DNA from: Micromonospora sp. WMMD1082
GTDB lineage: Bacteria > Actinomycetota > Actinomycetes > Mycobacteriales > Micromonosporaceae
DNA length: 64,000 nt
Direction of reading: 5' to 3'
Assembly: GCF_029626175.1 (NCBI RefSeq)
Contig: NZ_JARUBM010000002.1
Span: forward strand, 434,001-498,000
Positions 1 to 64,000 of the stretch are shown piece after piece. Within the stretch, counting starts at the first letter, position 1. Every line of letters begins with the position of its first letter. A program made the position numbers and the translations under genes. The notes beneath the pieces were generated by a model. It worked only from the letters and a program-made list of their open reading frames with translations, did not search any database and was not told the DNA's origin.

Positions 1-203
1 CGGTGAGCCGGACGCTGGGCGAGCAGGGTGTCTGGGTACGCGAGCTGACCCCGCTGCGGCCGGATCTGGAGAGCGTCTTCCTGGAGCTGACCGGCACACC
101 GGGGCACCCGACGGTTCCCCGGCAGGTGGACGGTTCGGCACCGCACCACGAGCCGGCCACCGGCCGGGAGATCGACCTCGACATCCGGGGAGTGGACGCG
201 TGA
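1..203 (+). CDS. ABC transporter ATP-binding protein, C-terminal end (partial)
   Basis: The frame is open from the window edge and ends at 203. The readable tail contains LRPDLESVFLELTG, the typical C-terminal helix of drug- or antibiotic-type ABC exporter ATPases. All nucleotide-binding motifs lie upstream of the window. The stop overlaps the next start as GTGA (200-203), so it is translationally coupled to the permease that follows. Its role as the ATPase of that permease is inferred from this arrangement. Confidence 0.75.
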   Translation, partial: VSRTLGEQGVWVRELTPLRPDLESVFLELTGTPGHPTVPRQVDGSAPHHEPATGREIDLDIRGVDA

Positions 204-1213
204 ACCTGATCCGTGCCGAGGTGGAGCGGTTGGGCGCGCGCCGCTTCGTGCAGCTGATGGTCGTGCTGCTGTTGCTGGCGTTCGGGGTGACCGCGGCGAC
301 CACGCTCGCCGGCTCGCACCAGCCCAGCGCCACCGAACTGGCCGAGGCGCAACGGCAGGCCCTCTCCGAGCGGCGCGACCTGGAGCTGGTCCACGAACGG
401 TGCCTGGCCCGGGATCGGGGCGAGCCGCCGGTCAACGACGACCACATCTACCTGCCGCCGGACTGTAGCGAGCTGGACCCGGCCCTGCGGGACCGGTTGC
501 CGGTGGCCGCCGACTACCTGACCGGGGTGTTCACCTTCACCCGGCAGGCCGAGCCGCTGCTCTACTTCCTCGTGGCGTACCTGGTGCTCTTCGGTTTCCT
601 GGTCGGTGCGTCCTACATCGGCGCCGATCTGAACTCCGGCGGCGTGGTCAACCTGCTGCTGTGGCGACCACGCCGGCTGACCGTGCTCGGCACCAAGCTC
701 GGCACCCTGCTCGGGGCGGTGCTGGCGCTGTCGGTGCTCGCCTCACTGGCCTACCTCGTCACCTTCTGGGTCATCGCACAGGTCGGCGGCTATCCGGGCC
801 CGACCGACGCGGCGTTCTGGGCGGAGCTGGGCGCGATCTGGGGCCGTGGCCTGACGCTGGTGCTGCTCGCCGCGGCGGCCGGCTTCTCCATCGCGACGAT
901 GGGCCGGCACACCTCGGCGGCGCTCGGCGCGGTGGCCGCGTACCTGGTGGTGTGGGAGCTGGGTGGGCGGATCGTGCTGCAGATCGTCGAGGCGGCCCGG
1001 CCGGATCAGCTCATGCTCTCCACCTACGTCGGCGCGTGGCTGGCCGGGGAGGTCACGCACTGGGACGCCAGCGCCTGCCGGCCGTTGACCTATGGCTACT
1101 GCGACGGCCAATACACGGTGACCTGGCAACCGGCGATGGCCGTGCTGTTGCTGCTCACCGCGGGGCTCGTCGCGGCGGCCTTCGCCCTGTTCCGGCGTCG
1201 TGACCTGATCTGA
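200..1213 (+). CDS. ABC transporter permease (ABC-2 type)
   Basis: A 337-aa membrane protein. It has an N-terminal transmembrane helix (about residues 17-36), a long polar extracytoplasmic loop with two cysteines (about 65-90), then five further hydrophobic segments between about residue 118 and the C-terminus, ending in a basic FRRRDLI tail. This is the layout of ABC-2 exporter permeases partnered with the ATPase just upstream. The GTG start overlaps the ATPase stop by 4 nt. The substrate cannot be told from sequence. Confidence 0.8.
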   Translation: MNLIRAEVERLGARRFVQLMVVLLLLAFGVTAATTLAGSHQPSATELAEAQRQALSERRDLELVHERCLARDRGEPPVNDDHIYLPPDCSELDPALRDRLPVAADYLTGVFTFTRQAEPLLYFLVAYLVLFGFLVGASYIGADLNSGGVVNLLLWRPRRLTVLGTKLGTLLGAVLALSVLASLAYLVTFWVIAQVGGYPGPTDAAFWAELGAIWGRGLTLVLLAAAAGFSIATMGRHTSAALGAVAAYLVVWELGGRIVLQIVEAARPDQLMLSTYVGAWLAGEVTHWDASACRPLTYGYCDGQYTVTWQPAMAVLLLLTAGLVAAAFALFRRRDLI

Positions 1214-1266
1214 CCGTGAACATGGCGGGGTCGGTGCGACGGGCCGGCGCGCGGGCCGGGCCCGGG

Positions 1267-2439
1267 TCAGCCGACCGTGGAGCCGAAGACCTCGTCCCGG
1301 ACCGCGTTCAGCGCCGTGCGCAGCGCCCCGTGCAGGATCGGCTCCTCGGTCAGCCCGGTCGGCACCACCCGGGGGCGCACCAGCGTGATCGCGGCCACCT
1401 CCCGCTGCACCCGTTCGGCCAGTGCCGCGCCGCCGGCCTGGCCCACCTCGCCGGCGAGCACCACCAGCGGCGGGTCCAGCACCACGCAGGTGCTGGCCAC
1501 GCCGAGGGCGAGCCGGCGGGCCACCTCGTCGAGCAACGGTTCACCCGCGGCGCCGGCGGCGGTCGCGGCCCGCACCGCCTCGGCGGCGGCGTCCGGGTAG
1601 CCGTGGTCGCGGGCCAGGGCGCGGATCGCGTCCGCGCCGGCCAGCTGCTGGAAGGCCGGCTTGGCCCGGCGGGAGACGTCGCGCGGGATGGGCGCGCCGG
1701 GCACCGGCAGGTAGCCGATCTCGCCGGCGGCGCCGCTGCTGCCGTGGTGCAGCCGCCCGCCCAGCACGATCGCCAGCCCGACGCCGGCACCGACCCAGAC
1801 CAGCACGAAGTCCGACAGCCCCTGGGCGGCGCCGGACTGCGCCTCGGCCACCGCGGCCAGGTTGACGTCGTTCTCGAAGACGACCGGGGTGTCCAGGTCG
1901 TCGCGGAGCGCGGCGAGCAGGCCACGGTGCCAGCGGGGCAGGTTGAACGCGAAGGTGATGTCCCCGGTGCCCGGGTCGACCAGGCCGGGGGTGCCGAGCA
2001 CGATCCGGCGTACGCTCGACAGCTGCGCGCCGGCGCTGCCGGCCACCCGGACCACCGCGTTGTGCACCACGCCGACCGGGTCGTCGGTGTCCCGGGTGGA
2101 CTGCTCGACCCGGCCGATCACCGCACCGGTGATGTCGGCGCAGGCGGCCACCACCCGCTCCGGGCCCACGTCGACGCCGACCACGTGCGCACTGCCCGGC
2201 CGTACCGCGTAGAGCTGGGCGTTCGGCCCGCGACCGCCGGCCTGCTCGCCGACGCGGGTGACCAGCCCGCGCTCCTCCAGCCGCTCCACCAGCTGCGAGG
2301 CGGTGACCTTGGACAGGCCGGTCAGCTCGCCGAGCCGGGCCCGGGTCAGTGGTCCCTGCTCCAGCAGCAGCTCCAACGCCGCGCGGTCGTTGAGGGCCCG
2401 CAACAGGCGCGGGGTGCCGGGCAGCCGGGTCGAACTCAT
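1267..2439 (-). CDS. ROK-family transcriptional regulator
   Basis: A 390-aa protein. The N-terminal winged HTH (about residues 15-80, with GPLTRARLGELTGLSKVTA) binds DNA. It is followed by a ROK sugar-kinase-like domain (about 85-390) with the signature region around HHGSSGAAGEIGY. ROK repressors of this XylR/NagC type sense sugars or sugar phosphates. It is transcribed divergently from a GH3 glycosidase, so control of that gene by an amino sugar or glycoside product is the likely role (inference). The ATG at 2439 directly precedes the HTH domain. Confidence 0.85.
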   Translation of the reverse strand: MSSTRLPGTPRLLRALNDRAALELLLEQGPLTRARLGELTGLSKVTASQLVERLEERGLVTRVGEQAGGRGPNAQLYAVRPGSAHVVGVDVGPERVVAACADITGAVIGRVEQSTRDTDDPVGVVHNAVVRVAGSAGAQLSSVRRIVLGTPGLVDPGTGDITFAFNLPRWHRGLLAALRDDLDTPVVFENDVNLAAVAEAQSGAAQGLSDFVLVWVGAGVGLAIVLGGRLHHGSSGAAGEIGYLPVPGAPIPRDVSRRAKPAFQQLAGADAIRALARDHGYPDAAAEAVRAATAAGAAGEPLLDEVARRLALGVASTCVVLDPPLVVLAGEVGQAGGAALAERVQREVAAITLVRPRVVPTGLTEEPILHGALRTALNAVRDEVFGSTVG

Positions 2440-2446
2440 GCCATGT

Positions 2447-2515
2447 CCCCAATTAATAGTAAACTTTGCTAACCTTTTAGCTTTTAAGTAACTGTAAACC
2501 GACCTGCGAACGGGT
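2447..2515. promoter_or_regulatory. Divergent promoter/operator region between ROK regulator and GH3 gene
   Basis: This short AT-rich patch stands out in GC-rich DNA. It contains TAGTAAACTTTGCTAA (2456-2471), an imperfect inverted repeat, and a second related tract TTTTAGCTTTTAAGTAA. ROK regulators in actinobacteria commonly bind AT-rich imperfect palindromes of this kind. Assignment as the ROK operator is inferred from position. Confidence 0.5.
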
Positions 2516-2604
2516 AGCCGTAGCGTATCGGCCACGTGGGAGCGCGGCTCTCCGCCGACCCGGTACGACATCCGCGCACGGCGGGCACCGAGAGGAGAGA
2601 ACAC

Positions 2605-4065
2605 GTGGGGCTGGATCCAGGACTGCGCCGGCTGGCGCTCGGCACCCTGCTGGCCGCCTATCCGGGACCGGTCCCGCCCGACTGGGCGGTCGACCTGGTC
2701 GCCGACGGGCTGGCCGGGCACACCCTCTTCGGCACGAACATCCACGAACCGGCGCAGGTGTCGGCCAGCACGGCCGCGCTGCGCACCGGCCGGAGCGACG
2801 TACTGATCGCCATCGACGAGGAGGGCGGCGACGTCACCCGGCTGGCGCACGCCACCGGCAGCCCGTACCCGGGCAACGCCGCGCTCGGCGCGATCGGTGA
2901 CGTGACGCTCACCCGCCGGGTCTACCAGGCCATCGGCGCCGAGCTGGCCAGCCTGGGCATCACGGTCAACCTGGCGCCCACCGTCGACGTCAACACCGCC
3001 GACGACAATCCGGTCATCGGCACCCGCTCGTTCGGCGCCGACCCGGTCGAGGTCGCCGCGCACGCCGCCGCCGCGACCGCCGGCCTCCAGGCCGCCGGGG
3101 TGGCGGCCTGCGCCAAGCACTTCCCCGGCCACGGCGCGACGGTGGCCGACTCCCACCACGAACTGCCCACCGTGGACGTCGCGCCGGACGTGCTGCGCCA
3201 GCGCGACCTGCCGCCGTTCGCCGCGGTGGTCGCCGCCGGGGCGAAAGCCGTGATGACCGCCCACATCCGGGTGCCCGCGCTGACCGGCGACGGACCGGCC
3301 ACGTTCAGCCGCGCCGTGCTGGTGGACCTGCTGCGCGAGGAGTACGGCTTCGACGGCGCGGTGATCACCGACGCGCTGGAGATGCAGGGTGCCGCCCTCG
3401 CCGCCGGTGGCATCGCACCCGGTGCCGTACGCGCCCTGGCCGCCGGCGCCGACCTGCTCTGCATCGGCGCCAAGGTCGACGCCGACCTGGTCGAACGGGT
3501 CGCCGCCGAGATCGTGGCGGCGCTCGACGACGGCCGGCTGGAGCGGACCCGCGTCGAGCAGGCCGCCGGCCGCGCCGCGGACCTCGCCGCCTGGACCCGG
3601 GCTGCCGGCGGTGCCACGGTCACCCCCACCGACCTGGGGTACGCGGCGGCCCGCCGCGCGGTCCGGGTGGAGGGTGTGCTGGACGGGCTGGACCACCCGC
3701 TGGTGGTGCAGTTGCACGCGACGTCCACCATCGCCGAGGGGCGGGTGCCGTGGGGGCTCGGCCCGCACCTGCTGGGCGCCGAGCAGATCCGGGTGGTGGC
3801 CGCCGAGGCGGACCCGGCCGACCTGCGCCAGCGCGCGGGTGCCCGCCCGATCGTGCTGGTGGGCCGCCACCTGCACCGGCTGCCCGGTGGTCCGGAGCTG
3901 GCCACCGCGCTGGCCGCCACACATCCGGTGACCGTGGTGGAGATGGGCTGGCCGGCCACCTGGCGACCCGCGGGCGTCCGGGCCTTCGTCACCACGTACG
4001 GCGCGAGCCACGCCAACGGTCGCGCCGCCGCCGAGGCGCTGGGCCTGGCCGCCTCCGCACCCTGA
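2605..4065 (+). CDS. Glycoside hydrolase family 3, beta-N-acetylhexosaminidase-like (NagZ type)
   Basis: 486 aa from the GTG at 2605, chosen because AGAGGAGAG lies about 5 nt upstream; the frame is open further upstream to 2536. The GH3 TIM-barrel carries the NagZ signature KHFPGHG followed by DSHHELP (about residues 170-185), and the VITDALEM strand with the predicted nucleophile Asp (about residue 255). Such enzymes cleave terminal beta-N-acetylglucosamine from muropeptides or chitin fragments. The C-terminal ~150 residues are less conserved. It lacks an obvious signal peptide, which points to cytoplasmic recycling. Confidence 0.85.
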   Translation: MGLDPGLRRLALGTLLAAYPGPVPPDWAVDLVADGLAGHTLFGTNIHEPAQVSASTAALRTGRSDVLIAIDEEGGDVTRLAHATGSPYPGNAALGAIGDVTLTRRVYQAIGAELASLGITVNLAPTVDVNTADDNPVIGTRSFGADPVEVAAHAAAATAGLQAAGVAACAKHFPGHGATVADSHHELPTVDVAPDVLRQRDLPPFAAVVAAGAKAVMTAHIRVPALTGDGPATFSRAVLVDLLREEYGFDGAVITDALEMQGAALAAGGIAPGAVRALAAGADLLCIGAKVDADLVERVAAEIVAALDDGRLERTRVEQAAGRAADLAAWTRAAGGATVTPTDLGYAAARRAVRVEGVLDGLDHPLVVQLHATSTIAEGRVPWGLGPHLLGAEQIRVVAAEADPADLRQRAGARPIVLVGRHLHRLPGGPELATALAATHPVTVVEMGWPATWRPAGVRAFVTTYGASHANGRAAAEALGLAASAP

Positions 4066-4230
4066 CTCGCACCCTGCGTCACTGGCCGGAGCGGCCGACG
4101 CGCGGCGCGTCGTGCCAGGTCAAGTCCACTATTGGACAGCACTGAGACGGTGGCGGCGGCTTGCCGAGAGCCGCCTGGATACGTAGCGTGATCGGCACTG
4201 AGCCGCACACGGATCTGGGGGGAGGCTGCG

Positions 4231-4260
4231 GACCGTGGATCCGGCCCGGGATCCACGGTC
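4231..4260. terminator. Perfect 12-bp hairpin between GH3 and GNAT genes
   Basis: GACCGTGGATCC (4231-4242) and its exact complement (4249-4260) flank a 6-nt loop. There is no T-tract. It lies 20 nt beyond the stop of the minus-strand acetyltransferase and after the plus-strand glycosidase, so it could terminate both convergent units. Confidence 0.6.
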
Positions 4261-4279
4261 CGCGCCGTGCCGTCGTCTC

Positions 4280-4939
4280 TCAGCTGGGGTAGACGCCGTA
4301 GGACCGCCAGCCCCGGTCCGGGAAGCCGGCCGCCTCCGCCACCCGCGCCGAGGCCACGTTGCGCCGGTCGTGCAGGTAGGTGGGCACGGCGCCGTCGTCG
4401 AGCACCCGGCGGGCGGCCTGGGCCACCAGCCGCCGGGCCAGCCCTCTCCCCCGCGCGGCGGGCACCGTGCCCACCGCCAGCTCGTGCCCGTGCCGGTCGT
4501 GCCGCTTGATCCCCACACCGGCCAGGTAGCGGCCCCGATCGTCCCGGACGACGAGCACCGACCGGTCGAACAGGCGCAGCCAGGAGGGCAGCCCGGCGCT
4601 AACGGACGGCACCCACTCGCCGACGTCCGGCAGGGGCGCCGGCAGGAGGCTCCACCGGAACACATCGTCGTGGACCGCCCAGCCGGGGTGGCCGACCGCC
4701 GCCGGCAACGCGGCTGGCAGGCGACCCGGTTGCCGCGCCAGTTCGCGTACGGCCGCGACCCGATCCGGCGCCACGGAGAGTACGGTGCTCGCGCCGGCGG
4801 TGACGGCGACGGCGGGGCGCAGCCGGCCGTCCCAGGCGGGGCGGGCTCGCCGCCCGGATCCGACCACATGCAGGCCGGGGCCGGCCGGCCACTGCCCCAG
4901 CCAGCGCGCCAGGTGCAGGTGGAGTCGACGGTCGAGCAT
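4280..4939 (-). CDS. GNAT-family N-acetyltransferase
   Basis: 219 aa. The C-terminal half has the acetyl-CoA binding motif A region VGTVPAARGRGLARRLV (about residues 155-172) followed by the NVASARVAEAAGF motif B helix, both typical of GNAT enzymes. The N-terminal half is variable and may bind substrate. Substrate unknown. It is monocistronic and convergent with the GH3 gene. Confidence 0.8.
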   Translation of the reverse strand: MLDRRLHLHLARWLGQWPAGPGLHVVGSGRRARPAWDGRLRPAVAVTAGASTVLSVAPDRVAAVRELARQPGRLPAALPAAVGHPGWAVHDDVFRWSLLPAPLPDVGEWVPSVSAGLPSWLRLFDRSVLVVRDDRGRYLAGVGIKRHDRHGHELAVGTVPAARGRGLARRLVAQAARRVLDDGAVPTYLHDRRNVASARVAEAAGFPDRGWRSYGVYPS

Positions 4940-5109
4940 CGCCCACCTCCCGCCGGTCGCTGCCGCCTCGACGGCTCACGGTACGACGGGCGGCGCTATC
5001 CGGCGCGCCCGATCTGGTGATGATCGCTTCAAACGGGGAACCCTGTCCATTGATCAGCCGTCATACCCATTTCCACACATGGACAAGTTTCTCTGGAATG
5101 GTGGAAGTC

Positions 5110-5301
5110 ATGCCGATGCAGCCGAACGACCGTTACCAGCAGGGCAGCGAGCGGACCTGGGGCGCGCACCTGACGGCCGGGCAGTTTCCGGCCCAGCCGC
5201 CGCACCGCGGTCGCCGCGCTCGTGTCGGCGCGCTCTCCTGGTCCGAGCTGGACCGGCTCCCGGCGGGCGCCTCCGCCCGGAACCACCTCAACACCCACTG
5301 A
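5110..5301 (+). CDS. Small hypothetical protein
   Basis: 63 aa from the ATG at 5110, preceded by GGTGGA about 6 nt upstream; an in-frame start at 5017 also exists but covers AT-richer, poorly coding sequence. The composition is polar and basic, with no domain I recognise. It ends just before the palindrome that precedes the toxin-antitoxin genes. It may be a real small actinobacterial protein, but support is only codon bias and the ribosome site. Confidence 0.4.
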   Translation: MPMQPNDRYQQGSERTWGAHLTAGQFPAQPPHRGRRARVGALSWSELDRLPAGASARNHLNTH

Positions 5302-5330
5302 CGCACCAAGATCACATACATCTTGGTGCG
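5302..5330. promoter_or_regulatory. Perfect 11-bp palindrome upstream of toxin-antitoxin operon
   Basis: CGCACCAAGAT (5302-5312) and ATCTTGGTGCG (5320-5330) are exact inverted repeats around a 7-nt spacer, ending 34 nt before the antitoxin ATG. The position fits an autoregulatory operator of a VapBC-type operon. It could also terminate the small gene that ends at 5301. The two roles are not exclusive. Confidence 0.55.
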
Positions 5331-5364
5331 CATGACAGCAGCAAGATGGTGTATCATCGAGCAC

Positions 5365-5619
5365 ATGACGCGCATCACGGTTGACGTCAACGACGAATGG
5401 CTCGATGCCGCGCGGGAGGTGCTGGGCACCGACACCAAGGTGGCAACCATCAATGCCGCCCTGCACGCCTTCGCGGTTCGCCGCCAGGCGCGGGAGATCA
5501 TCGCGGCCTTCGACCAGGTGGAGATGGACTTCACCGGCTCCGATGAGGCATGGCGCTACGGCGGAGGTCGGAATCTCAGCCGACTCGCCGAGGACGCGCG
5601 CGACGCTGAAGCCGCGTGA
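5365..5619 (+). CDS. VapB-like antitoxin (type II toxin-antitoxin)
   Basis: 84 aa, starting MTRITVDVNDEWL, a ribbon-helix-helix-type N-terminus of the kind found in actinobacterial VapB antitoxins, with an acidic/charged C-terminal toxin-binding tail. It is directly followed, with a 4-nt GTGA overlap, by a PIN-domain gene, which is the main reason for the assignment. It likely represses its own promoter through the palindrome just upstream. Confidence 0.8.
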   Translation: MTRITVDVNDEWLDAAREVLGTDTKVATINAALHAFAVRRQAREIIAAFDQVEMDFTGSDEAWRYGGGRNLSRLAEDARDAEAA

Positions 5620-6038
5620 TGGCAGGGGCGGTGTACCTCGCCGACACCTCGGTGTTCGTGCTCCAGGGCAGGCATTCGGCGGTCCGGCGTCGCTTCGAGA
5701 CGCTGCTGGCGGAAGGTCGCCTGGCGGCCTGCCACATGGCCGCTCTGGAGTTCCTCAACAACGCTCCACACCCGAAGGGTTACGAGATCCTGTGGCGGGC
5801 GCTGCGCGGCCACCGGTGGATCGATGTGACATCGGAGGCGATGGACCGAGCCCTCGCGGTGCACCGCATGCTGGCTGCGGACAGCCAGCACCGCAACTTC
5901 CGGTTGCCCGATCTGATCATCGCGGCGACAGCGGAGGTGCACGGCGCGACGGTGCTGCACTACGACAGTGACTACGACCGGATCGCGGCGCTCACCGGCC
6001 AGCCGACCGAGTGGATCGCTCCGAAGGGAAGCCTCTGA
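5616..6038 (+). CDS. PIN-domain ribonuclease toxin (VapC family)
   Basis: About 140 aa. It retains the four acidic residues of PIN nucleases: Asp in LADTSVF (N-terminus), Glu in MAALEFL, Asp in LPDLIIAATA and Asp in HYDSDYDRIA. These coordinate Mg2+ for RNA cleavage. Start is GTG 5616 or ATG 5619; both overlap the antitoxin stop, so the two are translationally coupled. The pair is a chromosomal VapBC-type module and looks intact. Confidence 0.88.
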   Translation: MMAGAVYLADTSVFVLQGRHSAVRRRFETLLAEGRLAACHMAALEFLNNAPHPKGYEILWRALRGHRWIDVTSEAMDRALAVHRMLAADSQHRNFRLPDLIIAATAEVHGATVLHYDSDYDRIAALTGQPTEWIAPKGSL

Positions 6039-6134
6039 CACCGCGCGCGACAGCGAGCCAGCGCGGGCTTTCGCACACCTGTCGGGTAACGTCTGCTGGT
6101 CCTTCGACCGGGCATGACAGGAGCTGGCGCATCC

Positions 6135-6476
6135 ATGGGCAAGAAGACGATCCACGTCTCCGACTTCAGCGGCACGGTGCTGGGTACCGACGACGAGGCC
6201 GCCCGCGTCGTCGTTCTCGAGCACCCTGATCTGGTGGCCGGGCCCGTGCAACTGGACGCGACCCCGGTCGAGGTGGAGAGCATCGACGATGCCGCCCTGG
6301 ATGTGGCGGTGGTCGAGATCCACGACCGGCACGGCCACGGTGAGCCGCGCCGGGTGGTGCTGACCGCGAGCGAGTTCGACGCCATGGCCACCGACGTGCC
6401 GATGGCGCAGCTGCTGCGGACCGCCGAACGGATACGCCCGCCGAAGGCCCGCCGACGCCCTTCCACCACGTCCTGA
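6135..6476 (+). CDS. Conserved hypothetical actinobacterial protein
   Basis: 113 aa from ATG 6135 (MGKKTIHVSDFSG); an earlier in-frame ATG at 6114 is possible but contains the AGGAG ribosome site. The predicted protein is a small soluble alpha/beta fold with the N-terminal KTIHVSDFSGTVL segment and a basic C-terminal tail KARRRPSTTS that could touch nucleic acid. I do not recognise a characterised family. It stands alone between the VapC gene and a convergent ClpN gene. Confidence 0.55.
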   Translation: MGKKTIHVSDFSGTVLGTDDEAARVVVLEHPDLVAGPVQLDATPVEVESIDDAALDVAVVEIHDRHGHGEPRRVVLTASEFDAMATDVPMAQLLRTAERIRPPKARRRPSTTS

Positions 6477-6482
6477 CGGGGA

Positions 6483-7211
6483 CTACTTCCGCGAGTCCTG
6501 GATCTCGCCGAGGGCCGCGAGGAAGTTCGCCTCCACGGCGGCCTTGTCCACGCCGAGACCGGTGAGCACTCCCTCGCCGTCCTCCTGCTCCAGCAGCGCC
6601 AGCAGGATGTGCTCGGTGCCGATGTAGTTGTGCCCGAGGCGCAACGCCTCGCGGAAGGTCAGCTCCAGCGCCTTCTTGCCGGCCGCGTCGTACGGGATCA
6701 GCTCGGGGATCTCACCCGACGCCGGCGGCAGCACCGCGGTCGCGGCCTCGCGGAGCGCCTCGGCCGACACACCGCCGGCGGCGAGCGCCTTCACGGCCAG
6801 CCCGTCCGGCTCGGCCAGCAGGCCGAGCACCAGGTGCGCCGGACCGATCTCGGCGTTCCCGGCGTTGCGGGCCTCGTTCTGCGAGGCCATCACGACGTTG
6901 CGGGCGCGCGGGGTGAAGCGGTTGAACCCCTGCTGCAGATCCAGTGGCGCGGCGTCGGACCGGGGCACGAAACGCTTCTGCGCGGCCTGCTTGCTCACCC
7001 CCATGCTGCGGCCGATCTCGGTCCAGGAGGCGCCGGATCGTCGGGCCTGGTCGACGAAGTGGCCGATCAGGTGGTCGGCGATCTCACCGATGTGGTCGGC
7101 CACCATGACCGCATCGGTGAGCTGGTCGAGCGCGTCGGTGTGGGCCTTCTTGATGGCCTCGATCAACTCGTCGAGGCGGACGGGGTTGTTCATCTGAACT
7201 GGGTTCGTCAT
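6483..7211 (-). CDS. ClpN-domain protein with N-terminal HTH
   Basis: 242 aa. Residues about 1-85 contain an HTH-like segment (SWTEIGRSMGVSKQAAQKRF). Residues about 90-240 form a double Clp N-terminal repeat (RFTPRARNVVMASQNEA, IGPAHLVLGLL, then YIGTEHILLALL). No AAA+ module follows, so it is not a Clp ATPase. Proteins of this type are probably regulators or adaptors using the ClpN fold for peptide or protein binding. Two operators directly upstream suggest autoregulation. Confidence 0.75.
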   Translation of the reverse strand: MTNPVQMNNPVRLDELIEAIKKAHTDALDQLTDAVMVADHIGEIADHLIGHFVDQARRSGASWTEIGRSMGVSKQAAQKRFVPRSDAAPLDLQQGFNRFTPRARNVVMASQNEARNAGNAEIGPAHLVLGLLAEPDGLAVKALAAGGVSAEALREAATAVLPPASGEIPELIPYDAAGKKALELTFREALRLGHNYIGTEHILLALLEQEDGEGVLTGLGVDKAAVEANFLAALGEIQDSRK

Positions 7212-7212
7212 G

Positions 7213-7259
7213 CGTCAACTCTAAGTTGACGACACGCGATCGTCAACCATGCGTTGACG
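7213..7259. promoter_or_regulatory. Tandem operators CGTCAAC-N5-GTTGACG
   Basis: Two 19-bp palindromes share CGTCAAC-N5-GTTGACG exactly: 7213-7231 (spacer TCTAA) and 7241-7259 (spacer CATGC). Their starts are 28 bp apart, and the first ends 2 nt from the ClpN-HTH start codon. Same sequence, different spacer and near-integral helical spacing (2.7 turns) indicate binding by a dimeric regulator, most simply the HTH protein they precede. Confidence 0.75.
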
Positions 7260-7279
7260 GTCATATTCAGGTGAAGATC

Positions 7280-7341
7280 GTTGTTAACAACCTTGACTAA
7301 AGCCGTCCATATCGACAGACTGCGATAGAGAGAGCGCTCTC
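7280..7341 (+). promoter_or_regulatory. GH16 promoter with LacI/CebR-type operator
   Basis: GAGAGCGCTCTC (7330-7341) is a 12-bp palindrome of the GAGCGCTC-centred type bound by LacI-family sugar regulators in actinobacteria (CebR-like). Upstream are the palindrome GTTGTTAACAAC (7280-7291) and a TTGACT -35-like box (7293-7298). AAGGAG then precedes the GTG start at 7371. This fits a glucan-inducible promoter for the GH16 gene (inferred). Confidence 0.6.
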
Positions 7342-7370
7342 CCCGCCGCCACCAACCCCAAGGAGTCATC

Positions 7371-8051
7371 GTGTACGCCTTCTCCCGCAGGCTCCGGCGG
7401 GCCGCCGCCGGCCTCGCCGCGGCCGTCGTCGCCAGCGTGCTCGTCCTACCCGTGAACTCCGCGCCCGCCACCGCCGCGATCGGCGGCCTCACCTGGCAGG
7501 ACGAGTTCAACGCGCCCTCCGGTACGCCGGTCGACCAGTCCAAGTGGCGCTTCGACATCGGCGGCCACGGCTGGGGCAACAACGAACGGCAGTACTACAC
7601 CAACAGCACCAGCAACGCGGTGCACGACGGGCAGGGCAACCTGGTCATCACCGCCCGCCGGGACAATCCGGCCAACTACCAGTGCCACTACGGCCGGTGC
7701 GAGTACACCTCGGCACGGCTGCTGACCGCCGCCACCTTCAGCCAGGCGTACGGTCGGTTCGAGGCGCGCATCAAGATTCCCCGAGGTCAGGGCATCTGGC
7801 CCGCCTTCTGGATGCTCGGCAACAACTTCGGCAGCGTCGGCTGGCCGGCCTCCGGCGAGATCGACATCATGGAGAACATCGGCCGGGAGCCCAACACCGT
7901 GCACGGCACCGTCCACGGGCCGGGCTACTCCGGCGGCGGCGGGATCGGTGGCAGCCGCACCATCGGGCAACCGCTGGCCGACGCGTTCCACACCTACCGG
8001 GTCGACTGGGAACCGAACATCATCCGCTGGTACCTCGACGGCACCGGCATA
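7371..8051 (+). pseudogene. GH16 endo-beta-glucanase, N-terminal part, split by prophage
   Basis: The 5' portion (227 codons) of a secreted GH16 enzyme (laminarinase/beta-1,3-glucanase-like). It has a signal peptide (about residues 1-36, ending near APATAA), the GH16 jelly-roll start GLTWQDEFNAPSG, and the catalytic motif EIDIMENIG with both Glu residues. The reading frame enters prophage DNA at the CGGCATA core and stops at 8075, giving a truncated product. The missing strands and a RICIN domain resume in frame at 57935. It is reversibly interrupted rather than decayed: excision would restore a 421-aa protein. Confidence 0.9.
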
Positions 8052-8067
8052 CCTTCAGACTCACATC
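8045..8067. other. attL (serine-integrase attachment site, left junction)
   Basis: The core CGGCATA (8045-8051) is shared with attR (57928-57934). To its right is TCAGACTCACATC (8055-8067), the exact inverse of GATGTGAGTCTGA left of the core at attR (57915-57927). Rejoining these arms gives attP with perfect 13-bp inverted arms around a 10-bp centre. Rejoining the outer halves gives attB inside the GH16 frame. Confidence 0.9.
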
Positions 8068-8075
8068 TGAACTAG

Positions 8076-8131
8076 TTGCGCTAACCGGCCAACGGTACAT
8101 GCGCTAACCGGCTAGCGCATGTACGCTAACC
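8076..8131 (+). promoter_or_regulatory. Integrase promoter with operators O1, O2 and a half site
   Basis: O1 CGCTAACCGGCCAACG is at 8079-8094, O2 CGCTAACCGGCTAGCG at 8102-8117 and a half site CGCTAACC at 8124-8131. TACGCT (8122-8127) is a -10-like box 17 bp after ATGCGC; a TTGCGC lies at 8076-8081. Initiation near 8134 would put the first transcribed base at an ATG. The sites belong to the phage-wide palindrome family. Confidence 0.75.
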
Positions 8132-8133
8132 AC

Positions 8134-9660
8134 ATGTCGCAACTCCCCCTTACCGGCCCACCCCTCGGCCGCCGCCGGTTGCGCGCCAGCATCTATGTGC
8201 GGTTGTCCAACGCGGCGGACGAGGCGAACACGTCGCTTGAGAACATGATCGCGGAGTGCCGAGCGGTCTGCGCCGCTGAGGACTTCGCGGAGGCCGCCCT
8301 CCACATCGACGACGGAATCACCGGTGGCGTGCGTGACCGGCCCGAGTTCATCGCCTGGCTTGACGACGCCCGGCACCAACGGGCCGACGTGCTGGTTGCT
8401 CACCACGTCGACCGGATGACCCGCGAGGGCCTGAACGTAGCCGCGATGATCCTCGACGTACAGGAGGGGAAAGACCCCGCTACGGGCCGGATCATCCGCC
8501 CGCCTGTTCGTCTGATCGACACAAAAGGGCTCGATTCCAACAACGGCGTCGCCTTCCGCATCCTGTTCCTGATCAAGGCCGAGACTGCCCGGGAGGAGCG
8601 CGAGCGCGCTAAGCAGCGCGTCGCTGGCCGATCACTGCGGTTACGGCTCGCTGGCCGCTGGCCCGGCGGCACGCCCCCGTTTGGGTACGAGATCGTTCCT
8701 TCGCCCGACGGCAAAGGAAAGACGCTGGCGCTGTGCCAGAAGGAGACCGACTTCGTCCGAGAGTGCGCAGGGCGCATCCTCATCGGTCACAAGCTCGGGC
8801 GCACGGTCCGGTGGCTCAACCGCAACGGTCCAAAGCCGCGCAGGGCTGCTGAGTGGTCCCGAGCCACGCTGAAGCAGGTACTCACCGGGGATCACATCCT
8901 CGGTCGGGTGGTGTCTAATGGGGTGGTGCAGCGAGATGAGAAGGGCCGACCCGTAACGCCGTTCCCGGCCGTACTCGATCTCCCTACGGTCCTGGCCCTG
9001 CGGAAAGTGCTCGCGTCCGACGAAGAGTACGTTCCGAGGGGCCGGCACCCCGCACGACTCGGGTCAAAGATCATCGAGTGCGACGGCTGCGGGAACTACT
9101 TGACGGTTGCCTGGCGGTCTGGACGCCCGGCCCCTCCCGGCAAGCCCGCCCGGCGCCCGCGCGGAGACCTGATCACGTACCGGTGCCAGCGGCGCGCGGA
9201 GGGCCGAACCTGCTCGCAGCCCGTAGCAGTGTCCGCCCTGCCATTCGAGGCGCACCTAGAGGAGATGTACCTCCGCGAGTTCGGCCGGTCCCCCCTTGTG
9301 GAGCACAAGGTTATGATGCCTGACGACGCCCGGTTGGCCGAAATCGAGGAGGAGCTAGCCCTGTGCGTGGCCCGGCTCGCCCAGAGCGCAACCCCCGAGG
9401 GGTTTGCGGAGCTTCAACGGCTACAGGCTGAACGGGACACGCTCAGCGCCGCACCGCGCGAACCGACCATCGTCAAAGTGCTCACCGGCCGGACACTAGC
9501 GGAGGAGTGGCACGACCAGGACATCGAGGGGCGGCGTGAGATGCTGACGGACGCGTACGCTGTGCTCCGGCTGGGCCCCGGAAAGCGCGGGAGACACGGG
9601 TTTGACCCGGGCCGCCTGTTGGTGATCCCCGCCGAGGGTGAGCACGACCCGGACGACTGA
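8134..9660 (+). CDS. int: Large serine recombinase (phage integrase)
   Basis: 508 aa from ATG 8134, preferred over ATG 8119 because the -10-like box lies between the two, predicting leaderless initiation. It has an N-terminal resolvase domain (about 20-160) with catalytic Ser in IYVRLS and the conserved Arg in DRMTREGLN, a recombinase domain (about 185-290), and a zinc ribbon with CDGCG and later YRCQRRAEGRTC (about 330-380). A coiled-coil-like helix follows, then a C-terminal tail. It catalyses attP x attB integration, and excision with an RDF. It sits next to attL, as usual for this class. Confidence 0.95.
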   Translation: MSQLPLTGPPLGRRRLRASIYVRLSNAADEANTSLENMIAECRAVCAAEDFAEAALHIDDGITGGVRDRPEFIAWLDDARHQRADVLVAHHVDRMTREGLNVAAMILDVQEGKDPATGRIIRPPVRLIDTKGLDSNNGVAFRILFLIKAETAREERERAKQRVAGRSLRLRLAGRWPGGTPPFGYEIVPSPDGKGKTLALCQKETDFVRECAGRILIGHKLGRTVRWLNRNGPKPRRAAEWSRATLKQVLTGDHILGRVVSNGVVQRDEKGRPVTPFPAVLDLPTVLALRKVLASDEEYVPRGRHPARLGSKIIECDGCGNYLTVAWRSGRPAPPGKPARRPRGDLITYRCQRRAEGRTCSQPVAVSALPFEAHLEEMYLREFGRSPLVEHKVMMPDDARLAEIEEELALCVARLAQSATPEGFAELQRLQAERDTLSAAPREPTIVKVLTGRTLAEEWHDQDIEGRREMLTDAYAVLRLGPGKRGRHGFDPGRLLVIPAEGEHDPDD

Positions 9661-9700
9661 GCGTGTAAACACCCGCCGGGGAGCGCCGGAGCGCGACGCG

Positions 9701-9811
9701 GGAGTGACGGAGTGACCCCAGTAGCTACACTCCCTTATTTCTTCTTCTAGAGCTTCTTCTTCTTCTAGAGAGAGAAATATAGGAGTGTAGCAACTGGGGT
9801 CACTTCTACAC
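9701..9811. repeat. 111-bp long-hairpin repeat, copy A (after integrase)
   Basis: A near-perfect 94-bp inverted repeat (9711-9804) with arms of about 43 bp: AGTGACCCCAGTAGCTACAC opens it and its complement closes it, with a TTCTTCTTCTAGAG-rich interior. Copy B (38370-38480) has exactly the same length and flanks. Where the arms differ between copies some changes are compensatory (a G:C pair in A is T:A in B), so the RNA or cruciform structure is kept. It begins 40 bp after the integrase stop. Confidence 0.85.
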
Positions 9812-9904
9812 TCACCTGCATATTCACAGGGCACGCAGGGTACGGCTAGGGTTACTCACCCGACCGCCCTCGACTACTCACCCCGCCCGCCGGAGGTCTC
9901 GAAG

Positions 9905-10507
9905 ATGCGCACCGCCGCCCTGGCCCTGACCCTCGCCCTGACCCCGAGCCCCGCCCCGTCCGACGACCCCGGGTTGCTCGGGCGCGTCGTCGAGGGCGTC
10001 ACCACCACCGTTGACGACCTCCTCGGGACCGGCCCGAGCGCGACGCCGACCCGCTCCCCCGAGCCCGCCCCGACAACGCCCCCGAGCCCGGCCCGAACAC
10101 CGCCCACCGAGCCGGCCCCCTCGACCCCCGGCCCCGCCCAGCTCCCCGAGCTGGCCCCCGCACCGCGCTCCGACGCCGTCCGCGAGCCAGCGCCCACCGC
10201 AAGCCCTAGTTCGTCCGGGGCGGTCCCGCCCGAGGCGGCGCGGGGCGTTGCCTGGGCGCCCGTGCCTGCCGACGACGATGACGACCGCGTGTATGTCGTC
10301 GGCTTCGCCGCGCTGGCGCTGCCGGTGGGCTGGCTCGCCTGGCGCTCCCGCCGCCCGAAGCCCACCCCGGCGCCTGCTCCGTTGTCCGCGGCGCAGTGGG
10401 AGGCTGCGTACGAGCTGGGCCGCGCGGACGCGCGCACCCGCCCCGCCGAGGCCGCCCGCGTGATCCCGTTCCGGCGCCCGGACAGCGAGAAGCCCCCGGC
10501 CAGCTAG
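9905..10507 (+). CDS. Membrane-anchored Pro-rich protein
   Basis: 200 aa, with GGAGG 8 nt before the ATG. It has a short hydrophobic N-terminus (MRTAALALTLALT, possible signal), a long Pro/Thr/Ala-rich low-complexity region (about 40-105), one transmembrane helix near VVGFAALALPVGWLAW (about 128-145) and a basic cytoplasmic tail. The topology resembles a cell-surface stalk. Its position beside the integrase suggests an accessory, possibly lysogeny-expressed gene. Function unknown. Confidence 0.55.
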   Translation: MRTAALALTLALTPSPAPSDDPGLLGRVVEGVTTTVDDLLGTGPSATPTRSPEPAPTTPPSPARTPPTEPAPSTPGPAQLPELAPAPRSDAVREPAPTASPSSSGAVPPEAARGVAWAPVPADDDDDRVYVVGFAALALPVGWLAWRSRRPKPTPAPAPLSAAQWEAAYELGRADARTRPAEAARVIPFRRPDSEKPPAS

Positions 10508-10533
10508 CCGAGGGCTTCCGCGTACGGGTCGGG

Positions 10534-10719
10534 TCAGGCGCTGCGCTTCGCCAGCTCGACGAAGCCACGCCACGCGGCGGGCTCAAAGGCCAGCGTCCCG
10601 CCGTCACGGTCCTTGGTGTCGCGGACGAGGACAACGCCCGCGAGGTTGTCGGCGACCTCGACGCAGTCGCCACCGTTGTTGCCGCTCTTGCTGCTCTTGC
10701 GCCACTGCGCACCGGTCAT
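10534..10719 (-). CDS. DUF397 protein
   Basis: 61 aa, starting MTGAQWRKSSKSGNNGGDCV and ending with the TLAFEPAAWRGFVELAK pattern diagnostic of DUF397. These proteins are found in actinobacteria next to XRE/DUF5753 regulators. The ATG overlaps the regulator's stop (ATGA at 10716-10719), so the two are coupled. An alternative start at 10728 is possible. DUF397/DUF5753 pairs influence development and secondary metabolism in streptomycetes, and some are described as toxin-antitoxin-like (family knowledge). Confidence 0.88.
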   Translation of the reverse strand: MTGAQWRKSSKSGNNGGDCVEVADNLAGVVLVRDTKDRDGGTLAFEPAAWRGFVELAKRSA

Positions 10720-11486
10720 TCTTCCCATGATGCTGTCGCTTCCCTGATGAGGTCGAGGGACTGCTTCCGCGACAGGGCGTCGCCGCGGATTCGCTCCCAC
10801 CGTCGATTAAGCGTAGCAACCTCGGTCGGCTGGTCGACAATCTGCGACCGCGCCTGACTGTCGACGTTCCCGAGCACGCTCCCGTCTCCCAGCTCAGCCA
10901 GCGTGAACGGCCCGCCGAGGCCCGGGTACATGCCGACGCTCGCCGGCACGACGTGCACGGAGATCGAGGGCCGCCGGGCACACATCTCGATGTGCGCGCA
11001 CTGCTCGTACATGAGCACGCGATCGCCGTACGCGTCCCGGCGCAGGACCATCTCGTCCATCACCACGACGAGTACCGGCGCGTCGTCCCGGTCCAGCACC
11101 GCTTGCCGCTGTACGCGCGCTTCGGCGAGCTGGTCGGCCTCCTCGGCGGTCAGCTTCTCTCCGGCGAGCGTCGCCCGTGCGTACTCCTCGGTTTGCAGTA
11201 GACCCGGGATCCAGGCGAGCTGAAAGGCGCGCAGCGACACGGCTACACGCTCGATGTCCGCCCACCGCCGGAACCAGGTCGGTTCCTGACGTTTGAGAAC
11301 GTCCGGCCAGAGGTCCGCCACCTCGCGGCTGAGTGCCGCAGCGACCCGCTTCCGGGTCTTTGGCCGCGGAATGCGCCCGTGGCTTGCCCACCGCGCGGCG
11401 GTCTTCGGGTCGACCCCGACCTGAGCCGCGAGACTTTCAGCGGTTTCGCCAGCCTCGGCCATGGCGGCGACAATGGCACGGTTCAT
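10716..11486 (-). CDS. XRE-family HTH regulator with DUF5753
   Basis: 256 aa. The N-terminal HTH (about residues 8-60: ETAESLAAQVGVDPKTAARW) is followed by a DUF5753 sensor-like domain (from about 80: ERVAVSLRAFQLAWIPGLLQTEEYARATL, through VHVVPASVGMYPGLGGPFTLAEL). It is on the minus strand, opposite almost every phage gene, together with the DUF397 gene. It is either a bacterial cargo pair captured by the phage or a lysogeny-expressed regulator. It is a second candidate repressor but has no palindrome near its promoter. Confidence 0.85.
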   Translation of the reverse strand: MNRAIVAAMAEAGETAESLAAQVGVDPKTAARWASHGRIPRPKTRKRVAAALSREVADLWPDVLKRQEPTWFRRWADIERVAVSLRAFQLAWIPGLLQTEEYARATLAGEKLTAEEADQLAEARVQRQAVLDRDDAPVLVVVMDEMVLRRDAYGDRVLMYEQCAHIEMCARRPSISVHVVPASVGMYPGLGGPFTLAELGDGSVLGNVDSQARSQIVDQPTEVATLNRRWERIRGDALSRKQSLDLIREATASWEE

Positions 11487-11763
11487 TCCTGGTCCTTCCT
11501 GGACGTCCATGGGGCGTTGATATTCCATTGTGCTACGGGGTGTGAGCGCCTGGCAACGGTTGGCAGGGTGGTTGGTGTGACGGAGCTGCCGGCAGGAGGC
11601 CAAGGGGGTGCCCCCGGCGGCAACGTCCAGGGGCCGCCCCCTCTTCCGGCGAGCACCGGGGCGGCCCCTTCCAACATCGACGGAGGAGGGCCCGCCGTGT
11701 CCCAGCAGAAGCCCGCGAACGCCGTCCCGGCGTCGCGCTGGTCCGACCGGCACAACCGTTGCC

Positions 11764-12171
11764 ATGCCCGGTGAGCCGCCGGACCTGCCCCAACGCGTGC
11801 CCCTCGCGCCGGGCAGCGTCCCCGCGATCCTCGCGACCGGCTGCGGCCCGCGGGTCCGCCCACTTCGCCGCGCGTCCCTCCCGGCTGCGATCCGGCGCCG
11901 CGAGCGTGACCGGGTGAGCGGCGACCTCGACATCCACACCCCGGCCCGCCCGACGTGGCGCTGTCGGGGGTGCGGCGCACCGTGGCCGTGCCAGCCTGCG
12001 AAGCTGCGCCTGCTCGCGGCGTACAAGGGCAACATGCCGGGGCTCATGGTCTACCTGGTGAAGCTCCGCCAAGAGGCCGCCGACCAGCTCGCCGAGCTGG
12101 ACTCGGGCACCCCTCCGGCGGACCTGCACGTCCGGTTCACAGACTGGATTCCGGCCGACCCCTCGAAGTAA
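11764..12171 (+). CDS. Small CxxC-containing actinobacterial protein (neighbour of XRE/DUF397 loci)
   Basis: 135 aa from ATG 11764; GTG 11914 (MSGDLDIHTPARPTW) is an alternative that removes a basic, weakly conserved N-terminus. The conserved part is TWRCRGCGAPWPC followed by QPAKLRLLAAYKG and a helical tail ending FTDWIPADP. Proteins of this pattern commonly accompany DUF5753/DUF397 genes and are sometimes mislabelled flavin reductase. A 25-codon frame (11697-11774) with a good GGAGGAGG site precedes and overlaps it and may be a leader peptide. Confidence 0.6.
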   Translation: MPGEPPDLPQRVPLAPGSVPAILATGCGPRVRPLRRASLPAAIRRRERDRVSGDLDIHTPARPTWRCRGCGAPWPCQPAKLRLLAAYKGNMPGLMVYLVKLRQEAADQLAELDSGTPPADLHVRFTDWIPADPSK

Positions 12172-12175
12172 GACG

Positions 12176-12228
12176 CCCGCCCCGGTCGCTGCGGCTATCC
12201 CCCGTTGCCGCGCCCGGGGCGGGTCTTT
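12176..12228 (+). terminator. Terminator before promoter P1
   Basis: CCCGCCCCGG (12176-12185) pairs with CCGGGGCGGG (12214-12223), followed by TCTTT. It ends the preceding unit 5 nt before phage promoter P1. Confidence 0.7.
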
Positions 12229-12232
12229 GCGT

Positions 12233-12261
12233 GAACACCTGTGGCACCGCTGGCGCATATG
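12233..12261 (+). promoter_or_regulatory. Phage promoter P1 (GAACAC-N17-CATATG)
   Basis: GAACAC 12233-12238, 17-bp spacer ending CTGGCG, CATATG 12256-12261. It is a member of the ten-copy family. The HNH gene ATG is at 12268, the expected initiation point, so the message may be leaderless. Confidence 0.75.
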
Positions 12262-12267
12262 CTGCAC

Positions 12268-12969
12268 ATGACACGAGAGATCGCGGTCCGCTGGCGCGTG
12301 CGACCGGGGCGAGAGTGCCGGTACTGCGGCGAGGCGCGGCTGAGTGAGATGGTGCGCCACGCACGCAAGCGGGACGGGCACGCTACGGAATGCCTTAGGT
12401 GCTCGCGTGCTCGCTACACCCTCAGCCGTGACGCGCAGAAGGCGCGAGCTGCCGCGTACTACGCCGCGAACCGCGACAAAGTTCTATCTCGCCGCCGAGC
12501 GGATCGAGACAGGGTGCTGGCAGGTCAGCGTGCGGTCTTTGCTCGCTACACCGCGCGGACTGACGAGCAAATCTCGGCCTCTCAGTCGCGGCTGCGACCT
12601 GACGGGCTGAAGCGCTGCCGTAGGTGCTGCCAACTGGTCGCCCTGAGCGCGTTCACGTCCGACCGGAGCAGGCCCGACGGACTTCATGGGGTCTGCCGCG
12701 TCTGTGACAGCTCCAGGCTTCTCCGCATCGCTGCTCCCCGCTGGTCCGACGAAGACCTTCACGCCTGTGTCTACTGCGGCGCCCCGTTTGAGCACGTCGA
12801 CCACGTCTGGGCGTCGTCCGAGGGCGGTCCCGACCACCCGCAAAACCTCGTCCCCGCGTGCGCTGATTGCAACCTGTCGAAGAACGCCCGCCCCGTCGAA
12901 GACTTCATTCCCGCCGACCTGCTCGCGCTGGTCGCTGAATGGCCCGTGAGGGTTGTCGAGTTCGACTGA
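12268..12969 (+). CDS. HNH endonuclease (free-standing homing type)
   Basis: 233 aa. There are three Cys pairs: CRYCGEARL with CLRCSRARY near the N-terminus, CRRCCQLVALSAF with CRVCDSS in the middle, and the catalytic HNH at the C-terminus (CVYCGAPFEHVDHVWASSEG then NLVPACADCNLSKN, about 170-225). The central basic region (RDAQKARAAAYYAANRDK) is a likely DNA-binding linker. Start ATG 12268 follows the P1 -10 box by 7 nt; 12241 and 12259 would lie in the promoter. It probably nicks phage or host DNA as a selfish gene. Confidence 0.85.
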   Translation: MTREIAVRWRVRPGRECRYCGEARLSEMVRHARKRDGHATECLRCSRARYTLSRDAQKARAAAYYAANRDKVLSRRRADRDRVLAGQRAVFARYTARTDEQISASQSRLRPDGLKRCRRCCQLVALSAFTSDRSRPDGLHGVCRVCDSSRLLRIAAPRWSDEDLHACVYCGAPFEHVDHVWASSEGGPDHPQNLVPACADCNLSKNARPVEDFIPADLLALVAEWPVRVVEFD

Positions 12970-12996
12970 ACACCCGGACCGCCGCTGGCGCATAGG
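12968..12996 (+). promoter_or_regulatory. Phage promoter P2 (GAACAC-N17-CATAGG)
   Basis: GAACAC 12968-12973, 17-bp spacer, CATAGG 12991-12996, starting at the last codons of the HNH gene. The downstream leader carries GTGTCCGAACACGACACGAG, nearly repeated after P3. Confidence 0.8.
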
Positions 12997-13036
12997 CCCC
13001 GTGTCCGAACACGACACGAGGCCCGAGGAGGCCAGC

Positions 13037-14128
13037 GTGACCGAACCCATCACGATCGAGGCAAGCAACCCGAGCGGCACCCCCGCGACCCTCCACGTTG
13101 CAGCGTCGGTGCGCGTTGCGGGCGGGCTGTACCTGGGCACCCGCGCGGGGTATCCCAGCCCGTTCTACTCGCACTTCTCCCCCGCCGCCGCCCGCGAGCT
13201 GGGCGCGTGGCTGGTCGAGCGGTACGCCCTGCCGAGCTGGACGCCGAAGGAGGGCGACGAGGTTCGCATCCTGCCGGACGCCGAGGACTACGAAGGCGAC
13301 ACAGTCTCGACCGGCGGCGCGACGCGGGGTGAGGTGGTCGAGGGCGTCGACCGCGACGGCGATATCCGGGTGAAGCTCCTCAACGGCACCCTTCAGGGCT
13401 GCCTCGTCTACATGCTCCCGCGGTTCGTTGCCCACGCCGACGCGGTCCTCCCGGCCGACGGGACGCCGGAGCCCGCCGGAGAGCACGCCGACGGTACGCC
13501 GGTCGTGATCGTGACCGACGACGCGCAGGGCTGGTCGGGCACGCCGGCCAGGCTGCCGAAGGGCACGCCGGCCGTGATCGTCGAGTCGGCACGGGTGTTC
13601 GACGCCCTGCGTGGATACGTCGTCAAGGCCATGCGCGACGGCGCGCTGACGGCGGTCTCGGTCCGTCCCGGCGACGTCGCCCTGTCGATGCCGGCCGAGC
13701 CGGAGCCGGAGACGAGCACCGGCACCGAACGGCCCTGGCAGGTCGGCGACGTCGGCGAGCTGACCGAGCACTACATGCTTCACAAGCCCGGCGACCGCAT
13801 CCGCGTGACCGAGGCCGAGGCCCCGTACGACCCGGAGGACGGGCCGCTGATCCGGGGCGCGTGGCTGGACGGCGAGCAGGACGGCCCCAGCGTCTTCGCC
13901 CGCCGGCTGCGCCGCGTGGTCGAGGCCGGTCGGCCCTGGGCCGTCGGCGACGAGGCGATCGTGACGGAGGGCGGGAAGTACGCCGACCGCTTCCGCACGG
14001 GCGAGCGGGTCCGGATCAGCAGGGTCGCCCCCTCGGTCAGCGGCGGTACCGACGTGGTGCGCGCCACGTCGATCGCGCGCCCCGCCGAGGACTGGGCCCT
14101 TCGTACCGACGTGCTGCGCCGCCCGTAA
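13037..14128 (+). CDS. Hypothetical phage protein with SH3-like repeats
   Basis: 363 aa from GTG 13037, preceded by GAGGAGG. Three or more short beta-rich repeats begin with a W-x-x-GD-E core (SWTPKEGDEVRILPDAEDY, PWQVGDVGELTEHY, PWAVGDEAIVTEG), each resembling an SH3-like barrel. The pattern KEGDEVRILPDA recurs in the next gene as VGEEYRLLPGA, so the two are paralogous. It is expressed from P2. No enzymatic residues are evident; a binding role is inferred only from the fold-like repeats. Confidence 0.65.
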   Translation: MTEPITIEASNPSGTPATLHVAASVRVAGGLYLGTRAGYPSPFYSHFSPAAARELGAWLVERYALPSWTPKEGDEVRILPDAEDYEGDTVSTGGATRGEVVEGVDRDGDIRVKLLNGTLQGCLVYMLPRFVAHADAVLPADGTPEPAGEHADGTPVVIVTDDAQGWSGTPARLPKGTPAVIVESARVFDALRGYVVKAMRDGALTAVSVRPGDVALSMPAEPEPETSTGTERPWQVGDVGELTEHYMLHKPGDRIRVTEAEAPYDPEDGPLIRGAWLDGEQDGPSVFARRLRRVVEAGRPWAVGDEAIVTEGGKYADRFRTGERVRISRVAPSVSGGTDVVRATSIARPAEDWALRTDVLRRP

Positions 14129-14141
14129 CACCATCGAGAGA

Positions 14142-14172
14142 GCCCGTCCCCACCTCGGGGGCGGGCTTTTTC
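14142..14172 (+). terminator. Rho-independent terminator before P3
   Basis: GCCCGTCCCC and GGGGGCGGGC form a stem with a 4-5 nt loop, followed by TTTTT. It closes the P2 transcription unit. Confidence 0.85.
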
Positions 14173-14187
14173 GTGTCTCCGGGCCGT

Positions 14188-14216
14188 GAACACCCGGGCC
14201 CCACCTGGCACATAGG
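14188..14216 (+). promoter_or_regulatory. Phage promoter P3 (GAACAC-N17-CATAGG)
   Basis: GAACAC 14188-14193, 17-bp spacer, CATAGG 14211-14216. It lies 16 nt after the terminator and 37 nt before the next GTG start. Confidence 0.8.
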
Positions 14217-14253
14217 CGCTGTGTCCGAACGAGACACGAGCCTGGGAGGGCCT

Positions 14254-15123
14254 GTGACGCAGATTTTCGAGCACGTCGACCCCTGCGCCGACCGAATGAC
14301 CGTCGAAACCGGCGGCGAGGACGACCTGATCGTCCGGAACAGCACCGCCGCGCATGTGGGAGTGATTCTCGCCCCCGCCGACGTCGACCGCCTGCGCGAC
14401 GCCCTGAAGCCGTACGGTACCCGCCGCGACAGCGACGCCCCGGCCGAGGTGGTCGAGGTCGGCGAGGAGTACCGGCTACTGCCCGGCGCGCGGTACACAT
14501 TGCAGTCAGGCACCCACGCGTCCACTGCCGTCGAGGACGGCGTGACCCGCGTGCGCGTGAAGCGCCGCTGGGGCAGCGACGGTGACTGGGAGGTTGAGGG
14601 CCTGGACGGCGCGCGCTCCGAGCGGGCCTACATCGTCCAGCCGAAGTACCTCGCCCCGCTCGACGAGCTGACGCAGGGCACGCCCCCGCTCGCTCCCGGC
14701 GACCGGGCGCGCGTGACGGGCGACACGGCGAGCTGGGGTCACGGCTTCAAGGCTGGCGACGTGGTGACCCTGGTTGGGCGGGGCGACAACTACGGCAGCC
14801 ACCAGGGCAATCCTCGTGGCTGGCTGTGCCAGCACGCCGACGGAGTGACGGATTGGTATGTCCACGCGGACGACCTCGCGCCGCTCGGCTCGCTGGCGAC
14901 CGACGAGGCGGTCGAGGCCCTGCGCGAACGGCTGGGCGTGGCGCCGACGTTCACGGTCCACGACGAGGCACACGCCTTCTTCGGCACGACGACCGCCGGC
15001 CAGCTCGACCCGGCGCGCGTCGCCGCGGTCCGTGAGGCCATGGCGATCCTCGGCGACGACGGCGCGAGCGTCGACCTGGAAGCCCTCCTCGCCGTGGCTG
15101 AGTTCCTGATCGGGGACGCGTAG
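14254..15123 (+). CDS. Hypothetical phage protein, SH3-like repeats (paralogue of 13037 gene)
   Basis: 289 aa from GTG 14254 with GGGAGG upstream. Residues about 65-140 carry VGEEYRLLPGARYTLQ and RVRVKRRWGSDGDWEVEGL, and about 148-205 a PPLAPGDRARVTGD repeat, as in the neighbouring 13037 and 15434 genes. A C-terminal helical region follows (EALRERLGVAPTFTV onward). Its stop overlaps the next gene's GTG by one base. First gene of the P3 operon; function unknown. Confidence 0.65.
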   Translation: MTQIFEHVDPCADRMTVETGGEDDLIVRNSTAAHVGVILAPADVDRLRDALKPYGTRRDSDAPAEVVEVGEEYRLLPGARYTLQSGTHASTAVEDGVTRVRVKRRWGSDGDWEVEGLDGARSERAYIVQPKYLAPLDELTQGTPPLAPGDRARVTGDTASWGHGFKAGDVVTLVGRGDNYGSHQGNPRGWLCQHADGVTDWYVHADDLAPLGSLATDEAVEALRERLGVAPTFTVHDEAHAFFGTTTAGQLDPARVAAVREAMAILGDDGASVDLEALLAVAEFLIGDA

Positions 15124-15437
15124 TGAAGCGCCTCTTCCCCTTCGTCCTCGGCGGTGCCCTCCTCGGCGCCGTCGGGGGCCTGGCCTTCGGGCTGGGCAAC
15201 TGGGCCGCCGCGTGGCTGGTCTGGTTCCTGTACTTCGGTGTCGTCGAGCTGGCGGCGCTGTTCAACTCGCGCGACGGCGACACGTTGAGCGAGCACGTGT
15301 GGATGTGGTTCGGCACGAAGCGCCACCCGGCCGACCCGTTCCGCCCGGTGACCGGGTGGACGCGGCTTCGGCGGTTCGTGCTGCTCGCCTTCATGGCGTG
15401 GCTGACCTTGCACTTTCTGACTGGGGGGCTGTTCTGA
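15123..15437 (+). CDS. Small phage membrane protein
   Basis: 104 aa with an N-terminal pair of hydrophobic segments (VLGGALLGAVGGLAFGLG and AAAWLVWFLYFGVVELAALF) and a third near the C-terminus (FVLLAFMAWLTLHFLTGGLF), separated by a polar loop. Four-gene P3 operon, tightly packed. It could be a superinfection-exclusion or holin-like membrane protein, but no motif supports a specific role. Confidence 0.65.
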   Translation: MKRLFPFVLGGALLGAVGGLAFGLGNWAAAWLVWFLYFGVVELAALFNSRDGDTLSEHVWMWFGTKRHPADPFRPVTGWTRLRRFVLLAFMAWLTLHFLTGGLF

Positions 15438-15835
15438 CCGCCGTCCTCGGCGACGGGCCGAAGCCGACCGAGGACGCGCCCTCGCCGACGATCGAGGTTG
15501 GGCGGGAGTACCGGTTGCTGCCGACCGCTCGCTTTAGCGCGGACCGGTCGGACTTGCCCGAGGAGGGTACGACCCGCGTCCGGGTGGTGGAGGACGCCGA
15601 CGACGACGGCGACTACCTCGTGATGCCGCTGGACGGGCGGACGGTCGGCGACCCCGGCGATATCACGCGGTTCGTCCTCGGCCGGTACCTCGTGCCGCTC
15701 GATGACGCTCCGCGGCCTGCCGCCCCGAACGTCGCCCAGGCGGCGCGGGAGGTGGCCGAGGAGGTCGGGCTGATCACCTTCGCGGGCCGGGCCTTCGCGG
15801 CCTTCGCCGACAAGCTCGAAGGGAAGTCCGAGTGA
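15434..15835 (+). CDS. Hypothetical phage protein, SH3-like domain
   Basis: About 133 aa. It shares VGREYRLLPTARFS and TRVRVVEDADDDGDYLV with the 14254 protein, so it is a third paralogue of that domain. The start is uncertain: no ATG, GTG or TTG lies near the expected position. A CTG at 15434, in a CTGA overlap with the upstream stop and 5 nt after GGGGGG, fits best; GTG 15398 would overlap the membrane gene by 40 nt. Confidence 0.55.
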   Translation: MTAVLGDGPKPTEDAPSPTIEVGREYRLLPTARFSADRSDLPEEGTTRVRVVEDADDDGDYLVMPLDGRTVGDPGDITRFVLGRYLVPLDDAPRPAAPNVAQAAREVAEEVGLITFAGRAFAAFADKLEGKSE

Positions 15836-15951
15836 CCCGACGCGACAACGAATGGGGCAACAACGGCTGTGCCGGCCCTGCGGCCGTGCTGCGCGTCCTT
15901 CCCCTGCTCGCCCTGGGCGGGCTCGTCACGGCAGTTTGGAGCGCGTTGTGA
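15832..15951 (+). CDS. Very small membrane protein (39 aa)
   Basis: 39 aa from GTG 15832, overlapping the previous stop (GTGA) and itself overlapping the next start by 4 nt. It has one predicted transmembrane helix (VLRVLPLLALGGLVTAVW). Its placement in a chain of overlapping genes supports translation. Confidence 0.55.
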   Translation: MTRRDNEWGNNGCAGPAAVLRVLPLLALGGLVTAVWSAL

Positions 15952-16364
15952 GCCTGACCCCTGAAGAGGCACTGACGAAGGGCCGCGAGTACGTCGCGAG
16001 GTTTGGCCCCTTCGGCGACCCGAGCGAGCACGCCAGCCGGGCGCTCGAAGTCGCCACGTTCCTACTGGATTACGACACCCCGGCACCCGCCGACGACCCG
16101 GAGCCCGGCCCGCTCGGACCGAAGCGCACAGTCTCCTGCGCGGACACCCCGGCGGACAAGGCCACGGTGCAGGGCGGGATGTCGACCGCACACGGCCCGG
16201 CGGTCCGGCTCAGCGTGCACGGGCCGAACGGCGGCGGGCTAGTGATCCTGACGCCGGACGACGCCCGGCGCTTCGCTGCTGGCCTGCTCGACGCCGCCGA
16301 CGAGGCGGACGGCGGGGCGGGCCGGCTGATGTTCGGCCTCGACGACCTTCCCACCCCGAGTTGA
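15948..16364 (+). CDS. Hypothetical phage protein
   Basis: 138 aa from GTG 15948. The N-terminal helix (LTPEEALTKGREYVARFG) and C-terminal LVILTPDDARRFAAGLLDAADEADG are conserved-looking. No membrane segment and no motif I recognise. Last soluble gene of the P3 operon. Confidence 0.6.
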   Translation: MSLTPEEALTKGREYVARFGPFGDPSEHASRALEVATFLLDYDTPAPADDPEPGPLGPKRTVSCADTPADKATVQGGMSTAHGPAVRLSVHGPNGGGLVILTPDDARRFAAGLLDAADEADGGAGRLMFGLDDLPTPS

Positions 16365-16375
16365 AAGGCACCCCT

Positions 16376-16885
16376 GTGGAGTCGTTCATGAAGTTCCTCG
16401 GCCTCGCCGTGCTGGCGCTCGGAGCCGTCGCACTGCAAGGCTGGTTGTTCATGCTGACCGTCGGGATCATCCGGGGTGAGTGGCTGGCCGGCCTGCCGAC
16501 AATCGGCTACGGCTCGGCCATCCTCGTTGATGCGCGGCGGACCGTCCCGCAAGTCCGACTGACCCACCCCCACCGAAGGCCCGTCCGGCACCCGCGCTGG
16601 GCGGGCCTTCGCTGTATCCAGGAGACGACGTGCCCGATCCGCTCGGCGAGCTGGCCCGCGAGGTTGCCGCCGCACACGCCCTCGACCCGGACGACCTCGC
16701 GGCGCGCGTCCGGCGCCAGCTCGCCCGGCGGGCAGCTCGCGGCGCGCAGCCGTTCAAGCGCTGCTCTCGCTGTGCCCGGGAGCTTCCCGCGCTGGCCTTC
16801 GCTGAGGACACCGCCGCAGGTGACGGCCTTCAGCGGACGTGCCGCGAATGCAACGCCGCCCGGCTCGCCGGCCGAAGATCCGTGA
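16376..16885 (+). CDS. Small membrane protein reading through a terminator; 3' end doubtful
   Basis: The first ~60 codons from GTG 16376 (ESFMKFLGLAVLALGAVALQ, GWLFMLTVGIIRGEWLAG, IGYGSAILVDARR) encode a plausible one- or two-helix membrane protein. The frame then runs through the 16574-16611 hairpin and overlaps the next gene out of frame. A TGA one base out of frame occurs at 16560-16562, so a small frameshift near the 3' end, or an unusual tail, is likely. The true end is probably near 16560. Confidence 0.35.
   Translation: MESFMKFLGLAVLALGAVALQGWLFMLTVGIIRGEWLAGLPTIGYGSAILVDARRTVPQVRLTHPHRRPVRHPRWAGLRCIQETTCPIRSASWPARLPPHTPSTRTTSRRASGASSPGGQLAARSRSSAALAVPGSFPRWPSLRTPPQVTAFSGRAANATPPGSPAEDP
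16574..16611 (+). terminator. Terminator-like hairpin
   Basis: CGAAGGCCCG (16574-16583) pairs with CGGGCCTTCG (16602-16611). It closes the P3 operon upstream of the GTG at 16630. Confidence 0.65.
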
Positions 16886-16905
16886 CACCGGACCTTGGCG
16901 CATAG
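16630..16905 (+). CDS. Zinc-finger protein, probable remnant of an HNH gene
   Basis: 91 aa. An N-terminal helix is followed by CSRCARELPALAFAEDTAA and CRECNAARLAG (about 48-83), a Cys4 finger closely resembling the second Cys finger of the HNH protein at 12268 (CRRCCQLVALSAFTSDRS, CRVCDSS). The HNH catalytic part is missing and the degenerate promoter P4 begins at its end, so it may be a truncated homing gene or a free-standing finger protein. Confidence 0.55.
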   Translation: MPDPLGELAREVAAAHALDPDDLAARVRRQLARRAARGAQPFKRCSRCARELPALAFAEDTAAGDGLQRTCRECNAARLAGRRSVTPDLGA

Positions 16906-17015
16906 GCACTGTAGAGGGAAGGACAGCGTCCGCCCTCGAACCCGCTACGGCCCCGCTCTTCCGACGACCTGTGAGCCCCTCGGGACAGGCTCGGGAGCGG
17001 GGCGTATGCGCCTTT
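16882..17015 (+). ncRNA. Degenerate promoter P4 followed by a two-tier hairpin, possible small RNA
   Basis: GTGACACCGGACC then TTGGCGCATAGG (16901-16906 = CATAGG) is P2-like sequence with a 6-nt loss in the spacer. No good coding frame follows. Instead GCCCCGCTC (16950-16958) pairs with GAGCGGGGC (16995-17003), with an inner stem CCTGT/ACAGG (16968-16972/16985-16989), then CGCCTTTGAC. A small structured transcript is conceivable, but the altered spacing may have killed the promoter. Confidence 0.3.
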
Positions 17016-17303
17016 GACTAGGTGCCCCCTCGGTCCTCTGCCTTCGGGTATTGACGCTGCCTGCGCTGGACGCAGGGTGCGGACGCGCACGGGCGACCCT
17101 CGGCCATGCCGGCATGACGTCGGCCGCATCAGGGTCTTGGGACAGCCGGTAGCACGCCGATAACGGCCCCCACCAACACACAGACCAACGCCCCCGGAGG
17201 CGCCCTCCCCACGCGCGCGAGCCCCCGCCTACCGCGGGGTGCTGCTCGCAAGCGCGGGGGGTCGAGCGACCTGGGGGCGTCTTCTTTTACCTGGGGGTGG
17301 ACC
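17016..17303 (+). terminator. Non-coding stretch ending in a large branched terminator
   Basis: No coding frame is supported here. ACGCCCCCGG (17188-17197) pairs with CCTGGGGGCGT (17270-17280), followed by CTTCTTTT. An inner hairpin CCCCGC-CTAC-GCGGGG sits inside. This separates the accessory block from the packaging genes. GGGGGTGG upstream of the TTG at 17304 may be the HNH ribosome site. Confidence 0.6.
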
Positions 17304-17603
17304 TTGACCTGGGAGGGGTCAGACCGAAGGGCCCGCCTTCCGCATGACTGGGCCCTCCGTCGTGTGAGGGTGCTACGGCGTGACGGCTACCGCTGTAGGC
17401 AGCGCTTCAGCACAGGCGCGCTGTGTGGTGCACCTGCATCGCAGGTCGACCACATCGAGCGTGGCGACAACCACGACGAGGACAATCTTCAAGCGCTGTG
17501 TGTGTATTGCCACGGCGTGAAGACCGCTGCTGAAGCAGCACAAGCACGACAACCGCGACCGAAGCAAGCGCGCGAAGCCGAGCGTCACCCTGGGGAGCTG
17601 TGA
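17304..17603 (+). CDS. HNH endonuclease, packaging-associated
   Basis: 99 aa from TTG 17304 (MTWEGSDRRARLPHDW, a common start of this family). It has RDGYRCRQ, a zinc Cys and the HNH core QVDHIERGDNHDEDNLQALCVYCH. Small HNH proteins encoded beside terminase genes in cos phages work with terminase in genome end processing (HK97 gp74-type; family knowledge), so this gene suggests cos packaging. The next 500 bp, before the terminase genes, would be the place to look for cos. Confidence 0.85.
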   Translation: MTWEGSDRRARLPHDWALRRVRVLRRDGYRCRQRFSTGALCGAPASQVDHIERGDNHDEDNLQALCVYCHGVKTAAEAAQARQPRPKQAREAERHPGEL

Positions 17604-18065
17604 CGCTCTGTCACCCCTGGGGGGAGGCCCCCTCCCCTCTCCTCCCCTCTACCGAAGCGGCATAGCGCCTCGGGCTCTGTACGGGCGTAGAGGTCGTGAC
17701 TGAGGGTCAGCATTCGCGCTAAGTAACCATCCGCACCTATCGATGCGCGCTACTGAGCTGCGCCGGGAGCTGGAAACGATGATCTTCGGCCATTCTCGCC
17801 TTCACGGCTGGTGGCGCTGGCTACCGCTGTACGTCTCGCCAGTCTTCGAGGACCGTCGCTACCCCTTCCGGACCGCCCGCGGCGTAGCCGTCGGCACCTT
17901 CGGCCGCTACTGCTACGCCGTCCGCGTCACTGACTGACCTCGGGCGCCTCGCTTCGACCACCGGGAAACCGCACGGCCGGAACCGCCCCGGCGCAGCGGG
18001 AGAAACGGCCGACCAGGGCCGGAGGTGCGTTCCCGCCGAGGTGGGAGAGGCGCCCGCACAGCACA
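17604..18065. other. Mostly non-coding region, candidate cos locus
   Basis: Low coding potential apart from one short frame (17743-17937). It holds a G/C-run palindrome-like tract near 17620-17640 (CCCCTGGGGGGAGGCCCCCT) and a CT-rich tract, then unstructured sequence. Between a packaging HNH and terminase this is the natural place for cos, but no cohesive end can be read by eye. Confidence 0.35.
17743..17937 (+). CDS. Small hypothetical protein
   Basis: 64 aa, Trp/Arg-rich (RLHGWWRWLPLYVSPVFED). No clear ribosome site precedes ATG 17743. It lies inside the otherwise non-coding region near the presumed cos site and may be spurious. Confidence 0.3.
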   Translation: MRATELRRELETMIFGHSRLHGWWRWLPLYVSPVFEDRRYPFRTARGVAVGTFGRYCYAVRVTD

Positions 18066-18101
18066 ACGCCCGCCGCCGGCACGCAGCCGAACAGCGGGCG
18101 T
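18066..18101 (-). terminator. Hairpin downstream of the minus-strand lipoprotein gene
   Basis: ACGCCCGC (18066-18073) and GCGGGCGT (18094-18101) are exact inverted repeats located just past the lipoprotein stop on the minus strand. Confidence 0.5.
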
Positions 18102-18111
18102 CGAGCGGCAC

Positions 18112-18663
18112 CTACAGCGAGCCCTCGAACAGGGCCGTCGAGTCCTCGAAGGGCGCGGGCTGCACGGTCATCGCGATCTCGCTCGTGTCCTTCGTCGGCG
18201 CGCTGAAGACGTACTTCGCGGTGCGCTTCTTCCCGGGCGCCACCGTCGACTCAAACAGGCTGTTGATGTTCTTCGAGCTGTCGAAGACCGCTTCAGCCTG
18301 CGTGCCCTCCGCGCCAAACGCCGCAGTCACGATCGCAAGGCTCAGGTCTAGTGGCTCGTCGCCCTGGTTCTCGACCGTGATCGAGAACAGCAGCGCCGTG
18401 TTTCCGCGCTGGTGCCCGGCCGCCGATCCCGACGGTGTGAACTTCGCCGGCTTGCTGACGGTCACGACCACGCCCCCGTCGAGCGTCACGGAGTCCTTGC
18501 CCATCGTGGCGACCTTCTTCGTCGTCGCCTCGCTGCTCGTCGCGCTGTCGGGCTTCGCGTTGCCCTCGCTGACCGTGCCCGTGTCGCTGCCTCCCCCGCC
18601 GCAGCCCAGCGCCACCAGACCGGCGACGACGAAGGCCAGTGCGGACCACCGCTTGTTACGCAT
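18112..18663 (-). CDS. Secreted lipoprotein with DUF4352-type domain
   Basis: 183 aa. An N-terminal signal with lipobox LVALGC (Cys about residue 21) is followed by a Gly/Ser/Thr linker and an Ig-like DUF4352 domain (VVVTVSKPAKFTPSG, ALLFSITVENQGDEPLDLS, KYVFSAPTKD). It would be anchored on the outer face of the membrane. It is transcribed against the late genes, so probably expressed in the lysogen: a moron, possibly superinfection exclusion (inference). TTAAGGAATG at the start supplies the ribosome site; CTTAAG repeats flank it. Confidence 0.85.
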   Translation of the reverse strand: MRNKRWSALAFVVAGLVALGCGGGGSDTGTVSEGNAKPDSATSSEATTKKVATMGKDSVTLDGGVVVTVSKPAKFTPSGSAAGHQRGNTALLFSITVENQGDEPLDLSLAIVTAAFGAEGTQAEAVFDSSKNINSLFESTVAPGKKRTAKYVFSAPTKDTSEIAMTVQPAPFEDSTALFEGSL

Positions 18664-18709
18664 TCCTTAAGTCTCCCTTAAGTGGACGAAGGTCGACGTG
18701 CATCGTTGC

Positions 18710-18739
18710 ACGGCCCGTCCCCGCACCGCGACGGGCCGT
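18710..18739. terminator. Hairpin between lipoprotein and terminase genes
   Basis: ACGGCCCGTC (18710-18719) and GACGGGCCGT (18730-18739) with a 10-nt loop. It lies in the divergent region, so it may insulate the late operon or belong to packaging signals. Confidence 0.45.
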
Positions 18740-18800
18740 TAGGTCGGCTTTCCGACCCCGTACGGACCCCCGTTTACACGCCCTGAAAGGAGGTCCGCCC

Positions 18801-19253
18801 GTGGCCCGCGGCACCATGCACGCTCCGAAGCCCGAGGGTCAGCGCCGTCGGCGCAACGCCCCCACGCACGGCGAGACCGTCCTTCCGGCGGACGACGGCA
18901 CACTCCGCGGCCCCGAGCTGGCCGAGCTGACCGCCGGCCGCGAGTTTCGCGCCGAGACCGTCGCCTGGTTCGACGACTGGCGCCGCTCCCCGCAGGCCGC
19001 CATCTTCGAGCGGACCGACTGGCGGCGCCTGGCGACCCTCGCGCCGATCGTCGATGCCTACTGGCGCCGTCCCTCGGCCGCCGCGCTCTCCGAGATCCGA
19101 ATGAACGAAGAGCGCCTAGGCGCCACGGTCGTCGACCGGATGCGCGCCCGGATGCGGATCGAGTCCGACGCTGAGGCCGCCGAGGGCGACCTTCCCGCCG
19201 GGGTGACCTCCCTGACCGAGCGTCGCGCGGGGCTGCGCGACCGGCTCGCGTGA
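18801..19253 (+). CDS. Terminase small subunit
   Basis: 150 aa from GTG 18801, with AAAGGAGG upstream. It starts with a basic tail (APKPEGQRRRRNAPTHGE), then a helical core (FRAETVAWFDDWRRSPQAAIFERTDWRRLATLAPIVDAYWR) as in small terminases of actinophages, which recognise the packaging site. It overlaps the large subunit as GTGA. The leader shares CCCCGTTTACACGCC with the leader of the portal gene. Confidence 0.82.
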   Translation: MARGTMHAPKPEGQRRRRNAPTHGETVLPADDGTLRGPELAELTAGREFRAETVAWFDDWRRSPQAAIFERTDWRRLATLAPIVDAYWRRPSAAALSEIRMNEERLGATVVDRMRARMRIESDAEAAEGDLPAGVTSLTERRAGLRDRLA

Positions 19254-20998
19254 CCGCCGAGGACGCCCGGAACGCCGACCTTGAAGAGCTGAAGCGCCTC
19301 GCCGCGCTCGAAGCGCGTAAGGCAATCGCCCAGCACGCCCTAACCACGATCGAGGCGTTTCCGCTCGACGGCAGCGTGAAGACGCTCGGTTGGGGTGTCA
19401 TCGACTGGGTCGAGGAGTGGCTACTTCAGCCCGACGGCGACGAGGCGGGCGAGCCCTACCGGCTGACGCGCGAACAGCTCAACTTCGTCCTCTGGTTCTA
19501 CGCGGTCGACGACCGCGGGCGCTTTACCTACCGCCGCGCCGTGCTGCGCCGTGCGAAGGGCTGGGGTAAGTCCCCGTTCCTCGGCGCGCTGGCGCTGGCC
19601 GAGCTGTGCGGGCCGGTCCGGTTCTCCCACTGGGAGCCCACCGGCCGCAACGAAGACCCCCGCCGGGACTTCGAGCCCGTCGGCAAGCCGCACCCGGCGC
19701 CCTGGGTCGTAATCGCGGGCGTCAGCGAGACGCAGACCGAGAACACCATGGCCGCGATCCGCGCCATGGTCGAGCAGTCGCCGCTCGTCGAGGCTGAGGG
19801 CCTGGACATCGGCAAGACTCGGATCTTCACGCCTTCCGGCGGAAAGATCATGCCGGTTACCGCGTCCAGTAGCACCCAGGAAGGTGCTAGGCCGTCCTTC
19901 GCGATCATGGACGAGACGCACCACTGGACGGAGTCGAACGGTGGTTACGCCCTCGCCCGGGTGATCCGGCGCAACCTGGCGAAGTCCCGCGACGGCATGG
20001 CCCGCGCGATCGAGACGACCAACGCCCACGCGCCTGGGCAGGACAGCGTCGCCGAGATCAGCTATCTCGCGTACCTCGCGATGAAGGAGAAGCGCACCCG
20101 CGCGACCGGCATCCTGTACGACAGCCGCGAGGCACCCGGTCACATCGACCTCGCCGATCGCGACGCCCTCATGGACGGGCTCGCGATGGCCTACGGCGAC
20201 TCGCTATGGGTCGACCTCGAACGCATCGCCGAAGAGGTGTACGACCCGGCGACGCCGCCGGAGGAGGCCCGGCGCTTCTACCTAAACCAAATCGTGGCCG
20301 CCGCTGATTCGTGGATCGCCCCGCACGAGTACGACGCGAACGAACGCGACGACCTCGCCCCGCTGAAGGTCGCCGAGCCCGGCAAGTGGCGCACGGCCGA
20401 CACGGTCTGCCTGGGCTTCGACGGCTCGCGCACGGACGACGCGACCGCGCTGGTCGCGGTCCGCATGTCCGACGGCGCGGCGTTCCTGTTGGGCCTCTGG
20501 GAGAAGCCCGAGGGTCCGACGGGCGTCGGCTGGGAGGTCAATCAGGACGACGTCCGCGGCGTGGTCGATCACGCCTTCGCGACCCTCGACGTGATCGCGT
20601 TCTTCTCGGACGTCGCCTACTGGGAGACCGACGTCGACCGCTGGCGCGAGCTGTACGGGGAACGCCTGCTAGTCAAGGCGACCACCCGACACACGGTCGC
20701 CTGGGACATGCGCGGCCACCGCGCCGAGACCGTCCGTGCGATCGAGGCCCTTCACCGGGCCTTCGTCGACAGCGAGGTCCCTCACGACGGCGACCAGCGG
20801 CTCCGGCGCCACGTCCTGAACGCCCGTCGCAGGCCGAATCAGTACGGCGTCGGCTTCGGGAAGGAAACCCGGGAGTCGCTGAAGAAGGTCGACGCGCTCG
20901 CCGCTCTCCTCCTCGCCGTGATGGCCCGCCAGCGCGTGATCGCTGACGGCGCGCTCGCGAAGCGGCGCAAGCCGACCGGGCGCCTCTACGGCTTCTGA
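19250..20998 (+). CDS. Terminase large subunit
   Basis: 582 aa. The ATPase domain has a Walker A-like LRRAKGWGKSPFLGALALAE (about 97-116), Walker B with catalytic Glu in FAIMDETHHW (about 218-227) and a coupling motif region around ETTNAHAP. The nuclease domain has LGFDGSRTDDATALVAV (about 387), FFSDVAYWETD and a late Asp in KVDALAALLLA. It pumps and cuts the phage genome at the portal. The full length matches actinophage terminases. Confidence 0.95.
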   Translation: MTAEDARNADLEELKRLAALEARKAIAQHALTTIEAFPLDGSVKTLGWGVIDWVEEWLLQPDGDEAGEPYRLTREQLNFVLWFYAVDDRGRFTYRRAVLRRAKGWGKSPFLGALALAELCGPVRFSHWEPTGRNEDPRRDFEPVGKPHPAPWVVIAGVSETQTENTMAAIRAMVEQSPLVEAEGLDIGKTRIFTPSGGKIMPVTASSSTQEGARPSFAIMDETHHWTESNGGYALARVIRRNLAKSRDGMARAIETTNAHAPGQDSVAEISYLAYLAMKEKRTRATGILYDSREAPGHIDLADRDALMDGLAMAYGDSLWVDLERIAEEVYDPATPPEEARRFYLNQIVAAADSWIAPHEYDANERDDLAPLKVAEPGKWRTADTVCLGFDGSRTDDATALVAVRMSDGAAFLLGLWEKPEGPTGVGWEVNQDDVRGVVDHAFATLDVIAFFSDVAYWETDVDRWRELYGERLLVKATTRHTVAWDMRGHRAETVRAIEALHRAFVDSEVPHDGDQRLRRHVLNARRRPNQYGVGFGKETRESLKKVDALAALLLAVMARQRVIADGALAKRRKPTGRLYGF

Positions 20999-21032
20999 CC
21001 CCCCGTTTACACGCCTCGAAGGGAGGCCGCTT

Positions 21033-22415
21033 GTGCCCGCAGACGGCGTGATAGTCGGCCTCGCCGAAGAGCTGATCGGGGAGCACGCGACCGAGACCGG
21101 CAACCCGCACAAGGGCGCCGGGAAGGTCGCTCGGTACCTGCGCGGCGAGCACGACCTACCGTACGCCCCGCGCGGCGCCCGTGCGGAGTACCGCGAGATC
21201 GCGCGCAAGAGCGTCACGAACTGGCTCCCGCTGATCAGCGAGACGTACGTCAAGGGCCTGTTCGTGGACGGCTTCCGGGCCGGCAACAGCCACGAGAACG
21301 CCCGCCCCTGGGCGTACTGGCAGGCGAACCGGCTCGACGCCCGGCAGACGATCGCCACCCGCGGCGCGCTGGAATACGGCGCGAGCTACGTGCGCGTCCT
21401 GAGGGCTCCGAAGGCGCCCAGCATCCGCCCCCTGCCCGCGCTGAGCACGTTTGCGCAGTTCGAAGACGACGGTGACGACTGGCCGCTCCACGGGATTCAC
21501 ATCCTGGGCAAGTCGACCGACGGCGACCAGCTCTACGACCTGTACGACGCCACGGCCGTGCACCGGCTCGCCATGCCGAAGGGCGGCGGGACGCTGAGGG
21601 TCGTCTCGTCCGCCGCGCATGGGCTCGGCGTGACGCCGCTGGTCCGCTTCCGCGACCGCCTCGACGGCGAGAACCGGGGCATCATCACGCCGCTGCTGAC
21701 CCTTCAGGACCGGATCAACGAGGCTGTCTTCTCGCTGCTGATCGCGCTTCAGTACGCGTCGTTCAGGCAGCGCTGGGCGACCGGCCTGGCCATCCCAACG
21801 GTCGAGGACCCCGACTCCCCGCTCTTCGGCCAGCCCGTCGAGCCATTCCAGGCGGCCGTAGATCGGCTCTGGGTCACCGACAACCACGAAGCCAAGTTCG
21901 GCAGCTTCGACCAGACCGACGTGTCCGGACACCTCGAAACCTACGGGTCCGGCGTCCGGACGCTCGCGGCTATCGCCCAGCTCAGCCCTCACGTCCTCCT
22001 CGGCGACCTGGTCAACCTGAGTGCTGACGCGCTCGCGGCGGCCGAGGCCAGCACGCAGCGCAAGATCGGCGAGTACGAGACGATCTTCGGTGAGTCGTGG
22101 GAGCAGGTGCTACTGCTGGCCGCGCTGGCGGACGGCGACACCGAATCGGCCAACGATGACTCGGCACAGATCCGCTGGCGGGACACCGAGGCCCGCAGCA
22201 TGGCCGCGACGGTCGACGCCCTGGGCAAGATGGTGCAGATGCTCTCGGTGCCTGCTGAGGCCGCGTGGGAGCGCATCCCGGGCGTGACTGATCAGGACAT
22301 CAAGCGATGGCGCGAGATGGCGAAGTCCAGCGACGGGCTTACCCAGCTCGCCGCTCAGCTCGCCCGCCGGTCTGAGGCCACCCCGAGCACCGAGGCGACG
22401 CCCGAGGCCGCCTGA
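21033..22415 (+). CDS. Portal protein
   Basis: 460 aa from GTG 21033. The pattern YLRGEHDLPYAP near the start, the central VTPLVRFRDRLDG and the LLGDLVNLSADALAAAEASTQRKIGEYETIFGESW helix are typical of SPP1 gp6-type portals in actinophages. It forms the dodecameric DNA entry ring and binds terminase. The position between terminase and MuF genes supports the call. The stop overlaps the next ATG (TGATG). Confidence 0.9.
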   Translation: MPADGVIVGLAEELIGEHATETGNPHKGAGKVARYLRGEHDLPYAPRGARAEYREIARKSVTNWLPLISETYVKGLFVDGFRAGNSHENARPWAYWQANRLDARQTIATRGALEYGASYVRVLRAPKAPSIRPLPALSTFAQFEDDGDDWPLHGIHILGKSTDGDQLYDLYDATAVHRLAMPKGGGTLRVVSSAAHGLGVTPLVRFRDRLDGENRGIITPLLTLQDRINEAVFSLLIALQYASFRQRWATGLAIPTVEDPDSPLFGQPVEPFQAAVDRLWVTDNHEAKFGSFDQTDVSGHLETYGSGVRTLAAIAQLSPHVLLGDLVNLSADALAAAEASTQRKIGEYETIFGESWEQVLLLAALADGDTESANDDSAQIRWRDTEARSMAATVDALGKMVQMLSVPAEAAWERIPGVTDQDIKRWREMAKSSDGLTQLAAQLARRSEATPSTEATPEAA

Positions 22416-23155
22416 TGGTGCCGACCGCCGCGCAGGTCGCGGATGAGTACCGGCGCCTTCAGTCGCAGCTCAGCGCCGACGCGGCGGCCCGGGTGACCCT
22501 CGCCTACGAAACCCTGCTGGACCCGCAGCGCCTCGACGCGACCTTCCCGGCGTACGCCCGCGTGGTGGCCGAGATCGTCGCCGACGCACGGTGGGTATCG
22601 GCCCTGACCGCCGGAGCCTTCTACCTCACCCACCGCGAGTCGCTGCGGGTGGTCGACGAGGTCCCGGCGCTGGCGTACGCGGGAGACATCCCGTACGCCC
22701 GGCTCGCTACGTCCCTGCTCGTGACCGGCCCCGTGACGGTCAAGCGGGCGACTGCGGACGGCGACTCACCCGCCCAGGCGGCGGCGCGAGGTCGGTCCGC
22801 GACCGCGCGAGCCACGATCCGGCACGTCACCAACGCCGGCCGCGAGACGATCCGGGACACCTCCCGTCGTGACCGGCTGGCGCTCGGCTTCGCCCGGGTC
22901 ACCGACGGCGATCCCTGCTACTTCTGCGCGATGCTCGCGAGCCGCGGGCCGATCTACAAGAGCGCGAAGACCGCAGGTGCCGACGACCCCTACCACGACG
23001 GATGTGGCTGTGTAGTCGCCCCGGTCTACCGCCGTAGCGACCCCTGGCCGGGAGCGGCCCGGGAGTACGCGGCGATCTGGAAGGGCGCGACCGCCGGCCT
23101 GTCCGGGCCGGACGCAATCAACGCCTTCCGGCGCGCGATGGAAGCGCGCTCCTAG
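22415..23155 (+). CDS. MuF-like minor capsid protein
   Basis: 246 aa. The C-terminal Cys/His-rich core DPCYFCAMLASRGPIYKS and DPYHDGCGCVVAPVY (about 165-210) is the typical MuF/capsid-maturation pattern of actinophages. An RHVTNAGRETI helix precedes it. MuF proteins sit inside the procapsid near the portal, and some carry toxins or maturation activity; no extra domain is visible here. Confidence 0.85.
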   Translation: MVPTAAQVADEYRRLQSQLSADAAARVTLAYETLLDPQRLDATFPAYARVVAEIVADARWVSALTAGAFYLTHRESLRVVDEVPALAYAGDIPYARLATSLLVTGPVTVKRATADGDSPAQAAARGRSATARATIRHVTNAGRETIRDTSRRDRLALGFARVTDGDPCYFCAMLASRGPIYKSAKTAGADDPYHDGCGCVVAPVYRRSDPWPGAAREYAAIWKGATAGLSGPDAINAFRRAMEARS

Positions 23156-23223
23156 CTCGCGCCCTGCGAGCCCTCACGCGGGCAGGCCCCGCGCTCTCTA
23201 CCGACCCAGGAGGTCGATCCCCC

Positions 23224-23745
23224 GTGCCCGAAGAGGCTCCCGTCACCCCGCCTGCGCCCGCTCCGGCGGCGCCCCCGGCAACCCCGCCCGCCCCGGCTCC
23301 GGCCGTGCCCGCTGTCAAGCTCGACGGCCCGTACGACGAGGCGCGTGGAATGGCCTTGATCGCCAATCTCCGTGCCGAGCTGGCCGCGGAGAAGGCGAAG
23401 CGCTCCGGCCCGTCCCCCGAGGTCGCCGAGCTGAAGACCCAACTCGACGCGATCACGGCGCAGATGGCGCAGACGCAGGCTCAGGCCCTCGAAGCCGCGA
23501 AGCGCGCGGCCATTGCTGAGGCCAAGGTGCCGGCCCACCTCGCGGGCTACGTCACCGGCAAGACCGCCGAGGAGATCAAGGCGAGCGCCGAGCAGGTCGC
23601 GAAGGACTTCGGCCCCGCCGAGCCCGCCCCGGTCACGCCTCCCCGCGCCCTGCCGCGGCCCGCGCCCGTCTCGGGCCGCGCTCCGGCCGATGCCGCCCCC
23701 GCTTTCGACCCTGACGCCGTCGCCCGCGCGGCGCGGCGCTACTGA
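23224..23745 (+). CDS. Scaffolding protein
   Basis: 173 aa from GTG 23224. It has a Pro/Ala-rich N-terminus, a coiled-coil middle (EARGMALIANLRAELAAEKAKR, VAELKTQLDAITAQMAQTQAQALEAAKRAA) and an Ala/Pro-rich end. The composition and its place directly before the coat protein identify it as the internal scaffold that guides capsid assembly. Confidence 0.85.
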   Translation: MPEEAPVTPPAPAPAAPPATPPAPAPAVPAVKLDGPYDEARGMALIANLRAELAAEKAKRSGPSPEVAELKTQLDAITAQMAQTQAQALEAAKRAAIAEAKVPAHLAGYVTGKTAEEIKASAEQVAKDFGPAEPAPVTPPRALPRPAPVSGRAPADAAPAFDPDAVARAARRY

Positions 23746-23761
23746 CCTCTGGGAGAGGTAA

Positions 23762-24685
23762 ATGCCGCACGACTTCGTCATTCCGGAGCAGGTGCTCCGG
23801 ACCGCTATCGCCCTGGTCCGCGACGACCTGGGCACCGCCGGCACCTTCAATCGCGACTACGAGGACAACTTCGGCGGGGGTAAGGGCACCGTCGTGAACG
23901 TCCGCGTCCCGGCGACCCTGAAGGCCCGGCGTCGGCTGCTGTCGGCCGACGGTACTCCGATCACGGTCGACACGATCGAAGAGGACACCGTTCCGGTCGC
24001 GATGACCCACCACGTCTACAGCGCCGTGGACGTCTCGGACGTCCAGATGCGTATGGACATCGAGTCCTTCGCCCGGCAGGTGGTCGTGCCACAGGTCCGG
24101 GGCATCGTCGAGGACATCGAGAACTTCGCTGTCGAGACCTTGCAGGCGCTCCCCGAGAGCGTCGGCCTGCCGTACGACCCGGAGAAGCCCCACCTGCTGT
24201 TCACCCGCGCCCGGAAGATCCTGCGAGACCTGGGCCTGTCCGCCGATGGCCTGTGGGCCGCGTGCGGTACCGGCGTCTACGCCGATCTGGTTGACGCGAA
24301 CGCGTTCACCAGCGTGTCCGAGTCCGGCTCTGCCGAGGCACTGCGCAACGCGAACGTCGGCCGGGTGCGGAGCTTCAACACCGTCGAGAACAACCGGCTG
24401 GCTGATGACGAGGTGGTCTTCTACGGCCGCGACTCCTTCACCCTGGCCATCCGCGCGCCCTTCCCGCCGGACGGCGCTGCGTTCTCCGCGAGCGATTCGG
24501 CAAACGGCTTCGCGATGACCTGGGTCAAGGACTACGACAGCCAGGTCTTGAAGGACCGGTCGGTCTTCCAGACCTACATCGGTACCAAGGCCATGCAGGT
24601 CAAGCGGCTGGACAAGAGCGGCACGACCTCGCTGGTCACTCCGGCGCTGCGCGTGCTGACCGGCACCGAGCCGGACGAGGACTGA
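23762..24685 (+). CDS. Major capsid protein (P22 coat-like)
   Basis: 307 aa; GGGAGAGG precedes the ATG. It reads as an HK97-fold coat of the P22-like/actinophage type: the N-arm (IPEQVLRTAIALVRDDLGTAGTFNRDYED), the VNVRVPATLKARRRL strand, the spine helix with SFARQVVVPQVRGIVEDIENF, and a C-terminal A-domain ending LKDRSVFQTYIGTKAMQVKRL. It is the most abundant virion protein. Confidence 0.9.
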   Translation: MPHDFVIPEQVLRTAIALVRDDLGTAGTFNRDYEDNFGGGKGTVVNVRVPATLKARRRLLSADGTPITVDTIEEDTVPVAMTHHVYSAVDVSDVQMRMDIESFARQVVVPQVRGIVEDIENFAVETLQALPESVGLPYDPEKPHLLFTRARKILRDLGLSADGLWAACGTGVYADLVDANAFTSVSESGSAEALRNANVGRVRSFNTVENNRLADDEVVFYGRDSFTLAIRAPFPPDGAAFSASDSANGFAMTWVKDYDSQVLKDRSVFQTYIGTKAMQVKRLDKSGTTSLVTPALRVLTGTEPDED

Positions 24686-24689
24686 CTCC

Positions 24690-25130
24690 ATGCCCCTGCC
24701 CCCGCTCGCCCCGGTCGCCGAGCTAGAGCGGCGGCTGGGGCAGGCCCCGGGGTCGCTGTCCGGATCTGACCTCGTCCGGGCGGGTGTGGCGCTGGAAGAC
24801 GCGTCCACGCTCGTCCGGGCTGAGGCCGGACGGGACTGGGTCGCCGAGGACGGTACGACGGTCACGGCCCCGGCCGTGATCGTGACGGTCGTCCTCGGTG
24901 CCGCCCTGCGGGCCTACCGCAACCCTGACGGGTACTCCGGTGAGTCCGTCGGCGACTACTCCTACCAATACGCACGCGAGTCGACGTCGGGCTACCTGAC
25001 GTCGGCGGAGCGCACGATCGTGCTCCGCGCAGCCGGCAAGCTCCCGGGCTCGGGTGTTTACACGGTCCGCACGCCGAGCGCGTACGGAGGTCCGGGTGAG
25101 CCGGACCCGATGCCGGGGGTGGTCGCGTGA
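24690..25130 (+). CDS. Head-tail adaptor
   Basis: 146 aa, ATG 24690. The N-terminal VAELERRLGQAPG and the helical middle (VAEDGTTVTAPAVIVTVVLGAALRAYRNPDGYSGESVGDYS) match the head-to-tail connector adaptors of actinophages. It binds under the portal ring. It overlaps the next gene by 4 nt. Confidence 0.8.
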   Translation: MPLPPLAPVAELERRLGQAPGSLSGSDLVRAGVALEDASTLVRAEAGRDWVAEDGTTVTAPAVIVTVVLGAALRAYRNPDGYSGESVGDYSYQYARESTSGYLTSAERTIVLRAAGKLPGSGVYTVRTPSAYGGPGEPDPMPGVVA

Positions 25131-25396
25131 GGTACCCCGACACAGTGATCGTGCTCCGACAGACGACCGCCGACGAGTATGGCAACCCGGGGTCCGGGCC
25201 ACACGCGCCCGTCGGCGAGCTGGCCGGGTTCCTGACCGGCTCGGCCGTCTTCATGCCGCCCGGCGCCGACGTCGAGCGCGGCGACCGCCTCACGATCGGC
25301 GAGGACACGTACGACGTGCCCGACGACCCGAAGCGGCTGCGCTCGCCCTCGCGCGAGGTCATGACCCGCGTTGCTGTCCAACTCAGACGGAGGTGA
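25127..25396 (+). CDS. Head-tail stopper / head closure protein
   Basis: 89 aa from GTG 25127. It is a small beta-rich protein (YPDTVIVLRQTTADEYGNPG, VERGDRLTIGEDTYDVP), characteristic of SPP1 gp16-type stoppers that plug the connector after packaging. Assigned by pattern and order. Confidence 0.78.
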   Translation: MRYPDTVIVLRQTTADEYGNPGSGPHAPVGELAGFLTGSAVFMPPGADVERGDRLTIGEDTYDVPDDPKRLRSPSREVMTRVAVQLRRR

Positions 25397-25400
25397 TCCG

Positions 25401-25697
25401 GTGCGCAAAGTCAAGATCGACTATGACGGTATCCGGACCATCCTGAAGAGCGCGGGCGTGGGCGTGCTGATCGACGGCGCGACCGCCGCGGTACACGCGC
25501 AGGTCGCCGCGCATCAGTCGGTGGTGCGCCACCGGATGCCGGTTGAGTCGGACCGCTACCAGACCGACCGTGAGGCCGGCGCGGTGACGATCGCCCACGC
25601 GGGCGGGCTGGCGGTCGAGGCGAAGTACGGCGCGCTGATTCAGGCGGCGGCGTCGGTCGGGCTCGAAGTGACCGAGCGGAAGGCCGACGGCGTGTGA
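25401..25697 (+). CDS. HK97 gp10-like tail component
   Basis: 98 aa from GTG 25401, with GGAGGTGA upstream. The N-terminal helix VKIDYDGIRTILKSAGV and later AHAGGLAVEAKYGALIQAAASVG fit the HK97 gp10/tail completion family by length and order. It overlaps the next gene by 4 nt. Confidence 0.7.
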   Translation: MRKVKIDYDGIRTILKSAGVGVLIDGATAAVHAQVAAHQSVVRHRMPVESDRYQTDREAGAVTIAHAGGLAVEAKYGALIQAAASVGLEVTERKADGV

Positions 25698-26092
25698 CGA
25701 CCCTGATCATGCACGCCGACCCCCGCGCGGCTGTGCTAGCGATCCTGCGCGAGCGGTTCCCCGAGGTCACCTTCGGCACGAAGCGCCTCGAAGACTTCGC
25801 CGCGGGCGACGTGCCGGCGCTGCCGTACGCACGCGTCTCGTGCGACGGGACCTTCGTCCGCCAGCGGGTCGGCCTCTCCGCGACCGTCCGCGTGGCCGTC
25901 TGGGGCGAGACCGACGCCGGAGGCTGCGACCTCTCGGCCCGCACGCACGCCGCACTACTCGCCTATGAGGGCGGCCCGGACGTGCGCGGCTTCGGCCCGC
26001 AGACCGGACCGCTTCCCACGGGCGACCCGGATACCGGGCAGCCCCTCTGTTCTTTCACCGTTTCTGCGCGGATGCGTCCGCGCGCCGCGTAA
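25694..26092 (+). CDS. Tail terminator
   Basis: 132 aa from GTG 25694. The sequence HADPRAAVLAILRERFPEVTFGTKRLEDF, a central beta sheet (PYARVSCDGT, TVRVAVWGETDAGG) and ARTHAALLAYEG match actinophage tail terminators, which cap the tail tube and join it to the head. Confidence 0.75.
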   Translation: MTTLIMHADPRAAVLAILRERFPEVTFGTKRLEDFAAGDVPALPYARVSCDGTFVRQRVGLSATVRVAVWGETDAGGCDLSARTHAALLAYEGGPDVRGFGPQTGPLPTGDPDTGQPLCSFTVSARMRPRAA

Positions 26093-26101
26093 GGAGGCCC
26101 G

Positions 26102-26644
26102 ATGGCGGGCGACCCGACCAATGCCGGCCAGTGGGCCGGCGCCGATGTCTTCGTGGCCCCGGTGGGCACCGCCGGCCCGACCGACCTGACGACTCCCTGG
26201 GGAGTCGACTGGGAGGTGGCCGGGCTCCTCGACGGTGAGGAGGGCTTCACCTGGGAGCGCGACATGGAGGAGGCCGAGCACTTCGCATGGGGCGGCATCC
26301 TCGTCCGGAAGACGCGCTCGAAGCACAAGCGCACCGTGAAGTTCGTTGCCCTCGAAGACAACGAGGTCACCTTCGAACTGGCCAACCCGGGCAGCTCGCG
26401 CACCACGGCCGACGGCGTGACCACGTCCATCGTGCGGGTGCCGCTCTCGGCGGACTTCGCGATCGGTATGGAGCTGCGCGACGGCAACAAGGTCAAGCGC
26501 CGGATTATCAAGCGCGCGACCGCCGACGTGGACGGCGAGGTCAAGGAATCCGAGAACGAGCTGACCGCGACCAGTTTCCTCGTGACCCTCTACCCCGAGG
26601 CGAACGGCGACCTCTACACCGAGCTGTCCGGCGAGATCGACTGA
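26102..26644 (+). CDS. Major tail protein
   Basis: 180 aa from ATG 26102. The tail-tube fold is suggested by WAGADVFVAPVGTAGPTDL, WEVAGLLDGEEGFTWERDMEE and the C-terminal FLVTLYPEANGDLYTE. It is positioned directly before a terminator and the chaperone genes, as in most siphoviruses. It polymerises into the tail tube. Confidence 0.88.
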   Translation: MAGDPTNAGQWAGADVFVAPVGTAGPTDLTTPWGVDWEVAGLLDGEEGFTWERDMEEAEHFAWGGILVRKTRSKHKRTVKFVALEDNEVTFELANPGSSRTTADGVTTSIVRVPLSADFAIGMELRDGNKVKRRIIKRATADVDGEVKESENELTATSFLVTLYPEANGDLYTELSGEID

Positions 26645-26652
26645 CCTCGTCG

Positions 26653-26668
26653 CGCTAACCGGTCAACG
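26653..26668 (+). promoter_or_regulatory. Palindrome O4, promoterless (stoperator-like)
   Basis: CGCTAACCGGTCAACG, 9 nt after the major tail protein stop. No -10-like box follows. The intact CGCTAACCGG half is on the plus strand, as in all copies. Confidence 0.65.
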
Positions 26669-26677
26669 CAACACCCC

Positions 26678-26720
26678 GGCCCCGGGACCGCCGCGCGGAC
26701 GGTCTCGGGGCCCTTCTTCC
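26678..26720 (+). terminator. Strong hairpin after major tail protein
   Basis: GGCCCCGGGACCG (26678-26690) pairs with CGGTCTCGGGGCC (26700-26712), followed by CTTCTT. It probably attenuates late transcription so that tail protein exceeds downstream minor proteins. Confidence 0.75.
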
Positions 26721-26753
26721 GCGCCCTCCGCGCCGACTCCCCGAGGAGACCCC

Positions 26754-27017
26754 ATGTCCAACCCCGCCAAGGCCGAGGCCACCGGCCAGCCGGTCACCTT
26801 CGAGCACGCCGGCCAGAGCTACACCGTGCCGCCTACCGCTCAGTGGGACCTCGACGCCATGGAGGCGTACGAGCTGGGCAACATCGTGACCTGCGTCAAG
26901 CTGCTGCTTGGCCCCGCGCAGTTCGAGCAGTTCAAGCCGCGGGGCACGAAGCGCACCGTTGGCGACCTGCGCGACATCTTCGACGCGATCCAGAACGCGG
27001 CCGACGTCCCAAACTGA
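26754..27017 (+). CDS. Tail assembly chaperone, short form (gpG-like)
   Basis: 87 aa. It contains VTFEHAGQSYTVPPTAQWDLDAMEAYE and ends in DVPN just before TGA 27015-27017. The slippery heptamer CCCAAAC (27008-27014) is the last codons, phased C-CCA-AAC, exactly as required for -1 slippage. gpG-type chaperones bind the tape measure protein during tail assembly. Confidence 0.88.
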   Translation: MSNPAKAEATGQPVTFEHAGQSYTVPPTAQWDLDAMEAYELGNIVTCVKLLLGPAQFEQFKPRGTKRTVGDLRDIFDAIQNAADVPN

Positions 27018-27379
27018 CGCAGCTCGCCGCGCTGATCCGTGACCGTGACCGCCGCCGGGCGCTGGAAGCTGACCTCCGTCGGTACTACGGCGTCCGGCTC
27101 ACGGACCTATGGCGCGGCGGGCTGTCTTGGCGCGAGCTGAGTATCTACGTCGAGCACCTTCCGCCGGGCTCGGCGACCTGGGCTGCGGACCACGGCGTGA
27201 CGTACGGAGCTGACCCGACGGTCGCCCTCCTCGCCGACATCTACGGCGCCCTGACCGGCGAGCCCCACCCCATGCGCCCAGCTCCCGTTGCGAAGCCCGC
27301 GGCGAACAAGCCCAGCGTCATCGACCGCCTGAAGGCGCAGCGCGAGCGGATCGCGCGACAGAGAGGCGAGATCCCATGA
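27014..27379 (+). CDS. Tail assembly chaperone, frameshift extension (gpT part of gpGT)
   Basis: No start codon serves this frame. -1 slippage on CCCAAAC (27008-27014) re-reads base 27014 and continues LTQLAALIRDRDRRRALEADL to 27379, giving a fused protein of about 208 aa. It contains YYGVRLTDLWRGGLSWRELSIYVEHLPPGS and a basic C-terminus (IDRLKAQRERIARQRG). The last bases overlap the tape measure ATG (ATGA at 27376). This mirrors lambda gpG/gpGT. Confidence 0.88.
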   Translation: MTQLAALIRDRDRRRALEADLRRYYGVRLTDLWRGGLSWRELSIYVEHLPPGSATWAADHGVTYGADPTVALLADIYGALTGEPHPMRPAPVAKPAANKPSVIDRLKAQRERIARQRGEIP

Positions 27380-29496
27380 GTACCCGCGTCGGCTGGGCGA
27401 CTATTCAGCTAATCCCGTCGGCGAGGGGCTTCGGGAAGCACACTCGCCGTGAGATCGAGCCTCACCTGCGCGAGACCGGGAAGATGAGTGGCCTCGTCTT
27501 CGGCCGGTCCTTCAACGACTCGGCCGACCGGAGCACTCGCGGCGGCGGGCTCCGCGCAGCCCGGAACCTCGTTGCGGGCCTCGGCGAGACGCTGACCTCC
27601 GGCGTTCTCTCGTCCTTCAAGATGGCCTTCAAGTGGGGGCCGCTGATCGCGATCGTGGCCGCAGCTGGCGCAGCGGCCTGGGCCGTGCTCGGCGCCACCC
27701 TGCACGCCACGTTGCTCGCGGCGCTCGGCCTGGGCGTGATCGCCGCAGGTGTGGCCGCCTCCATCCGCGCGCCAGCGGTGAAACGGGCGTGGTCCGGCTT
27801 CGTCGACGACGGCAAGAAAGCCCTCAAACAGTTCGCGAAGCCGTTCGAGGCGCCGATGATCCGCGCCGCCGGCACGTTCCGGAAGGCGCTCGGGAAGATC
27901 GACCTGGGCGCGCTCGGTAAGGACAGCGCCCCACTGGTCGATGGCCTCGCCGGCTCGCTGGCCGACATGGTGACCGGCCTGGTACCCCGCCTGACCACGG
28001 CCGTTAAGGGGCTGGCCCCGGTCATCGACGGCCTGGACTTCGGCGCGCTCGGCCGCGGCCTGGGCGACATGTTCGTAATCCTCGCCGAAGGCGCACCCCT
28101 GGCCGGGCGGTTCCTTCAGGGCCTCTTCGGAGGCATGGAGCGCTGGCTCCCGGCGCTCGGCCGGCACCTCGTCTCCCTGACCGAGCGGTTCTTCCGCATG
28201 GTCGCGGTCGGGCGCCAGATCCACGCGGCCGTCGGCCCCGCGATCGAGCGCGTCCGCGCGACCGTCGCCCGGCTCTTCGGTGCTGTCGAGGGCAGCGACG
28301 CGCTCGGCCGCCTGCGCGGATACTTCGACACCCTGCGCGCCCCGCTGGCGACGCTCGGCGAGACGTTCCGCACGGTCGGCGGGCGGTTCGCCAAGATATG
28401 GACCACGCAGCTACGGCCGTTCTTCGCCGAGCTGGGCGAGCGGGCCGCGCCGATGTTCCGCGAGTGGGGCGAGACCATTCGGTCCGTCCTGACGGATCTC
28501 TCGCCGATCGTCGACGGCGCCTCGCGGGTCTTCGATTTCCTCTGGACGAAGCTCGGTATCGGCTCGGTCGTGCTCGGCACTATCAAGTCTGTCTTTGGCG
28601 GCATCGTCGATGTGGTCACCGGCAACATCCGCATTATCCGAGGGCTGTTCACGCTGCTCGCCGGCATCTTCACGGGTGACTGGTCGCGGATGTGGGATGG
28701 CCTGAAGACCATAGCCTCTGGTGCCTGGAAGATCATCGTAGGCGCCTTCCAGATCCTCATGATCGGCCGCCTCGGCGGCCTGGCAAAGGGCCTGCTCGGC
28801 AAGCTCGGCGGCTGGTTCTCCGGCATGTTCGGCAAGATCAGCGGCTGGGCGCTGACCTGGGTAAACACCCTGCTCGCCCGTGGGCTGCTGCTGCGCTCGC
28901 GGCTGCTCAGCACGGTCTCCGGCCTCGTCTCGCGCGTGGTCGGGTTCTTCACCTCGATGATGTCGCGCGGCTTGTCCGCGTGGACCGCTGGCGCAGGCCG
29001 AATCCTAGGCGCGGCGCGAAATCTGGCATCGCGCGTGACCGCGCCGATGCGTGAGCTGGTCGGGCGCTTCCGCTCGATCGCTGGCGACGTGATCTCCGGC
29101 TTCATCAACGGCATCCGTGCTGGCGCTGGTCGGATCATCTCGGCGGTTCGCTCGGCGATCACCAACAGCCTGCCCGCCTACGTCAAAAAGGCGCTCGGCA
29201 TCCACTCGCCGAGCCGGGTTTTCATGGGCCTCGGCCGGCACGTGTCGGAGGGCATGGCCCGCGGCATCAGCCAGAAGGCCGGCGCCGTGACGAAGGCGGT
29301 CGCCGCGCTGGCCCGCATCCCGGACGCCTCGACTGTCAACGTCGGCACGGTCACGGCCGCAGCCCGGGGCCGCTCGTCCGGATCGCCGCTGATTGGTCAG
29401 CTCACGCTCGCGCCGTCCGGCGAGTCCGTCCGCGACCAGCTCGACGAGGTCACGTGGGCGCTGCGGCGCATCCAACGGGGAGGCGTCTATGCGTGA
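27376..29496 (+). CDS. Tape measure protein
   Basis: 706 aa. After a short N-terminal domain (VGWATIQLIPSARGFGKHTR), residues about 75-125 form hydrophobic helices (WGPLIAIVAAAGAAAWAVLG, ALLAALGLGVIAAGVAASI). A long helical, Gly/Ala/Arg-rich rod follows, and near the end the SLPAYVKKALGIHSPSRVF motif typical of tape measures. It sets tail length (roughly 1.5 A per residue would give about 105 nm) and is ejected ahead of DNA. Confidence 0.95.
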   Translation: MSTRVGWATIQLIPSARGFGKHTRREIEPHLRETGKMSGLVFGRSFNDSADRSTRGGGLRAARNLVAGLGETLTSGVLSSFKMAFKWGPLIAIVAAAGAAAWAVLGATLHATLLAALGLGVIAAGVAASIRAPAVKRAWSGFVDDGKKALKQFAKPFEAPMIRAAGTFRKALGKIDLGALGKDSAPLVDGLAGSLADMVTGLVPRLTTAVKGLAPVIDGLDFGALGRGLGDMFVILAEGAPLAGRFLQGLFGGMERWLPALGRHLVSLTERFFRMVAVGRQIHAAVGPAIERVRATVARLFGAVEGSDALGRLRGYFDTLRAPLATLGETFRTVGGRFAKIWTTQLRPFFAELGERAAPMFREWGETIRSVLTDLSPIVDGASRVFDFLWTKLGIGSVVLGTIKSVFGGIVDVVTGNIRIIRGLFTLLAGIFTGDWSRMWDGLKTIASGAWKIIVGAFQILMIGRLGGLAKGLLGKLGGWFSGMFGKISGWALTWVNTLLARGLLLRSRLLSTVSGLVSRVVGFFTSMMSRGLSAWTAGAGRILGAARNLASRVTAPMRELVGRFRSIAGDVISGFINGIRAGAGRIISAVRSAITNSLPAYVKKALGIHSPSRVFMGLGRHVSEGMARGISQKAGAVTKAVAALARIPDASTVNVGTVTAAARGRSSGSPLIGQLTLAPSGESVRDQLDEVTWALRRIQRGGVYA

Positions 29497-30373
29497 CGGA
29501 GAGATGCGGCTGCTCTACAGCGGCACGGACATCACCTGGGGACCGGCCGATCTGCCCATCGTGACGGTCGGTCCCCCGGACTGGGGCGACGTCGAGATCC
29601 GGTCGGAGGACGAGCCCCGCCCGCGCGAGGACGGCGTGATGATGGGCGACGACTACCGGGGCAACCGTGTGGTCACGCTAGAGCTGGGCGTCTTCGGCGC
29701 CACCGAGGCCGCCGCCCGCACGACCCTCGCGGGGCTGTCGCGGGCGTGGCGAGGCGACACGATCCGCCGCACGCCCCGGGTGGCCGCCGAGCTGCGCACG
29801 CGCAACGCAGGCCGAGAGCGAGCCGTCTTCGGCCGTCCGCGGCGGTTCGCCGTCGAGGAAAACGAAGCGCAAGAGGGCGTGCTGCTGGTCGGCGCGACCT
29901 TCGAGACGGTCGACGACCTCTTCTACGCAACCACCGAGACCGTCCGGACCGTGACCCTCGCACCGCCCCTAGGCGGCGGACTGACCGGCGTCCTCGGCTC
30001 CCCGCTGACGACCACCGCGACGTCGGACCGGTCGGCGGTGCTCGACGTGGGCGGCGAGCTGCCTGCGTGGCCCGTGCTACAGATCCGCGGGCCGATCACC
30101 AACCCGGTCGTCGAGATCCTTGGCCGCTGGCGGGTGGAGTTGCGCACGACGATCGCCGTCGGTCGCACGGTGACGGTTGACCCTCGCCCCTGGTCGCGGT
30201 CGGTGCTGCTCAACGGCGGCGGGTCGGTAGCTGGCGCTCTCACGCGCACCTCGCCTCGCCTCGCCGACATGACCATTCCTCCTGGCCGTCACGAGGTCGC
30301 CTTCCGTGGCACCGACGAGACCGGCACCTCTTCCGTGCGGATCGCCTGGCGCGACGCGCACGCATCCCCGTAA
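29489..30373 (+). CDS. Distal tail protein (Dit-like)
   Basis: 294 aa from ATG 29489, overlapping the tape measure stop. YRGNRVVTLELGVFGATEAAARTTLAGLSRAWRGDT and later galectin-like strands (WPVLQIRGPITNPVVEILG, GRTVTVDPRPWSRSVLLNGG, MTIPPGRHEVAFRGTD) are typical of actinophage Dit/baseplate hub proteins with a phage-tail C-terminal fold. Confidence 0.82.
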   Translation: MRDGEMRLLYSGTDITWGPADLPIVTVGPPDWGDVEIRSEDEPRPREDGVMMGDDYRGNRVVTLELGVFGATEAAARTTLAGLSRAWRGDTIRRTPRVAAELRTRNAGRERAVFGRPRRFAVEENEAQEGVLLVGATFETVDDLFYATTETVRTVTLAPPLGGGLTGVLGSPLTTTATSDRSAVLDVGGELPAWPVLQIRGPITNPVVEILGRWRVELRTTIAVGRTVTVDPRPWSRSVLLNGGGSVAGALTRTSPRLADMTIPPGRHEVAFRGTDETGTSSVRIAWRDAHASP

Positions 30374-30387
30374 GGAGCGTGTAAACG

Positions 30388-31341
30388 GTGGCTCTTGACC
30401 CTGTCCCGTGGTTCGTGGGCGGCGGCGCTGAGCACTCCCCCGAGGTCGCCCGGATGGTCGCCTACGCCGCGCTGCGCGGTAACGAGGGCATCATGGGCGC
30501 GGGGGACATGCTCGTACGCGCCCTGGCGGTGCCCGGTACCTCCGTTCGGATCGCCCCCGGCGCGTGCGCGATCACGTGCCGGGCGGCGGGCGGGGCGTAT
30601 CAGTCGTACGCAGGCCGGTCGCCGAGCGAGACGACCCTAGCGATCGCCCCTACCGGCGGTAGCGCACGCTCCGATCTGATCGTGGCTCGTGTCGAGGACC
30701 CCTTCATGCCGGGCGAGCCCTGGGGCAACCCTTCGGATGTCAAGGTCGGTCCCTACATCCATTATCGCGTGATCTCCAACGTGCCGTCCTCGACGACCAC
30801 GGTTGCCCAGCTCGGCCTTGGCTACAGCGCTATCGCGCTCGCGCGGATCGACATTCCCGCGAGCACGGGCACGATCACGCAGGCGATGGTCAAGGACGTC
30901 CGGAAGATCGCCAACCCGCGCAGGGAACGGCATCTTGACCTGATCTACCCAGCGTCAACCATCTCGATTACCTCGGCGAGCTACCAACAGCTTGCCACGT
31001 CGAGGCCGCTCGCCGTCCCTTCGTGGGCGACGTACGCGCGGGTCGTCGTGACGTCCTCGGGCATGCGCCTGAACGCGGCCAACACCTTCGGGTATGTGCG
31101 CTGCGAGATCGGTTCGGGACACGCGGTGTCGGAGCGGACGACCTTCGATGAAAACTGGACCGGCAACGCGAGCCGCAGCACATACCTGTGCGGCGGGGAA
31201 CTGGCGGTACCTGCGGGGATCCGAGGTACGAACCAGGTCATCCGGTTCATGGGGACGCGCGAGACCGGCTCCGGACAGCTTCAGGTCGACGCAGGCACGA
31301 CCATCACGGTCGACGTCGAGTGGTACGAGGTCCCCGAGTGA
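30388..31341 (+). CDS. Minor tail protein
   Basis: 317 aa from GTG 30388. The N-terminal half (VPWFVGGGAEHSPEVARMVAYAALRGNEG, ALAVPGTSVRIAPGACAI, GGSARSDLIVARVEDP) is the widespread actinophage minor tail domain. The C-terminal half has beta-sandwich character with ITVDVEWYEV at the end, possibly carbohydrate-binding. Coupled to the next gene by GTGA. Confidence 0.78.
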   Translation: MALDPVPWFVGGGAEHSPEVARMVAYAALRGNEGIMGAGDMLVRALAVPGTSVRIAPGACAITCRAAGGAYQSYAGRSPSETTLAIAPTGGSARSDLIVARVEDPFMPGEPWGNPSDVKVGPYIHYRVISNVPSSTTTVAQLGLGYSAIALARIDIPASTGTITQAMVKDVRKIANPRRERHLDLIYPASTISITSASYQQLATSRPLAVPSWATYARVVVTSSGMRLNAANTFGYVRCEIGSGHAVSERTTFDENWTGNASRSTYLCGGELAVPAGIRGTNQVIRFMGTRETGSGQLQVDAGTTITVDVEWYEVPE

Positions 31342-32774
31342 CCCGCTGGCGGTACATCGCACAGCACGCGCTCACCCGCGCGTGGGTCGACTGGGACGTA
31401 CCCCTACGCCGCGATGAGCTGACCTGGGCGCTGTCCGGCCCCGGGTCGCTCCGCGGCACGATCAGCCCGGAGTACGCCACCCTGCGCGGCCCGGACGGAC
31501 AGCCGATCCTCACCGAGTGGGGCACGCTGCTCTACGCCGAGGCCGACGGCCAGATCCGCTGGGGCGGCATCCTGACGAAGAGCGCCTTCGAGTCCGGTAG
31601 CTGGCAGCTCGAAGCGTCTGGCTTCGCGAGCTACCCGCACGGCATCCCCTACACCGGACAGTATTCCGTGGTCGGCGTCGACCCGGCTACCGCCTTCCGC
31701 CACGTCTGGTCGCACGTCCAGTCGCAGCCAGACGGGAACCTCAGTGTGGCGGTCGACGGGACGACAACGCCGGTCCGGCTCGGCATCCCCGGCATCCCGG
31801 CCTACAAGGAAGTGCAGATCGGCGGGGTGTGGCGCCGACGGAGCGACGTGCCGGCACACCAGATCCTCCCGACCACTCGGGCGAAGCTGAAGAACGCCAT
31901 GACGGCGTCTCAGACCACGTTGGACCTCGCGACCCTGGCCGCTTTCGGCCAGCTCGACCCGCCGTACAACGTAACCGTCGGGAACGAGACCATCCGTGTC
32001 AACGGGCGGACGGGCCTGAAGCTGACCGGCCTGACCCGCGGCGTCGGGTCGTCGGACGCCACCGGCCACAACAAGGGCACGTACGTCAACCACGCCGGTA
32101 CGCCGGAGCGCACGAAGGCCGCAGTGCCGGCCGAGCCGTATCAACTCGCGTGGTGGGACACCCCGGACTGCGGTAGCGAGTTGGACAAGCTCGCGCAGGA
32201 AACGCCGTTCGACTACGCCGAAGAGCACCGCTGGGCCGGCGACGAGATCGCCCACCGTATCCGCATCGGCTACCCGCGCCTCGGCCGACGACGTGACGAT
32301 CTCGCCTTCGAGCAGGGCGTCAACATCGTGTCGGTAGTGCCGGTCAGCCGCGACGGTGGCCAGTACGCCAACGCCGTCTTCGGCATCGGGGCGGGTGAGG
32401 GATCGAAGACGATCGCCTCGCACGCCGCGATCCGGGACGGGCGCCTGCGCCGCACGGCTGTTTACACGGACAAGGCCGTGACCAACCGCGCCCGCATGGA
32501 CAGCTTCACTCGCGCCGTAATGCTGAACAGCCGTGACACCGCCGCGGTCGAGGCAATCGAGGTCGTCGACCACCCGCATGCCCCGATCGGGTCGTGGGCG
32601 CTGGGCGACGACATCGAGGTCCGCGCTCGCATCCCGTGGCTGGGCGACATCGCGATCTGGCACCGAATCGTGGGCTGGTCGCTGCTCGGCGAGAGCCGCG
32701 CGCAGCTTCAGCTACGGCGCTCCGACTCATTCATCTACGCGGCCACCCCCGATGGAGGGTTCACCACACAGTGA
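31338..32774 (+). CDS. Minor tail / baseplate protein
   Basis: 478 aa from GTG 31338. The N-terminus (TRWRYIAQHALTRAWVDWDVPLRRDELTWALSGPG) and WGTLLYAEADGQIRWGGILT recall tail-associated hub proteins. The centre holds an Ig-like loop with TLDLATLAAFGQLDPPYNVTVG. The C-terminal WALGDDIEVRARIPWLGDIAIWHRIVGW resembles the siphovirus ReqiPepy6-like domain. Overlaps the fibre gene by 4 nt. Confidence 0.78.
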   Translation: MTRWRYIAQHALTRAWVDWDVPLRRDELTWALSGPGSLRGTISPEYATLRGPDGQPILTEWGTLLYAEADGQIRWGGILTKSAFESGSWQLEASGFASYPHGIPYTGQYSVVGVDPATAFRHVWSHVQSQPDGNLSVAVDGTTTPVRLGIPGIPAYKEVQIGGVWRRRSDVPAHQILPTTRAKLKNAMTASQTTLDLATLAAFGQLDPPYNVTVGNETIRVNGRTGLKLTGLTRGVGSSDATGHNKGTYVNHAGTPERTKAAVPAEPYQLAWWDTPDCGSELDKLAQETPFDYAEEHRWAGDEIAHRIRIGYPRLGRRRDDLAFEQGVNIVSVVPVSRDGGQYANAVFGIGAGEGSKTIASHAAIRDGRLRRTAVYTDKAVTNRARMDSFTRAVMLNSRDTAAVEAIEVVDHPHAPIGSWALGDDIEVRARIPWLGDIAIWHRIVGWSLLGESRAQLQLRRSDSFIYAATPDGGFTTQ

Positions 32775-34147
32775 CCACTGCTGACGAAGAAATCGCCCGC
32801 ACCCTCGCCGACATCAAGCGCCGCCTGGCGGCCGTCGAGCGCACCGCCCAGGCCCCGCACACCTCGATCGAGGGCGGATCGCTGACGATCAACCGACCCG
32901 ACGGGCTGCCCGCGATCGTCATGGGCGACCTCGGCGACGGCACGTACGGTGTGGTCGGCTACAACGACGCCGCGGTCCACGCCAACACGGTCCCGCAAGA
33001 GCTGCTGGACGAGATCGCCGGTGATCTCGAACTGGCCGAGGAGTCCGTGACGGAAGCCATGCTCGCGGTCGGCGCCGTGACGGAAACAAAGATCGCCGAC
33101 GACGCGATCAGCTCACCGAAGATCGTCGCTGGCGCGATCCAGGCCGGGCACATCGCGGCCGGCTCGATCGCCACGGACAAGCTGGTCGCCCAGGCCGTGA
33201 CCGCCGACAAGATCGCCGCGAACGCGATCACGGCGGACAAGGTCGCCGCGACCGCGATCGACGGCAAGACCATCACGGGCGCCACGCTGATCGTGCCCGG
33301 CCCGGATGGCTCGCGGGTGCGCATCCTGAACGACCCGGAGGCCGGCGCCGTCGTCGAGCTGCGCCCGCAGGATTCCGGCGACGCTGTGATCCTGCCGGCC
33401 GTGCTGCGCTCGGCCACCGACCCGAACACCGACGAGGTGTCGGCCGCGCTGGTCGGCCCGAACATTAACGGGAACGGGTCGGCGTCGATGCACATGTCCA
33501 GCGATGAGCACGGCGGGACGGTCAGCATCGAGAGTGGCCACTTCTGGCTCAACGCAACGAACGGCGTGACCTGGGCGGTTGACGGCGACTGGGAGATCGC
33601 GTACCCGGACCCGGACGACCCGGGAACGTGGGAGGTGCGCTTCCACGTCGCCAATGGAGGCAAGCTGACCGCTCCCTCCGCCGTGCTCGGCAACGGGCAC
33701 GACGACGAAGACGGCCCGGCCCTGGACGTGTACGGCGTGGTCGAGGCCGACGAGCTGAAGGTGTACGACCGCGCCGAGGTCGACGACCTGACGGTTACCG
33801 GTGACGCCGAGGTGGCCGGCAGTCTCTCTGCCGGGTCTGCTGATGTCGCCGGAGTGCTCACGGCCGGGCAGCTCCGGACCGGAGGATTCCGTCAGCGCAC
33901 CTGGTCAACCCGCGTCACTATCACGCCCGTCGCCAACACTCCGACGATGCTCAGGGTCAACTTCCCTGCCGGGTTCTTCACCACCTCGGCGAACATCGCG
34001 GTGACCGTCAGCCCCCTGACGAATGCCCCGGGCACGACGGTCACCGGGTGCTCCGCAACCAACATCAGCACGACCGGCTGCGACGTGTGGATCACCAGGA
34101 TCAACGGCACGGCGACCGGTGTGAGCGTCATCGCTACCGAGCTGTAA
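32771..34147 (+). CDS. Tail fibre / receptor-binding protein
   Basis: 458 aa from GTG 32771. After an N-terminal coiled coil (ADIKRRLAAVERTAQ), residues about 95-170 hold short repeats of the form I-x-[DG]-D-x-I-x-x-x-K-I-x-A, as in KIADDAISSPKIVAGAIQAG and TADKIAANAITADKVAATAI. These repeats form trimeric fibre shafts. The middle is beta-rich, and the C-terminal ~80 residues form a compact domain likely to contact the host. It is the last gene before the lysis terminator. Confidence 0.82.
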   Translation: MTTADEEIARTLADIKRRLAAVERTAQAPHTSIEGGSLTINRPDGLPAIVMGDLGDGTYGVVGYNDAAVHANTVPQELLDEIAGDLELAEESVTEAMLAVGAVTETKIADDAISSPKIVAGAIQAGHIAAGSIATDKLVAQAVTADKIAANAITADKVAATAIDGKTITGATLIVPGPDGSRVRILNDPEAGAVVELRPQDSGDAVILPAVLRSATDPNTDEVSAALVGPNINGNGSASMHMSSDEHGGTVSIESGHFWLNATNGVTWAVDGDWEIAYPDPDDPGTWEVRFHVANGGKLTAPSAVLGNGHDDEDGPALDVYGVVEADELKVYDRAEVDDLTVTGDAEVAGSLSAGSADVAGVLTAGQLRTGGFRQRTWSTRVTITPVANTPTMLRVNFPAGFFTTSANIAVTVSPLTNAPGTTVTGCSATNISTTGCDVWITRINGTATGVSVIATEL

Positions 34148-34162
34148 CCCCTCCATCCGCTG

Positions 34163-34193
34163 AGAGCCCGTCCCGTGCCTCGGGGCGGGCTCT
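34163..34193 (+). terminator. Terminator between tail fibre and endolysin genes
   Basis: AGAGCCCGTCCC and GGGGCGGGCTCT form a 12-bp stem-loop followed by TCGGC. The resemblance to the 14142 terminator is clear. Confidence 0.75.
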
Positions 34194-34217
34194 TCGGCGT
34201 GCCCGAAAGGAGCCCGC

Positions 34218-35171
34218 GTGACTGCGGCCCCTCAGAATCTCCGCACCGTACGGACCCTCCTCCTCGACGCCCTTCAGCCGTACGGCCTGCATCCGCTGAG
34301 CGTCGGCATCGTCGGCGACGCTGCCCACCGCGGCGGGTACCACTGCGGCTCGGACCGCGTCGTGACCAACGACTACAGCGTTCACGAGAGCGCCCGGGAC
34401 AAGGCCGGGCTGACGATCAACGCGAGTGCGCTCGATATCGGCCAGTTCTTCCGCAACGGGCACAACCTCCGGACGTTCTCGGTCTGGCTGGTCGCCGAGT
34501 GCGCGAAGGGCGCTCCGGACACGCTCGACATCCGCGAGGTCATCTACTCGCCCGACGGCGCGACCGTGAAGCGCTGGGACCGGCTCGGCCGGCGCAGCTC
34601 CGGCGACAAGTCCCACCTGACCCACACGCACATCAGCTTCTTCCGCGACGCCACGAAGGCCGGGCGGGACCTCTCGCCGCTCTTCCGCCGGTACCTCGCG
34701 ATCGTCGAGGGCAAGCCGCAGCCGGCACCGAAGCCCGCCCCGAAGCCGGTCACGAAGCTGGGCTCGCGCCAGCTCAAGCGGGGCATGTCCGGCGACGACG
34801 TCCGCGAGCTTCAGACGATGCTCAACGCCCGCGGCGCGAAGTTGGCCGTAGACGGTGAGTTCGGCCCGAAGACCGAGAACGCCGTCAAGGCATTCCAACG
34901 TCTGCACATGCTCAACCCGAACGGCGAGGTTGGCGGGTTGACCCTACCCGCGATCCGAACCGGCTTCGGCCGGCGCGTGCTGCGGGCCGGCAACGCCGGG
35001 TCGGACGTGGCCGAGCTTCAGCGGCGGCTCACCCGGCACGGCTTCAAGGTCGACGCCGATGGCGAGTTCGGGCCGAAGACGAAGGCCGCTACGACCGCCT
35101 TCCAGCGTGCCCGGAAACTGAAGGTCGACGGGATCGCCGGCAAGCAGACCATCACAGCACTCCGGAAGTGA
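34218..35171 (+). CDS. Endolysin: M15-like peptidase plus two peptidoglycan-binding domains
   Basis: 317 aa from GTG 34218. The N-terminal ~165 residues hold a VanY/M15-like zinc peptidase pattern: His in GGYHCGSDRV, an Asp in NASALDIGQFF, and the late HTHISFF. A Pro-Lys linker (PAPKPAPKPVTK) leads to two peptidoglycan-binding repeats (DVRELQTMLNARGAKLAVDGEFGPKT and DVAELQRRLTRHGFKVDADGEFGPKT). It cleaves wall peptides for host lysis. No signal peptide, so holins are needed. Confidence 0.9.
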   Translation: MTAAPQNLRTVRTLLLDALQPYGLHPLSVGIVGDAAHRGGYHCGSDRVVTNDYSVHESARDKAGLTINASALDIGQFFRNGHNLRTFSVWLVAECAKGAPDTLDIREVIYSPDGATVKRWDRLGRRSSGDKSHLTHTHISFFRDATKAGRDLSPLFRRYLAIVEGKPQPAPKPAPKPVTKLGSRQLKRGMSGDDVRELQTMLNARGAKLAVDGEFGPKTENAVKAFQRLHMLNPNGEVGGLTLPAIRTGFGRRVLRAGNAGSDVAELQRRLTRHGFKVDADGEFGPKTKAATTAFQRARKLKVDGIAGKQTITALRK

Positions 35172-35175
35172 CCTC

Positions 35176-35511
35176 GTGACCGTCCACGTCACCACCACGA
35201 CGACCGACCCCGTCGACCCGAGCGGGACCGCCTCCATGCTGATCATCCTCGCCCGACTCGAAGGCAAGGTCGACGTGGTGACCGCCCAGCACGGCGCGAA
35301 GCTCGACGAGCACGCCCGGCGCCTGGGCGACGTCGAGACCCGCCTTCGCGCCGAGGAGGCCCGCCCCTCCACCGCGCCCGAAGTCGACGCCCGGCTCCGG
35401 GCGGTCGAGTCCCGCCCGGTGGTCACGCCCCGAGCGGTCTGGGCGGCCGTCGGCACCGTGGGCGCCCTCGCCATCGGTGCGGCGGGCGTCGTAATCAACC
35501 TCGCCACCTGA
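35176..35511 (+). CDS. Holin-like protein, one membrane helix
   Basis: 111 aa from GTG 35176. A coiled-coil N-terminal region (SMLIILARLEGKVDVVTAQ, LDEHARRLGDVETRLRAEEA) is followed by one C-terminal transmembrane helix (AVWAAVGTVGALAIGAAGVVI). This resembles DUF2746/holin-type proteins next to actinophage endolysins. It lies 4 nt after the endolysin. Confidence 0.7.
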   Translation: MTVHVTTTTTDPVDPSGTASMLIILARLEGKVDVVTAQHGAKLDEHARRLGDVETRLRAEEARPSTAPEVDARLRAVESRPVVTPRAVWAAVGTVGALAIGAAGVVINLAT

Positions 35512-35537
35512 CCGCCCGTCCCGCCCGAAAGGACGCC

Positions 35538-35852
35538 ATGTCCCGCCAGCCACTCCTCACCCGCGCCGCGATCATCGCCGGCCTGGGCCTGCTCTACGCC
35601 ACCCTCGCCCACTTCGGCGTTATCCTCCCGCCCGCCATAGCCGACGCGGTCGAGCCCTTCGCCCTGGCGGTGATCCCGATCGCCCTGGCGTACTGGGGCC
35701 GCGGCCACGTCACGCCGGTCGCCGACCCGCGCGACGCCGACGGCTCGCCCCTCGTCCCGGCTGTCGCCCCTGGTGACAGCGCCGATGGCGGGTTCGGGGC
35801 GGGCTCGTTCTCGCCCGAGGCGGACGACCTCGACGACGAGCTGACCGCCTGA
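35538..35852 (+). CDS. Holin, two membrane helices
   Basis: 104 aa. Two hydrophobic segments (AAIIAGLGLLYATLAHFGVI and AVEPFALAVIPIALAYWG) separated by a short turn, then a charged, acidic C-terminal tail. This is the usual class II holin topology, in the lysis cassette after the endolysin. With the preceding gene it could form a holin/antiholin pair. Confidence 0.75.
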   Translation: MSRQPLLTRAAIIAGLGLLYATLAHFGVILPPAIADAVEPFALAVIPIALAYWGRGHVTPVADPRDADGSPLVPAVAPGDSADGGFGAGSFSPEADDLDDELTA

Positions 35853-35872
35853 GTTCCGCTCTGCACCGCCAG

Positions 35873-35910
35873 CGCCCCGCCCTCCGGCTCGCCCGGGGAG
35901 CGGGGCGTTT
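35873..35910 (+). terminator. Late operon terminator
   Basis: CGCCCCGC (35873-35880) pairs with GCGGGGCG (35900-35907) with an inner CTCCGG/CCGGGG extension and TTT downstream. The ~280 bp to the next gene contains this and promoter P5. Confidence 0.8.
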
Positions 35911-36068
35911 CGGCGTTTCCGGGGTCGGTTCGCCGGGCGAGCGTTCGGCGGTCGCCCGGGAGCTGGCGGGCGGTTGGGCGGGCGTGGGCGTGCCTGCGGC
36001 GAAGTGCGTCCGGCGGCGATTGGCGGGACGCCCGAGTCCCGGCGACGAGACGGGCGGGAAACTCCCGT

Positions 36069-36097
36069 GAACAGGCGTCCTCGGCCTGGCGCATTGG
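36069..36097 (+). promoter_or_regulatory. Phage promoter P5 (GAACAG-N17-CATTGG)
   Basis: GAACAG 36069-36074, 17-bp spacer, CATTGG 36092-36097, followed 37 nt later by ATG 36134. It opens the right-hand early block. Confidence 0.8.
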
Positions 36098-36133
36098 CCG
36101 TGCGTCCGATTCACCCCGACGCAGGGAGGCCCG

Positions 36134-36580
36134 ATGGGGCTCAGTTATCACGACGTTTACGGCTCGCCGTGGGACCGCGACCCGGAAGAACGCCGGGAGC
36201 CGGCCGCCGCGCGAGACCCGTTCCCGCCCGGCACCCGCGCCCGGCTGCGCGACGACCTGGGCGGGGGGACCGTACGGATCATCGCCCGGCACGGGGTCGG
36301 GCTGTATCAGGTCCGCCCGGACAACAGCGCGAAGGACTTCGTCATCAGCAACCACGCCCTACGGCGGCCGGCTCCGGCCTGGCGCCCGGGTGACGTGGTC
36401 GTTGTCCGCTACGGCCCGCGTGGTAACCCCTACACCTACGTCCGCGGCAACGGCGGATGGCTGGTCGAGAAGGGCCGCACGCCGAAGACCGACGAGTGGA
36501 TGACCGTGCAGGTCGACGAAGGTCGCGCGACGCCGGTCCTTCAGGCCGGCGGCGAGCCGTTCGACGGGGGCCGGCTGTGA
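36134..36580 (+). CDS. Hypothetical phage protein
   Basis: 148 aa. It contains two beta-rich segments with GD/GT-type turns (PPGTRARLRDDLGGGTVRII and WRPGDVVVVRYGPRGNPYTYVRG), reminiscent of the SH3-like repeats in the 13-15.8 kb genes. First gene under P5, coupled to the next by GTGA. No catalytic motif seen. Confidence 0.6.
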   Translation: MGLSYHDVYGSPWDRDPEERREPAAARDPFPPGTRARLRDDLGGGTVRIIARHGVGLYQVRPDNSAKDFVISNHALRRPAPAWRPGDVVVVRYGPRGNPYTYVRGNGGWLVEKGRTPKTDEWMTVQVDEGRATPVLQAGGEPFDGGRL

Positions 36581-36963
36581 CCGAGGGGCAAGAGGAATTC
36601 GTCTTCGCGGATCAGTCGGTGGTCGGCACGGAAGACCTCCGCATCCTCTTCGACGCCGTGTGTAACTCGCTCGACTTCGGTAGCGGATTCCTCGACACGG
36701 AAGAGGTCGAAGCACTGCGGCGACTGGCCGAAACGCTCGGCGTTGACCCGATGGTCGCGACGCCGAGCGAGTTCCGTGCTCAGTACGCGCACGACTTCGA
36801 GCCATGCCCCCCGCCGCCGGGGCCGTGGCGTGTCTCCACGATGGGCGGTCCGATCGAGACGGACGAGGCGTACGCCGCGCGGGTTGCCGCAGTGATCGCC
36901 CGGTGTCGACACTGCGGCCGGGCCGCCGACGAGAGGCCACACACGTTGAAGGAGGCCGCGTGA
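36577..36963 (+). CDS. Hypothetical phage protein
   Basis: 128 aa from GTG 36577. The helical N-terminal half (VGTEDLRILFDAVCNSLDFGSGFLDTEEVEALRRLAETLGV) and a C-terminal CRHCGRAADER finger suggest a small DNA- or protein-interaction role. Not recognised. It sits directly before the nucleotide kinase and overlaps it by 4 nt. Confidence 0.6.
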   Translation: MTEGQEEFVFADQSVVGTEDLRILFDAVCNSLDFGSGFLDTEEVEALRRLAETLGVDPMVATPSEFRAQYAHDFEPCPPPPGPWRVSTMGGPIETDEAYAARVAAVIARCRHCGRAADERPHTLKEAA

Positions 36964-37571
36964 CCTACCCGGGTGAGGCCGTTACCGAGCTGATCGAGGC
37001 CACCTTCTCCCGTCGCCCGGCCCGCCCACCTCTCATCGGCGTGATGGGGAAGAAGCGCGCCGGAAAGGACACGATCGCCGCACGCCTCGTCGAGGCCCAC
37101 GGTTTCCGCCAGTACGCCTTCGCGGACGCGCTCCGGGAGTGCGCGCTGATCGCCGATCCGATCGTGACGCCGCTGGACACGGTCGGGCGGTCCCTGCGGC
37201 TGTCCGATGTGGTCTCGGCGGTCGGCTGGGAGGAGGCGAAGGCCCACCGCGAGGTGCGGCGTACCCTGCAACAGTTTGGTGTCAGCGTGCGCCACCTCGA
37301 CCCGCACTTCTGGGTCCGCGTGGTCATGGACGAGGTCGCGCACAGGTCACAGCCCGTGGTGATCACGGACGTCCGCTTCCCCAACGAGGCGGATGCGATC
37401 GAGGCCGCCGGGGGCGTGCTCTGGCGGGTCACCCGCCCTGGTCAGGACGAGTCCGACCAGCACATCAGCGAGACCGCGTTGAGTGGTCGCCCGGCGCACG
37501 CAGCGCTACACAACAGGTCGGATCTTCACTCTCTGCTGAAAGAGGTTGACAGACTGGCGTCACGTCTGTAA
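36960..37571 (+). CDS. Deoxynucleoside monophosphate kinase
   Basis: 203 aa from GTG 36960. A P-loop GVMGKKRAGKDTIA (about 26-39) and the VVITDVRFPNEADAIEAAGG region (about 128-147) match phage dNMP kinases of the T4 gp1-like P-loop superfamily. It converts dNMPs to dNDPs to feed phage DNA synthesis. Last gene of the P5 unit, followed by a terminator. Confidence 0.85.
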   Translation: MTYPGEAVTELIEATFSRRPARPPLIGVMGKKRAGKDTIAARLVEAHGFRQYAFADALRECALIADPIVTPLDTVGRSLRLSDVVSAVGWEEAKAHREVRRTLQQFGVSVRHLDPHFWVRVVMDEVAHRSQPVVITDVRFPNEADAIEAAGGVLWRVTRPGQDESDQHISETALSGRPAHAALHNRSDLHSLLKEVDRLASRL

Positions 37572-37599
37572 CTGAGGTCACGTCTCGATCAAGACCCTA

Positions 37600-37652
37600 G
37601 GCCCCCGTCGCTTGCCGGCTTACGCTGGCTCGCGGCGGGGGCCTTCGTTTGT
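37600..37652 (+). terminator. Terminator after nucleotide kinase
   Basis: GGCCCCCGTCGC (37600-37611) pairs with GCGGCGGGGGCC (37632-37643), followed by TTCGTTTGTT. It insulates the repressor promoter. Confidence 0.85.
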
Positions 37653-37691
37653 TACGACCTGAAGAATTAAGGGCTACCTAAGCCTGAAGGG

Positions 37692-37721
37692 CTGCGCTAA
37701 CCGGCTAACGGGCCTTACGCT
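37692..37721 (+). promoter_or_regulatory. Promoter with operator O5 for the candidate repressor
   Basis: O5 CGCTAACCGGCTAACG (37695-37710) lies between CTGCGC (37692-37697) and TACGCT (37716-37721), 18 bp apart. The gene start is at 37755. This fits repression of the gene by its own product. Confidence 0.7.
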
Positions 37722-37754
37722 GGCCCCAGACATCGACGAGCAGGACGGCAGATC

Positions 37755-38375
37755 ATGAGCGACGCACGCGACGAGCTAAGCGAAACGCTAGTGAAGACGC
37801 TGCGTGCGCTGCGCCGGACCGCTGCGGCAATCGAGCGCGCTGGCCGTGAGGTCCCCGACGATCTAACCGCCCGCCGGACAGCCCTGTATCGCGAGGCAGC
37901 ACAGTGGGCATTCGATCTGCGTGAGTATTTCCTAACCGCCGAGAACGAGCCGGATTGGTCGGGCCGGACCGGCGCCTACAAAGCTCACCTACGCGACCTA
38001 TACGACCGCGCGGGGTACAGCCGCGAGGACGCCGCAACCGTACAGGTAGCCGTCCGGTACCACCTCGGCCGGCTCGTCCGCGACCGCCTCGGCGCGGCGA
38101 CGGTAACCGAGCTGGGCCTAACCCCCGGCGGCTACGTCGAGCGCAAGCGTGAGGCCCGTCAGGCGACCCTCGCCGAACTGGACGCCGTGCGCAACGCCGC
38201 CAGCAGCCCCGACGTCAGCCGAGCGATAGCGGGCGCGCTGGTCGTGCTTCAGCGGGTGTCCGTCGCTGAGGTCGCCGAGCTGCACGGCACCGCGCGGACC
38301 CAGGCGCGGACGGTGCTCTCCCGGCTCGTGCGCCGCGCGGAAGAGCTGCGCGAGGCGGTGACGCCGGAGGAGTGA
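37755..38375 (+). CDS. Candidate phage repressor (C-terminal HTH)
   Basis: 206 aa. The N-terminal 90 residues are helical (LSETLVKTLRALRRTAAAIERAG, LYREAAQWAFDLREYFLTAE). The C-terminus has VSVAEVAELHGTARTQARTVLSRLVRRAEELRE, a convincing HTH pattern (about 170-202). Its promoter contains palindrome O5 and its 3' end abuts the same 111-bp hairpin repeat that follows the integrase. It is isolated by terminators on both sides, as expected for a gene expressed in the lysogen. The repressor role is inferred; no family was recognised. Confidence 0.55.
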   Translation: MSDARDELSETLVKTLRALRRTAAAIERAGREVPDDLTARRTALYREAAQWAFDLREYFLTAENEPDWSGRTGAYKAHLRDLYDRAGYSREDAATVQVAVRYHLGRLVRDRLGAATVTELGLTPGGYVERKREARQATLAELDAVRNAASSPDVSRAIAGALVVLQRVSVAEVAELHGTARTQARTVLSRLVRRAEELREAVTPEE

Positions 38376-38480
38376 CGAAGTGACCCCAGTTTCTACACTC
38401 CCTTATTTCTTCTTCTAGAGCTTCTTCTCCTCCTAGAAGAAGAAATATAGAAGTGCAGAAACTGGGGTCACTTCTACACG
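38370..38480. repeat. 111-bp long-hairpin repeat, copy B (after candidate repressor)
   Basis: Same length and flanks as copy A (9701-9811). The 94-bp inverted repeat is 38380-38473. It begins inside the last codons of the candidate repressor gene. About 10-12 base differences from copy A, several in paired positions and compensatory. Confidence 0.85.
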
Positions 38481-38535
38481 CAGCCCCGCCCGCCGGCTCG
38501 GCCCGCACCCGGCGGGCTTCCGCGTCTCCGCAGGT

Positions 38536-38564
38536 GAACAGCTAGGCCCTCCCTGGCGCATAGG
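38536..38564 (+). promoter_or_regulatory. Phage promoter P6 (GAACAG-N17-CATAGG)
   Basis: GAACAG 38536-38541, 17-bp spacer, CATAGG 38559-38564, 37 nt before the GTG at 38601. Confidence 0.8.
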
Positions 38565-38600
38565 CCCCTTGTCCGCATCGCGCGCACAAGGGAGACCAGC

Positions 38601-39410
38601 GTGCCAAAGATCCATACCATTTCCCGGGGTGGCTCCCGGTTCTACGTCTCGCCCGAGACCGGCAAGAAAGCCCCGGGCGTAACCTCGATTCTCGGCATGC
38701 TGCCGAAACCGTTCCTACAGCACTGGGCAGCAAAGGTCGTCGCCGAGTACGCGACCGACAACCTCGGCGAGCTGGTCGGGCTCCGGCTCAACGGCGAGCG
38801 TCAGGGCGTCATCGACTTCCTGAAGGGCGCCCCGCGCCGCTCGACCGGCGCCGCTGCCGAGACCGGGACCGCCGTGCACGACCTCTTCGAGAAGCTGGCC
38901 AAGGGCGAGCCCATCGGACGCGTGCACCCGGACTACCGGCCGTTCGTCGAGCACTTTGAGGCGTTCACGCGGGAGTTCGAGCCCGAGTTCGTGTTCCTCG
39001 AAGAGACCGTCTGGTCCGAGGAGTTCGACTACGCAGGTTCATTCGACGCCTACGCGGTCATCGACGGCGAGCGGGTTTTCCTCGACTGGAAGACGACCCG
39101 CAGTGGCGTTCACCCCGAGGTGGCGCTTCAGCTCGCCGCGTACCGCTTCGCCGACTTCATCATCCGCCCGGACGGCTCGCGCGTCCCGCAGCCCAGCTCG
39201 ACCGGCGGCGGCGTGCTGCACGTCCGCCCGGAGGGCTGGGGCTTCTACCCGGTGCGGGCCGACGAGGAGACCTTCGAGTATTTCAAGGTCCTCCGGCAGG
39301 TCTTCACCTGGGACCGCGAGGTGAAAGAGGCCGTGGTCGGTATGCCGATCAACGCGAAGCCCTCGTCGATGCCGGCCCGCCGGACCGCCGCCCCGCGGAG
39401 GGCTGCATGA
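38601..39410 (+). CDS. PD-(D/E)XK nuclease, RecB/Cas4-like exonuclease
   Basis: 269 aa from GTG 38601. Catalytic motifs are in order: GTAVHDLFEKLA (G-x-x-x-H), an Asp in YAGSFDAYAVIDGE, the D-W-K in RVFLDWKTT, and VALQLAAYRFA with the Q-x-x-x-Y of RecB nucleases. It probably makes single-stranded ends for phage recombination or degrades host DNA. First gene of a five-gene P6 unit. Confidence 0.88.
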   Translation: MPKIHTISRGGSRFYVSPETGKKAPGVTSILGMLPKPFLQHWAAKVVAEYATDNLGELVGLRLNGERQGVIDFLKGAPRRSTGAAAETGTAVHDLFEKLAKGEPIGRVHPDYRPFVEHFEAFTREFEPEFVFLEETVWSEEFDYAGSFDAYAVIDGERVFLDWKTTRSGVHPEVALQLAAYRFADFIIRPDGSRVPQPSSTGGGVLHVRPEGWGFYPVRADEETFEYFKVLRQVFTWDREVKEAVVGMPINAKPSSMPARRTAAPRRAA

Positions 39411-39595
39411 CGCCGGACGAGCTGGCCGAGGCCGACGTCTTCGCGGCGGGCCAGGCCGACATGCTGCGCCGGGTGCTCGCTGAGGCTGAGGAGTTCGAGG
39501 CCCGGATGAAGCGCCGTCGCTACTTCAACAACGCGAAGGGCGTCCGCCGCTTCGCCGACCACCTGAAGGCCGCGCTCGCCGGGGAGGCGCAGTGA
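39407..39595 (+). CDS. Small hypothetical protein
   Basis: 62 aa, overlapping its neighbours by 4 nt on both sides (ATGA, GTGA). Helical and charged (LRRVLAEAEEFEARMKRRRYF). May be an accessory of the nuclease encoded upstream. No known motif. Confidence 0.55.
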   Translation: MTPDELAEADVFAAGQADMLRRVLAEAEEFEARMKRRRYFNNAKGVRRFADHLKAALAGEAQ

Positions 39596-39963
39596 TCGAA
39601 CAAGCCACCCGTGAAGACGTGATCTGGCTCGCCGGCCTGCTCGAAGGGGAAGGCGCCTTCGACCTGCAACGGGGCACCTACCCCCGCGTGCGGGTCGCGA
39701 TGGTCGACCGCGACGTGATCGGCCGTGCCGCGACGCTGTTCGGCGTGTCGGTCCGTCTCGCGCTGAAGGGCCGCCCGCATAAGGCGATGTGGCACGCCGA
39801 GGTCCAGGGCCCGAAGGCCGAGGCGATCATGCGCGCGGTCCTCCCGCACATGGGCGCACGCCGCTCGGCCAAGATCGCTGAGGTACTGGGGCACTCGCCG
39901 AAGACCTCGAAGGTCCCGGTCTCGATCAGCCGGCCGCCTGGTCTGCCGCTGGGGCCCGCGTGA
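39592..39963 (+). CDS. LAGLIDADG-type endonuclease domain protein
   Basis: 123 aa from GTG 39592. It has a single LAGLIDADG-like motif, WLAGLLEGEGAFDLQ (about 11-25), and a following beta-sheet (YPRVRVAMVDRDVIGRAATLFGVSV). Single-motif forms act as homodimeric homing endonucleases. It is free-standing, in a chain of phage genes. Confidence 0.8.
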   Translation: MIEQATREDVIWLAGLLEGEGAFDLQRGTYPRVRVAMVDRDVIGRAATLFGVSVRLALKGRPHKAMWHAEVQGPKAEAIMRAVLPHMGARRSAKIAEVLGHSPKTSKVPVSISRPPGLPLGPA

Positions 39964-40175
39964 CCGAACACGAGGACTGCCGGTACTGGGGCCTGACCCG
40001 CATGCAGTGCGCGCGGTATCACGTCCGGCTCGCCCGGTACTACGCCGATCGGGCGCTCACCAACGCCGCAGAGTCGGCCCGATTGGCGTCCTCGGCGACG
40101 CGGGCTGCCTTGGTGGCGACCGCCGCCGTGGTCGTGCTCTTCATGAGTCACCTCGCTGCGCTCGTCTTTGCCTGA
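39960..40175 (+). CDS. Small phage membrane protein
   Basis: 71 aa from GTG 39960. An N-terminal part with CRYWGLTRMQCARYH and a C-terminal transmembrane helix (AALVATAAVVVLFMSHLAALVF). Promoter P7 starts at its stop codon. Function unknown. Confidence 0.6.
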   Translation: MTEHEDCRYWGLTRMQCARYHVRLARYYADRALTNAAESARLASSATRAALVATAAVVVLFMSHLAALVFA

Positions 40176-40202
40176 ACAGCTCGCGCCCCGCTGGCGCATA
40201 AG
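40174..40202 (+). promoter_or_regulatory. Phage promoter P7 (GAACAG-N17-CATAAG)
   Basis: GAACAG 40174-40179 overlaps the previous stop; 17-bp spacer; CATAAG 40197-40202; the RDF-like gene starts 60 nt later. Confidence 0.78.
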
Positions 40203-40261
40203 CCCCTCGACAGCATCCCGGCGCGGCTGATCCCCGCGCCAGCAACGGAAGGAGCCCGTAC

Positions 40262-40981
40262 GTGGGCTTGCGAATTTGGGAGACCGACCCCGAGGCCGAG
40301 CCGAAACCCCGCCAGAACTTCGCGCGGGACCTGGTCGGCCGGTTCCGGTCCGGTTATCAGGTCAACGGCCGTCCGGCCAGCTTGGAAAAGTGGCGGATCA
40401 CGACCGGCGACCCCGAGGTGGCCGAGGCCATCCGGGGCCTGTTCGGTGGTGACAAGGCGCAGAGCTGGGAGACCAAGGGCGAAGACAACCTGGAGGTGTT
40501 CACCGGGGCCGAGCGGGTGAAGATCATCCTCGACGGCCCGAAGGCGATCCGGCAGGAGATGGTCCTGTGGGGCCGCTCCGGTGCGATCCGGCGCTGTGAC
40601 GGCGTCGATCAGACCGGCACGGACGCCGACGACCCGGCGAAGGGTCAGCCGTGCGAGTGCCCGGCCTCCTTCCAGGACAGGAAGGACGCCGCGCGGGCCG
40701 GGCGGGGGTGCCAGCCCTCGACGACGATCTTCTTCACGCTGGCGGACTCGCCCGAACTGGGCCGGTTCAAGTTCAACAGCGGGTCGTGGTCACTCGTCCG
40801 CGACATCGTGACCACGGAGAAGGCGCTCGGCGAGATCGACGGTCCGGCGTACGCCTGGCTGAGCCTGGAAGTCGTGTCGTACGAGGACAAGAAGATCGGC
40901 AAGACGAAGTCCTTCACGAAGCCCGTCGTCGATGTGATCGGGGCCGCCCCGAAGCGCGAGGACGACGAACCTCCGTACTGA
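40262..40981 (+). CDS. phiC31 Gp3-like protein, probable recombination directionality factor
   Basis: 239 aa from GTG 40262. It begins GLRIWETDPEAEPKP, then NFARDLVGRFRSGYQVNGRP, ALEKWR-like ITTGDPEVAEAIRGLFGG, ILDGPKAIRQEMVLWGR, IRRCDGVDQ and FNSGSWSLVRDI, the pattern I associate with the Gp3-like family founded by the phiC31 RDF. In phiC31, Gp3 binds integrase and switches it to attL x attR excision. With a serine integrase in the same prophage, this is the best RDF candidate. Relatives occur in phages without serine integrases, so other roles are possible. Confidence 0.75.
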   Translation: MGLRIWETDPEAEPKPRQNFARDLVGRFRSGYQVNGRPASLEKWRITTGDPEVAEAIRGLFGGDKAQSWETKGEDNLEVFTGAERVKIILDGPKAIRQEMVLWGRSGAIRRCDGVDQTGTDADDPAKGQPCECPASFQDRKDAARAGRGCQPSTTIFFTLADSPELGRFKFNSGSWSLVRDIVTTEKALGEIDGPAYAWLSLEVVSYEDKKIGKTKSFTKPVVDVIGAAPKREDDEPPY

Positions 40982-40986
40982 TGATC

Positions 40987-41002
40987 CGCTAACCGGTTAA
41001 CG
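40987..41002 (+). promoter_or_regulatory. Palindrome O6, promoterless (stoperator-like)
   Basis: CGCTAACCGGTTAACG, 5 nt after the Gp3-like gene stop and 14 nt before a strong terminator. No -10-like box follows. Confidence 0.65.
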
Positions 41003-41016
41003 CACAGCACATCCTT

Positions 41017-41069
41017 GGCCCCGGGGCCGGTACCGCCAAAGGGCTACCGGCCTCGGGGCCTTCTGTTTT
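41017..41069 (+). terminator. Strong terminator after RDF gene
   Basis: GGCCCCGGGGCCGGTA (41017-41032) pairs with TACCGGCCTCGGGGCC (41045-41060) with one mismatch, then TTCTGTTTTG. Confidence 0.85.
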
Positions 41070-41081
41070 GGAGGGTCCAAC

Positions 41082-41399
41082 GTGTACGAGCTTTACGGCA
41101 GCCCTGAGAAGTTCGGCCTCGAAACCGTCGGCGAGGTCGATTGGTCGAGCGGTAGCTACGAGTTCGACCTAACGGTGGTGTGGCGTCGAAAGTCTGATGG
41201 GGCGTTCTTCTTTGCCGAGGACTCCGGGTGCTCTTGCCCATCGCCGTTCGAGAGCGTCGGCGTAGACGATCTGATGCCGGTCGAGTCATTGAGCGAATTC
41301 CACGCCCACCTGACGAAGCGGACCGGGGGCAACTACTACGACCGCTCGGAAGACACAGCCCGGCTGGTCGAGCGCCTTCACGGTATGGGGCTGCGGTGA
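41082..41399 (+). CDS. Hypothetical phage protein
   Basis: 105 aa from GTG 41082, 12 nt after the terminator T-tract; GGAGGG upstream. It has a beta-rich N-terminal part (SYEFDLTVVWRRKSDGAFFFAED) with a CSCPSPFE motif, then a helix (SLSEFHAHLTKR). It resembles small proteins common in actinophages (DUF7574-like), but I am not certain of the family. Confidence 0.6.
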   Translation: MYELYGSPEKFGLETVGEVDWSSGSYEFDLTVVWRRKSDGAFFFAEDSGCSCPSPFESVGVDDLMPVESLSEFHAHLTKRTGGNYYDRSEDTARLVERLHGMGLR

Positions 41400-41803
41400 G
41401 TGACACCCCGCGCGACTGGCGCGGTACCGAGATCGCCCCGGGCGCCCTGGTCGTGTACGGCGCGACCGTCGGTCGCTCCGTCGAGCTGGTCGAGGCGCGG
41501 GTCAGCGACCCGATGCTGAGCCCGTCCGGCCGCATCTGGCTCGACGTCATCCGGCGGTCGTACACGGGTAGCGGCCGTGACCGCGTCCACGTCGGCGCCG
41601 ACCGGCTGACGGTCGTCTCTGCGCTGCCGACGACCAGCAAGCTGACCGCCGCCGAGGTGCGTGCTGCGCGGGACCGTCGGTACGCCGAGTGGGCCGCCAA
41701 CCGAGAGACCCACGACCTACCGGCCTTCATAAGTGCCGACGACAAGTGTGCGCGGTGCGGGCTGACGTGGCGCGCGGCGAGCGACCGGAGGTGCAGCGAA
41801 TGA
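41396..41803 (+). CDS. Hypothetical phage protein with C-terminal zinc finger
   Basis: 135 aa from GTG 41396. The N-terminal beta domain IAPGALVVYGATVGRSVELVEARV is SH3-like, again similar in style to the 13-15.8 kb genes, and the C-terminus has CARCGLTWRAASDRRC, a likely zinc-binding motif. Overlaps its neighbours. Confidence 0.6.
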   Translation: MSDTPRDWRGTEIAPGALVVYGATVGRSVELVEARVSDPMLSPSGRIWLDVIRRSYTGSGRDRVHVGADRLTVVSALPTTSKLTAAEVRAARDRRYAEWAANRETHDLPAFISADDKCARCGLTWRAASDRRCSE

Positions 41804-42036
41804 CCCCCGAAGACCTTTCGCGCTTCGCCGACGCAATGCGTACCGTCGCTGAGCGACTGGCCCGCGCTCTCGCCGTGGCGACGCGTGCTGCCAACTTCGA
41901 CACCCTCGCGACGCTGCAACGCGCCGCAGCCCGCCGGCAAGGTCAGGTGGTCTGCAACTTCCCTCACGGCACGCTCGACCCGGCCCACCCGGGCGGGGCA
42001 TTCGCGGCGTGCCCGGCGTGCGGGGCGGCGCTGTGA
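41800..42036 (+). CDS. Small hypothetical phage protein
   Basis: 78 aa from ATG 41800. The N-terminal helix (LSRFADAMRTVAERLARALAVATRA) is followed by a Cys pair CPACG near the C-terminus. Translationally coupled on both sides. Confidence 0.55.
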   Translation: MTPEDLSRFADAMRTVAERLARALAVATRAANFDTLATLQRAAARRQGQVVCNFPHGTLDPAHPGGAFAACPACGAAL

Positions 42037-42131
42037 GGCGGCGGCCGTGGCGCGCGACCTGGTTCGGGCACCTGCTCGGCTTGCACTCGCCGAGCGCGGT
42101 GTACCTCGGCCGTTGTTGGTGCCAGCGGTGA
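42033..42131 (+). CDS. Very small protein (32 aa)
   Basis: From GTG 42033: RRRPWRATWFGHLLGLHSPS then AVYLGRCWCQR. It overlaps the stop before it and the GTG after it (42128) by 4 nt each, which supports translation. Basic, with a CWC tail. Confidence 0.5.
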   Translation: MRRRPWRATWFGHLLGLHSPSAVYLGRCWCQR

Positions 42132-42574
42132 GCGCCGCGAAGGCCAAAGGCACCGCGTACGAAACCCTCTGCGTCCGCGCCCTGCGCCTCTTCGGCATCG
42201 ACGCCCGGCGGGTCGCGCAAGAGGGCTTCGCCGACACGGGCGACCTGCACGGCCTGTCCCCGTGGGTCGGGCAGTGCAAGGCGTACCGATCGTGGGAGGA
42301 GGCGATCCGGCTCGGTCTCGACGGTGCAGAGAAGCAGCGTTTACACGCGGGCGAGTCGTATGGTGTCGCCTTCGTCAAGCGGGTCCGCCGGTCCGTCGGC
42401 GAGAGCTACGCCGTGCAGACGTTCGCCACCTGGGCGCGGGTCTACGCCCGGCTGCGGCGGGCGGAAGCACTGCTCGCCGAGCGGGCGCCCGCCGCGTTCG
42501 AGCAGCACATGCGGTTGGTGGCTATCGAGCTGGCGCAGCCGTTCCCGAAGGGCACAGAGCGGGAGGCCGAGTGA
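42128..42574 (+). CDS. Holliday junction resolvase-like PD-(D/E)XK protein
   Basis: 148 aa from GTG 42128. The motif order is KGTAYETLCVRALRLFG (G-x-x-x-E), an acidic ADTGDLHGL strand, and WVGQCKAYRSW (Q-x-K), then a helix. This matches the Hjc-like/RecB-type nuclease fold in phages. Probable branched DNA resolution before packaging or during replication. Length fits resolvases. Confidence 0.7.
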   Translation: MSAAKAKGTAYETLCVRALRLFGIDARRVAQEGFADTGDLHGLSPWVGQCKAYRSWEEAIRLGLDGAEKQRLHAGESYGVAFVKRVRRSVGESYAVQTFATWARVYARLRRAEALLAERAPAAFEQHMRLVAIELAQPFPKGTEREAE

Positions 42575-42738
42575 AGATCGTCTCTCTCGGCTGTCGGTAC
42601 TGCGGCCACCCGGAGCGCGACCACGCCCGGCGTTGGCACCCGCTCGTGAAGTGGCATGCCTGGACCGAGCCGACCCGGGCGCAGATCGTTGAGCGACTTC
42701 GGCGCAGGCTGAACAGCTCGGCCGCCCCTGGCGCATAA
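42571..42738 (+). CDS. Small zinc-finger-like protein
   Basis: 55 aa from GTG 42571. CRYCGHPERDHARRWHPLVKW forms a Cys2/His-rich motif. P8 starts inside its last codons, so the gene end and the promoter overlap. Confidence 0.55.
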   Translation: MKIVSLGCRYCGHPERDHARRWHPLVKWHAWTEPTRAQIVERLRRRLNSSAAPGA

Positions 42739-42739
42739 G
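42711..42739 (+). promoter_or_regulatory. Phage promoter P8 (GAACAG-N17-CATAAG)
   Basis: GAACAG 42711-42716, 17-bp spacer, CATAAG 42734-42739, overlapping the end of the preceding gene; the Lsr2-like gene starts 47 nt on. Confidence 0.78.
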
Positions 42740-42786
42740 CACTTTGACCGCCCGCACGGGCACCCTCGACGACAAGGGAGCACAGC

Positions 42787-42954
42787 GTGAACGAGACCAT
42801 CGAGACCGCGAACACCGCGCCGCAGGCCCCGGCGACCGTGACCGAGATCCGGACCTGGGCGCGGGAGCGGGGGATCGCCGTCGGTCAGCGCGGCCGGCTG
42901 TCCGGCGACGTCCGGACCGCCTTCGAGACCGCCACCGGCCGCAAGGCCGCCTGA
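42787..42954 (+). CDS. Mini Lsr2-like nucleoid protein
   Basis: 55 aa from GTG 42787. The C-terminal half, EIRTWARERGIAVGQRGRLS then GDVRTAFETATG, is the Lsr2 DNA-binding domain, with the RGR AT-hook-like core that inserts in the minor groove. It lacks the N-terminal dimerisation domain. It could bind AT-rich DNA directly or compete with host Lsr2 silencing of the phage (inference). Single gene between P8 and a terminator. Confidence 0.8.
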   Translation: MNETIETANTAPQAPATVTEIRTWARERGIAVGQRGRLSGDVRTAFETATGRKAA

Positions 42955-42968
42955 CCCACCCGCACAGC

Positions 42969-43000
42969 AAAGAGCCCTCGGCTTCGGCCGGGGGCTCTTT
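42969..43000 (+). terminator. Terminator after Lsr2-like gene
   Basis: AAAGAGCCCTCGG (42969-42981) and CCGGGGGCTCTTT (42988-43000) form a stem with a 6-nt loop. Confidence 0.85.
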
Positions 43001-43016
43001 CGCGTTTCCGGCCCTT

Positions 43017-43045
43017 GAACACCCCTCCCCCGCCTGGCGCATTGG
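43017..43045 (+). promoter_or_regulatory. Phage promoter P9 (GAACAC-N17-CATTGG)
   Basis: GAACAC 43017-43022 (preceded by TT, giving TTGAACA), 17-bp spacer, CATTGG 43040-43045. It drives the primase-helicase gene 34 nt downstream. Confidence 0.8.
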
Positions 43046-43079
43046 CCCTTCGTCCTGCTCGACGACGAAGGGCCACCCT

Positions 43080-45581
43080 GTGAAGTTGACCGATTTCCTC
43101 GACCGCCTCGGCGCGGCCGACGACGCTGACGGCTGGCTCGCCGTCTGCCCGGCGCACGCGGACTCCCGGCCGTCCCTGCGGATCGCAGTCGGCGAGTCCG
43201 GCGCGGTGCTGCTGAAGTGCCGGGCCGGGTGCTCGACCGTGGACGGCGAGCCCGGCCGGCTGCGCCCCGGCGCGGTGCTGTTGGCGCTCGGCATGTCCGT
43301 GGCCGAGCTGCACAACATCGACACTACCGACGCCCCGACGCGCGCCCGGTCGACCTCGACCCCGGCGAGCCCGGCTGCGGTGGCGGCGCTGGCGGCGCAG
43401 CTCGATGGGTGGGTTAACGACTCGCACACGCCCGGCGGTGACGAGGCGTACCGCTACGCGGCCGACCGGTTCGGGATCAGCTCGACCGACTGGGACCGGC
43501 TAGGGCTCGGATACGCCGTCGACCTGGGCGGCGGCCCCCGCCTCGTCGTCCCGTTCCGTGACCGCGACGGCGTCCCGCGCGGCTACCAGGCCCGCGCGCT
43601 CGACCCCCGGGCCAAGGTCCGGTGGCTCGGCGCGAAGAGCCCGCAGGGCGAGAGCTGGGCACGCGTCGGCTACCTCCCGGGCGAGGCTGGCTGGGCCGAG
43701 CTGGTCGTGACCGAGGGCCCCGGCGACGGCCTGACCGCGTGCGCGACCGGGTACGACGTCGCCTTCGTGCGCGGCGCTGGTCTGGCCGCGAGCGTGGCGG
43801 ACGAGGTCGCCCAGCTCGCCGACGGCCGCCCGGTCGTGGTGTGCGGCGACGCTGACCCGTCCGGCGACAAGTTCGCGCGTACCCTGTGCGCCGAGCTGGC
43901 GAAGCGCGGCCTGTCCGCGCGGTCGGTCCGTCCGCCGGTCGACGGCGACGACCTGACCGACTGGCGCGGCCGACACCCGGAGGGCTTCAGCACGGAGTTC
44001 ATCCGGGCGGTCGTCAGCGCCGAGGACCCCGGCGCGCTGAAGGCCCGTCTCGACGCATGGACGGACGCCGACCTGACCGAGGTCGCCTCGGCCCGCCGGC
44101 TGAAGGACCACTTCGAGGCGGCCGGGTCCGGCGTGCGCTACTCCCCCGAGGCCGGCTTCTTCATTCTGCGGGGCGGCGTGTGGCGGGCCGACAAGCTCGA
44201 CGAGGTCCGGACCGCAGCGCAGGACGTAGCGGCGTCGATCTGGGCTGAGGCGTTCGAGCTGGCCGAGGCGCTGAAGGAGGTCGCCCGCGACGGCGACAAG
44301 GCCGAGGCGAAGGAGCTGGGCGCCCGGGTCGGGAAGCTGAAGGCGTTCGCGAAGGCCGCGAACAGCTCGAAGGGTATTGACGCGATGGTGCGCGAGCTGC
44401 GCGCCCTGCGCGGCGTGGCCGCTGACCTCGACCAGTTCGACCGGCACCATCACCTGCTCGCGACCCGGAACGGCGTGATCGATCTGCGTACGGGCGAGCT
44501 GCGCCCGCACGACCCGGAGCTGTTGCTGACCCGGATGGTCGACCTCGACTACGACCCCGAAGCGACCGCCCCGAGGTGGGAGGCGTTCCTTCGCGAGGTC
44601 TTCCCGTACGAGCGGCACGCAGGCTTGCCCGCGTACATGCGGCGCCTGGTTGGCTACGGGATCACGGGCGAGACCGGCGAGCAGTGCTTCGTGGTGCTCT
44701 GGGGTAAGGGCGCCAACGGCAAGAGCGTCTACACGGACACGTTGACGGAGGTCTTCCGCGAGCTGACCGTGACGACCCCGTTCGCCACCTTCGAGGAGAA
44801 GCCGTCCGGGGGCATCCCCAACGACCTCGCCGCGCTGAAGGGCGCCAGGTTCGTCTTCGCGGCCGAGGGCGAGCAGGGACGGCCGATGGCTGAAGCGGTG
44901 CTGAAGCGGGTCACCGGCCGGGACAGCATCAGCGCCCGGTTCATGCGGAAGGAGTTCTTCGAGTTCCGCCCGACGTTCCTCCTGCAACTCGCGACCAACT
45001 TCAAACCCCAGTTCCGCGGGCAGGACGAAGGGCTCTGGCGCCGGGTCAAGCTCGTCCCCTGGGAGCGGTACTTCGCCCCGGCCGAGCGCGATCACAAGCT
45101 GGGCGCAAAGCTGCTCGCCGAGGCCCCCGGCATCCTCGCCTGGGCGGTCCGCGGCGCGGTCGAGTGGTACCGCGACGGGCTCGGCGACCCGGCGGCGATC
45201 AAGGACGCCACGCGGGAGTACCGGGCGACCTCCGACGCCCTCGCCGGCCTGATCCCGGGCGTGTTCACGCTCGAAGAGGGCGGCAAGGTGCAGGCCCGGA
45301 TCGCGTGGGACGCGTACCGCCAGTGGTGTGAGGACGAGGCGCTACCGGCCAAGGAGCGCTGGACCCGGCGGGCGTTCTTCGCGGCGCTGGAAGAGCGCGG
45401 AGCGGTGAAGAAGCGGGCGAACACGGGCGTGGTCTTCGATGGCATCCGGCTCGCCCGGCCGACCGACCAGGCGGCCGAAGAAAACCCGGGCGAAGCGCGA
45501 ACAGTCGCTAGCCCGCTGGCGCATAGGCAAGGCGACAGCACCCCTACCGCCGGGCCGAGTCTCGACGACGTCTTTGCATAG
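43080..45581 (+). CDS. DNA primase-helicase (CHC2-TOPRIM-D5/SF3)
   Basis: 833 aa from GTG 43080. It has an N-terminal zinc finger CPAHADSRPSLRI with CRAGC (about 22-55), TOPRIM motifs LVVTEGPGDGLTA and VVVCGDADPSGDKFA (about 215-268), a D5_N linker region, and an SF3 helicase with Walker A VLWGKGANGKSVYTDTL (about 540-556), Walker B-like RFVFAAEGEQ and sensor FLLQLATNFKP. Combined primer synthesis and unwinding for phage replication. Promoter P10 lies inside the last 30 codons. Confidence 0.93.
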   Translation: MKLTDFLDRLGAADDADGWLAVCPAHADSRPSLRIAVGESGAVLLKCRAGCSTVDGEPGRLRPGAVLLALGMSVAELHNIDTTDAPTRARSTSTPASPAAVAALAAQLDGWVNDSHTPGGDEAYRYAADRFGISSTDWDRLGLGYAVDLGGGPRLVVPFRDRDGVPRGYQARALDPRAKVRWLGAKSPQGESWARVGYLPGEAGWAELVVTEGPGDGLTACATGYDVAFVRGAGLAASVADEVAQLADGRPVVVCGDADPSGDKFARTLCAELAKRGLSARSVRPPVDGDDLTDWRGRHPEGFSTEFIRAVVSAEDPGALKARLDAWTDADLTEVASARRLKDHFEAAGSGVRYSPEAGFFILRGGVWRADKLDEVRTAAQDVAASIWAEAFELAEALKEVARDGDKAEAKELGARVGKLKAFAKAANSSKGIDAMVRELRALRGVAADLDQFDRHHHLLATRNGVIDLRTGELRPHDPELLLTRMVDLDYDPEATAPRWEAFLREVFPYERHAGLPAYMRRLVGYGITGETGEQCFVVLWGKGANGKSVYTDTLTEVFRELTVTTPFATFEEKPSGGIPNDLAALKGARFVFAAEGEQGRPMAEAVLKRVTGRDSISARFMRKEFFEFRPTFLLQLATNFKPQFRGQDEGLWRRVKLVPWERYFAPAERDHKLGAKLLAEAPGILAWAVRGAVEWYRDGLGDPAAIKDATREYRATSDALAGLIPGVFTLEEGGKVQARIAWDAYRQWCEDEALPAKERWTRRAFFAALEERGAVKKRANTGVVFDGIRLARPTDQAAEENPGEARTVASPLAHRQGDSTPTAGPSLDDVFA
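45499..45527 (+). promoter_or_regulatory. Phage promoter P10 (GAACAG-N17-CATAGG), intragenic
   Basis: GAACAG 45499-45504, 17-bp spacer, CATAGG 45522-45527, inside the 3' end of the primase-helicase gene. It would add expression to the following genes. Confidence 0.72.
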
Positions 45582-45588
45582 GAGCGCC

Positions 45589-45759
45589 ATGGACCGCAAG
45601 CCGTACCGAATCAGCCTGATCGGCTTCGAGGACGACATGACTCAGACCGTGGTCGAGCTGAGCGAGAACGAGGCGGACGCCTTCCGCTTCGTCGCCGAAC
45701 AGCTCAACGACGGGGGCGGCGCGACCACGCCTACGATGCACGTCGAGGAGGCCGCGTGA
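45589..45759 (+). CDS. Small hypothetical phage protein
   Basis: 56 aa, AGGAG just before the ATG. Beta-helix-beta style (YRISLIGFEDDMTQTVVELSENEADAFRFVAEQLND), possibly a small regulatory or replication accessory protein. Coupled to the next gene (GTGA). Confidence 0.6.
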   Translation: MDRKPYRISLIGFEDDMTQTVVELSENEADAFRFVAEQLNDGGGATTPTMHVEEAA

Positions 45760-46409
45760 CCACCCCCGCCGACGACTGCGGCGTGACGGGCGGGTGCGGG
45801 GCGTGCCCGCTGTTCGCCGCGAACGTGTGCGGCGACCCGGCGCCGAGCGAGCTACCCGGCATGTGGGCCGAGGCCGATTTCCTCGGCGGCGCGCCGGACG
45901 AGGTCCGCCCGCCGGCTCCGCGCCCGGCCCGATTCGCCGTCCGCGCCGACGGCACCACGACCGACCGGGGCGACCCGTACGCGGCGATGGCCGCAGCGTT
46001 CCTACGGCGCGGGTACGTGCCGCAGGCGTGGGAGGTCGTCAATGGTGTGGCGCTCGTCGAGCTGGTGCCGGAACCGCTCGCCGCGGGCGACTACGCCTGC
46101 GGCTGGGCCGCCTCGCCGGCCGACGACCTGACCGCCGTCGCTGAGGCGGCGGGGGTACTGGCCGGGCCGGACCTGCGCACGCCGGACGAGTGGTGCGAGC
46201 GTCAAGGGCTGGTCGTCCTCGACGCCGACGGCTGGGCCGACAAGCCATGGACCGTGCCGATCACGCGTGCCGAGTTCCTTCGCCGTGCGATGGGCTCGAC
46301 CGTGGCGAAGGTCCCGACCGTCGACCCCGACGCCCCCGACGTCGACCCGGCCGAGCCTCGCCCGGACGGCGCGGGGTGCTGCGGGGGTGGGTGCGCCGCT
46401 CCCTGCTGA
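45756..46409 (+). CDS. Hypothetical Cys-rich phage protein
   Basis: 217 aa from GTG 45756. Short Cys clusters lie at both ends (CGVTGGCGACPLFAANVC and GAGCCGGGCAAPC), with a central domain containing AMAAAFLRRGYVPQAWEVVNG. Possible metal binding by the terminal clusters. No recognised family. Confidence 0.6.
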   Translation: MTTPADDCGVTGGCGACPLFAANVCGDPAPSELPGMWAEADFLGGAPDEVRPPAPRPARFAVRADGTTTDRGDPYAAMAAAFLRRGYVPQAWEVVNGVALVELVPEPLAAGDYACGWAASPADDLTAVAEAAGVLAGPDLRTPDEWCERQGLVVLDADGWADKPWTVPITRAEFLRRAMGSTVAKVPTVDPDAPDVDPAEPRPDGAGCCGGGCAAPC

Positions 46410-46421
46410 TCTAGCCGACCC

Positions 46422-46466
46422 GCTGAAGGGGCTGGCTCTCCCATGAGGAGGGCTGGCCCCTTCAGC
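46422..46466 (+). terminator. Terminator-like hairpin
   Basis: GCTGAAGGGGC (46422-46432) pairs exactly with GCCCCTTCAGC (46456-46466). No T-tract follows. Confidence 0.6.
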
Positions 46467-46485
46467 CGTACCTAGTGGAGCTTCC

Positions 46486-46926
46486 ATGAGACAGCACCCC
46501 GAGGCCCGTTTCTGGGCGAAGGTCGCCGTTCCGGATGAGAACGGGTGTGCGCGGTGGCTGGGATCGACCCAGCCAAACGGCTACGGGAGGTTCTGGGACG
46601 GGTCTCGCCCCGTCTTCGCCCATCGGTTCGCGTTCGCCTGGGCAAACGGCAGGGTCCCTGCCGGGCTTGAGGTCGACCACTTGTGCGGCATCCGCAACTG
46701 CGTAGCGCCCGCCCACCTCGAATCAGTGACCCGAGCTGAGAACGTCCGGCGCAGCTCGGCCCCCGCACTAGCGGGAGCACGAAGCGCGGCTAAGACCGAG
46801 TGTCCGAGCGGTCACCCGTACGACGCAGCGAACACGCGGCGAACTAAGGACGGCAAGCGCGTGTGCCGTACGTGCCAGCGCAGCCACGACCTCAACAGCC
46901 GAGCCCGGAAGGGGGCTAGAGCATGA
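46486..46926 (+). CDS. HNH endonuclease (homing type) next to DNA polymerase
   Basis: 146 aa. RFWAKVAVPDENGCARWLG and NGYGRFWDGSRPVFAHRFAFA form the N-terminal beta part; the HNH core is LEVDHLCGIRNCVAPAHLE (about 62-80). A C-terminal Cys4 region (CPSGHPYD, CRTCQRS) follows. Such genes are frequent beside phage polymerases, as free-standing homing endonucleases. It overlaps the polymerase ATG by 4 nt. Confidence 0.88.
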   Translation: MRQHPEARFWAKVAVPDENGCARWLGSTQPNGYGRFWDGSRPVFAHRFAFAWANGRVPAGLEVDHLCGIRNCVAPAHLESVTRAENVRRSSAPALAGARSAAKTECPSGHPYDAANTRRTKDGKRVCRTCQRSHDLNSRARKGARA

Positions 46927-48752
46927 AGTCCCTGGTGCACACTGTGGCCGGATCGACTGTGGGAATCCACTTCCCCGAGCGGCGCGAAGACCTCGACGGC
47001 TTCCGCGCGTTCCTGGCGGGCGGTGACAAGGTGCTTGCCTTCGACACCGAGACGACCGGCTTGGACGTTTACACGGGTACCCATCGGCTTCGACTCGCTC
47101 AGTTCGGTAACGGCCGGGAAGCGTGGGTGCTGCGCGCCGACCTCTTCGCCGAGGAGATCGTCGCCGCGCTGCGCCAGCCGCGCCCGTTCGTCGCCCATAA
47201 CGCGCCGTATGACCTCCTCGTCGTTGATCGGCACCTCGGCGTCAAGCTCGAAGACCTCGGCCCGCGCACTTATGACACGCGCGTGTTGGGGCACCTCCTC
47301 GACCCGCGGGCCCCGCAGGAGGGCGGGATCGGCCTGGGCCTGAAGCCGCTCTCGGCGGTCTACGTCGACCCGGACGCCCCGGACACGCAAGAGGGCCTGA
47401 CGGCGGTCTTCCGGTCGCTCGGGCTGACGAAGGCGACCGGCTGGGCCGGCATCCCGATCGACAACGAGACCTACGTCAGGTATGCCGGCCTCGACGTGAT
47501 CCTGACGCACCGCCTCTTCCGCGAGCTGGGCCCGCTGGTCCGAGAGATCGGCCTCGACCACCTGAGCAAGTTCGAACATCACCTTCAGGTGCTGCTCGCG
47601 ATCCTTCAGCGAAAGGGCTTCCGCCTCGACGTACCCTACGTCGAGCGCCTGAAGGCCGACCTGCTCGCCGAGGCCGAGCGGTTCCGGACGGTCTCCCGGC
47701 GGTACGGCGTCGAGAACGTCAACAGCACGGCCCAGGTGGCGACCGCACTCGACGCGATGGGCGAGACCCTGACCGAGCGGACGGCGTCCGGCGCAACGAA
47801 GGTCGACAAAGGCGTACTGCTCCCGCTGGCGGATCTCTCGCTGGGATGGGAACGCCTCGACGTGCGCGAGCCCAACCCGCTCGCCGATGCGGTGCTGCGC
47901 AGCAAGAGGTCCGAGAAGTGGGCGACCGCCTACGCGCAGGCGTTCCTCGACCTGAAGGACGCCGACGATCGGCTTCACCCGTCGATCGGCGCGCTTCAGG
48001 CCCGGACCGCCCGCATGTCGATCAGCCGGCCGCCGCTGCAACAGCTTCCGTCGTCGGACTGGCGGGTGCGACGGGCGTTCATCGCGGACCCGGGGCAGGC
48101 CATCATCGCGGCCGACTATCAGGCGGTCGAGATGCGGGTTCTCGCGGCGCTGAGCGAGGACGCCACGATGAAGAAGGCCATTGCGGACGGCGTAGACCTG
48201 CACAGCTTCACGGCCGAGCGGGTCTTCGGGCCGGACTTCACGAAGGCACACCGGAAGATCGCGAAGGCCGTCGGCTTCGGGAAGGTCTACGGCGGTGGCG
48301 CGGCGACGATCACCCGGCAGACCGGCGCCGACCTCGCCAGCGTGAAGACCGCCCTCGCGGCGTACGACGCGACCTTCCCGGGGATCAAGCGCTACTCGCG
48401 GCGCCTCATGGAGCGCGCCCAGTTCGGCAAGCGCGAGGTTACGACGCCGTCCGGTCGTCACCTGCCGTTGGACAGGGACAGGTTGTACGCCGCGACAAAC
48501 TACGTCGTGCAGAGCACCGCTCGCGACCTGCTCGCCCAGGCCATCGCGGACATCTTCGCGGCGGGTCTCGGCGACCACCTGTTACTGCCCGTGCATGACG
48601 AGCTGATCGCCCAGGCGCCGACGGAGAGCGCCGAGGAGGTGATCCGGGAGATTGGTCGGGTCATGGAGAGCACTTTCTACGGCGTCCGGATCGAGTCCGA
48701 CCCGGAGGTCTACGGCCCGAGCTGGGGCCACGGATACGGCGCCCCGGAGTGA
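46923..48752 (+). CDS. DNA polymerase I-type (phage replicative, with 3'-5' exonuclease)
   Basis: 609 aa. The exonuclease domain has Exo I FDTETTGLDV (about 40), Exo II FVAHNAPYDLLVVD (about 92) and Exo III YAGLDVILTH. The polymerase domain has motif A ADYQAVEMRVLAAL (about 400), motif B HRKIAKAVGFGKVYGGG (about 445) and motif C VHDELI (about 560). No 5'-3' exonuclease domain. Replicates the phage genome with the primase-helicase. Confidence 0.95.
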   Translation: MKSLVHTVAGSTVGIHFPERREDLDGFRAFLAGGDKVLAFDTETTGLDVYTGTHRLRLAQFGNGREAWVLRADLFAEEIVAALRQPRPFVAHNAPYDLLVVDRHLGVKLEDLGPRTYDTRVLGHLLDPRAPQEGGIGLGLKPLSAVYVDPDAPDTQEGLTAVFRSLGLTKATGWAGIPIDNETYVRYAGLDVILTHRLFRELGPLVREIGLDHLSKFEHHLQVLLAILQRKGFRLDVPYVERLKADLLAEAERFRTVSRRYGVENVNSTAQVATALDAMGETLTERTASGATKVDKGVLLPLADLSLGWERLDVREPNPLADAVLRSKRSEKWATAYAQAFLDLKDADDRLHPSIGALQARTARMSISRPPLQQLPSSDWRVRRAFIADPGQAIIAADYQAVEMRVLAALSEDATMKKAIADGVDLHSFTAERVFGPDFTKAHRKIAKAVGFGKVYGGGAATITRQTGADLASVKTALAAYDATFPGIKRYSRRLMERAQFGKREVTTPSGRHLPLDRDRLYAATNYVVQSTARDLLAQAIADIFAAGLGDHLLLPVHDELIAQAPTESAEEVIREIGRVMESTFYGVRIESDPEVYGPSWGHGYGAPE

Positions 48753-48808
48753 CCCCGCTCCGTCTCGAACACCTGTACGATACTGACCTTGCAGAGAGCG
48801 GGGCACCG

Positions 48809-49165
48809 ATGAAACCTGCCGATCTTGACACCGATCGTGACGTAACTCGCATGATCGACTTAATGTCACGCCTACGGGACGAATTGAGCGCCTTGGAAGC
48901 CATCCTCCCGGCTGCCATGGACGCGCAATGGGCGGCGGCGCCCGTCGCGCGGCCGAGAGAGGACACAGCCGAACGGGTGAAAAACGTTCGGGTAGACCCC
49001 ACCGGGGCCATCGTGCTTGATGACGACCGGTTGCGCCTGCGCTCGCAGGTTGTACGCTCTGCCCACGTACTCCACGGCGGGACGCAAGCCGTACGGGATG
49101 TGCGGCGGGCGCTGGTTGCGGCGCTTGCGCCTTGGCACGGGGAAAGGTCCGAGGATGGTCAGTAG
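48809..49165 (+). CDS. Hypothetical phage protein (DUF7169-like)
   Basis: 118 aa from ATG 48809 (MKPADLDTDRDVTRMIDLMSRLRDELSALE). A GTG at 48749, in GTGA overlap with the polymerase stop, would extend it by 20 less coding-like residues. The N-terminal helical pair and later IVLDDDRLRLRSQVVRSAHVLHGG are typical of small actinophage proteins. Function unknown. TACGAT near 48776 could be a weak internal promoter. Confidence 0.6.
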   Translation: MKPADLDTDRDVTRMIDLMSRLRDELSALEAILPAAMDAQWAAAPVARPREDTAERVKNVRVDPTGAIVLDDDRLRLRSQVVRSAHVLHGGTQAVRDVRRALVAALAPWHGERSEDGQ

Positions 49166-49514
49166 CATGCACGGCCGCGAGCCGGTCCCGTCAACAGGAC
49201 TCCCCCGCCTGCGGGCGTACCTCCTCGGCCCGTCGCATGGCTCGGCCGCCGAGCGTGCGCGCCGCTTCGCTCCGGCGTTCGACGCCCTCGCAGCGGAAGG
49301 GTTCGAGGTCGTCGCCCCGGGCCGGGCCTCGCAGAGCACTGATGACGCCGACCATCTACTGTCCGTAGTTGACGATGATCTAGACGCGCTGCTCTCGGCG
49401 GACGTCATCGCGGTGCTGCCGGGGGCCGAACGGCTGTGGGAGTACGCGATGGCCGAGGCGCTCGGTCTTCGGCTCATGCCGGTCAATCCCGCGCCGCGGC
49501 TGCTGTCCGCCTAG
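49155..49514 (+). CDS. Nucleoside deoxyribosyltransferase-like protein (DUF4406)
   Basis: 119 aa from ATG 49155 (alternative ATG 49167). LRAYLLGPSHGSAAERARRFAPAFDALAAEGFEVVAPGR and SADVIAVLPGAERLWEYAMAEALGLRLMPV follow the Rossmann-like pattern of the deoxyribosyltransferase/DUF4406 group. Possible role in nucleotide metabolism or base modification. Ends before a terminator. Confidence 0.75.
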   Translation: MVSSMHGREPVPSTGLPRLRAYLLGPSHGSAAERARRFAPAFDALAAEGFEVVAPGRASQSTDDADHLLSVVDDDLDALLSADVIAVLPGAERLWEYAMAEALGLRLMPVNPAPRLLSA

Positions 49515-49528
49515 CGCCACCTGCGACA

Positions 49529-49557
49529 AGAGGCCCCGGGGTCTCCTCGGGGCCTCT
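49529..49557 (+). terminator. Terminator after DUF4406 gene
   Basis: GAGGCCCCG (49530-49538) and CGGGGCCTC (49548-49556) with a 9-nt loop. It separates the replication operon from the sigma-like gene. Confidence 0.78.
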
Positions 49558-49636
49558 CGCCGTATTCCGGCTGACCGGTGATCATCCGTACGGCCAGTGC
49601 TGACCAGCTACTCAGCTTTAAGAGAGTCTTAAGTAC

Positions 49637-49664
49637 CTCCGCTAACCGGTTAGCGGAGTAGCGT
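49637..49664 (+). promoter_or_regulatory. Promoter with operator O7 for the sigma-like gene
   Basis: O7 CGCTAACCGGTTAGCG (49640-49655) is the centre of a perfect 22-bp palindrome (49637-49658). CTCCGC lies at the -35 position and TAGCGT (49659-49664) at the -10. CTTTAAGAGAGTCTTAAG lies just upstream. The ATG is at 49747. Confidence 0.75.
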
Positions 49665-49746
49665 CGGCCACGTACCGCAACTCGCACAGCCGTTCGAGCC
49701 GCATCCGGCCGCCCGGCTACCCCGTCACGCCCTGGGAGGGTCCACC

Positions 49747-50511
49747 ATGTCCGCATTCGCCCAGCTCTGGGACACCCCCGCCGAGCCGATCGCGCTCGAC
49801 GCCGTTGAGGCCGAGCTGATCGCCGCAGCCGCGGCCGGCAACTCCGCCGCCCAGCTTCGCCTCTTCGTCGCGTACGTGCCCGTCCTCCGGCGGGTGCTGG
49901 CGCCCTACGTCCGCGTGCTGCCGCTCGACGACGCCCGGCAGGCCGCCTGGCTCGGTCTGGTCGCCGCGTGCCGCGCGTTCGACCCGGCTCGCTCGACCCG
50001 GCTCGCCTCGATCCTGCGCGAGCACACCGCTGAGGCGCTGAGCGAGGCCGCACAGGAGGCCGGGGCGGGCTTCACCGTGCCGAGCCGGACGGTCGCACGG
50101 TTCTTCGGCATCCTGGCTGCGGCGGACGGTGACCCCGCCCAGGCCGCCGCGCTCGCCCCGGCGCACTCGATGACGCCGGAGACCTTCTGGGCCGTGCACG
50201 CGGCGGTTACGGCCTCAACCTCGCTCGACGACGCGATCGAGGCGCACGGCGACGGCGGGCTGTCCCCGATCATCGCCCCGCGAGAGATCGCCGACACGGA
50301 GGACCGCATCCTCTGCGATCTCGCGCTCCGGTCGGTCGACGACTTCGCCCGCGACGTGGTCGCGCTGGCGTACGGCTTCAGCGACTTCGACCCGCAGCCG
50401 GACGCTGAGATCGGTCACCGGCTCGGGGGCTACTCCCGGCTGAAGATCCAGCGCACGCGCACGCGCGCCCTCGCCACCATGCGTCGTGCCCTTGGCGCGC
50501 TAACCGGTTAA
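49747..50511 (+). CDS. Sigma-70-like factor encoded by the phage
   Basis: 254 aa with GGGAGGG upstream. It has region 2-like helices (SAAQLRLFVAYVPVLRRVL, LPLDDARQAAWLGLVAACRA, FDPARSTRLASILREHTAEA, about 36-100), a region 3-like segment (VPSRTVARFFGILAAADGD) and a region 4-like HTH (DAEIGHRLGGYSRLKIQRTR, about 222-242), the order of sigma-70 proteins without region 1.1. It would direct host RNA polymerase to phage promoters. Palindromes O7 (promoter) and O8 (over its stop codon) flank it. It is the best candidate reader of promoters P1-P11. Confidence 0.75.
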   Translation: MSAFAQLWDTPAEPIALDAVEAELIAAAAAGNSAAQLRLFVAYVPVLRRVLAPYVRVLPLDDARQAAWLGLVAACRAFDPARSTRLASILREHTAEALSEAAQEAGAGFTVPSRTVARFFGILAAADGDPAQAAALAPAHSMTPETFWAVHAAVTASTSLDDAIEAHGDGGLSPIIAPREIADTEDRILCDLALRSVDDFARDVVALAYGFSDFDPQPDAEIGHRLGGYSRLKIQRTRTRALATMRRALGALTG

Positions 50512-50513
50512 CG
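50498..50513 (+). promoter_or_regulatory. Palindrome O8 over the sigma-like gene stop (stoperator-like)
   Basis: CGCTAACCGGTTAACG; the TAA stop of the sigma-like gene lies inside it. No convincing -10 follows, and P11 starts 26 nt downstream. Confidence 0.65.
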
Positions 50514-50538
50514 GATCTGCCCGGGGGCCGGAATCCGT

Positions 50539-50567
50539 GAACACCCGGCCCCCGCCTGGCGCATAGG
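50539..50567 (+). promoter_or_regulatory. Phage promoter P11 (GAACAC-N17-CATAGG)
   Basis: GAACAC 50539-50544, 17-bp spacer, CATAGG 50562-50567, 39 nt before the ATG at 50607. Confidence 0.8.
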
Positions 50568-50606
50568 CCAGGCGCCCCCCGACAGCAACGACCAGACAGG
50601 ACACCA

Positions 50607-50774
50607 ATGGACCTCTTCGAGACCGACCCCGTTCGCCTCCCGGACGCCCCCGAGGCGAGCGACCTATACGAGCTGCTGCCCTTCGAGGACCGCGACCAGC
50701 TCGACGCTGAGCACGCCGACGACCTGCGCGCGGCGCTGACCGGCCTCCCGGCCCGCCCGGGGACGCGGCGATGA
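50607..50774 (+). CDS. Small acidic phage protein (55 aa)
   Basis: From ATG 50607: MDLFETDPVRLPDAPEASDL, then YELLPFEDRDQLDAEHADDL and RAALTGLPARPGTRR. Strongly acidic, no Cys. It follows P11 directly and overlaps the next ATG (ATGA). Small acidic early proteins can act as inhibitors or DNA mimics, but nothing here proves it. Confidence 0.6.
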   Translation: MDLFETDPVRLPDAPEASDLYELLPFEDRDQLDAEHADDLRAALTGLPARPGTRR

Positions 50775-51157
50775 CAGAGAAGCGCATCGACCACCCGAAG
50801 GGTTTCGCCTCTGCGCTGATCCGCGAGGTCGCGGCCCCGCTTCGCTCTGGCGGAACCATCCCGCTGCGCTTCGAGATCACCACCTCGTCCGGCTACCGGG
50901 CGACGCTGACGGCCTGCGGACGTGATGAGTGCCGCGAGGGCACGGTGATCCCCTGCCCGAAGCCAGAGACGCACTCGCGCACGAGCAACCCCGCCAACCG
51001 CGAACACAACCGGTCGCACTGCCACGCCTGGCACTGGCCGAGCATCGAGCGGTTCGCGGGCGAGGTGCTGAAGACCTACGGCGCGAAGACGCGACCTGGG
51101 CAGGTCGGCGTGCCGCGCGGGTCGATCCACCCGTGGAACTTCGCGGGTGCCCGGTGA
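50771..51157 (+). CDS. Hypothetical phage protein
   Basis: 128 aa. It contains CGRDECREGTVIPC and HSRTSNPANREHNRSHCHAW, a Cys/His cluster probably binding zinc, and the FAGEVLKTYGAKTRPGQVG helix. Not recognised. In the P11 operon. Confidence 0.6.
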   Translation: MTEKRIDHPKGFASALIREVAAPLRSGGTIPLRFEITTSSGYRATLTACGRDECREGTVIPCPKPETHSRTSNPANREHNRSHCHAWHWPSIERFAGEVLKTYGAKTRPGQVGVPRGSIHPWNFAGAR

Positions 51158-51522
51158 CGCGCCGGGTGGTCGCCTGCATCCGGCGCTACCTCGCCGAGCG
51201 CCGCGAGGCTGCCCAGGTCCCGGCCGGGTGGAGCACGCCCGAGGCGGCGGCCGAGCTGGCTCGGATCGTGCGCGAGCAGACGGCCGAGCGCGAGCAGGTC
51301 CGCCCGCGCACGCTGCCGGAGCCCGGCCCCTACCGCCCGCGGCACGCTGCCGACGGCGAGCGCGACGAGCAGACCGAGGGCTACGAGCCCCGCCGGGACG
51401 GCTCGCAGCCGGCCGCGGACACGGGATATCTCCTCGACTTCGCGGCGTACTACCGCGAGCACGGCCGGCACTCCAATCGCCAATGGCGGGCCGAGCCGTG
51501 GGGCTTTCTCCGCGACTACTGA
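51154..51522 (+). CDS. Hypothetical phage protein
   Basis: 122 aa from GTG 51154. The basic N-terminal helix (VACIRRYLAERREAAQVPAGW) and later TGYLLDFAAYYREHGRHSN and WRAEPWGFLRDY are conserved-looking. The middle is Arg/Pro/Glu-rich and probably disordered. Confidence 0.55.
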   Translation: MTRRVVACIRRYLAERREAAQVPAGWSTPEAAAELARIVREQTAEREQVRPRTLPEPGPYRPRHAADGERDEQTEGYEPRRDGSQPAADTGYLLDFAAYYREHGRHSNRQWRAEPWGFLRDY

Positions 51523-51599
51523 CCCACTTCCCCGAGACCCGCTCACCGATCCGGTTGGGCGGGTCTCGGCGTGTTGAGACCTTTCCTCAGGGAGCAGAT

Positions 51600-52739
51600 A
51601 TGAAAGCACTTGACCTCTTCGCGGGCGCTGGCGGCTGGGACATCCCCGCGCACGCGCTTGGCTGGGACGCTGACGGCGTCGAGATCATGCCCGAGGCTCG
51701 CGCCACTCGCGCGGCGGCCGGGCTGAAGACCGTCGCCGACGACGTCCGCGACGTCGACCCGGTCCCGGGCGAGTACGACGCGCTGATTGCCTCTCCCCCG
51801 TGCCAGACCTTTAGTGCGGCGGGCTCGGGCACCGGGCGGCGTGCGCTGGACGCCGTGCTCCACGGGGTGCGCTTATTCGGTCAGGGGGGGGTCCGGCCGA
51901 CTTACGCCGAGCTGGCCGCGCTGACCGGTGACGAGCGGACGGCGCTCGTCCTCGAACCGCTGCGAGTCGCGCTCGCTTCGCGCCCGGTGTTCATCGCCTG
52001 GGAACAGGTCCCGCCGGTCCTTCCGGTCTGGGAAGCCTGCGCCGAGGTGCTGTGCGCGGCCGGGTACGCCGTCGCGACCGGCAACCTGAGCGCCGAGCAA
52101 TACGGCGTGCCGCAGACGCGCAAGCGAGCGTTCCTGCTCGCCCGGCGCGACGGCCAGCCGGCCGCCCTGCCGACACCGACTCACTCGCGGTACTACTCGC
52201 GTACGCCGGACAGGCTGGACGGCGAGGTGCTGCCGTGGGTAAGTATGGCTGAGGCGCTGGGCTGGCAATCTGACCTCGCCGTCCGCTCGTCCGTAGGCGA
52301 TGGCGGTTACAACAAGCCGAGGGACCGGCCCGGCCACGCCCCGAGCCCCACCGTGACCAGCAAGTCGCGAAGCTGGGTCCTCCGCAATGGCAACCAGGCG
52401 AAGGCGTGCGAGCGCACGACCGACCAGCCCGCCGGGACGCTGTTCTTCGGCGCGCGGCTGAACGCGGTCGAGTGGCACCTTCGGGTCACCAACGACCGCC
52501 CGAACACCGCCCACCGTCCGGGCACTGCCCCGGCACCGACGTTGGCCTTCGGCAAGTCCCGGCCTGAGTGGGACGGGGCCGCCGGAGAGAAGCGCCCACT
52601 CGCGATCGAAGAGGCGCTAGTCCTTCAGACCTTCCCGGCGGACTTCCCGCTTCAGGGCTCGCGGACGAAGCAGTTCTTGCAGGTCGGGAACGCGGTCCCA
52701 CCGGGCCTCGGGGCTGCCGTGTTGCGGCAGTTGCGCTAA
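51600..52739 (+). CDS. DNA cytosine-5 methyltransferase
   Basis: 379 aa from ATG 51600. It has motif I LDLFAGAGGW, motif IV with catalytic Cys in SPPCQTFSAAG (about 66), motif VI as WEQVPPV (Q in place of the usual N in ENV), motif VIII QYGVPQTRKR and motif X VGNAVPPGLG. No restriction partner is next to it, so it likely protects phage DNA from host restriction. The -35 box and palindrome O9 overlap its stop codon. Confidence 0.93.
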   Translation: MKALDLFAGAGGWDIPAHALGWDADGVEIMPEARATRAAAGLKTVADDVRDVDPVPGEYDALIASPPCQTFSAAGSGTGRRALDAVLHGVRLFGQGGVRPTYAELAALTGDERTALVLEPLRVALASRPVFIAWEQVPPVLPVWEACAEVLCAAGYAVATGNLSAEQYGVPQTRKRAFLLARRDGQPAALPTPTHSRYYSRTPDRLDGEVLPWVSMAEALGWQSDLAVRSSVGDGGYNKPRDRPGHAPSPTVTSKSRSWVLRNGNQAKACERTTDQPAGTLFFGARLNAVEWHLRVTNDRPNTAHRPGTAPAPTLAFGKSRPEWDGAAGEKRPLAIEEALVLQTFPADFPLQGSRTKQFLQVGNAVPPGLGAAVLRQLR

Positions 52740-52759
52740 CCGGTTAGCGGAGGTAGAGT
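52731..52759 (+). promoter_or_regulatory. Promoter with operator O9 for the SprT-like gene
   Basis: TTGCGC (52731-52736), 17-bp spacer, TAGAGT (52754-52759): a good sigma-70 promoter. O9 CGCTAACCGGTTAGCG (52734-52749) lies between the boxes. GTGTTTACAC follows at the start region. Confidence 0.8.
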
Positions 52760-52790
52760 GTTTACACACCCGCCGAGACGAGGAGAAAAG

Positions 52791-53610
52791 ATGACCGCCG
52801 CAGGAAAGATCACCGCCGACACTCCGCGCTTCGCAGCCGTGCAGTACGCGAAGGGCCGGCACGGCTTCGCAGTGGTCGAGGACCGCCAGACGGGCGACAA
52901 CGCCGAGGCGTTCACCGGCCCGGACGCGATGGCGCACGCCGAGGCAGCGGCCGAGCGGCTGAACACCGCCCCCGCCTCTGCCAACCTCGTCTCCGACCAA
53001 CGCCCCCGAGCTGACCCCCGCAGCCACGGCCACCCGGGAAGCCTGGCTCGTCGGCGCGATCGACGCCCTGCGCCCGATCTTCGCCGAGCAGGGCGCCACC
53101 CTGCCGGCCGTGCGGGTCTCGGTCGGCTGGCCGGGGGTGTCGAGCCGGAAGCGACTGAACAAGGTCATCGGGCAGTGCTGGGCCTCGCACACCACGGCGG
53201 ACAAGACGCCGCAGGTGTTCGTCTCGCCCGTACTGGCCGACGCCGGGCAGGTGCTCGAAACCCTGGCGCACGAGCTGATTCACGCCTGGGATGACTGCAA
53301 GAGCGGGCACCGGGGCGACTTCGCGAAGCTCGCCCGGCGGATCGGCCTGACCGGCAAGATGACCGCGACCGTCGCGGGCGACGAGCTGAAGGCCCGCCTG
53401 GACGAGATCGCCGACCAGCTCGGCGAGTACCCACACGCCCGGCTGTCGACCGCGACGCGCGACGGGCAGGGCGAGAAGAAGCAGACCACCCGAATGATCA
53501 AGTGCGAGTGCACCTGCGGCTACCTGGCCCGGACCTCGCGCAAGTGGCTGGACGAGGTCGGCGCGCCGATCTGCCCGCGCTGCCGGACCGAGATGCCCGT
53601 CTACGCCTGA
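52791..53610 (+). CDS. SprT-like metalloprotease, apparent +1 frameshift in the N-terminal part
   Basis: From ATG 52791 (GAGGAG upstream), about 70 codons of well-coding sequence (MTAAGKITADTPRFAAVQYA through AERLNTAP) lead into a SprT domain in the +1 frame. The latter has no start between TGA 52960-52962 and GTG 53110, although conserved residues (TREAWLVGAIDALRPIFAEQ) lie before 53110. Slippage at CCC-C (53004-53007) would join them into one protein of about 272 aa. The zinc motif is LAHELIHAWDD; a C-terminal ribbon has CECTCG and CPRC. Confidence 0.65.
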
Positions 53611-53625
53611 CCGAAAGGATCCGAC

Positions 53626-53709
53626 ATGGAAGCCCTGATCCTGCCCGGCATCATCCTCGCCGCGTTCGCCTTGGGCCTGCTCGTCACCCGCGGCGCCCGC
53701 CGATCCTGA
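53626..53709 (+). CDS. Very small membrane protein (27 aa)
   Basis: From ATG 53626 (AAAGGA upstream): a single hydrophobic helix LILPGIILAAFALGLLV followed by TRGARRS. It lies just left of the IS110 insertion; the TGGAGAC target sequence starts 2 nt after its stop. Confidence 0.55.
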   Translation: MEALILPGIILAAFALGLLVTRGARRS

Positions 53710-53732
53710 ATGGAGACCTCCCAATGACGTTG

Positions 53733-54923
53733 TCAAGCCGCGGTAGCGGCAGGCGGTACGGGTTGGTAGCACCGTCTGTCACGCAGGAGTGCCCACAGGA
53801 CGTTGATTCGGCGGCGGGCGAGTGCGAGTACGGCCTGGGTGTGCCGTTTGCCCTCGCCGCGTTTGCGGTCGTAGAAGCGCCGCGACTCGGTGCATCGTTG
53901 GATGCTGATCAGCGCGGAGGTGTAGAAGACGCGCTGGAGGCCCCGGTGGTAGCGGCGTGGGCGGTGCAGGTTGCCGCTGACGCGTCCGGAATCGCGGGGC
54001 GAGGGAGCCAGGCCGGCGAAGCCGGCCAGCCGGTCCGGGGTGCCGAAGGCGTCGAGGTCGCCGCCGGTGGCGGCCAGGAACTCAGCGCCGAGCAGCGCGC
54101 CGATGCCGGGCATGCTGGAGATCACTTCGGCGAGTTCGTGCTCATGAAACCGGCCCTCGATGAGCTTGTCGATCTCGCTGACCTTCTCGTTGAGGGCGAT
54201 CACCTCCTTGGCGAGGGTGTGAACCATCTGGGCGGTGAGCTTCTCGCCGGGCAGCGTGGTGCGTTGCCGGTCGGCGGCCTCGACAGCGGCGGCGGCGATG
54301 GTGCCGGCCGAGCGGACTTTGCGGTTACGCAGCCAGGTCTGCAACCGCGCGACGCCGACACGGCGAAGAGCTGCGGGGGTCTGATAGCCGGTCAGCAGCA
54401 CCAGCGGGCCGTGGTTGGTCAGGTCGAGGGCACGTTCCAGCGCGGGGAAGATGTTCAGCAACTGCTCGCGCAGTCGGTTGATGGTGCGGGTCCGGTCGGC
54501 GACCAGGTCGCTGCGGCGGGCGGTGAGGATCTTCAACTCGACGGCCGCCTCGTCTCCCGGGCGCACCGGGTTGAGGTCACGGCGCATACGTGCCTGGTCG
54601 GCGATCACTGCGGCGTCGCGGGCATCGGTCTTGCCGGTTCCGCGGTAACCGGCGGCGGCCCGGTTCACCGCGAGACCAGAGATATAGACCAGCCGCTGCT
54701 CATGGTTGATCAGCAAGGCGATCAGCAGAGCCGCGCCGCCGTCGGCCACGTCGACCGCCCACGTGACCTCGTCGCTCAGTGCCAGCACATCGGCCAGCAG
54801 CGTCAGCAACTCCGCTTCCTCGTTGGCCACTCGCCGCGACAGCAGCCGGTCGCCGTTCTGGTCGACCACCACACAGTGGTGATGCGCCTTGCCGATATCT
54901 ACGCCGGCCCACACCTTGGGCAC
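53733..54923 (-). CDS. IS110-family transposase (DEDD recombinase)
   Basis: 396 aa from GTG 54923, chosen for GGAGG 5 nt upstream. The N-terminal DEDD/RuvC-like domain starts VWAGVDIGKAHHHCVVVDQN (first Asp), with Glu in a later WAVDVADGGAALLI strand and the KTDARDAAVIADQAR motif (two Asp, about 100-115). A coiled coil follows, then the C-terminal Transposase_20 domain with MPGIGALLGAEFLAATGGDL, FAGLAPSPRDSG and the catalytic-Ser region. The frame is intact, so the element may be active. Confidence 0.93.
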   Translation of the reverse strand: MPKVWAGVDIGKAHHHCVVVDQNGDRLLSRRVANEEAELLTLLADVLALSDEVTWAVDVADGGAALLIALLINHEQRLVYISGLAVNRAAAGYRGTGKTDARDAAVIADQARMRRDLNPVRPGDEAAVELKILTARRSDLVADRTRTINRLREQLLNIFPALERALDLTNHGPLVLLTGYQTPAALRRVGVARLQTWLRNRKVRSAGTIAAAAVEAADRQRTTLPGEKLTAQMVHTLAKEVIALNEKVSEIDKLIEGRFHEHELAEVISSMPGIGALLGAEFLAATGGDLDAFGTPDRLAGFAGLAPSPRDSGRVSGNLHRPRRYHRGLQRVFYTSALISIQRCTESRRFYDRKRGEGKRHTQAVLALARRRINVLWALLRDRRCYQPVPPAATAA

Positions 54924-54929
54924 GGTCAC

Positions 54930-55118
54930 CTCCACAAGTTCGTTGGTGAGTCGGTCCGCAGACGACCTCGCCGGCATGGTCCTACACAGCGATCTACTCG
55001 CAACTCCCAATCGGCGGCCGAGTCGTCGCGGGGTGCTGGGCGGCCAGGTCTCCTGAGCCATCAACGGCAACCCGATGAAAGCCACACCCAGCACCCCCGG
55101 ATGAGCCAACCCTACGAA
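54930..55118 (-). ncRNA. Putative IS110 bridge RNA
   Basis: Read on the minus strand. GGGGTGCTGGG (55087-55097) pairs with CCCAGCACCCC (55030-55040), enclosing a 46-nt loop. The RNA contains GGAGACCT (55046-55053) and CCGCCCAG (55036-55043), identical or complementary to the target on each side of the CT core. It also has ATTGGGAG (55004-55011) and ACGAACT (54937-54943), matching the two element ends with core. Bridge RNAs in IS110 left ends pair this way with target and donor (known for IS621). RNA ends are estimates. Confidence 0.78.
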
Positions 55119-55154
55119 CTGGGCGGTCATCACGATCAAGAAGGTAGGACCCCG

Positions 55155-55652
55155 ATGAACACGACCACCGCTGGCAAGCTGACCGAGGGCGCTCGCGCGT
55201 ACGCGGCCCTGACCAACGCCGGCCCGGAGTTCGCGAAGTCGACCGAAGGCGCCCAGGTCGTGACCGTGACCGCCGCCCCGCTGAAGGTCGGCCGGCGTAC
55301 GCGGATCGAGACCGACCGGGGAGTGTTCGAGGTCGGCGTGACGACGAAGGTCATCCTCGCCCCGCCCGCCGAGCCGGAGCACGCCGCCGACGCCGACCCG
55401 GTCCCGCCCCCGGCCGGCATCGTGACCGCCTCGGTCGACCTCGACGCCGCGGGCCGGCTGACCTCGACGAGCGTGGTCGCGATCGGCGACCGGGCGATCG
55501 TGGTCAAGCCGGAGTCCGCCCCGGACGCACCGTCCCGGCTGCGTGCCGCCCTGGCCGAGCTGGGGTACGAGCCGGTCGGCCGCTGGTCGGTCGACGCCGA
55601 GGGCCGGGCCGTGTGCCCGGTCCGCCCCGCCCATCCGCAACCCGCCCAGTGA
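55155..55652 (+). CDS. Hypothetical phage protein
   Basis: 165 aa from ATG 55155 with AAGGTAGGA upstream. The N-terminal AYAALTNAGPEFAKSTEGAQVV, a central beta region with a Pro/Ala-rich linker, and a C-terminal RLRAALAELGYEPVGRWSVDAEGRAVCPV. Not recognised. The nearby IS110 insertion separates it from the SprT-like operon and probably reduces its expression. Confidence 0.6.
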   Translation: MNTTTAGKLTEGARAYAALTNAGPEFAKSTEGAQVVTVTAAPLKVGRRTRIETDRGVFEVGVTTKVILAPPAEPEHAADADPVPPPAGIVTASVDLDAAGRLTSTSVVAIGDRAIVVKPESAPDAPSRLRAALAELGYEPVGRWSVDAEGRAVCPVRPAHPQPAQ

Positions 55653-55666
55653 GCCCGGGAGAGATC

Positions 55667-56179
55667 ATGCGCAAGAGCACCGCCGCCGGCCTCGTCGCCG
55701 CGCTGACCCTGTCCCTCCTCCCCGCGGCCCTCCCGGCTCCGGCCGAGGCGGCGCCGCAGAAGGTGATCTACGTTCAGAAGCTCGACATGCCGTCGGACTG
55801 GCCGGTCAAGAGCGCGCTCCGGTGGCTGGACGTTTACACGGGCAAGAGCACGTTCCGGCTGGTCAAGCGCTGCCCGGCCAAGCGCGACTGCGTGACCGTC
55901 CAGACCGGCAAGCTCTCGGGCCGGAACGTCGGGTGGGCGAGTCCGATCCGCGCGAAGACGGGCGCCACGCACCGGACCTCAATCGTCGTCATCGACCCCG
56001 CGAAGGCGAAGCGCCTGCGGTACAGCCAGGCCGACCGGAAGTGGCTCCTGGTGCACGAGTTCGGCCACGTGCACGCACTACCCCACCAGCGCAAGCGCAT
56101 CTCGGTGATGCACCCAGACCTGCCCCGCCCGCCGATGGTGCTGACTCCGGCCGAGCGCCGGCACCTCGCGCGCCGCTGA
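55667..56179 (+). CDS. Secreted zinc metalloprotease (metzincin-like)
   Basis: 170 aa from ATG 55667. It has a clear signal peptide (MRKSTAAGLVAALTLSLLPA, cleavage near AEAA). The mature part contains a Cys pair (CPAKRDC) and the zinc motif HEFGHVHALPH (HExxHxxxxxH) followed by a Met-turn candidate in SVMHP. Such small matrixin-like enzymes act outside the cell. In a prophage it may modify the host surface or exclude other phages (inference). Confidence 0.78.
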   Translation: MRKSTAAGLVAALTLSLLPAALPAPAEAAPQKVIYVQKLDMPSDWPVKSALRWLDVYTGKSTFRLVKRCPAKRDCVTVQTGKLSGRNVGWASPIRAKTGATHRTSIVVIDPAKAKRLRYSQADRKWLLVHEFGHVHALPHQRKRISVMHPDLPRPPMVLTPAERRHLARR

Positions 56180-56191
56180 TCAACCCCGTAC

Positions 56192-56228
56192 ACGCCCCCT
56201 GACCTGGTATTACACGGGCAGGGGGCGT
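56192..56228 (+). terminator. Terminator after metalloprotease gene
   Basis: ACGCCCCCTG (56192-56201) and CAGGGGGCGT (56219-56228), loop 17 nt, then TT. It lies directly before promoter O10. Confidence 0.75.
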
Positions 56229-56234
56229 TTACAC

Positions 56235-56263
56235 TTGCGCTAACCGGTTAGCGGAGGTAGGGT
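56235..56263 (+). promoter_or_regulatory. Promoter with operator O10
   Basis: TTGCGC (56235-56240), 17-bp spacer, TAGGGT (56258-56263); palindrome CGCTAACCGGTTAGCG (56238-56253) lies between. Leader of ~63 nt to ATG 56333. Confidence 0.8.
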
Positions 56264-56332
56264 CTTACTTAGCCCGGTACCCACCGCCGACCGGCTCGCC
56301 GACTTGCCCCCCTCCGGAAGGACTCACATACC

Positions 56333-57196
56333 ATGTCCCGCTCCCCCGCCCCCACCGGCCGCGGCTGGGCCTACCTGGGCGCCGTCCTCGGCGGCGCGCT
56401 GAGCATCGCCGCGAACGTCGAGCACTCCTTCATCGGCAACGACAACCCGCCAGTTCTTCAGGTCGTCTTCTCGGTCGCCTGGCCCGTGCTGCTCTTCGTC
56501 GGTATCGAAGTGCTGGCCCGGGTCGCCTTCCCGAAGGGCTTCGGCTACGCCCTGCTGCGCTTCGTCGGTGTGGGCGGCGTCGCCCTGGTCGCCGCGATCG
56601 TGAGCTACAAGCACATGTCGGGCCTGTTCGAGCACTACGGCGCTGACGCCGTGACCGTCACGTACGGCCCGATCGCGATTGACGGCCTCCTCGCGGTCTG
56701 CTCGGCCGCCCTGATCCTGACCGCGCAGAAGCGCGCCCGGACCGAAGAGGCCCCGCCCGCCCCCGCGCAGGCCGACCTTGACGCCGAGTTCAGGGCGTGG
56801 GCCGACGAGTTGAGCGCGGCCCCCCCGCAGGCTGTGGCGATTGCTCAGCCTGCCGCAGCACCTGCCCCGACCAAGCACACCCCCGAGCCCGTCGAGGCCG
56901 TCAGCAACTCGCACAGCGGGCCGGAGGACGCCGAGCAGGCCGACGCCCCCGCCGACCCGCGCATGGTGACCGCGCTGACCTTCGGCCCCCTGCCGGAGCC
57001 GGGCGACGCAGCTCGGTACCCCGAGATCCGCCGCCGGGCCGAAGCGCTCAACGCGGAGGACGCCAGCCGGTCGCAGCAGAACATCGCGGACCTGATCGGC
57101 GTTCCGCGCCGGACCCTCCGCGACGCCCTCGCCGCGACCGCCCCGAAGCCGGTCGACCCGCCGAAGCTGCGGGTGCTGACCACACAGCCGAGCTGA
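56333..57196 (+). CDS. Membrane protein with cytoplasmic HTH (DUF2637-like)
   Basis: 287 aa. Residues 1-130 hold four hydrophobic segments (WAYLGAVLGGALSIAANVEH, VVFSVAWPVLLFVGIEVLAR, LLRFVGVGGVALVAAIVSYK, IAIDGLLAVCSAALILTAQ) in the DUF2637/SpdB-type pattern with SYKHMSGLFEHYGADAVTV. A ~110-residue Pro/Ala-rich linker leads to a C-terminal HTH-like end (SRSQQNIADLIGVPRRTLRDAL, about 250-270). A membrane-tethered DNA-binding protein under operator control is unusual for a phage; it might couple the lysis-lysogeny decision to the membrane, or exclude plasmids. Confidence 0.72.
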   Translation: MSRSPAPTGRGWAYLGAVLGGALSIAANVEHSFIGNDNPPVLQVVFSVAWPVLLFVGIEVLARVAFPKGFGYALLRFVGVGGVALVAAIVSYKHMSGLFEHYGADAVTVTYGPIAIDGLLAVCSAALILTAQKRARTEEAPPAPAQADLDAEFRAWADELSAAPPQAVAIAQPAAAPAPTKHTPEPVEAVSNSHSGPEDAEQADAPADPRMVTALTFGPLPEPGDAARYPEIRRRAEALNAEDASRSQQNIADLIGVPRRTLRDALAATAPKPVDPPKLRVLTTQPS

Positions 57197-57202
57197 CGTA
57201 AC

Positions 57203-57231
57203 GGCCCGCCCTGGGATGTCCGGGGCGGGCC
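57203..57231 (+). terminator. Terminator after membrane-HTH gene
   Basis: GGCCCGCCC (57203-57211) and GGGCGGGCC (57223-57231), 11-nt loop, followed by TTACGCTTAT, which may itself be a -10 box for the next gene. Confidence 0.78.
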
Positions 57232-57256
57232 TTACGCTTATCTGGACCCTGAGGAG

Positions 57257-57451
57257 ATGCCCGTGACCGAAGACCAGTCGATTGCCCGGTATCTTCGCCG
57301 GGTCGTCGCCGATCTCGAAGCGTTCGAGGCCGAAACCGAGCGCGTCCGCCGCGAGCACGAAGCTACATACCAGCGTGTACCACCCGGCCCGCACACACTG
57401 GACGAGCAACGGACCGAAGTTGCCCGGCGCGCTCGTGAAGCCGGGTACTGA
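57257..57451 (+). CDS. Small hypothetical phage protein
   Basis: 64 aa, GAGGAG before ATG 57257 (GTG 57263 alternative). Highly charged helical protein (RYLRRVVADLEAFEAETERV, RREHEATYQRVPP). TACGCT about 25 nt upstream could be its own -10. Possibly accessory. Confidence 0.55.
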   Translation: MPVTEDQSIARYLRRVVADLEAFEAETERVRREHEATYQRVPPGPHTLDEQRTEVARRAREAGY

Positions 57452-57487
57452 CCCTAAACAGGCTCCAATCGATTTCAGGAGGACCGC

Positions 57488-57799
57488 ATGACTACGCAAC
57501 CCACCGCTAACGCTCTCCGAAGCTGGGCCGCCGGGTCGCACAGCACTCAGGCGCCGCTCGCTGTGCAAGGGACTGACTTGGTCTCTGCCATCGATGAGAA
57601 CTTCGAGCGGATCGCGCGGGCCGCCGAGGTCGGTACCGCTGCGGGATACCGTCTCGTCTCGGTCACGCTGGCGCCGACCAGCGAGACGACCGCTACCCTC
57701 GCGATCCGCTGGCAGGAGGCGACGCCCGCCCACCGCCCGGCGTCCGACCAGATTCACCAAACTGACGTGCGGATCACCCAACTTCGGCGGGTGACCTAG
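57488..57799 (+). CDS. Small hypothetical phage protein
   Basis: 103 aa, with AGGAGGA 5 nt before the ATG. ALRSWAAGSHSTQAPLAVQG, IDENFERIARAAEVG and a C-terminal VRITQLRRVT. Not recognised. Last gene before attR. Confidence 0.55.
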   Translation: MTTQPTANALRSWAAGSHSTQAPLAVQGTDLVSAIDENFERIARAAEVGTAAGYRLVSVTLAPTSETTATLAIRWQEATPAHRPASDQIHQTDVRITQLRRVT

Positions 57800-57847
57800 C
57801 CGCCGAGCACGTATACCCGCTCGGCCGCGACTGACCCACCGCTGAAG

Positions 57848-57883
57848 CGCCCCGCCCCGGACCCCCGGGCGCGGGGCGTTTCG
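57848..57883 (+). terminator. Terminator at the right end of the prophage
   Basis: CGCCCCGC (57848-57855) and GCGGGGCG (57871-57878), followed by TTTCG. It prevents phage transcription from running into host DNA. Confidence 0.8.
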
Positions 57884-57914
57884 CGTTTAAGCGGCGGGCC
57901 GCTACCTGGCTTCT

Positions 57915-57934
57915 GATGTGAGTCTGACGGCATA
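57915..57934. other. attR (serine-integrase attachment site, right junction)
   Basis: GATGTGAGTCTGA (57915-57927) precedes the core CGGCATA (57928-57934). The arm is the exact inverse of the one at attL. Host GH16 coding sequence resumes directly after the core. Confidence 0.9.
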
Positions 57935-58519
<585 letters not shown>

Positions 58520-58540
58520 TCCCGTCGCCCACCGCACACA

Positions 58541-58576
58541 CTCGGGCTCACCGCCGTCGACGGCGGTGAGCCCGAG
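58541..58576 (+). terminator. Perfect terminator hairpin after the GH16-RICIN gene
   Basis: CTCGGGCTCACCGCCG (58541-58556) and its exact complement (58561-58576) around a TCGA loop. Confidence 0.85.
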
Positions 58577-58653
58577 CGGCTCTACGCGCGTAAGAGTCGG
58601 TGACGGGCGCGGTGGGTAGTAGCCCGTGCGGTCACCGAGGTACGGGAGGCGAC

Positions 58654-59400
58654 GTGGAGAACGCTCGGATTGTTGGCGGGCGGCGGTTGTGGTGGTGGCT
58701 CGGCGCCGCGCTGCTGGTCGTCGTGGTGGTGCTGGTCGCCAGTTGGACGTGGGTGACGGTCCGCGGCGACGGCCGGAGCGGGCACGTCGTCTCCGGCGCC
58801 GCCGGCGACCTGCGGGAGGCCACCTTCGTGCTGCTCGACGGCGCCGACGTGGTCCGGCTGCGCACCGCCGACCTGGGTGACGACGCCTACCGGATCTCGA
58901 CACCGCGCGACGCCAGCGTCCGACCCGCGGCCTCCCTCACCGACGGGAGCCTGCTGACCAGCCTGCGCGGCACCGACCGGGACGGCCCGGCGGTGGTGGA
59001 CGTGGTGCTGGGCGAGTCGGTGCGCTGGCACATCCGGCTCAGCGGCGGCGCCAAGGAACAGCACCTCGACCTGCGCGACGCGCGGATCGGCACCATCGAG
59101 TTCACCGCCGGCGCCAACCGGATCGAGCTGACCCTGCCGCCGCCGGAGGGGACGCAGCGCACCGTGCTCAGTGGCGGGGCGAGCCAGGTCGTCGTCCGCC
59201 TGGCCGCGAACGCACCCGTGCAGGTACGCGCCGGCGGCGGCGCCGGCTCGGTCACCGTCGACGGTGCCACCCGGTCCGGCGTGGCCGGCGGCACCACCAT
59301 CACCCCGCCCGAGTGGGACTCCGCGACGGACCGCTACGACATCGACGCGACCGCCGGCGTCTCCACCCTCACCGTCGAGCGCACCGAGGCCAGCGGCTGA
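58654..59400 (+). CDS. Membrane-anchored extracytoplasmic protein
   Basis: 248 aa from GTG 58654 (GGGAGG upstream). One N-terminal transmembrane helix (WLGAALLVVVVVLVASWTW, about 14-33), then an extracytoplasmic beta-rich domain with short repetitive strands (HIRLSGGAKEQHLDLRDARI, GTIEFTAGANRIELTLPPPE, RTVLSGGASQVVVRLAANA) like a small beta-helix of the adhesin/DUF4097 type. It may sense or stabilise the envelope. Function unproven. Confidence 0.6.
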   Translation: MENARIVGGRRLWWWLGAALLVVVVVLVASWTWVTVRGDGRSGHVVSGAAGDLREATFVLLDGADVVRLRTADLGDDAYRISTPRDASVRPAASLTDGSLLTSLRGTDRDGPAVVDVVLGESVRWHIRLSGGAKEQHLDLRDARIGTIEFTAGANRIELTLPPPEGTQRTVLSGGASQVVVRLAANAPVQVRAGGGAGSVTVDGATRSGVAGGTTITPPEWDSATDRYDIDATAGVSTLTVERTEASG

Positions 59401-59503
59401 CCACCGATGGGCGGCGGTTCGGCGGCAGCCGATCAGCGGCCACGAGCCGTCCGTCGCGCGCGGGTTCCCGACGCCGGCAGCGGCGGCTGGGGAGTGCCGG
59501 TCG

Positions 59504-60262
59504 TCAGCGGCGCAACGCCATGCCGGGGTGGCGGAGCACCGCGTCGAGCGTCCGCCCGAACCTCTCCGGCGCCTCCAGCGCGATCATGTGACCGGCGTCC
59601 GGCACCTCGTGGTAGCTCGCGGCGGCGTCCAGCGCCCAGCCGGGGACGTGCCACCCGGCACGGGATCGCCGCCCGGCCACCAGGTGCACCGCCGTACGAC
59701 CGAAGACCTCGCGGAGCATTCGCTGGTACGCGTCACCCGTGGTGAATTCGACGACCGCCCGGGCGGTCGCGTGAAGGGTGCTCGCCGGTTGGAAGGCCAG
59801 CGCGCGGCCGGCCCGACGCACCCGGTCCTCGGTGGGCCGGATGCCGCCGTCGCGCAGCCACCGCACCGGGTCGCGGCGGCATCCGCGAAGGAACTCCGCC
59901 ACCTCGGCCGGCGTCTGCGCGGCGAGTTGGCTCGACCAGAACGCGTCGGCGGGCGCGAAGTTTCCCTCGACGTTGACCACGCTCGCCACCCGGCCCGGAT
60001 GGCGGTGCGCGAACGCCATGGCGATCACCCCGCCGACCGAGTGGCCCACCAGATGGACCCGGCCGCCGGGCATCGCCCGGTCCACCTCGGCAAGCAGGTG
60101 GCCCACCTGGGCGTCGATGGTGATCGCGGCCGGGTCGGCGCCGGACCGGACCCCGTAGCCGATGAGGTCCGGGCTCAGTGACGGCGGCGCATCCGGCGGT
60201 GTCGGCCAGCGCTCGATACCGAAGGATCCGATCAGGCCGTGCACGAAGACGACAGGCAGCAC
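59504..60262 (-). CDS. Alpha/beta hydrolase
   Basis: 252 aa from GTG 60262. The oxyanion motif PVVFVHGLIGS near the start, nucleophile elbow LVGHSVGGVIAM (about 93) and the late HxxxxE-type AGHMIALEAPERF (His about 232) give a complete catalytic triad with an acid after the lid. Small-molecule esterase or lactonase family; substrate unknown. It may belong to the neighbouring biosynthetic cluster on the same strand. Confidence 0.85.
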   Translation of the reverse strand: MLPVVFVHGLIGSFGIERWPTPPDAPPSLSPDLIGYGVRSGADPAAITIDAQVGHLLAEVDRAMPGGRVHLVGHSVGGVIAMAFAHRHPGRVASVVNVEGNFAPADAFWSSQLAAQTPAEVAEFLRGCRRDPVRWLRDGGIRPTEDRVRRAGRALAFQPASTLHATARAVVEFTTGDAYQRMLREVFGRTAVHLVAGRRSRAGWHVPGWALDAAASYHEVPDAGHMIALEAPERFGRTLDAVLRHPGMALRR

Positions 60263-60349
60263 GGGCTAGCAGTTTGCCAGAAGCAGCCTCTTATCCAGAG
60301 GAACACGCGGTATGTCGCTCGGGGCATCGGAATCCCGCCGGCGGTCGGG

Positions 60350-60622
60350 TCACTCCCGCTGCCGCCACAGGTGGACCCGCATCGACACGGACAGTGCCCG
60401 CAGGCATCCCCGGACGTCGTCGAGGTCGGCCTCGGAGATCGGCTTGCCGAGCGTCGCCGCGGGCAACAGTGTCCGTGCGGTCTCCAGGAGCGAGAGGACG
60501 ATGTCCGTCTGCTCGGTGCCGGGCCGGTGGCGCAGTTCGTCGATCAGCTCGTCCAGCGTCCGGTGTTCCGGCGCCTCTTCCACGACGACAGGCACGGTCA
60601 CCTGACGGGCAGGCTCGGTCAT
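60350..60622 (-). CDS. Small hypothetical protein at a natural-product cluster edge
   Basis: 90 aa. VVVEEAPEHRTLDELIDELRHRPG and a helical C-terminal part (DIVLSLLETARTLLPAATLGK, DVRGCLRALSVSMRVHLWRQ). No recognised family. It lies between the hydrolase and the MFS gene on the same strand. Confidence 0.55.
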   Translation of the reverse strand: MTEPARQVTVPVVVEEAPEHRTLDELIDELRHRPGTEQTDIVLSLLETARTLLPAATLGKPISEADLDDVRGCLRALSVSMRVHLWRQRE

Positions 60623-60757
60623 GGCGGGTCGGTGTCCTTCCGTACGCGGGGTGGTGGTGGCCAGGTCTGACTGGGTCGCCTCGGTGAACCTTCGTCAACC
60701 TCCCCTTACGAGCCGCCGCACCGCGCCGTCGGAGGCGGCACCTGAGCGCCGCGCGGT

Positions 60758-62041
60758 TCAGGTCGACGACGGTTCGGTGCTCACCTGGTTCTCCTCTCGC
60801 CGGGCGGGTGGTGGCGCCACCTCGCGGTCCGGTGCCGCGCCCCCCACGTCGTTCCTGATCCCCGCCCACATGCCGGCCGCCGCGATCACGCCGAGCACCG
60901 CGCAGAGCAGCCAGGCCGTGCTGCCCGCGTAGTCCAGGAGGCTGGTGCCGATGATGGGGCCGAGGGCATACCCGGTGGTCTGGCAGGTGTTCAACGCTCC
61001 GATGTACCGGCCGCGCAGGTAGGGCGGCGCGGCGAGGGCGGGGTACGCGCTGATCGACGGTGCGCTGATGATCTCGCCCATCGTCCACACGATGGCCCCG
61101 ACGAAGAGGATCCAGATCCCGGCGTTGATGCCGAACAGGGAGAGGCCGAGCCCGATGAGGAGCGACCCGCCGGCGATCACCGTCCGGATCGGCAGGCGTT
61201 GCACGAACCGGGTCAGCGGCAGTTCCAGCAGGATGACCAGCGCTCCGTTGAGCGCGACGATCGTCCCGTACAGCGCCACGGGGAAACCGTCGGACTGAAG
61301 CTGGATCGGCAACATAGCCTGGTACTGGACCTCGGCGAGCGCGGTGGCGAACATCGCCCCGAGCACGAGCAGGAAGCGCCGGTCGGCCAGCATCCCGTCC
61401 CGCTTCGGCGCCGGGCGATCGCGTTCGGTGGCCGCCGGGCGGGCGGGCCGGGTGTCGGGGAGCACGAACAGGACCACCATGCCGAAGGCCAGGGCCGTCG
61501 CGGCGTCGACCAGGAACACCATCGGGTACGAGTAGGTGGCGAGCCAGGCCCCGACCAGTGGCCCGATGGTCGCACCGATGTTGAGCCCCAGCCGGGCCGC
61601 GGCCGTGGTCATCACCAGCCGCTCCGGCGGGGTCAGCTCGGCCAGCATCGCCGACGCCGCCGGCCGGTAGCTCTGCATCGCCAGCCCGGCCACGAAGCTC
61701 GTCACCAGCAGGACGACGTAGTCCCGCTCGAAGGCGATCACGCCGATCGCCACGCTGGACAGCAGCATCGAGCCGATGATGACCCGCCTCGGACCCCATC
61801 GGTCCGTCGCCAGGCCACCGAGGAAGACACCGATGATCGATCCGATGCCGAGCGTGGTGAGCACGACGCCGGCGGCGGCCGGCCGGAAACCCAGCTCGAT
61901 CAGGTACAGCACGAGGAAGATCGAGATGAAGTGGCCCATCCGGTTGATCGCGATGCCGGCGAGCAGCACGACCACCGGACGGGGCAGCGTCCGCAGGGTC
62001 TGCAGGGGGCCGAGGGGGCGCTCGGGAGTCTTGTCGCTCAC
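60758..62041 (-). CDS. MFS transporter, drug exporter type
   Basis: 427 aa from GTG 62041 (VSDKTPERPLGPLQTLRTL). About twelve membrane segments starting VVVLLAGIAINRMGHFISIF, with the MFS motif A-like GLATDRWGPRRVIIG between helices 2 and 3. The central loop is charged (ATERDRPAPKRDG). Probably exports the product of the adjacent ATP-grasp/oxygenase genes. Starts 27 nt after the ATP-grasp stop, so they are likely one operon. Confidence 0.9.
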   Translation of the reverse strand: MSDKTPERPLGPLQTLRTLPRPVVVLLAGIAINRMGHFISIFLVLYLIELGFRPAAAGVVLTTLGIGSIIGVFLGGLATDRWGPRRVIIGSMLLSSVAIGVIAFERDYVVLLVTSFVAGLAMQSYRPAASAMLAELTPPERLVMTTAAARLGLNIGATIGPLVGAWLATYSYPMVFLVDAATALAFGMVVLFVLPDTRPARPAATERDRPAPKRDGMLADRRFLLVLGAMFATALAEVQYQAMLPIQLQSDGFPVALYGTIVALNGALVILLELPLTRFVQRLPIRTVIAGGSLLIGLGLSLFGINAGIWILFVGAIVWTMGEIISAPSISAYPALAAPPYLRGRYIGALNTCQTTGYALGPIIGTSLLDYAGSTAWLLCAVLGVIAAAGMWAGIRNDVGGAAPDREVAPPPARREENQVSTEPSST

Positions 62042-62067
62042 GCTGTCTCCGCTGGACACTGGCGGCG

Positions 62068-63312
62068 TCACCGCTGACCGGACGGGAGCGGGTCGTACCG
62101 GAAGACGACCTGCCGCTCGGCCTCGTCCAGCACGGCCTGGCAGCGCTCGACGGTGTCCGCCCGCGCGATCAGGTAGCCGTACCGGGCGATGTACCCGTCG
62201 GGCGGCATGAGCAGGGTCGAGCCCGGCCCGGTCAGCACGGTCGACTCGTACAGGCCGGAGCCGGGATCCGGCGGCGGCAGTTCGACAGCGGTCGCCACAC
62301 AGCTGACCGGCGGGCAGAGGAAACGGATGGCCGTCGCCGACTCGCGTCCCGGATCCAGCTTGGGCCGTACGCCGAGCGCGACGTCGGCGGCCACCCGCCC
62401 CGAGTCGATGCCGTTGGCCAACTGGCCCACGTACGGGATGAGGTCGCCGCCCAGCCGCCCGTTGATCTCGACGAGCACCGGCCCGGTCGGGGTCAGCTTC
62501 ACCTCGGTGTGCGTCATCCCGGTCCGCCACCCCACCGCCCGGTGCGCGGCGCCCAGCATGTCGATCAGGTCGTCGTCCGCCAGCAGCGGGTCGGCGGCGT
62601 CGATGGTGTGCCCCGTCTCCTCGAAGTACGGCTCACCGCCGATCCGCTTACGGGCCAGCAGGTAGGGCAGGTACTCGCCGTCCAGCACGGCGGCGTCGAT
62701 GCTGATCTCGGGCCCGTTCAGGTACTCCTCCAGCAGCACCTCCTCGGGGTTGACCATGCCGAGCTGGGTCGCGGAGCGACTCACCCCGAGCGCCCAGCCG
62801 ACCTCGCCCGCACCGTTCACCTTGACCACCCCCTGGCTCGCCCCGAGCGTGCGGGGCTTGGCGACCAGCGGGAAGCCGATTCCGGCCGCCGCCGTCGCCA
62901 CGTCGTCGGCGGGGCCGACCACGGCGTACCGGGGTTGGGCCAGCCCTGCCTGGGTGAGCCGGGCCCGGGTGAGCGCCTTGTCCCGCACCGTACGGACCGC
63001 GTCCGGGGTCGGGCCGGGCAGGCCGAGGTCGGCCGCGACGTGGGCCGCCGCGGCGATGACCGCCTCGTGATAGCAGTAGACGCCGGAGATCGTGACCCCG
63101 TCGCCGACCAGGTCCCGGGCCGCCCGCACGGCGGCTGCCGGGTCGAACACATCCAGCGCCGTGGCCCCGGTGACGTACCGACGCTGCCAGCTGGGCTCCT
63201 CCGGGTCGAACAGCCACAGCCTGCTGTGTTCGGCGGCGGCCCGCAGCAGGTACTCGCGGAACTGCTGGTGGCCACTGCCCATGACGAGGAGTACGCCCTC
63301 GCTGGCTGACAT
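62068..63312 (-). CDS. ATP-grasp ligase
   Basis: 414 aa. The N-terminal pre-ATP-grasp domain (VLLVMGSGHQQFREYLLRAA), the lid region FPLVAKPRTLGASQGVVKV (about 150), VLLEEYLNGPEISIDAAVLD (about 193) and metal-binding THTEVKLTPTGPVLVEINGR (Glu/Asn, about 268-287) are diagnostic. These enzymes form amide bonds via acyl phosphates, typical of dipeptide or tailoring steps in natural products. Confidence 0.9.
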   Translation of the reverse strand: MSASEGVLLVMGSGHQQFREYLLRAAAEHSRLWLFDPEEPSWQRRYVTGATALDVFDPAAAVRAARDLVGDGVTISGVYCYHEAVIAAAAHVAADLGLPGPTPDAVRTVRDKALTRARLTQAGLAQPRYAVVGPADDVATAAAGIGFPLVAKPRTLGASQGVVKVNGAGEVGWALGVSRSATQLGMVNPEEVLLEEYLNGPEISIDAAVLDGEYLPYLLARKRIGGEPYFEETGHTIDAADPLLADDDLIDMLGAAHRAVGWRTGMTHTEVKLTPTGPVLVEINGRLGGDLIPYVGQLANGIDSGRVAADVALGVRPKLDPGRESATAIRFLCPPVSCVATAVELPPPDPGSGLYESTVLTGPGSTLLMPPDGYIARYGYLIARADTVERCQAVLDEAERQVVFRYDPLPSGQR

Positions 63313-63356
63313 CGTTTCTCCTTTGCCGTGACAGAGCTGGTGGTTCCGGCGTGGCC

Positions 63357-64000
63357 CTACTCGACGATCAGACCGGCCGTCCGGAACCCGTCGCGGGTAC
63401 CCGGTAGGTCGAGCACGCCGACCTGTTCGAACAGGTTGATGGTCTTCGCCGCCGAGTGCCGGATGCCCTTGAGCACGCTTTCCGGGTTGTACGACTCGGC
63501 CACGATCTCGCGCGCCCGCGCCTCGCTGAAGCCCGAGGCGGTCAACGCGGCGTAGGCGGGTCGGGTGGCCGGTTGCAGGGACCGCACGACCAGGTGCGGA
63601 AGGTACTCGGCCACCAGCTTCCGGGTGGGCGCGTCCAGCTGTCCCCAGAGGTGCCGGAAGAAGTTGGCGAAGAAGGCGTGGTGCCGACCCTCGTCGATGG
63701 CGTGGTCACGCACGATCGCCCGGACCACGTCGACCACGCTCTCGTCCTTCGGAATGTCCGACAGGATCGAGGTGATCAGCGTCTCGAAGACCACCACCTG
63801 GAGCAGCTGCACCAGCCTGCGGTGCTGGGGCATGTCCTCGCCGACCGCGTCGAGGCCCGTGATGAACGGACCGAAGTCGTACGGCAGGCCCAGGATGCCG
63901 GAGCGGGCCTCCAACTGGTGCTGCACGTCGAGGCTGTACAGCGAGTGGTAGCCCTCGTCGACCACGATCCGGTAGGCGTCCATCCTGGACTGCGGGGTGA
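63357..64000 (-). CDS. AurF-like diiron N-oxygenase (partial, N-terminus beyond window)
   Basis: 214 codons of a frame open to the window edge. VVDEGYHSLYSLDVQH, an E in VVVFETLITSI and DHAIDEGRHHAFFANFF contain the Glu and His ligands of a diiron helical-bundle oxygenase related to p-aminobenzoate N-oxygenase AurF. Such enzymes oxidise amines to nitro or hydroxylamine groups. The pairing with an ATP-grasp ligase and exporter marks a specialised-metabolite cluster. Confidence 0.8.
   Translation of the reverse strand, partial: TPQSRMDAYRIVVDEGYHSLYSLDVQHQLEARSGILGLPYDFGPFITGLDAVGEDMPQHRRLVQLLQVVVFETLITSILSDIPKDESVVDVVRAIVRDHAIDEGRHHAFFANFFRHLWGQLDAPTRKLVAEYLPHLVVRSLQPATRPAYAALTASGFSEARAREIVAESYNPESVLKGIRHSAAKTINLFEQVGVLDLPGTRDGFRTAGLIVE

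Follow-up and report, generated by a model that had tools for sequence, protein, structure and literature searches.

The window analysed here, a 64,000-nt stretch of the Micromonospora sp. WMMD1082 genome (7.44 Mb in two contigs), carries a prophage encoding a serine integrase, terminase, portal and tape measure proteins, an exonuclease, a primase and a DNA polymerase. No attachment site emerged when the sequence next to the integrase gene was searched for shared 14-mers; a 121-nt direct repeat (88% identical) is present at 9694-9814, after the integrase gene, and at 38362-38482, before the exonuclease promoter. The features relevant to the present analysis are as follows:

12232-12259, + strand: promoter-like site, left arm (pattern search)
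12967-12994, + strand: promoter-like site, left arm (pattern search)
14187-14214, + strand: promoter-like site with CACATA, left arm (pattern search)
36068-36095, + strand: promoter-like site with CGCATT, 5′ of the genes that lead up to the nucleotide kinase (ORF 36804-37571)
38535-38562, + strand: promoter-like site preceding the exonuclease ORF 38601-39410 (pattern search)
40173-40200, + strand: promoter-like site preceding the RDF ORF (pattern search)
40262-40981, + strand: recombination directionality factor (RDF), phiC31 gp3-like (Pfam Gp3-like, 6.7e-27; 40% identity to phiC31 gp3)
42710-42737, + strand: promoter-like site 5′ of the primase region (pattern search)
42744-45581, + strand: DNA primase (PHROG_6088, 1.5e-238); mechanical ORF, start probably later
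43016-43043, + strand: promoter-like site with CGCATT, directly 5′ of the primase-matching part (residue 114 on) of ORF 42744-45581
45498-45525, + strand: promoter-like site with CGAACA, within the 3′ end of the primase gene and 5′ of the polymerase gene
46923-48752, + strand: DNA polymerase (PHROG_17, 3.9e-144)
49637-49664, + strand: palindrome CTCCGCTAACCGGTTAGCGGAG and adjoining TAGCGT box, read as a putative repressed host-type promoter of the sigma gene
49747-50511, + strand: sigma-70-family protein P0001, 254 aa (open frame; PHROG_351, PDB profile search, fold)
50500-50511, no strand assigned: palindrome copy with one mismatch, across the sigma stop codon (palindrome search)
50538-50565, + strand: promoter-like site immediately 3′ of the sigma gene (pattern search)

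Profile searches, the predicted fold and comparison with PDB chains confirm that the product of ORF 49747-50511 is a divergent sigma-70-family protein. The original prediction had seen regions 2, 3 and 4 in sigma-70 order; regions 2 and 4 are indeed recognisable, but region 3 can be placed by position only. P0001 matches PHROG_351 ('RNA polymerase sigma factor') over residues 21-250 (E 3.9e-13), and a profile built from six relatives matches SigA chains in the PDB (best E 6.4e-10, profile positions 13-245), the match running through sigma-70 regions 2 to 4. The protein fails the curated cut-offs for the sigma-70 family of both Pfam and NCBIfam: Pfam Sigma70_r2 aligns with residues 39-86 (8.4e-4) at 19.5 bits, below its cut-off of 24, and the NCBIfam sigma models give weak matches (best 4e-7), every one below its cut-off. 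In the structural test set beforehand, which opposed a sigma-type fold to an unrelated one, the predicted model (pLDDT 77.5, pTM 0.50) is of the sigma-factor type. Nearly all matches listed by Foldseek and VIA-align (50 each) are sigma-factor chains, and an RpoS fragment superposes on residues 10-105 of the model with an rmsd of 2.4 over 95 residues; the whole-chain rmsd is near 20 because domain placement differs.

Residues 62-246 of P0001 align at 23% with a sigma factor from its own genome. P0001 lacks the promoter-melting aromatics found in the host sigma (YATWWIRQ), its aligned stretch reading ILREHTAE, so that promoter opening may differ. The protein matches 124 public records, with identity up to about 44% among the matches listed, and most of the 60 records listed are annotated as 'DNA binding protein'. 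Such annotations, together with the weak region 2 scores and the missing aromatics, could point to a sigma-derived activator or appropriator that would bring the host holoenzyme to the sites by binding them, rather than to a sigma subunit; the collinear match through SigA regions 2 to 4 speaks against this, as does the covariation with region 2 described below.

The pattern [TC]GAACA-N16-C[GA]CAT[AT] identifies ten sites on the + strand and none on the − strand of the window, with no match in 200 first-order Markov control sequences. The set of ten sites proposed as promoters from the sequence is real, but its members are near-identical rather than identical: the exact form TGAACA-N11..13-CTGGCGCATA is found in six of the ten, and one site sits, contrary to the earlier picture, within the primase gene. 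In the whole genome the exact motif occurs six times, always inside the prophage (control matches: 0). The site designated P11, expected right after the sigma gene, starts at 50538. An exact search of IMG/VR with the window motif returned 63 contigs with one match apiece, which were taken as chance. The sites combine two boxes at a fixed spacing, lie on the coding strand shortly 5′ of gene starts and are non-palindromic. These properties, and the tie between site variation and a sigma-like protein, argue against another kind of phage repeat, e.g., a processing site, an operator or a start-associated element. Although repeats of unknown function, conserved and intergenic, have been reported in other actinophages (accessible part of PMC7302621), we find such a reading extremely improbable here.

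Relatives of P0001, counted at E <= 1e-10, are encoded by 7 of 160 genomes of the same genus, across all of which three spelling patterns of the motif were counted. Each of the seven contains 6-10 copies of a single spelling type, the other two being absent: CGCATA (seven copies in G000, 10 in G035, nine in G070), CCGACT (nine in G106, seven in G135) or CCCACT (eight in G067, six in G109). The 153 genomes without the protein have at most two copies, all types summed (two in G019 and G027), and a backward control pattern gave at most one match per genome among the 160. The co-occurrence of protein family and motif, put forward as a check on the original prediction, was thus observed, with repeated motifs in 7/7 genomes with the protein and 0/153 without; the figure for this split, 2e-12, is indicative only, as it takes no account of the shared ancestry of these phages, which partly underlies the co-occurrence. 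Family-wide, a relative is detected at 1e-8 in 10 of 354 genomes, and the three additional genomes also have TGAACA sites (2, 4 and 5, one spelling each). Repeated, putative phage-specific promoters occur with the factor, as in the class of phage sigma factors with dedicated promoters. In G035, the sigma gene is present near both ends of contig 1 (3133-3900 and 7762050-7762817) and left-arm sites at 7723751 and 7772948 are 49,197 bases apart, which may reflect either prophages arranged in tandem or a join made during assembly.

In Arthrobacter, Microbacterium and Curtobacterium phages, relatives that bear the annotation 'DNA binding protein', among them those of Reedo (gp44), Percival (gp51) and Mysterium (gp40), are found with the same gene order and promoter layout as in the window and with −35 and −10 spellings of their own. 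The common layout is TGRRYA, about 17 nt, GGC-XXX-CT, in which XXX varies between phages and is consistent within a phage. When annotated intergenic gaps of 17 such phages were scanned with TG[AG][AG][CT]A-N12..14-GG[CG], 68 matches were obtained on the coding strand versus 3 on the opposite strand. The phage's own five-base word is present at 66 of these 68 sites, a figure that shows consistency, since the word was derived from the same sites. The layout was found by pattern in 16 of the 17 phages and by eye in the seventeenth; Emotion scores 0 by pattern, its three TGGGCC sites having been seen by eye, SuMoo has just two sites by pattern, and Barnstormer has a mixture of two words. The Emotion genome (L118), with this unusual −35 box, encodes two adjacent relatives of the sigma gene (12923-13744 and 13868-14779). 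The words include GGACT, CCCCT, CATCT, ACCCT, TCTCT, CCTCT, GCACT, CGACT, GGCCT, GGTCT and GCTCT, and 13 distinct clear −10 words exist among the 30 phages compared. In a departure from the earlier picture, the spelling of the sites varies from phage to phage.

An unsupervised motif search returned the sigma motif in 6 of 11 non-Streptomyces phages (Liebe, Elezi, Tbone, DrManhattan, Floof and Reedo). In the remaining five, Sue2, Soondubu, Mysterium, Percival and Cen1621, different elements came up (e.g., terminators or host-type promoters), and the motif was taken from intergenic reading by eye and the fixed-layout pattern; the Percival repeat TTGCGC-17-TATAGT was set aside as host-type. Five Streptomyces phages lack the layout, with three scattered matches only, and IMG/VR searched with the Reedo protein yielded no relative.

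Alternative host sigma factors with non-canonical promoters are common in actinobacteria, and the sites could in principle be promoters of such a factor, the phage protein having another role. The Dismasvirus phages AvGardian and Jovita, which encode remote relatives of the protein and have no layout match, would fit this explanation. Against it, five different −10 words, which one host sigma could hardly read, occur among Reedo, Tbone, Tweety19, Elezi, Nitro, KeAlii and Liebe, seven phages that were all isolated on Arthrobacter globiformis B-2979. Given also that the exact copies in the Micromonospora genome are all within the prophage and that repeated motifs are absent from genomes without the protein, we regard a host sigma as a very unlikely reader.

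The site embedded in the primase gene recurs in these phages. In 27 of 30, the last 180 nt of the gene contain a −35-like box followed, after 13-14 nt, by GGC and the phage's own word, whereas no other phage's word was found in that layout in the 29 phages tested (Barnstormer not among them). The three misses, L008, Reedo and Liebe, have GGC and their own word, with a −35-like box one base off (by eye). As the words of the 17 annotated phages were taken from intergenic gaps only, the primase tail provides an out-of-sample test, which was passed in 15 of them. The encoded primase residues shift with the word (AHR, AHS, ADS, ALL, APS, AVS). Accordingly, two of the three primase residues that best track the −10 word are encoded by the embedded site; the third is V230.

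Partial Mantel scans in 30 phages compared differences in the −10 word with 12-residue protein windows. The table was drawn from 34 aligned proteins, omitting L101 (two different words), the second Emotion paralogue, AvGardian and Jovita (no motif), and 626 valid windows of the polymerase, primase, RDF and exonuclease (primase tail excluded) served as controls. The association reaches 0.43 for sigma residues 34-54 (region 2.1), all control windows being at or below 0.34. The control maximum is also exceeded by sigma windows within 35-55 and 83-97 in the 12 Micromonosporaceae phages alone, by windows 71-82, 92-103 and 101-113 in the other 18, and by windows 37-54 after removal of four near-duplicates. 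Covariation of the −10 word is stronger with sigma regions 2.1 and 2.3-2.4 than with other phage proteins, unless the four CGCATA-type phages are removed, in which case no sigma window is above the control maximum (0.37 versus 0.38). Single residues do not clearly stand out, 3 of 232 sigma columns versus 5 of 1407 control columns reaching 0.30. This covariation with region 2 is as for a sigma factor that reads the −10 element itself, and we consider the activator or appropriator described above improbable. For the −35 box, the sigma maximum is 0.31 (0.27 in region 4.2) and controls reach up to 0.53; the association lies within the phylogenetic null and we therefore make no claim on this box. 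L232, present in 12/12 TGAACA phages and 0/18 others, aligns with an E of the host recognition helix and would connect region 4.2 with the −35 box; this connection was rejected, since it does not rise above the shared-ancestry signal in other proteins.

As predicted, palindromes flank the sigma gene, with CTAACCGGTTAG at 49642-49653 upstream and its copy at 50500-50511 over the stop codon. With up to two mismatches, CTAACCGGTTAG has nine matches in the window versus 0.57 expected. The gene's own promoter region contains the palindrome but lacks the sigma-type motif, and a putative host-type promoter is present instead. Among 12 Micromonosporaceae phages, a sigma-type site lies just 5′ of the sigma gene in none and directly 3′ of it in ten; the palindrome lies 110-124 nt 5′ of the start codon in seven (by script), and a TAGCGT-like box is visible in that region in nine (by eye). 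Further palindromes of this type are located at 8104, 26655, 37697, 40989, 52736 and 56240. Those at 52736 and 56240 lie between a −35-like TTGCGC and a −10-like TAGAGT or TAGGGT (at 52728 and 56232), an arrangement that fits a repressed host-type promoter; others stand at gene ends. These further palindromes are possible repressor operators and stoperator-like sites. ORF 37755-38375 (+ strand, 206 aa), which has no match among protein families, is a candidate repressor: it occupies the position of the 'immunity repressor' in the phiC31-like phages Dubu, Rowa and AbbeyMikolon, and the operator-like palindrome at 37697 is just 5′ of it. The case for ORF 10716-12047 (− strand) as immunity repressor was weakened, this HTH and DUF5753 protein having no real similarity to phiC31 c.

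We conclude, with a probability of roughly 0.87, that P0001 is a phage sigma-70-family factor reading ten dedicated sites in a cascade from repressor to sigma to early genes. The link between the factor and its promoters, inferred in the original prediction, is now supported by comparison at the sequence level, through the sigma fold, the site set, the co-occurrence, the private spellings and the shared variation. For repressor action, holoenzyme formation, transcription and their order in time, we infer the following scheme. In the lysogen, a repressor bound to CTAACCGGTTAG palindromes would silence the host-type promoter before the sigma gene. Upon derepression, transcription by the host polymerase would yield the sigma factor, and this in turn would direct host core polymerase to the ten sites (TGAACA, 16 nt, CGCATA) that precede the left-arm genes and those for the nucleotide kinase, exonuclease, RDF, primase and polymerase. 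Among related phages, the factor and its sites have changed together, giving each phage its own −10 spelling.

The early promoters of phiC31 have reportedly been the subject of older work. The order exonuclease, RDF, primase, polymerase, sigma is common to the window and phiC31, in which gp12 follows the DNA polymerase gene, and both have a repeated motif before early genes, including that of the RDF (gp3 in phiC31). Profile comparison shows the gp12 protein (RefSeq product 'RNA polymerase sigma factor'; phrog_15865 at 5.9e-190) to be related to P0001 across regions 2 to 4 (95.3%, E 2.1e-8); relatives of gp12 occur in Streptomyces phages. However, gp12 is 396 aa long versus 254 for P0001, and the two belong to separate PHROG families, phrog_15865 giving no match to P0001, which matches phrog_351 only. 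The phiC31 motif, GGTTGCCGACT-CCTTAC, has no TGAACA box, and a copy stands directly before gp12, whereas none precedes the sigma gene in the window. In phiC31 (L003), nine GGTTGCC-type copies, most of them GGTTGCCGACT, are located at 18485, 21757, 22668, 23029, 25055, 27585, 29908, 31191 and 36224, ahead of early genes, those for the RDF and gp12 among them; they are possibly targets of gp12.

SPO1 gp28 and T4 gp55 are phage sigma factors with dedicated promoters. Likewise, phiEco32 and 7-11 encode a sigma factor with predicted phage-specific promoters (accessible part of PMC4331800). By description, all four resemble the window phage in pairing a phage sigma with phage-specific promoters; they are lytic, whereas the window phage is temperate with early replication genes and the RDF as putative targets, and in its family the −10 word changes from phage to phage. 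Percival and Floof are described in PMC7302621, with no sigma factor or promoter repeat mentioned for them in its accessible part, and the accessible parts of PMC5311408 and PMC11302927 hold nothing bearing on a link between sigma family and promoter motif. We found no such link for the PHROG_351-type actinophage family in the open-licence literature.

At somewhat less than even odds, we suggest that in many temperate actinophages the sigma factor and its promoters coevolve like lock and key. The −10 triplet would be a phage-private code selected against cross-activation of the early genes of co-resident or co-infecting phages, and it would be strong enough to have altered codons at the primase C-terminus, in which one promoter is embedded. 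More generally, a family mostly annotated as 'DNA binding protein' becomes a natural collection of sigma-promoter pairs, several from phages that share a single laboratory host strain, making the old question of how sigma and promoter specificity change jointly directly testable. The family may also offer separate promoter sets for actinobacteria, and it suggests what might read the phiC31-type early motif.
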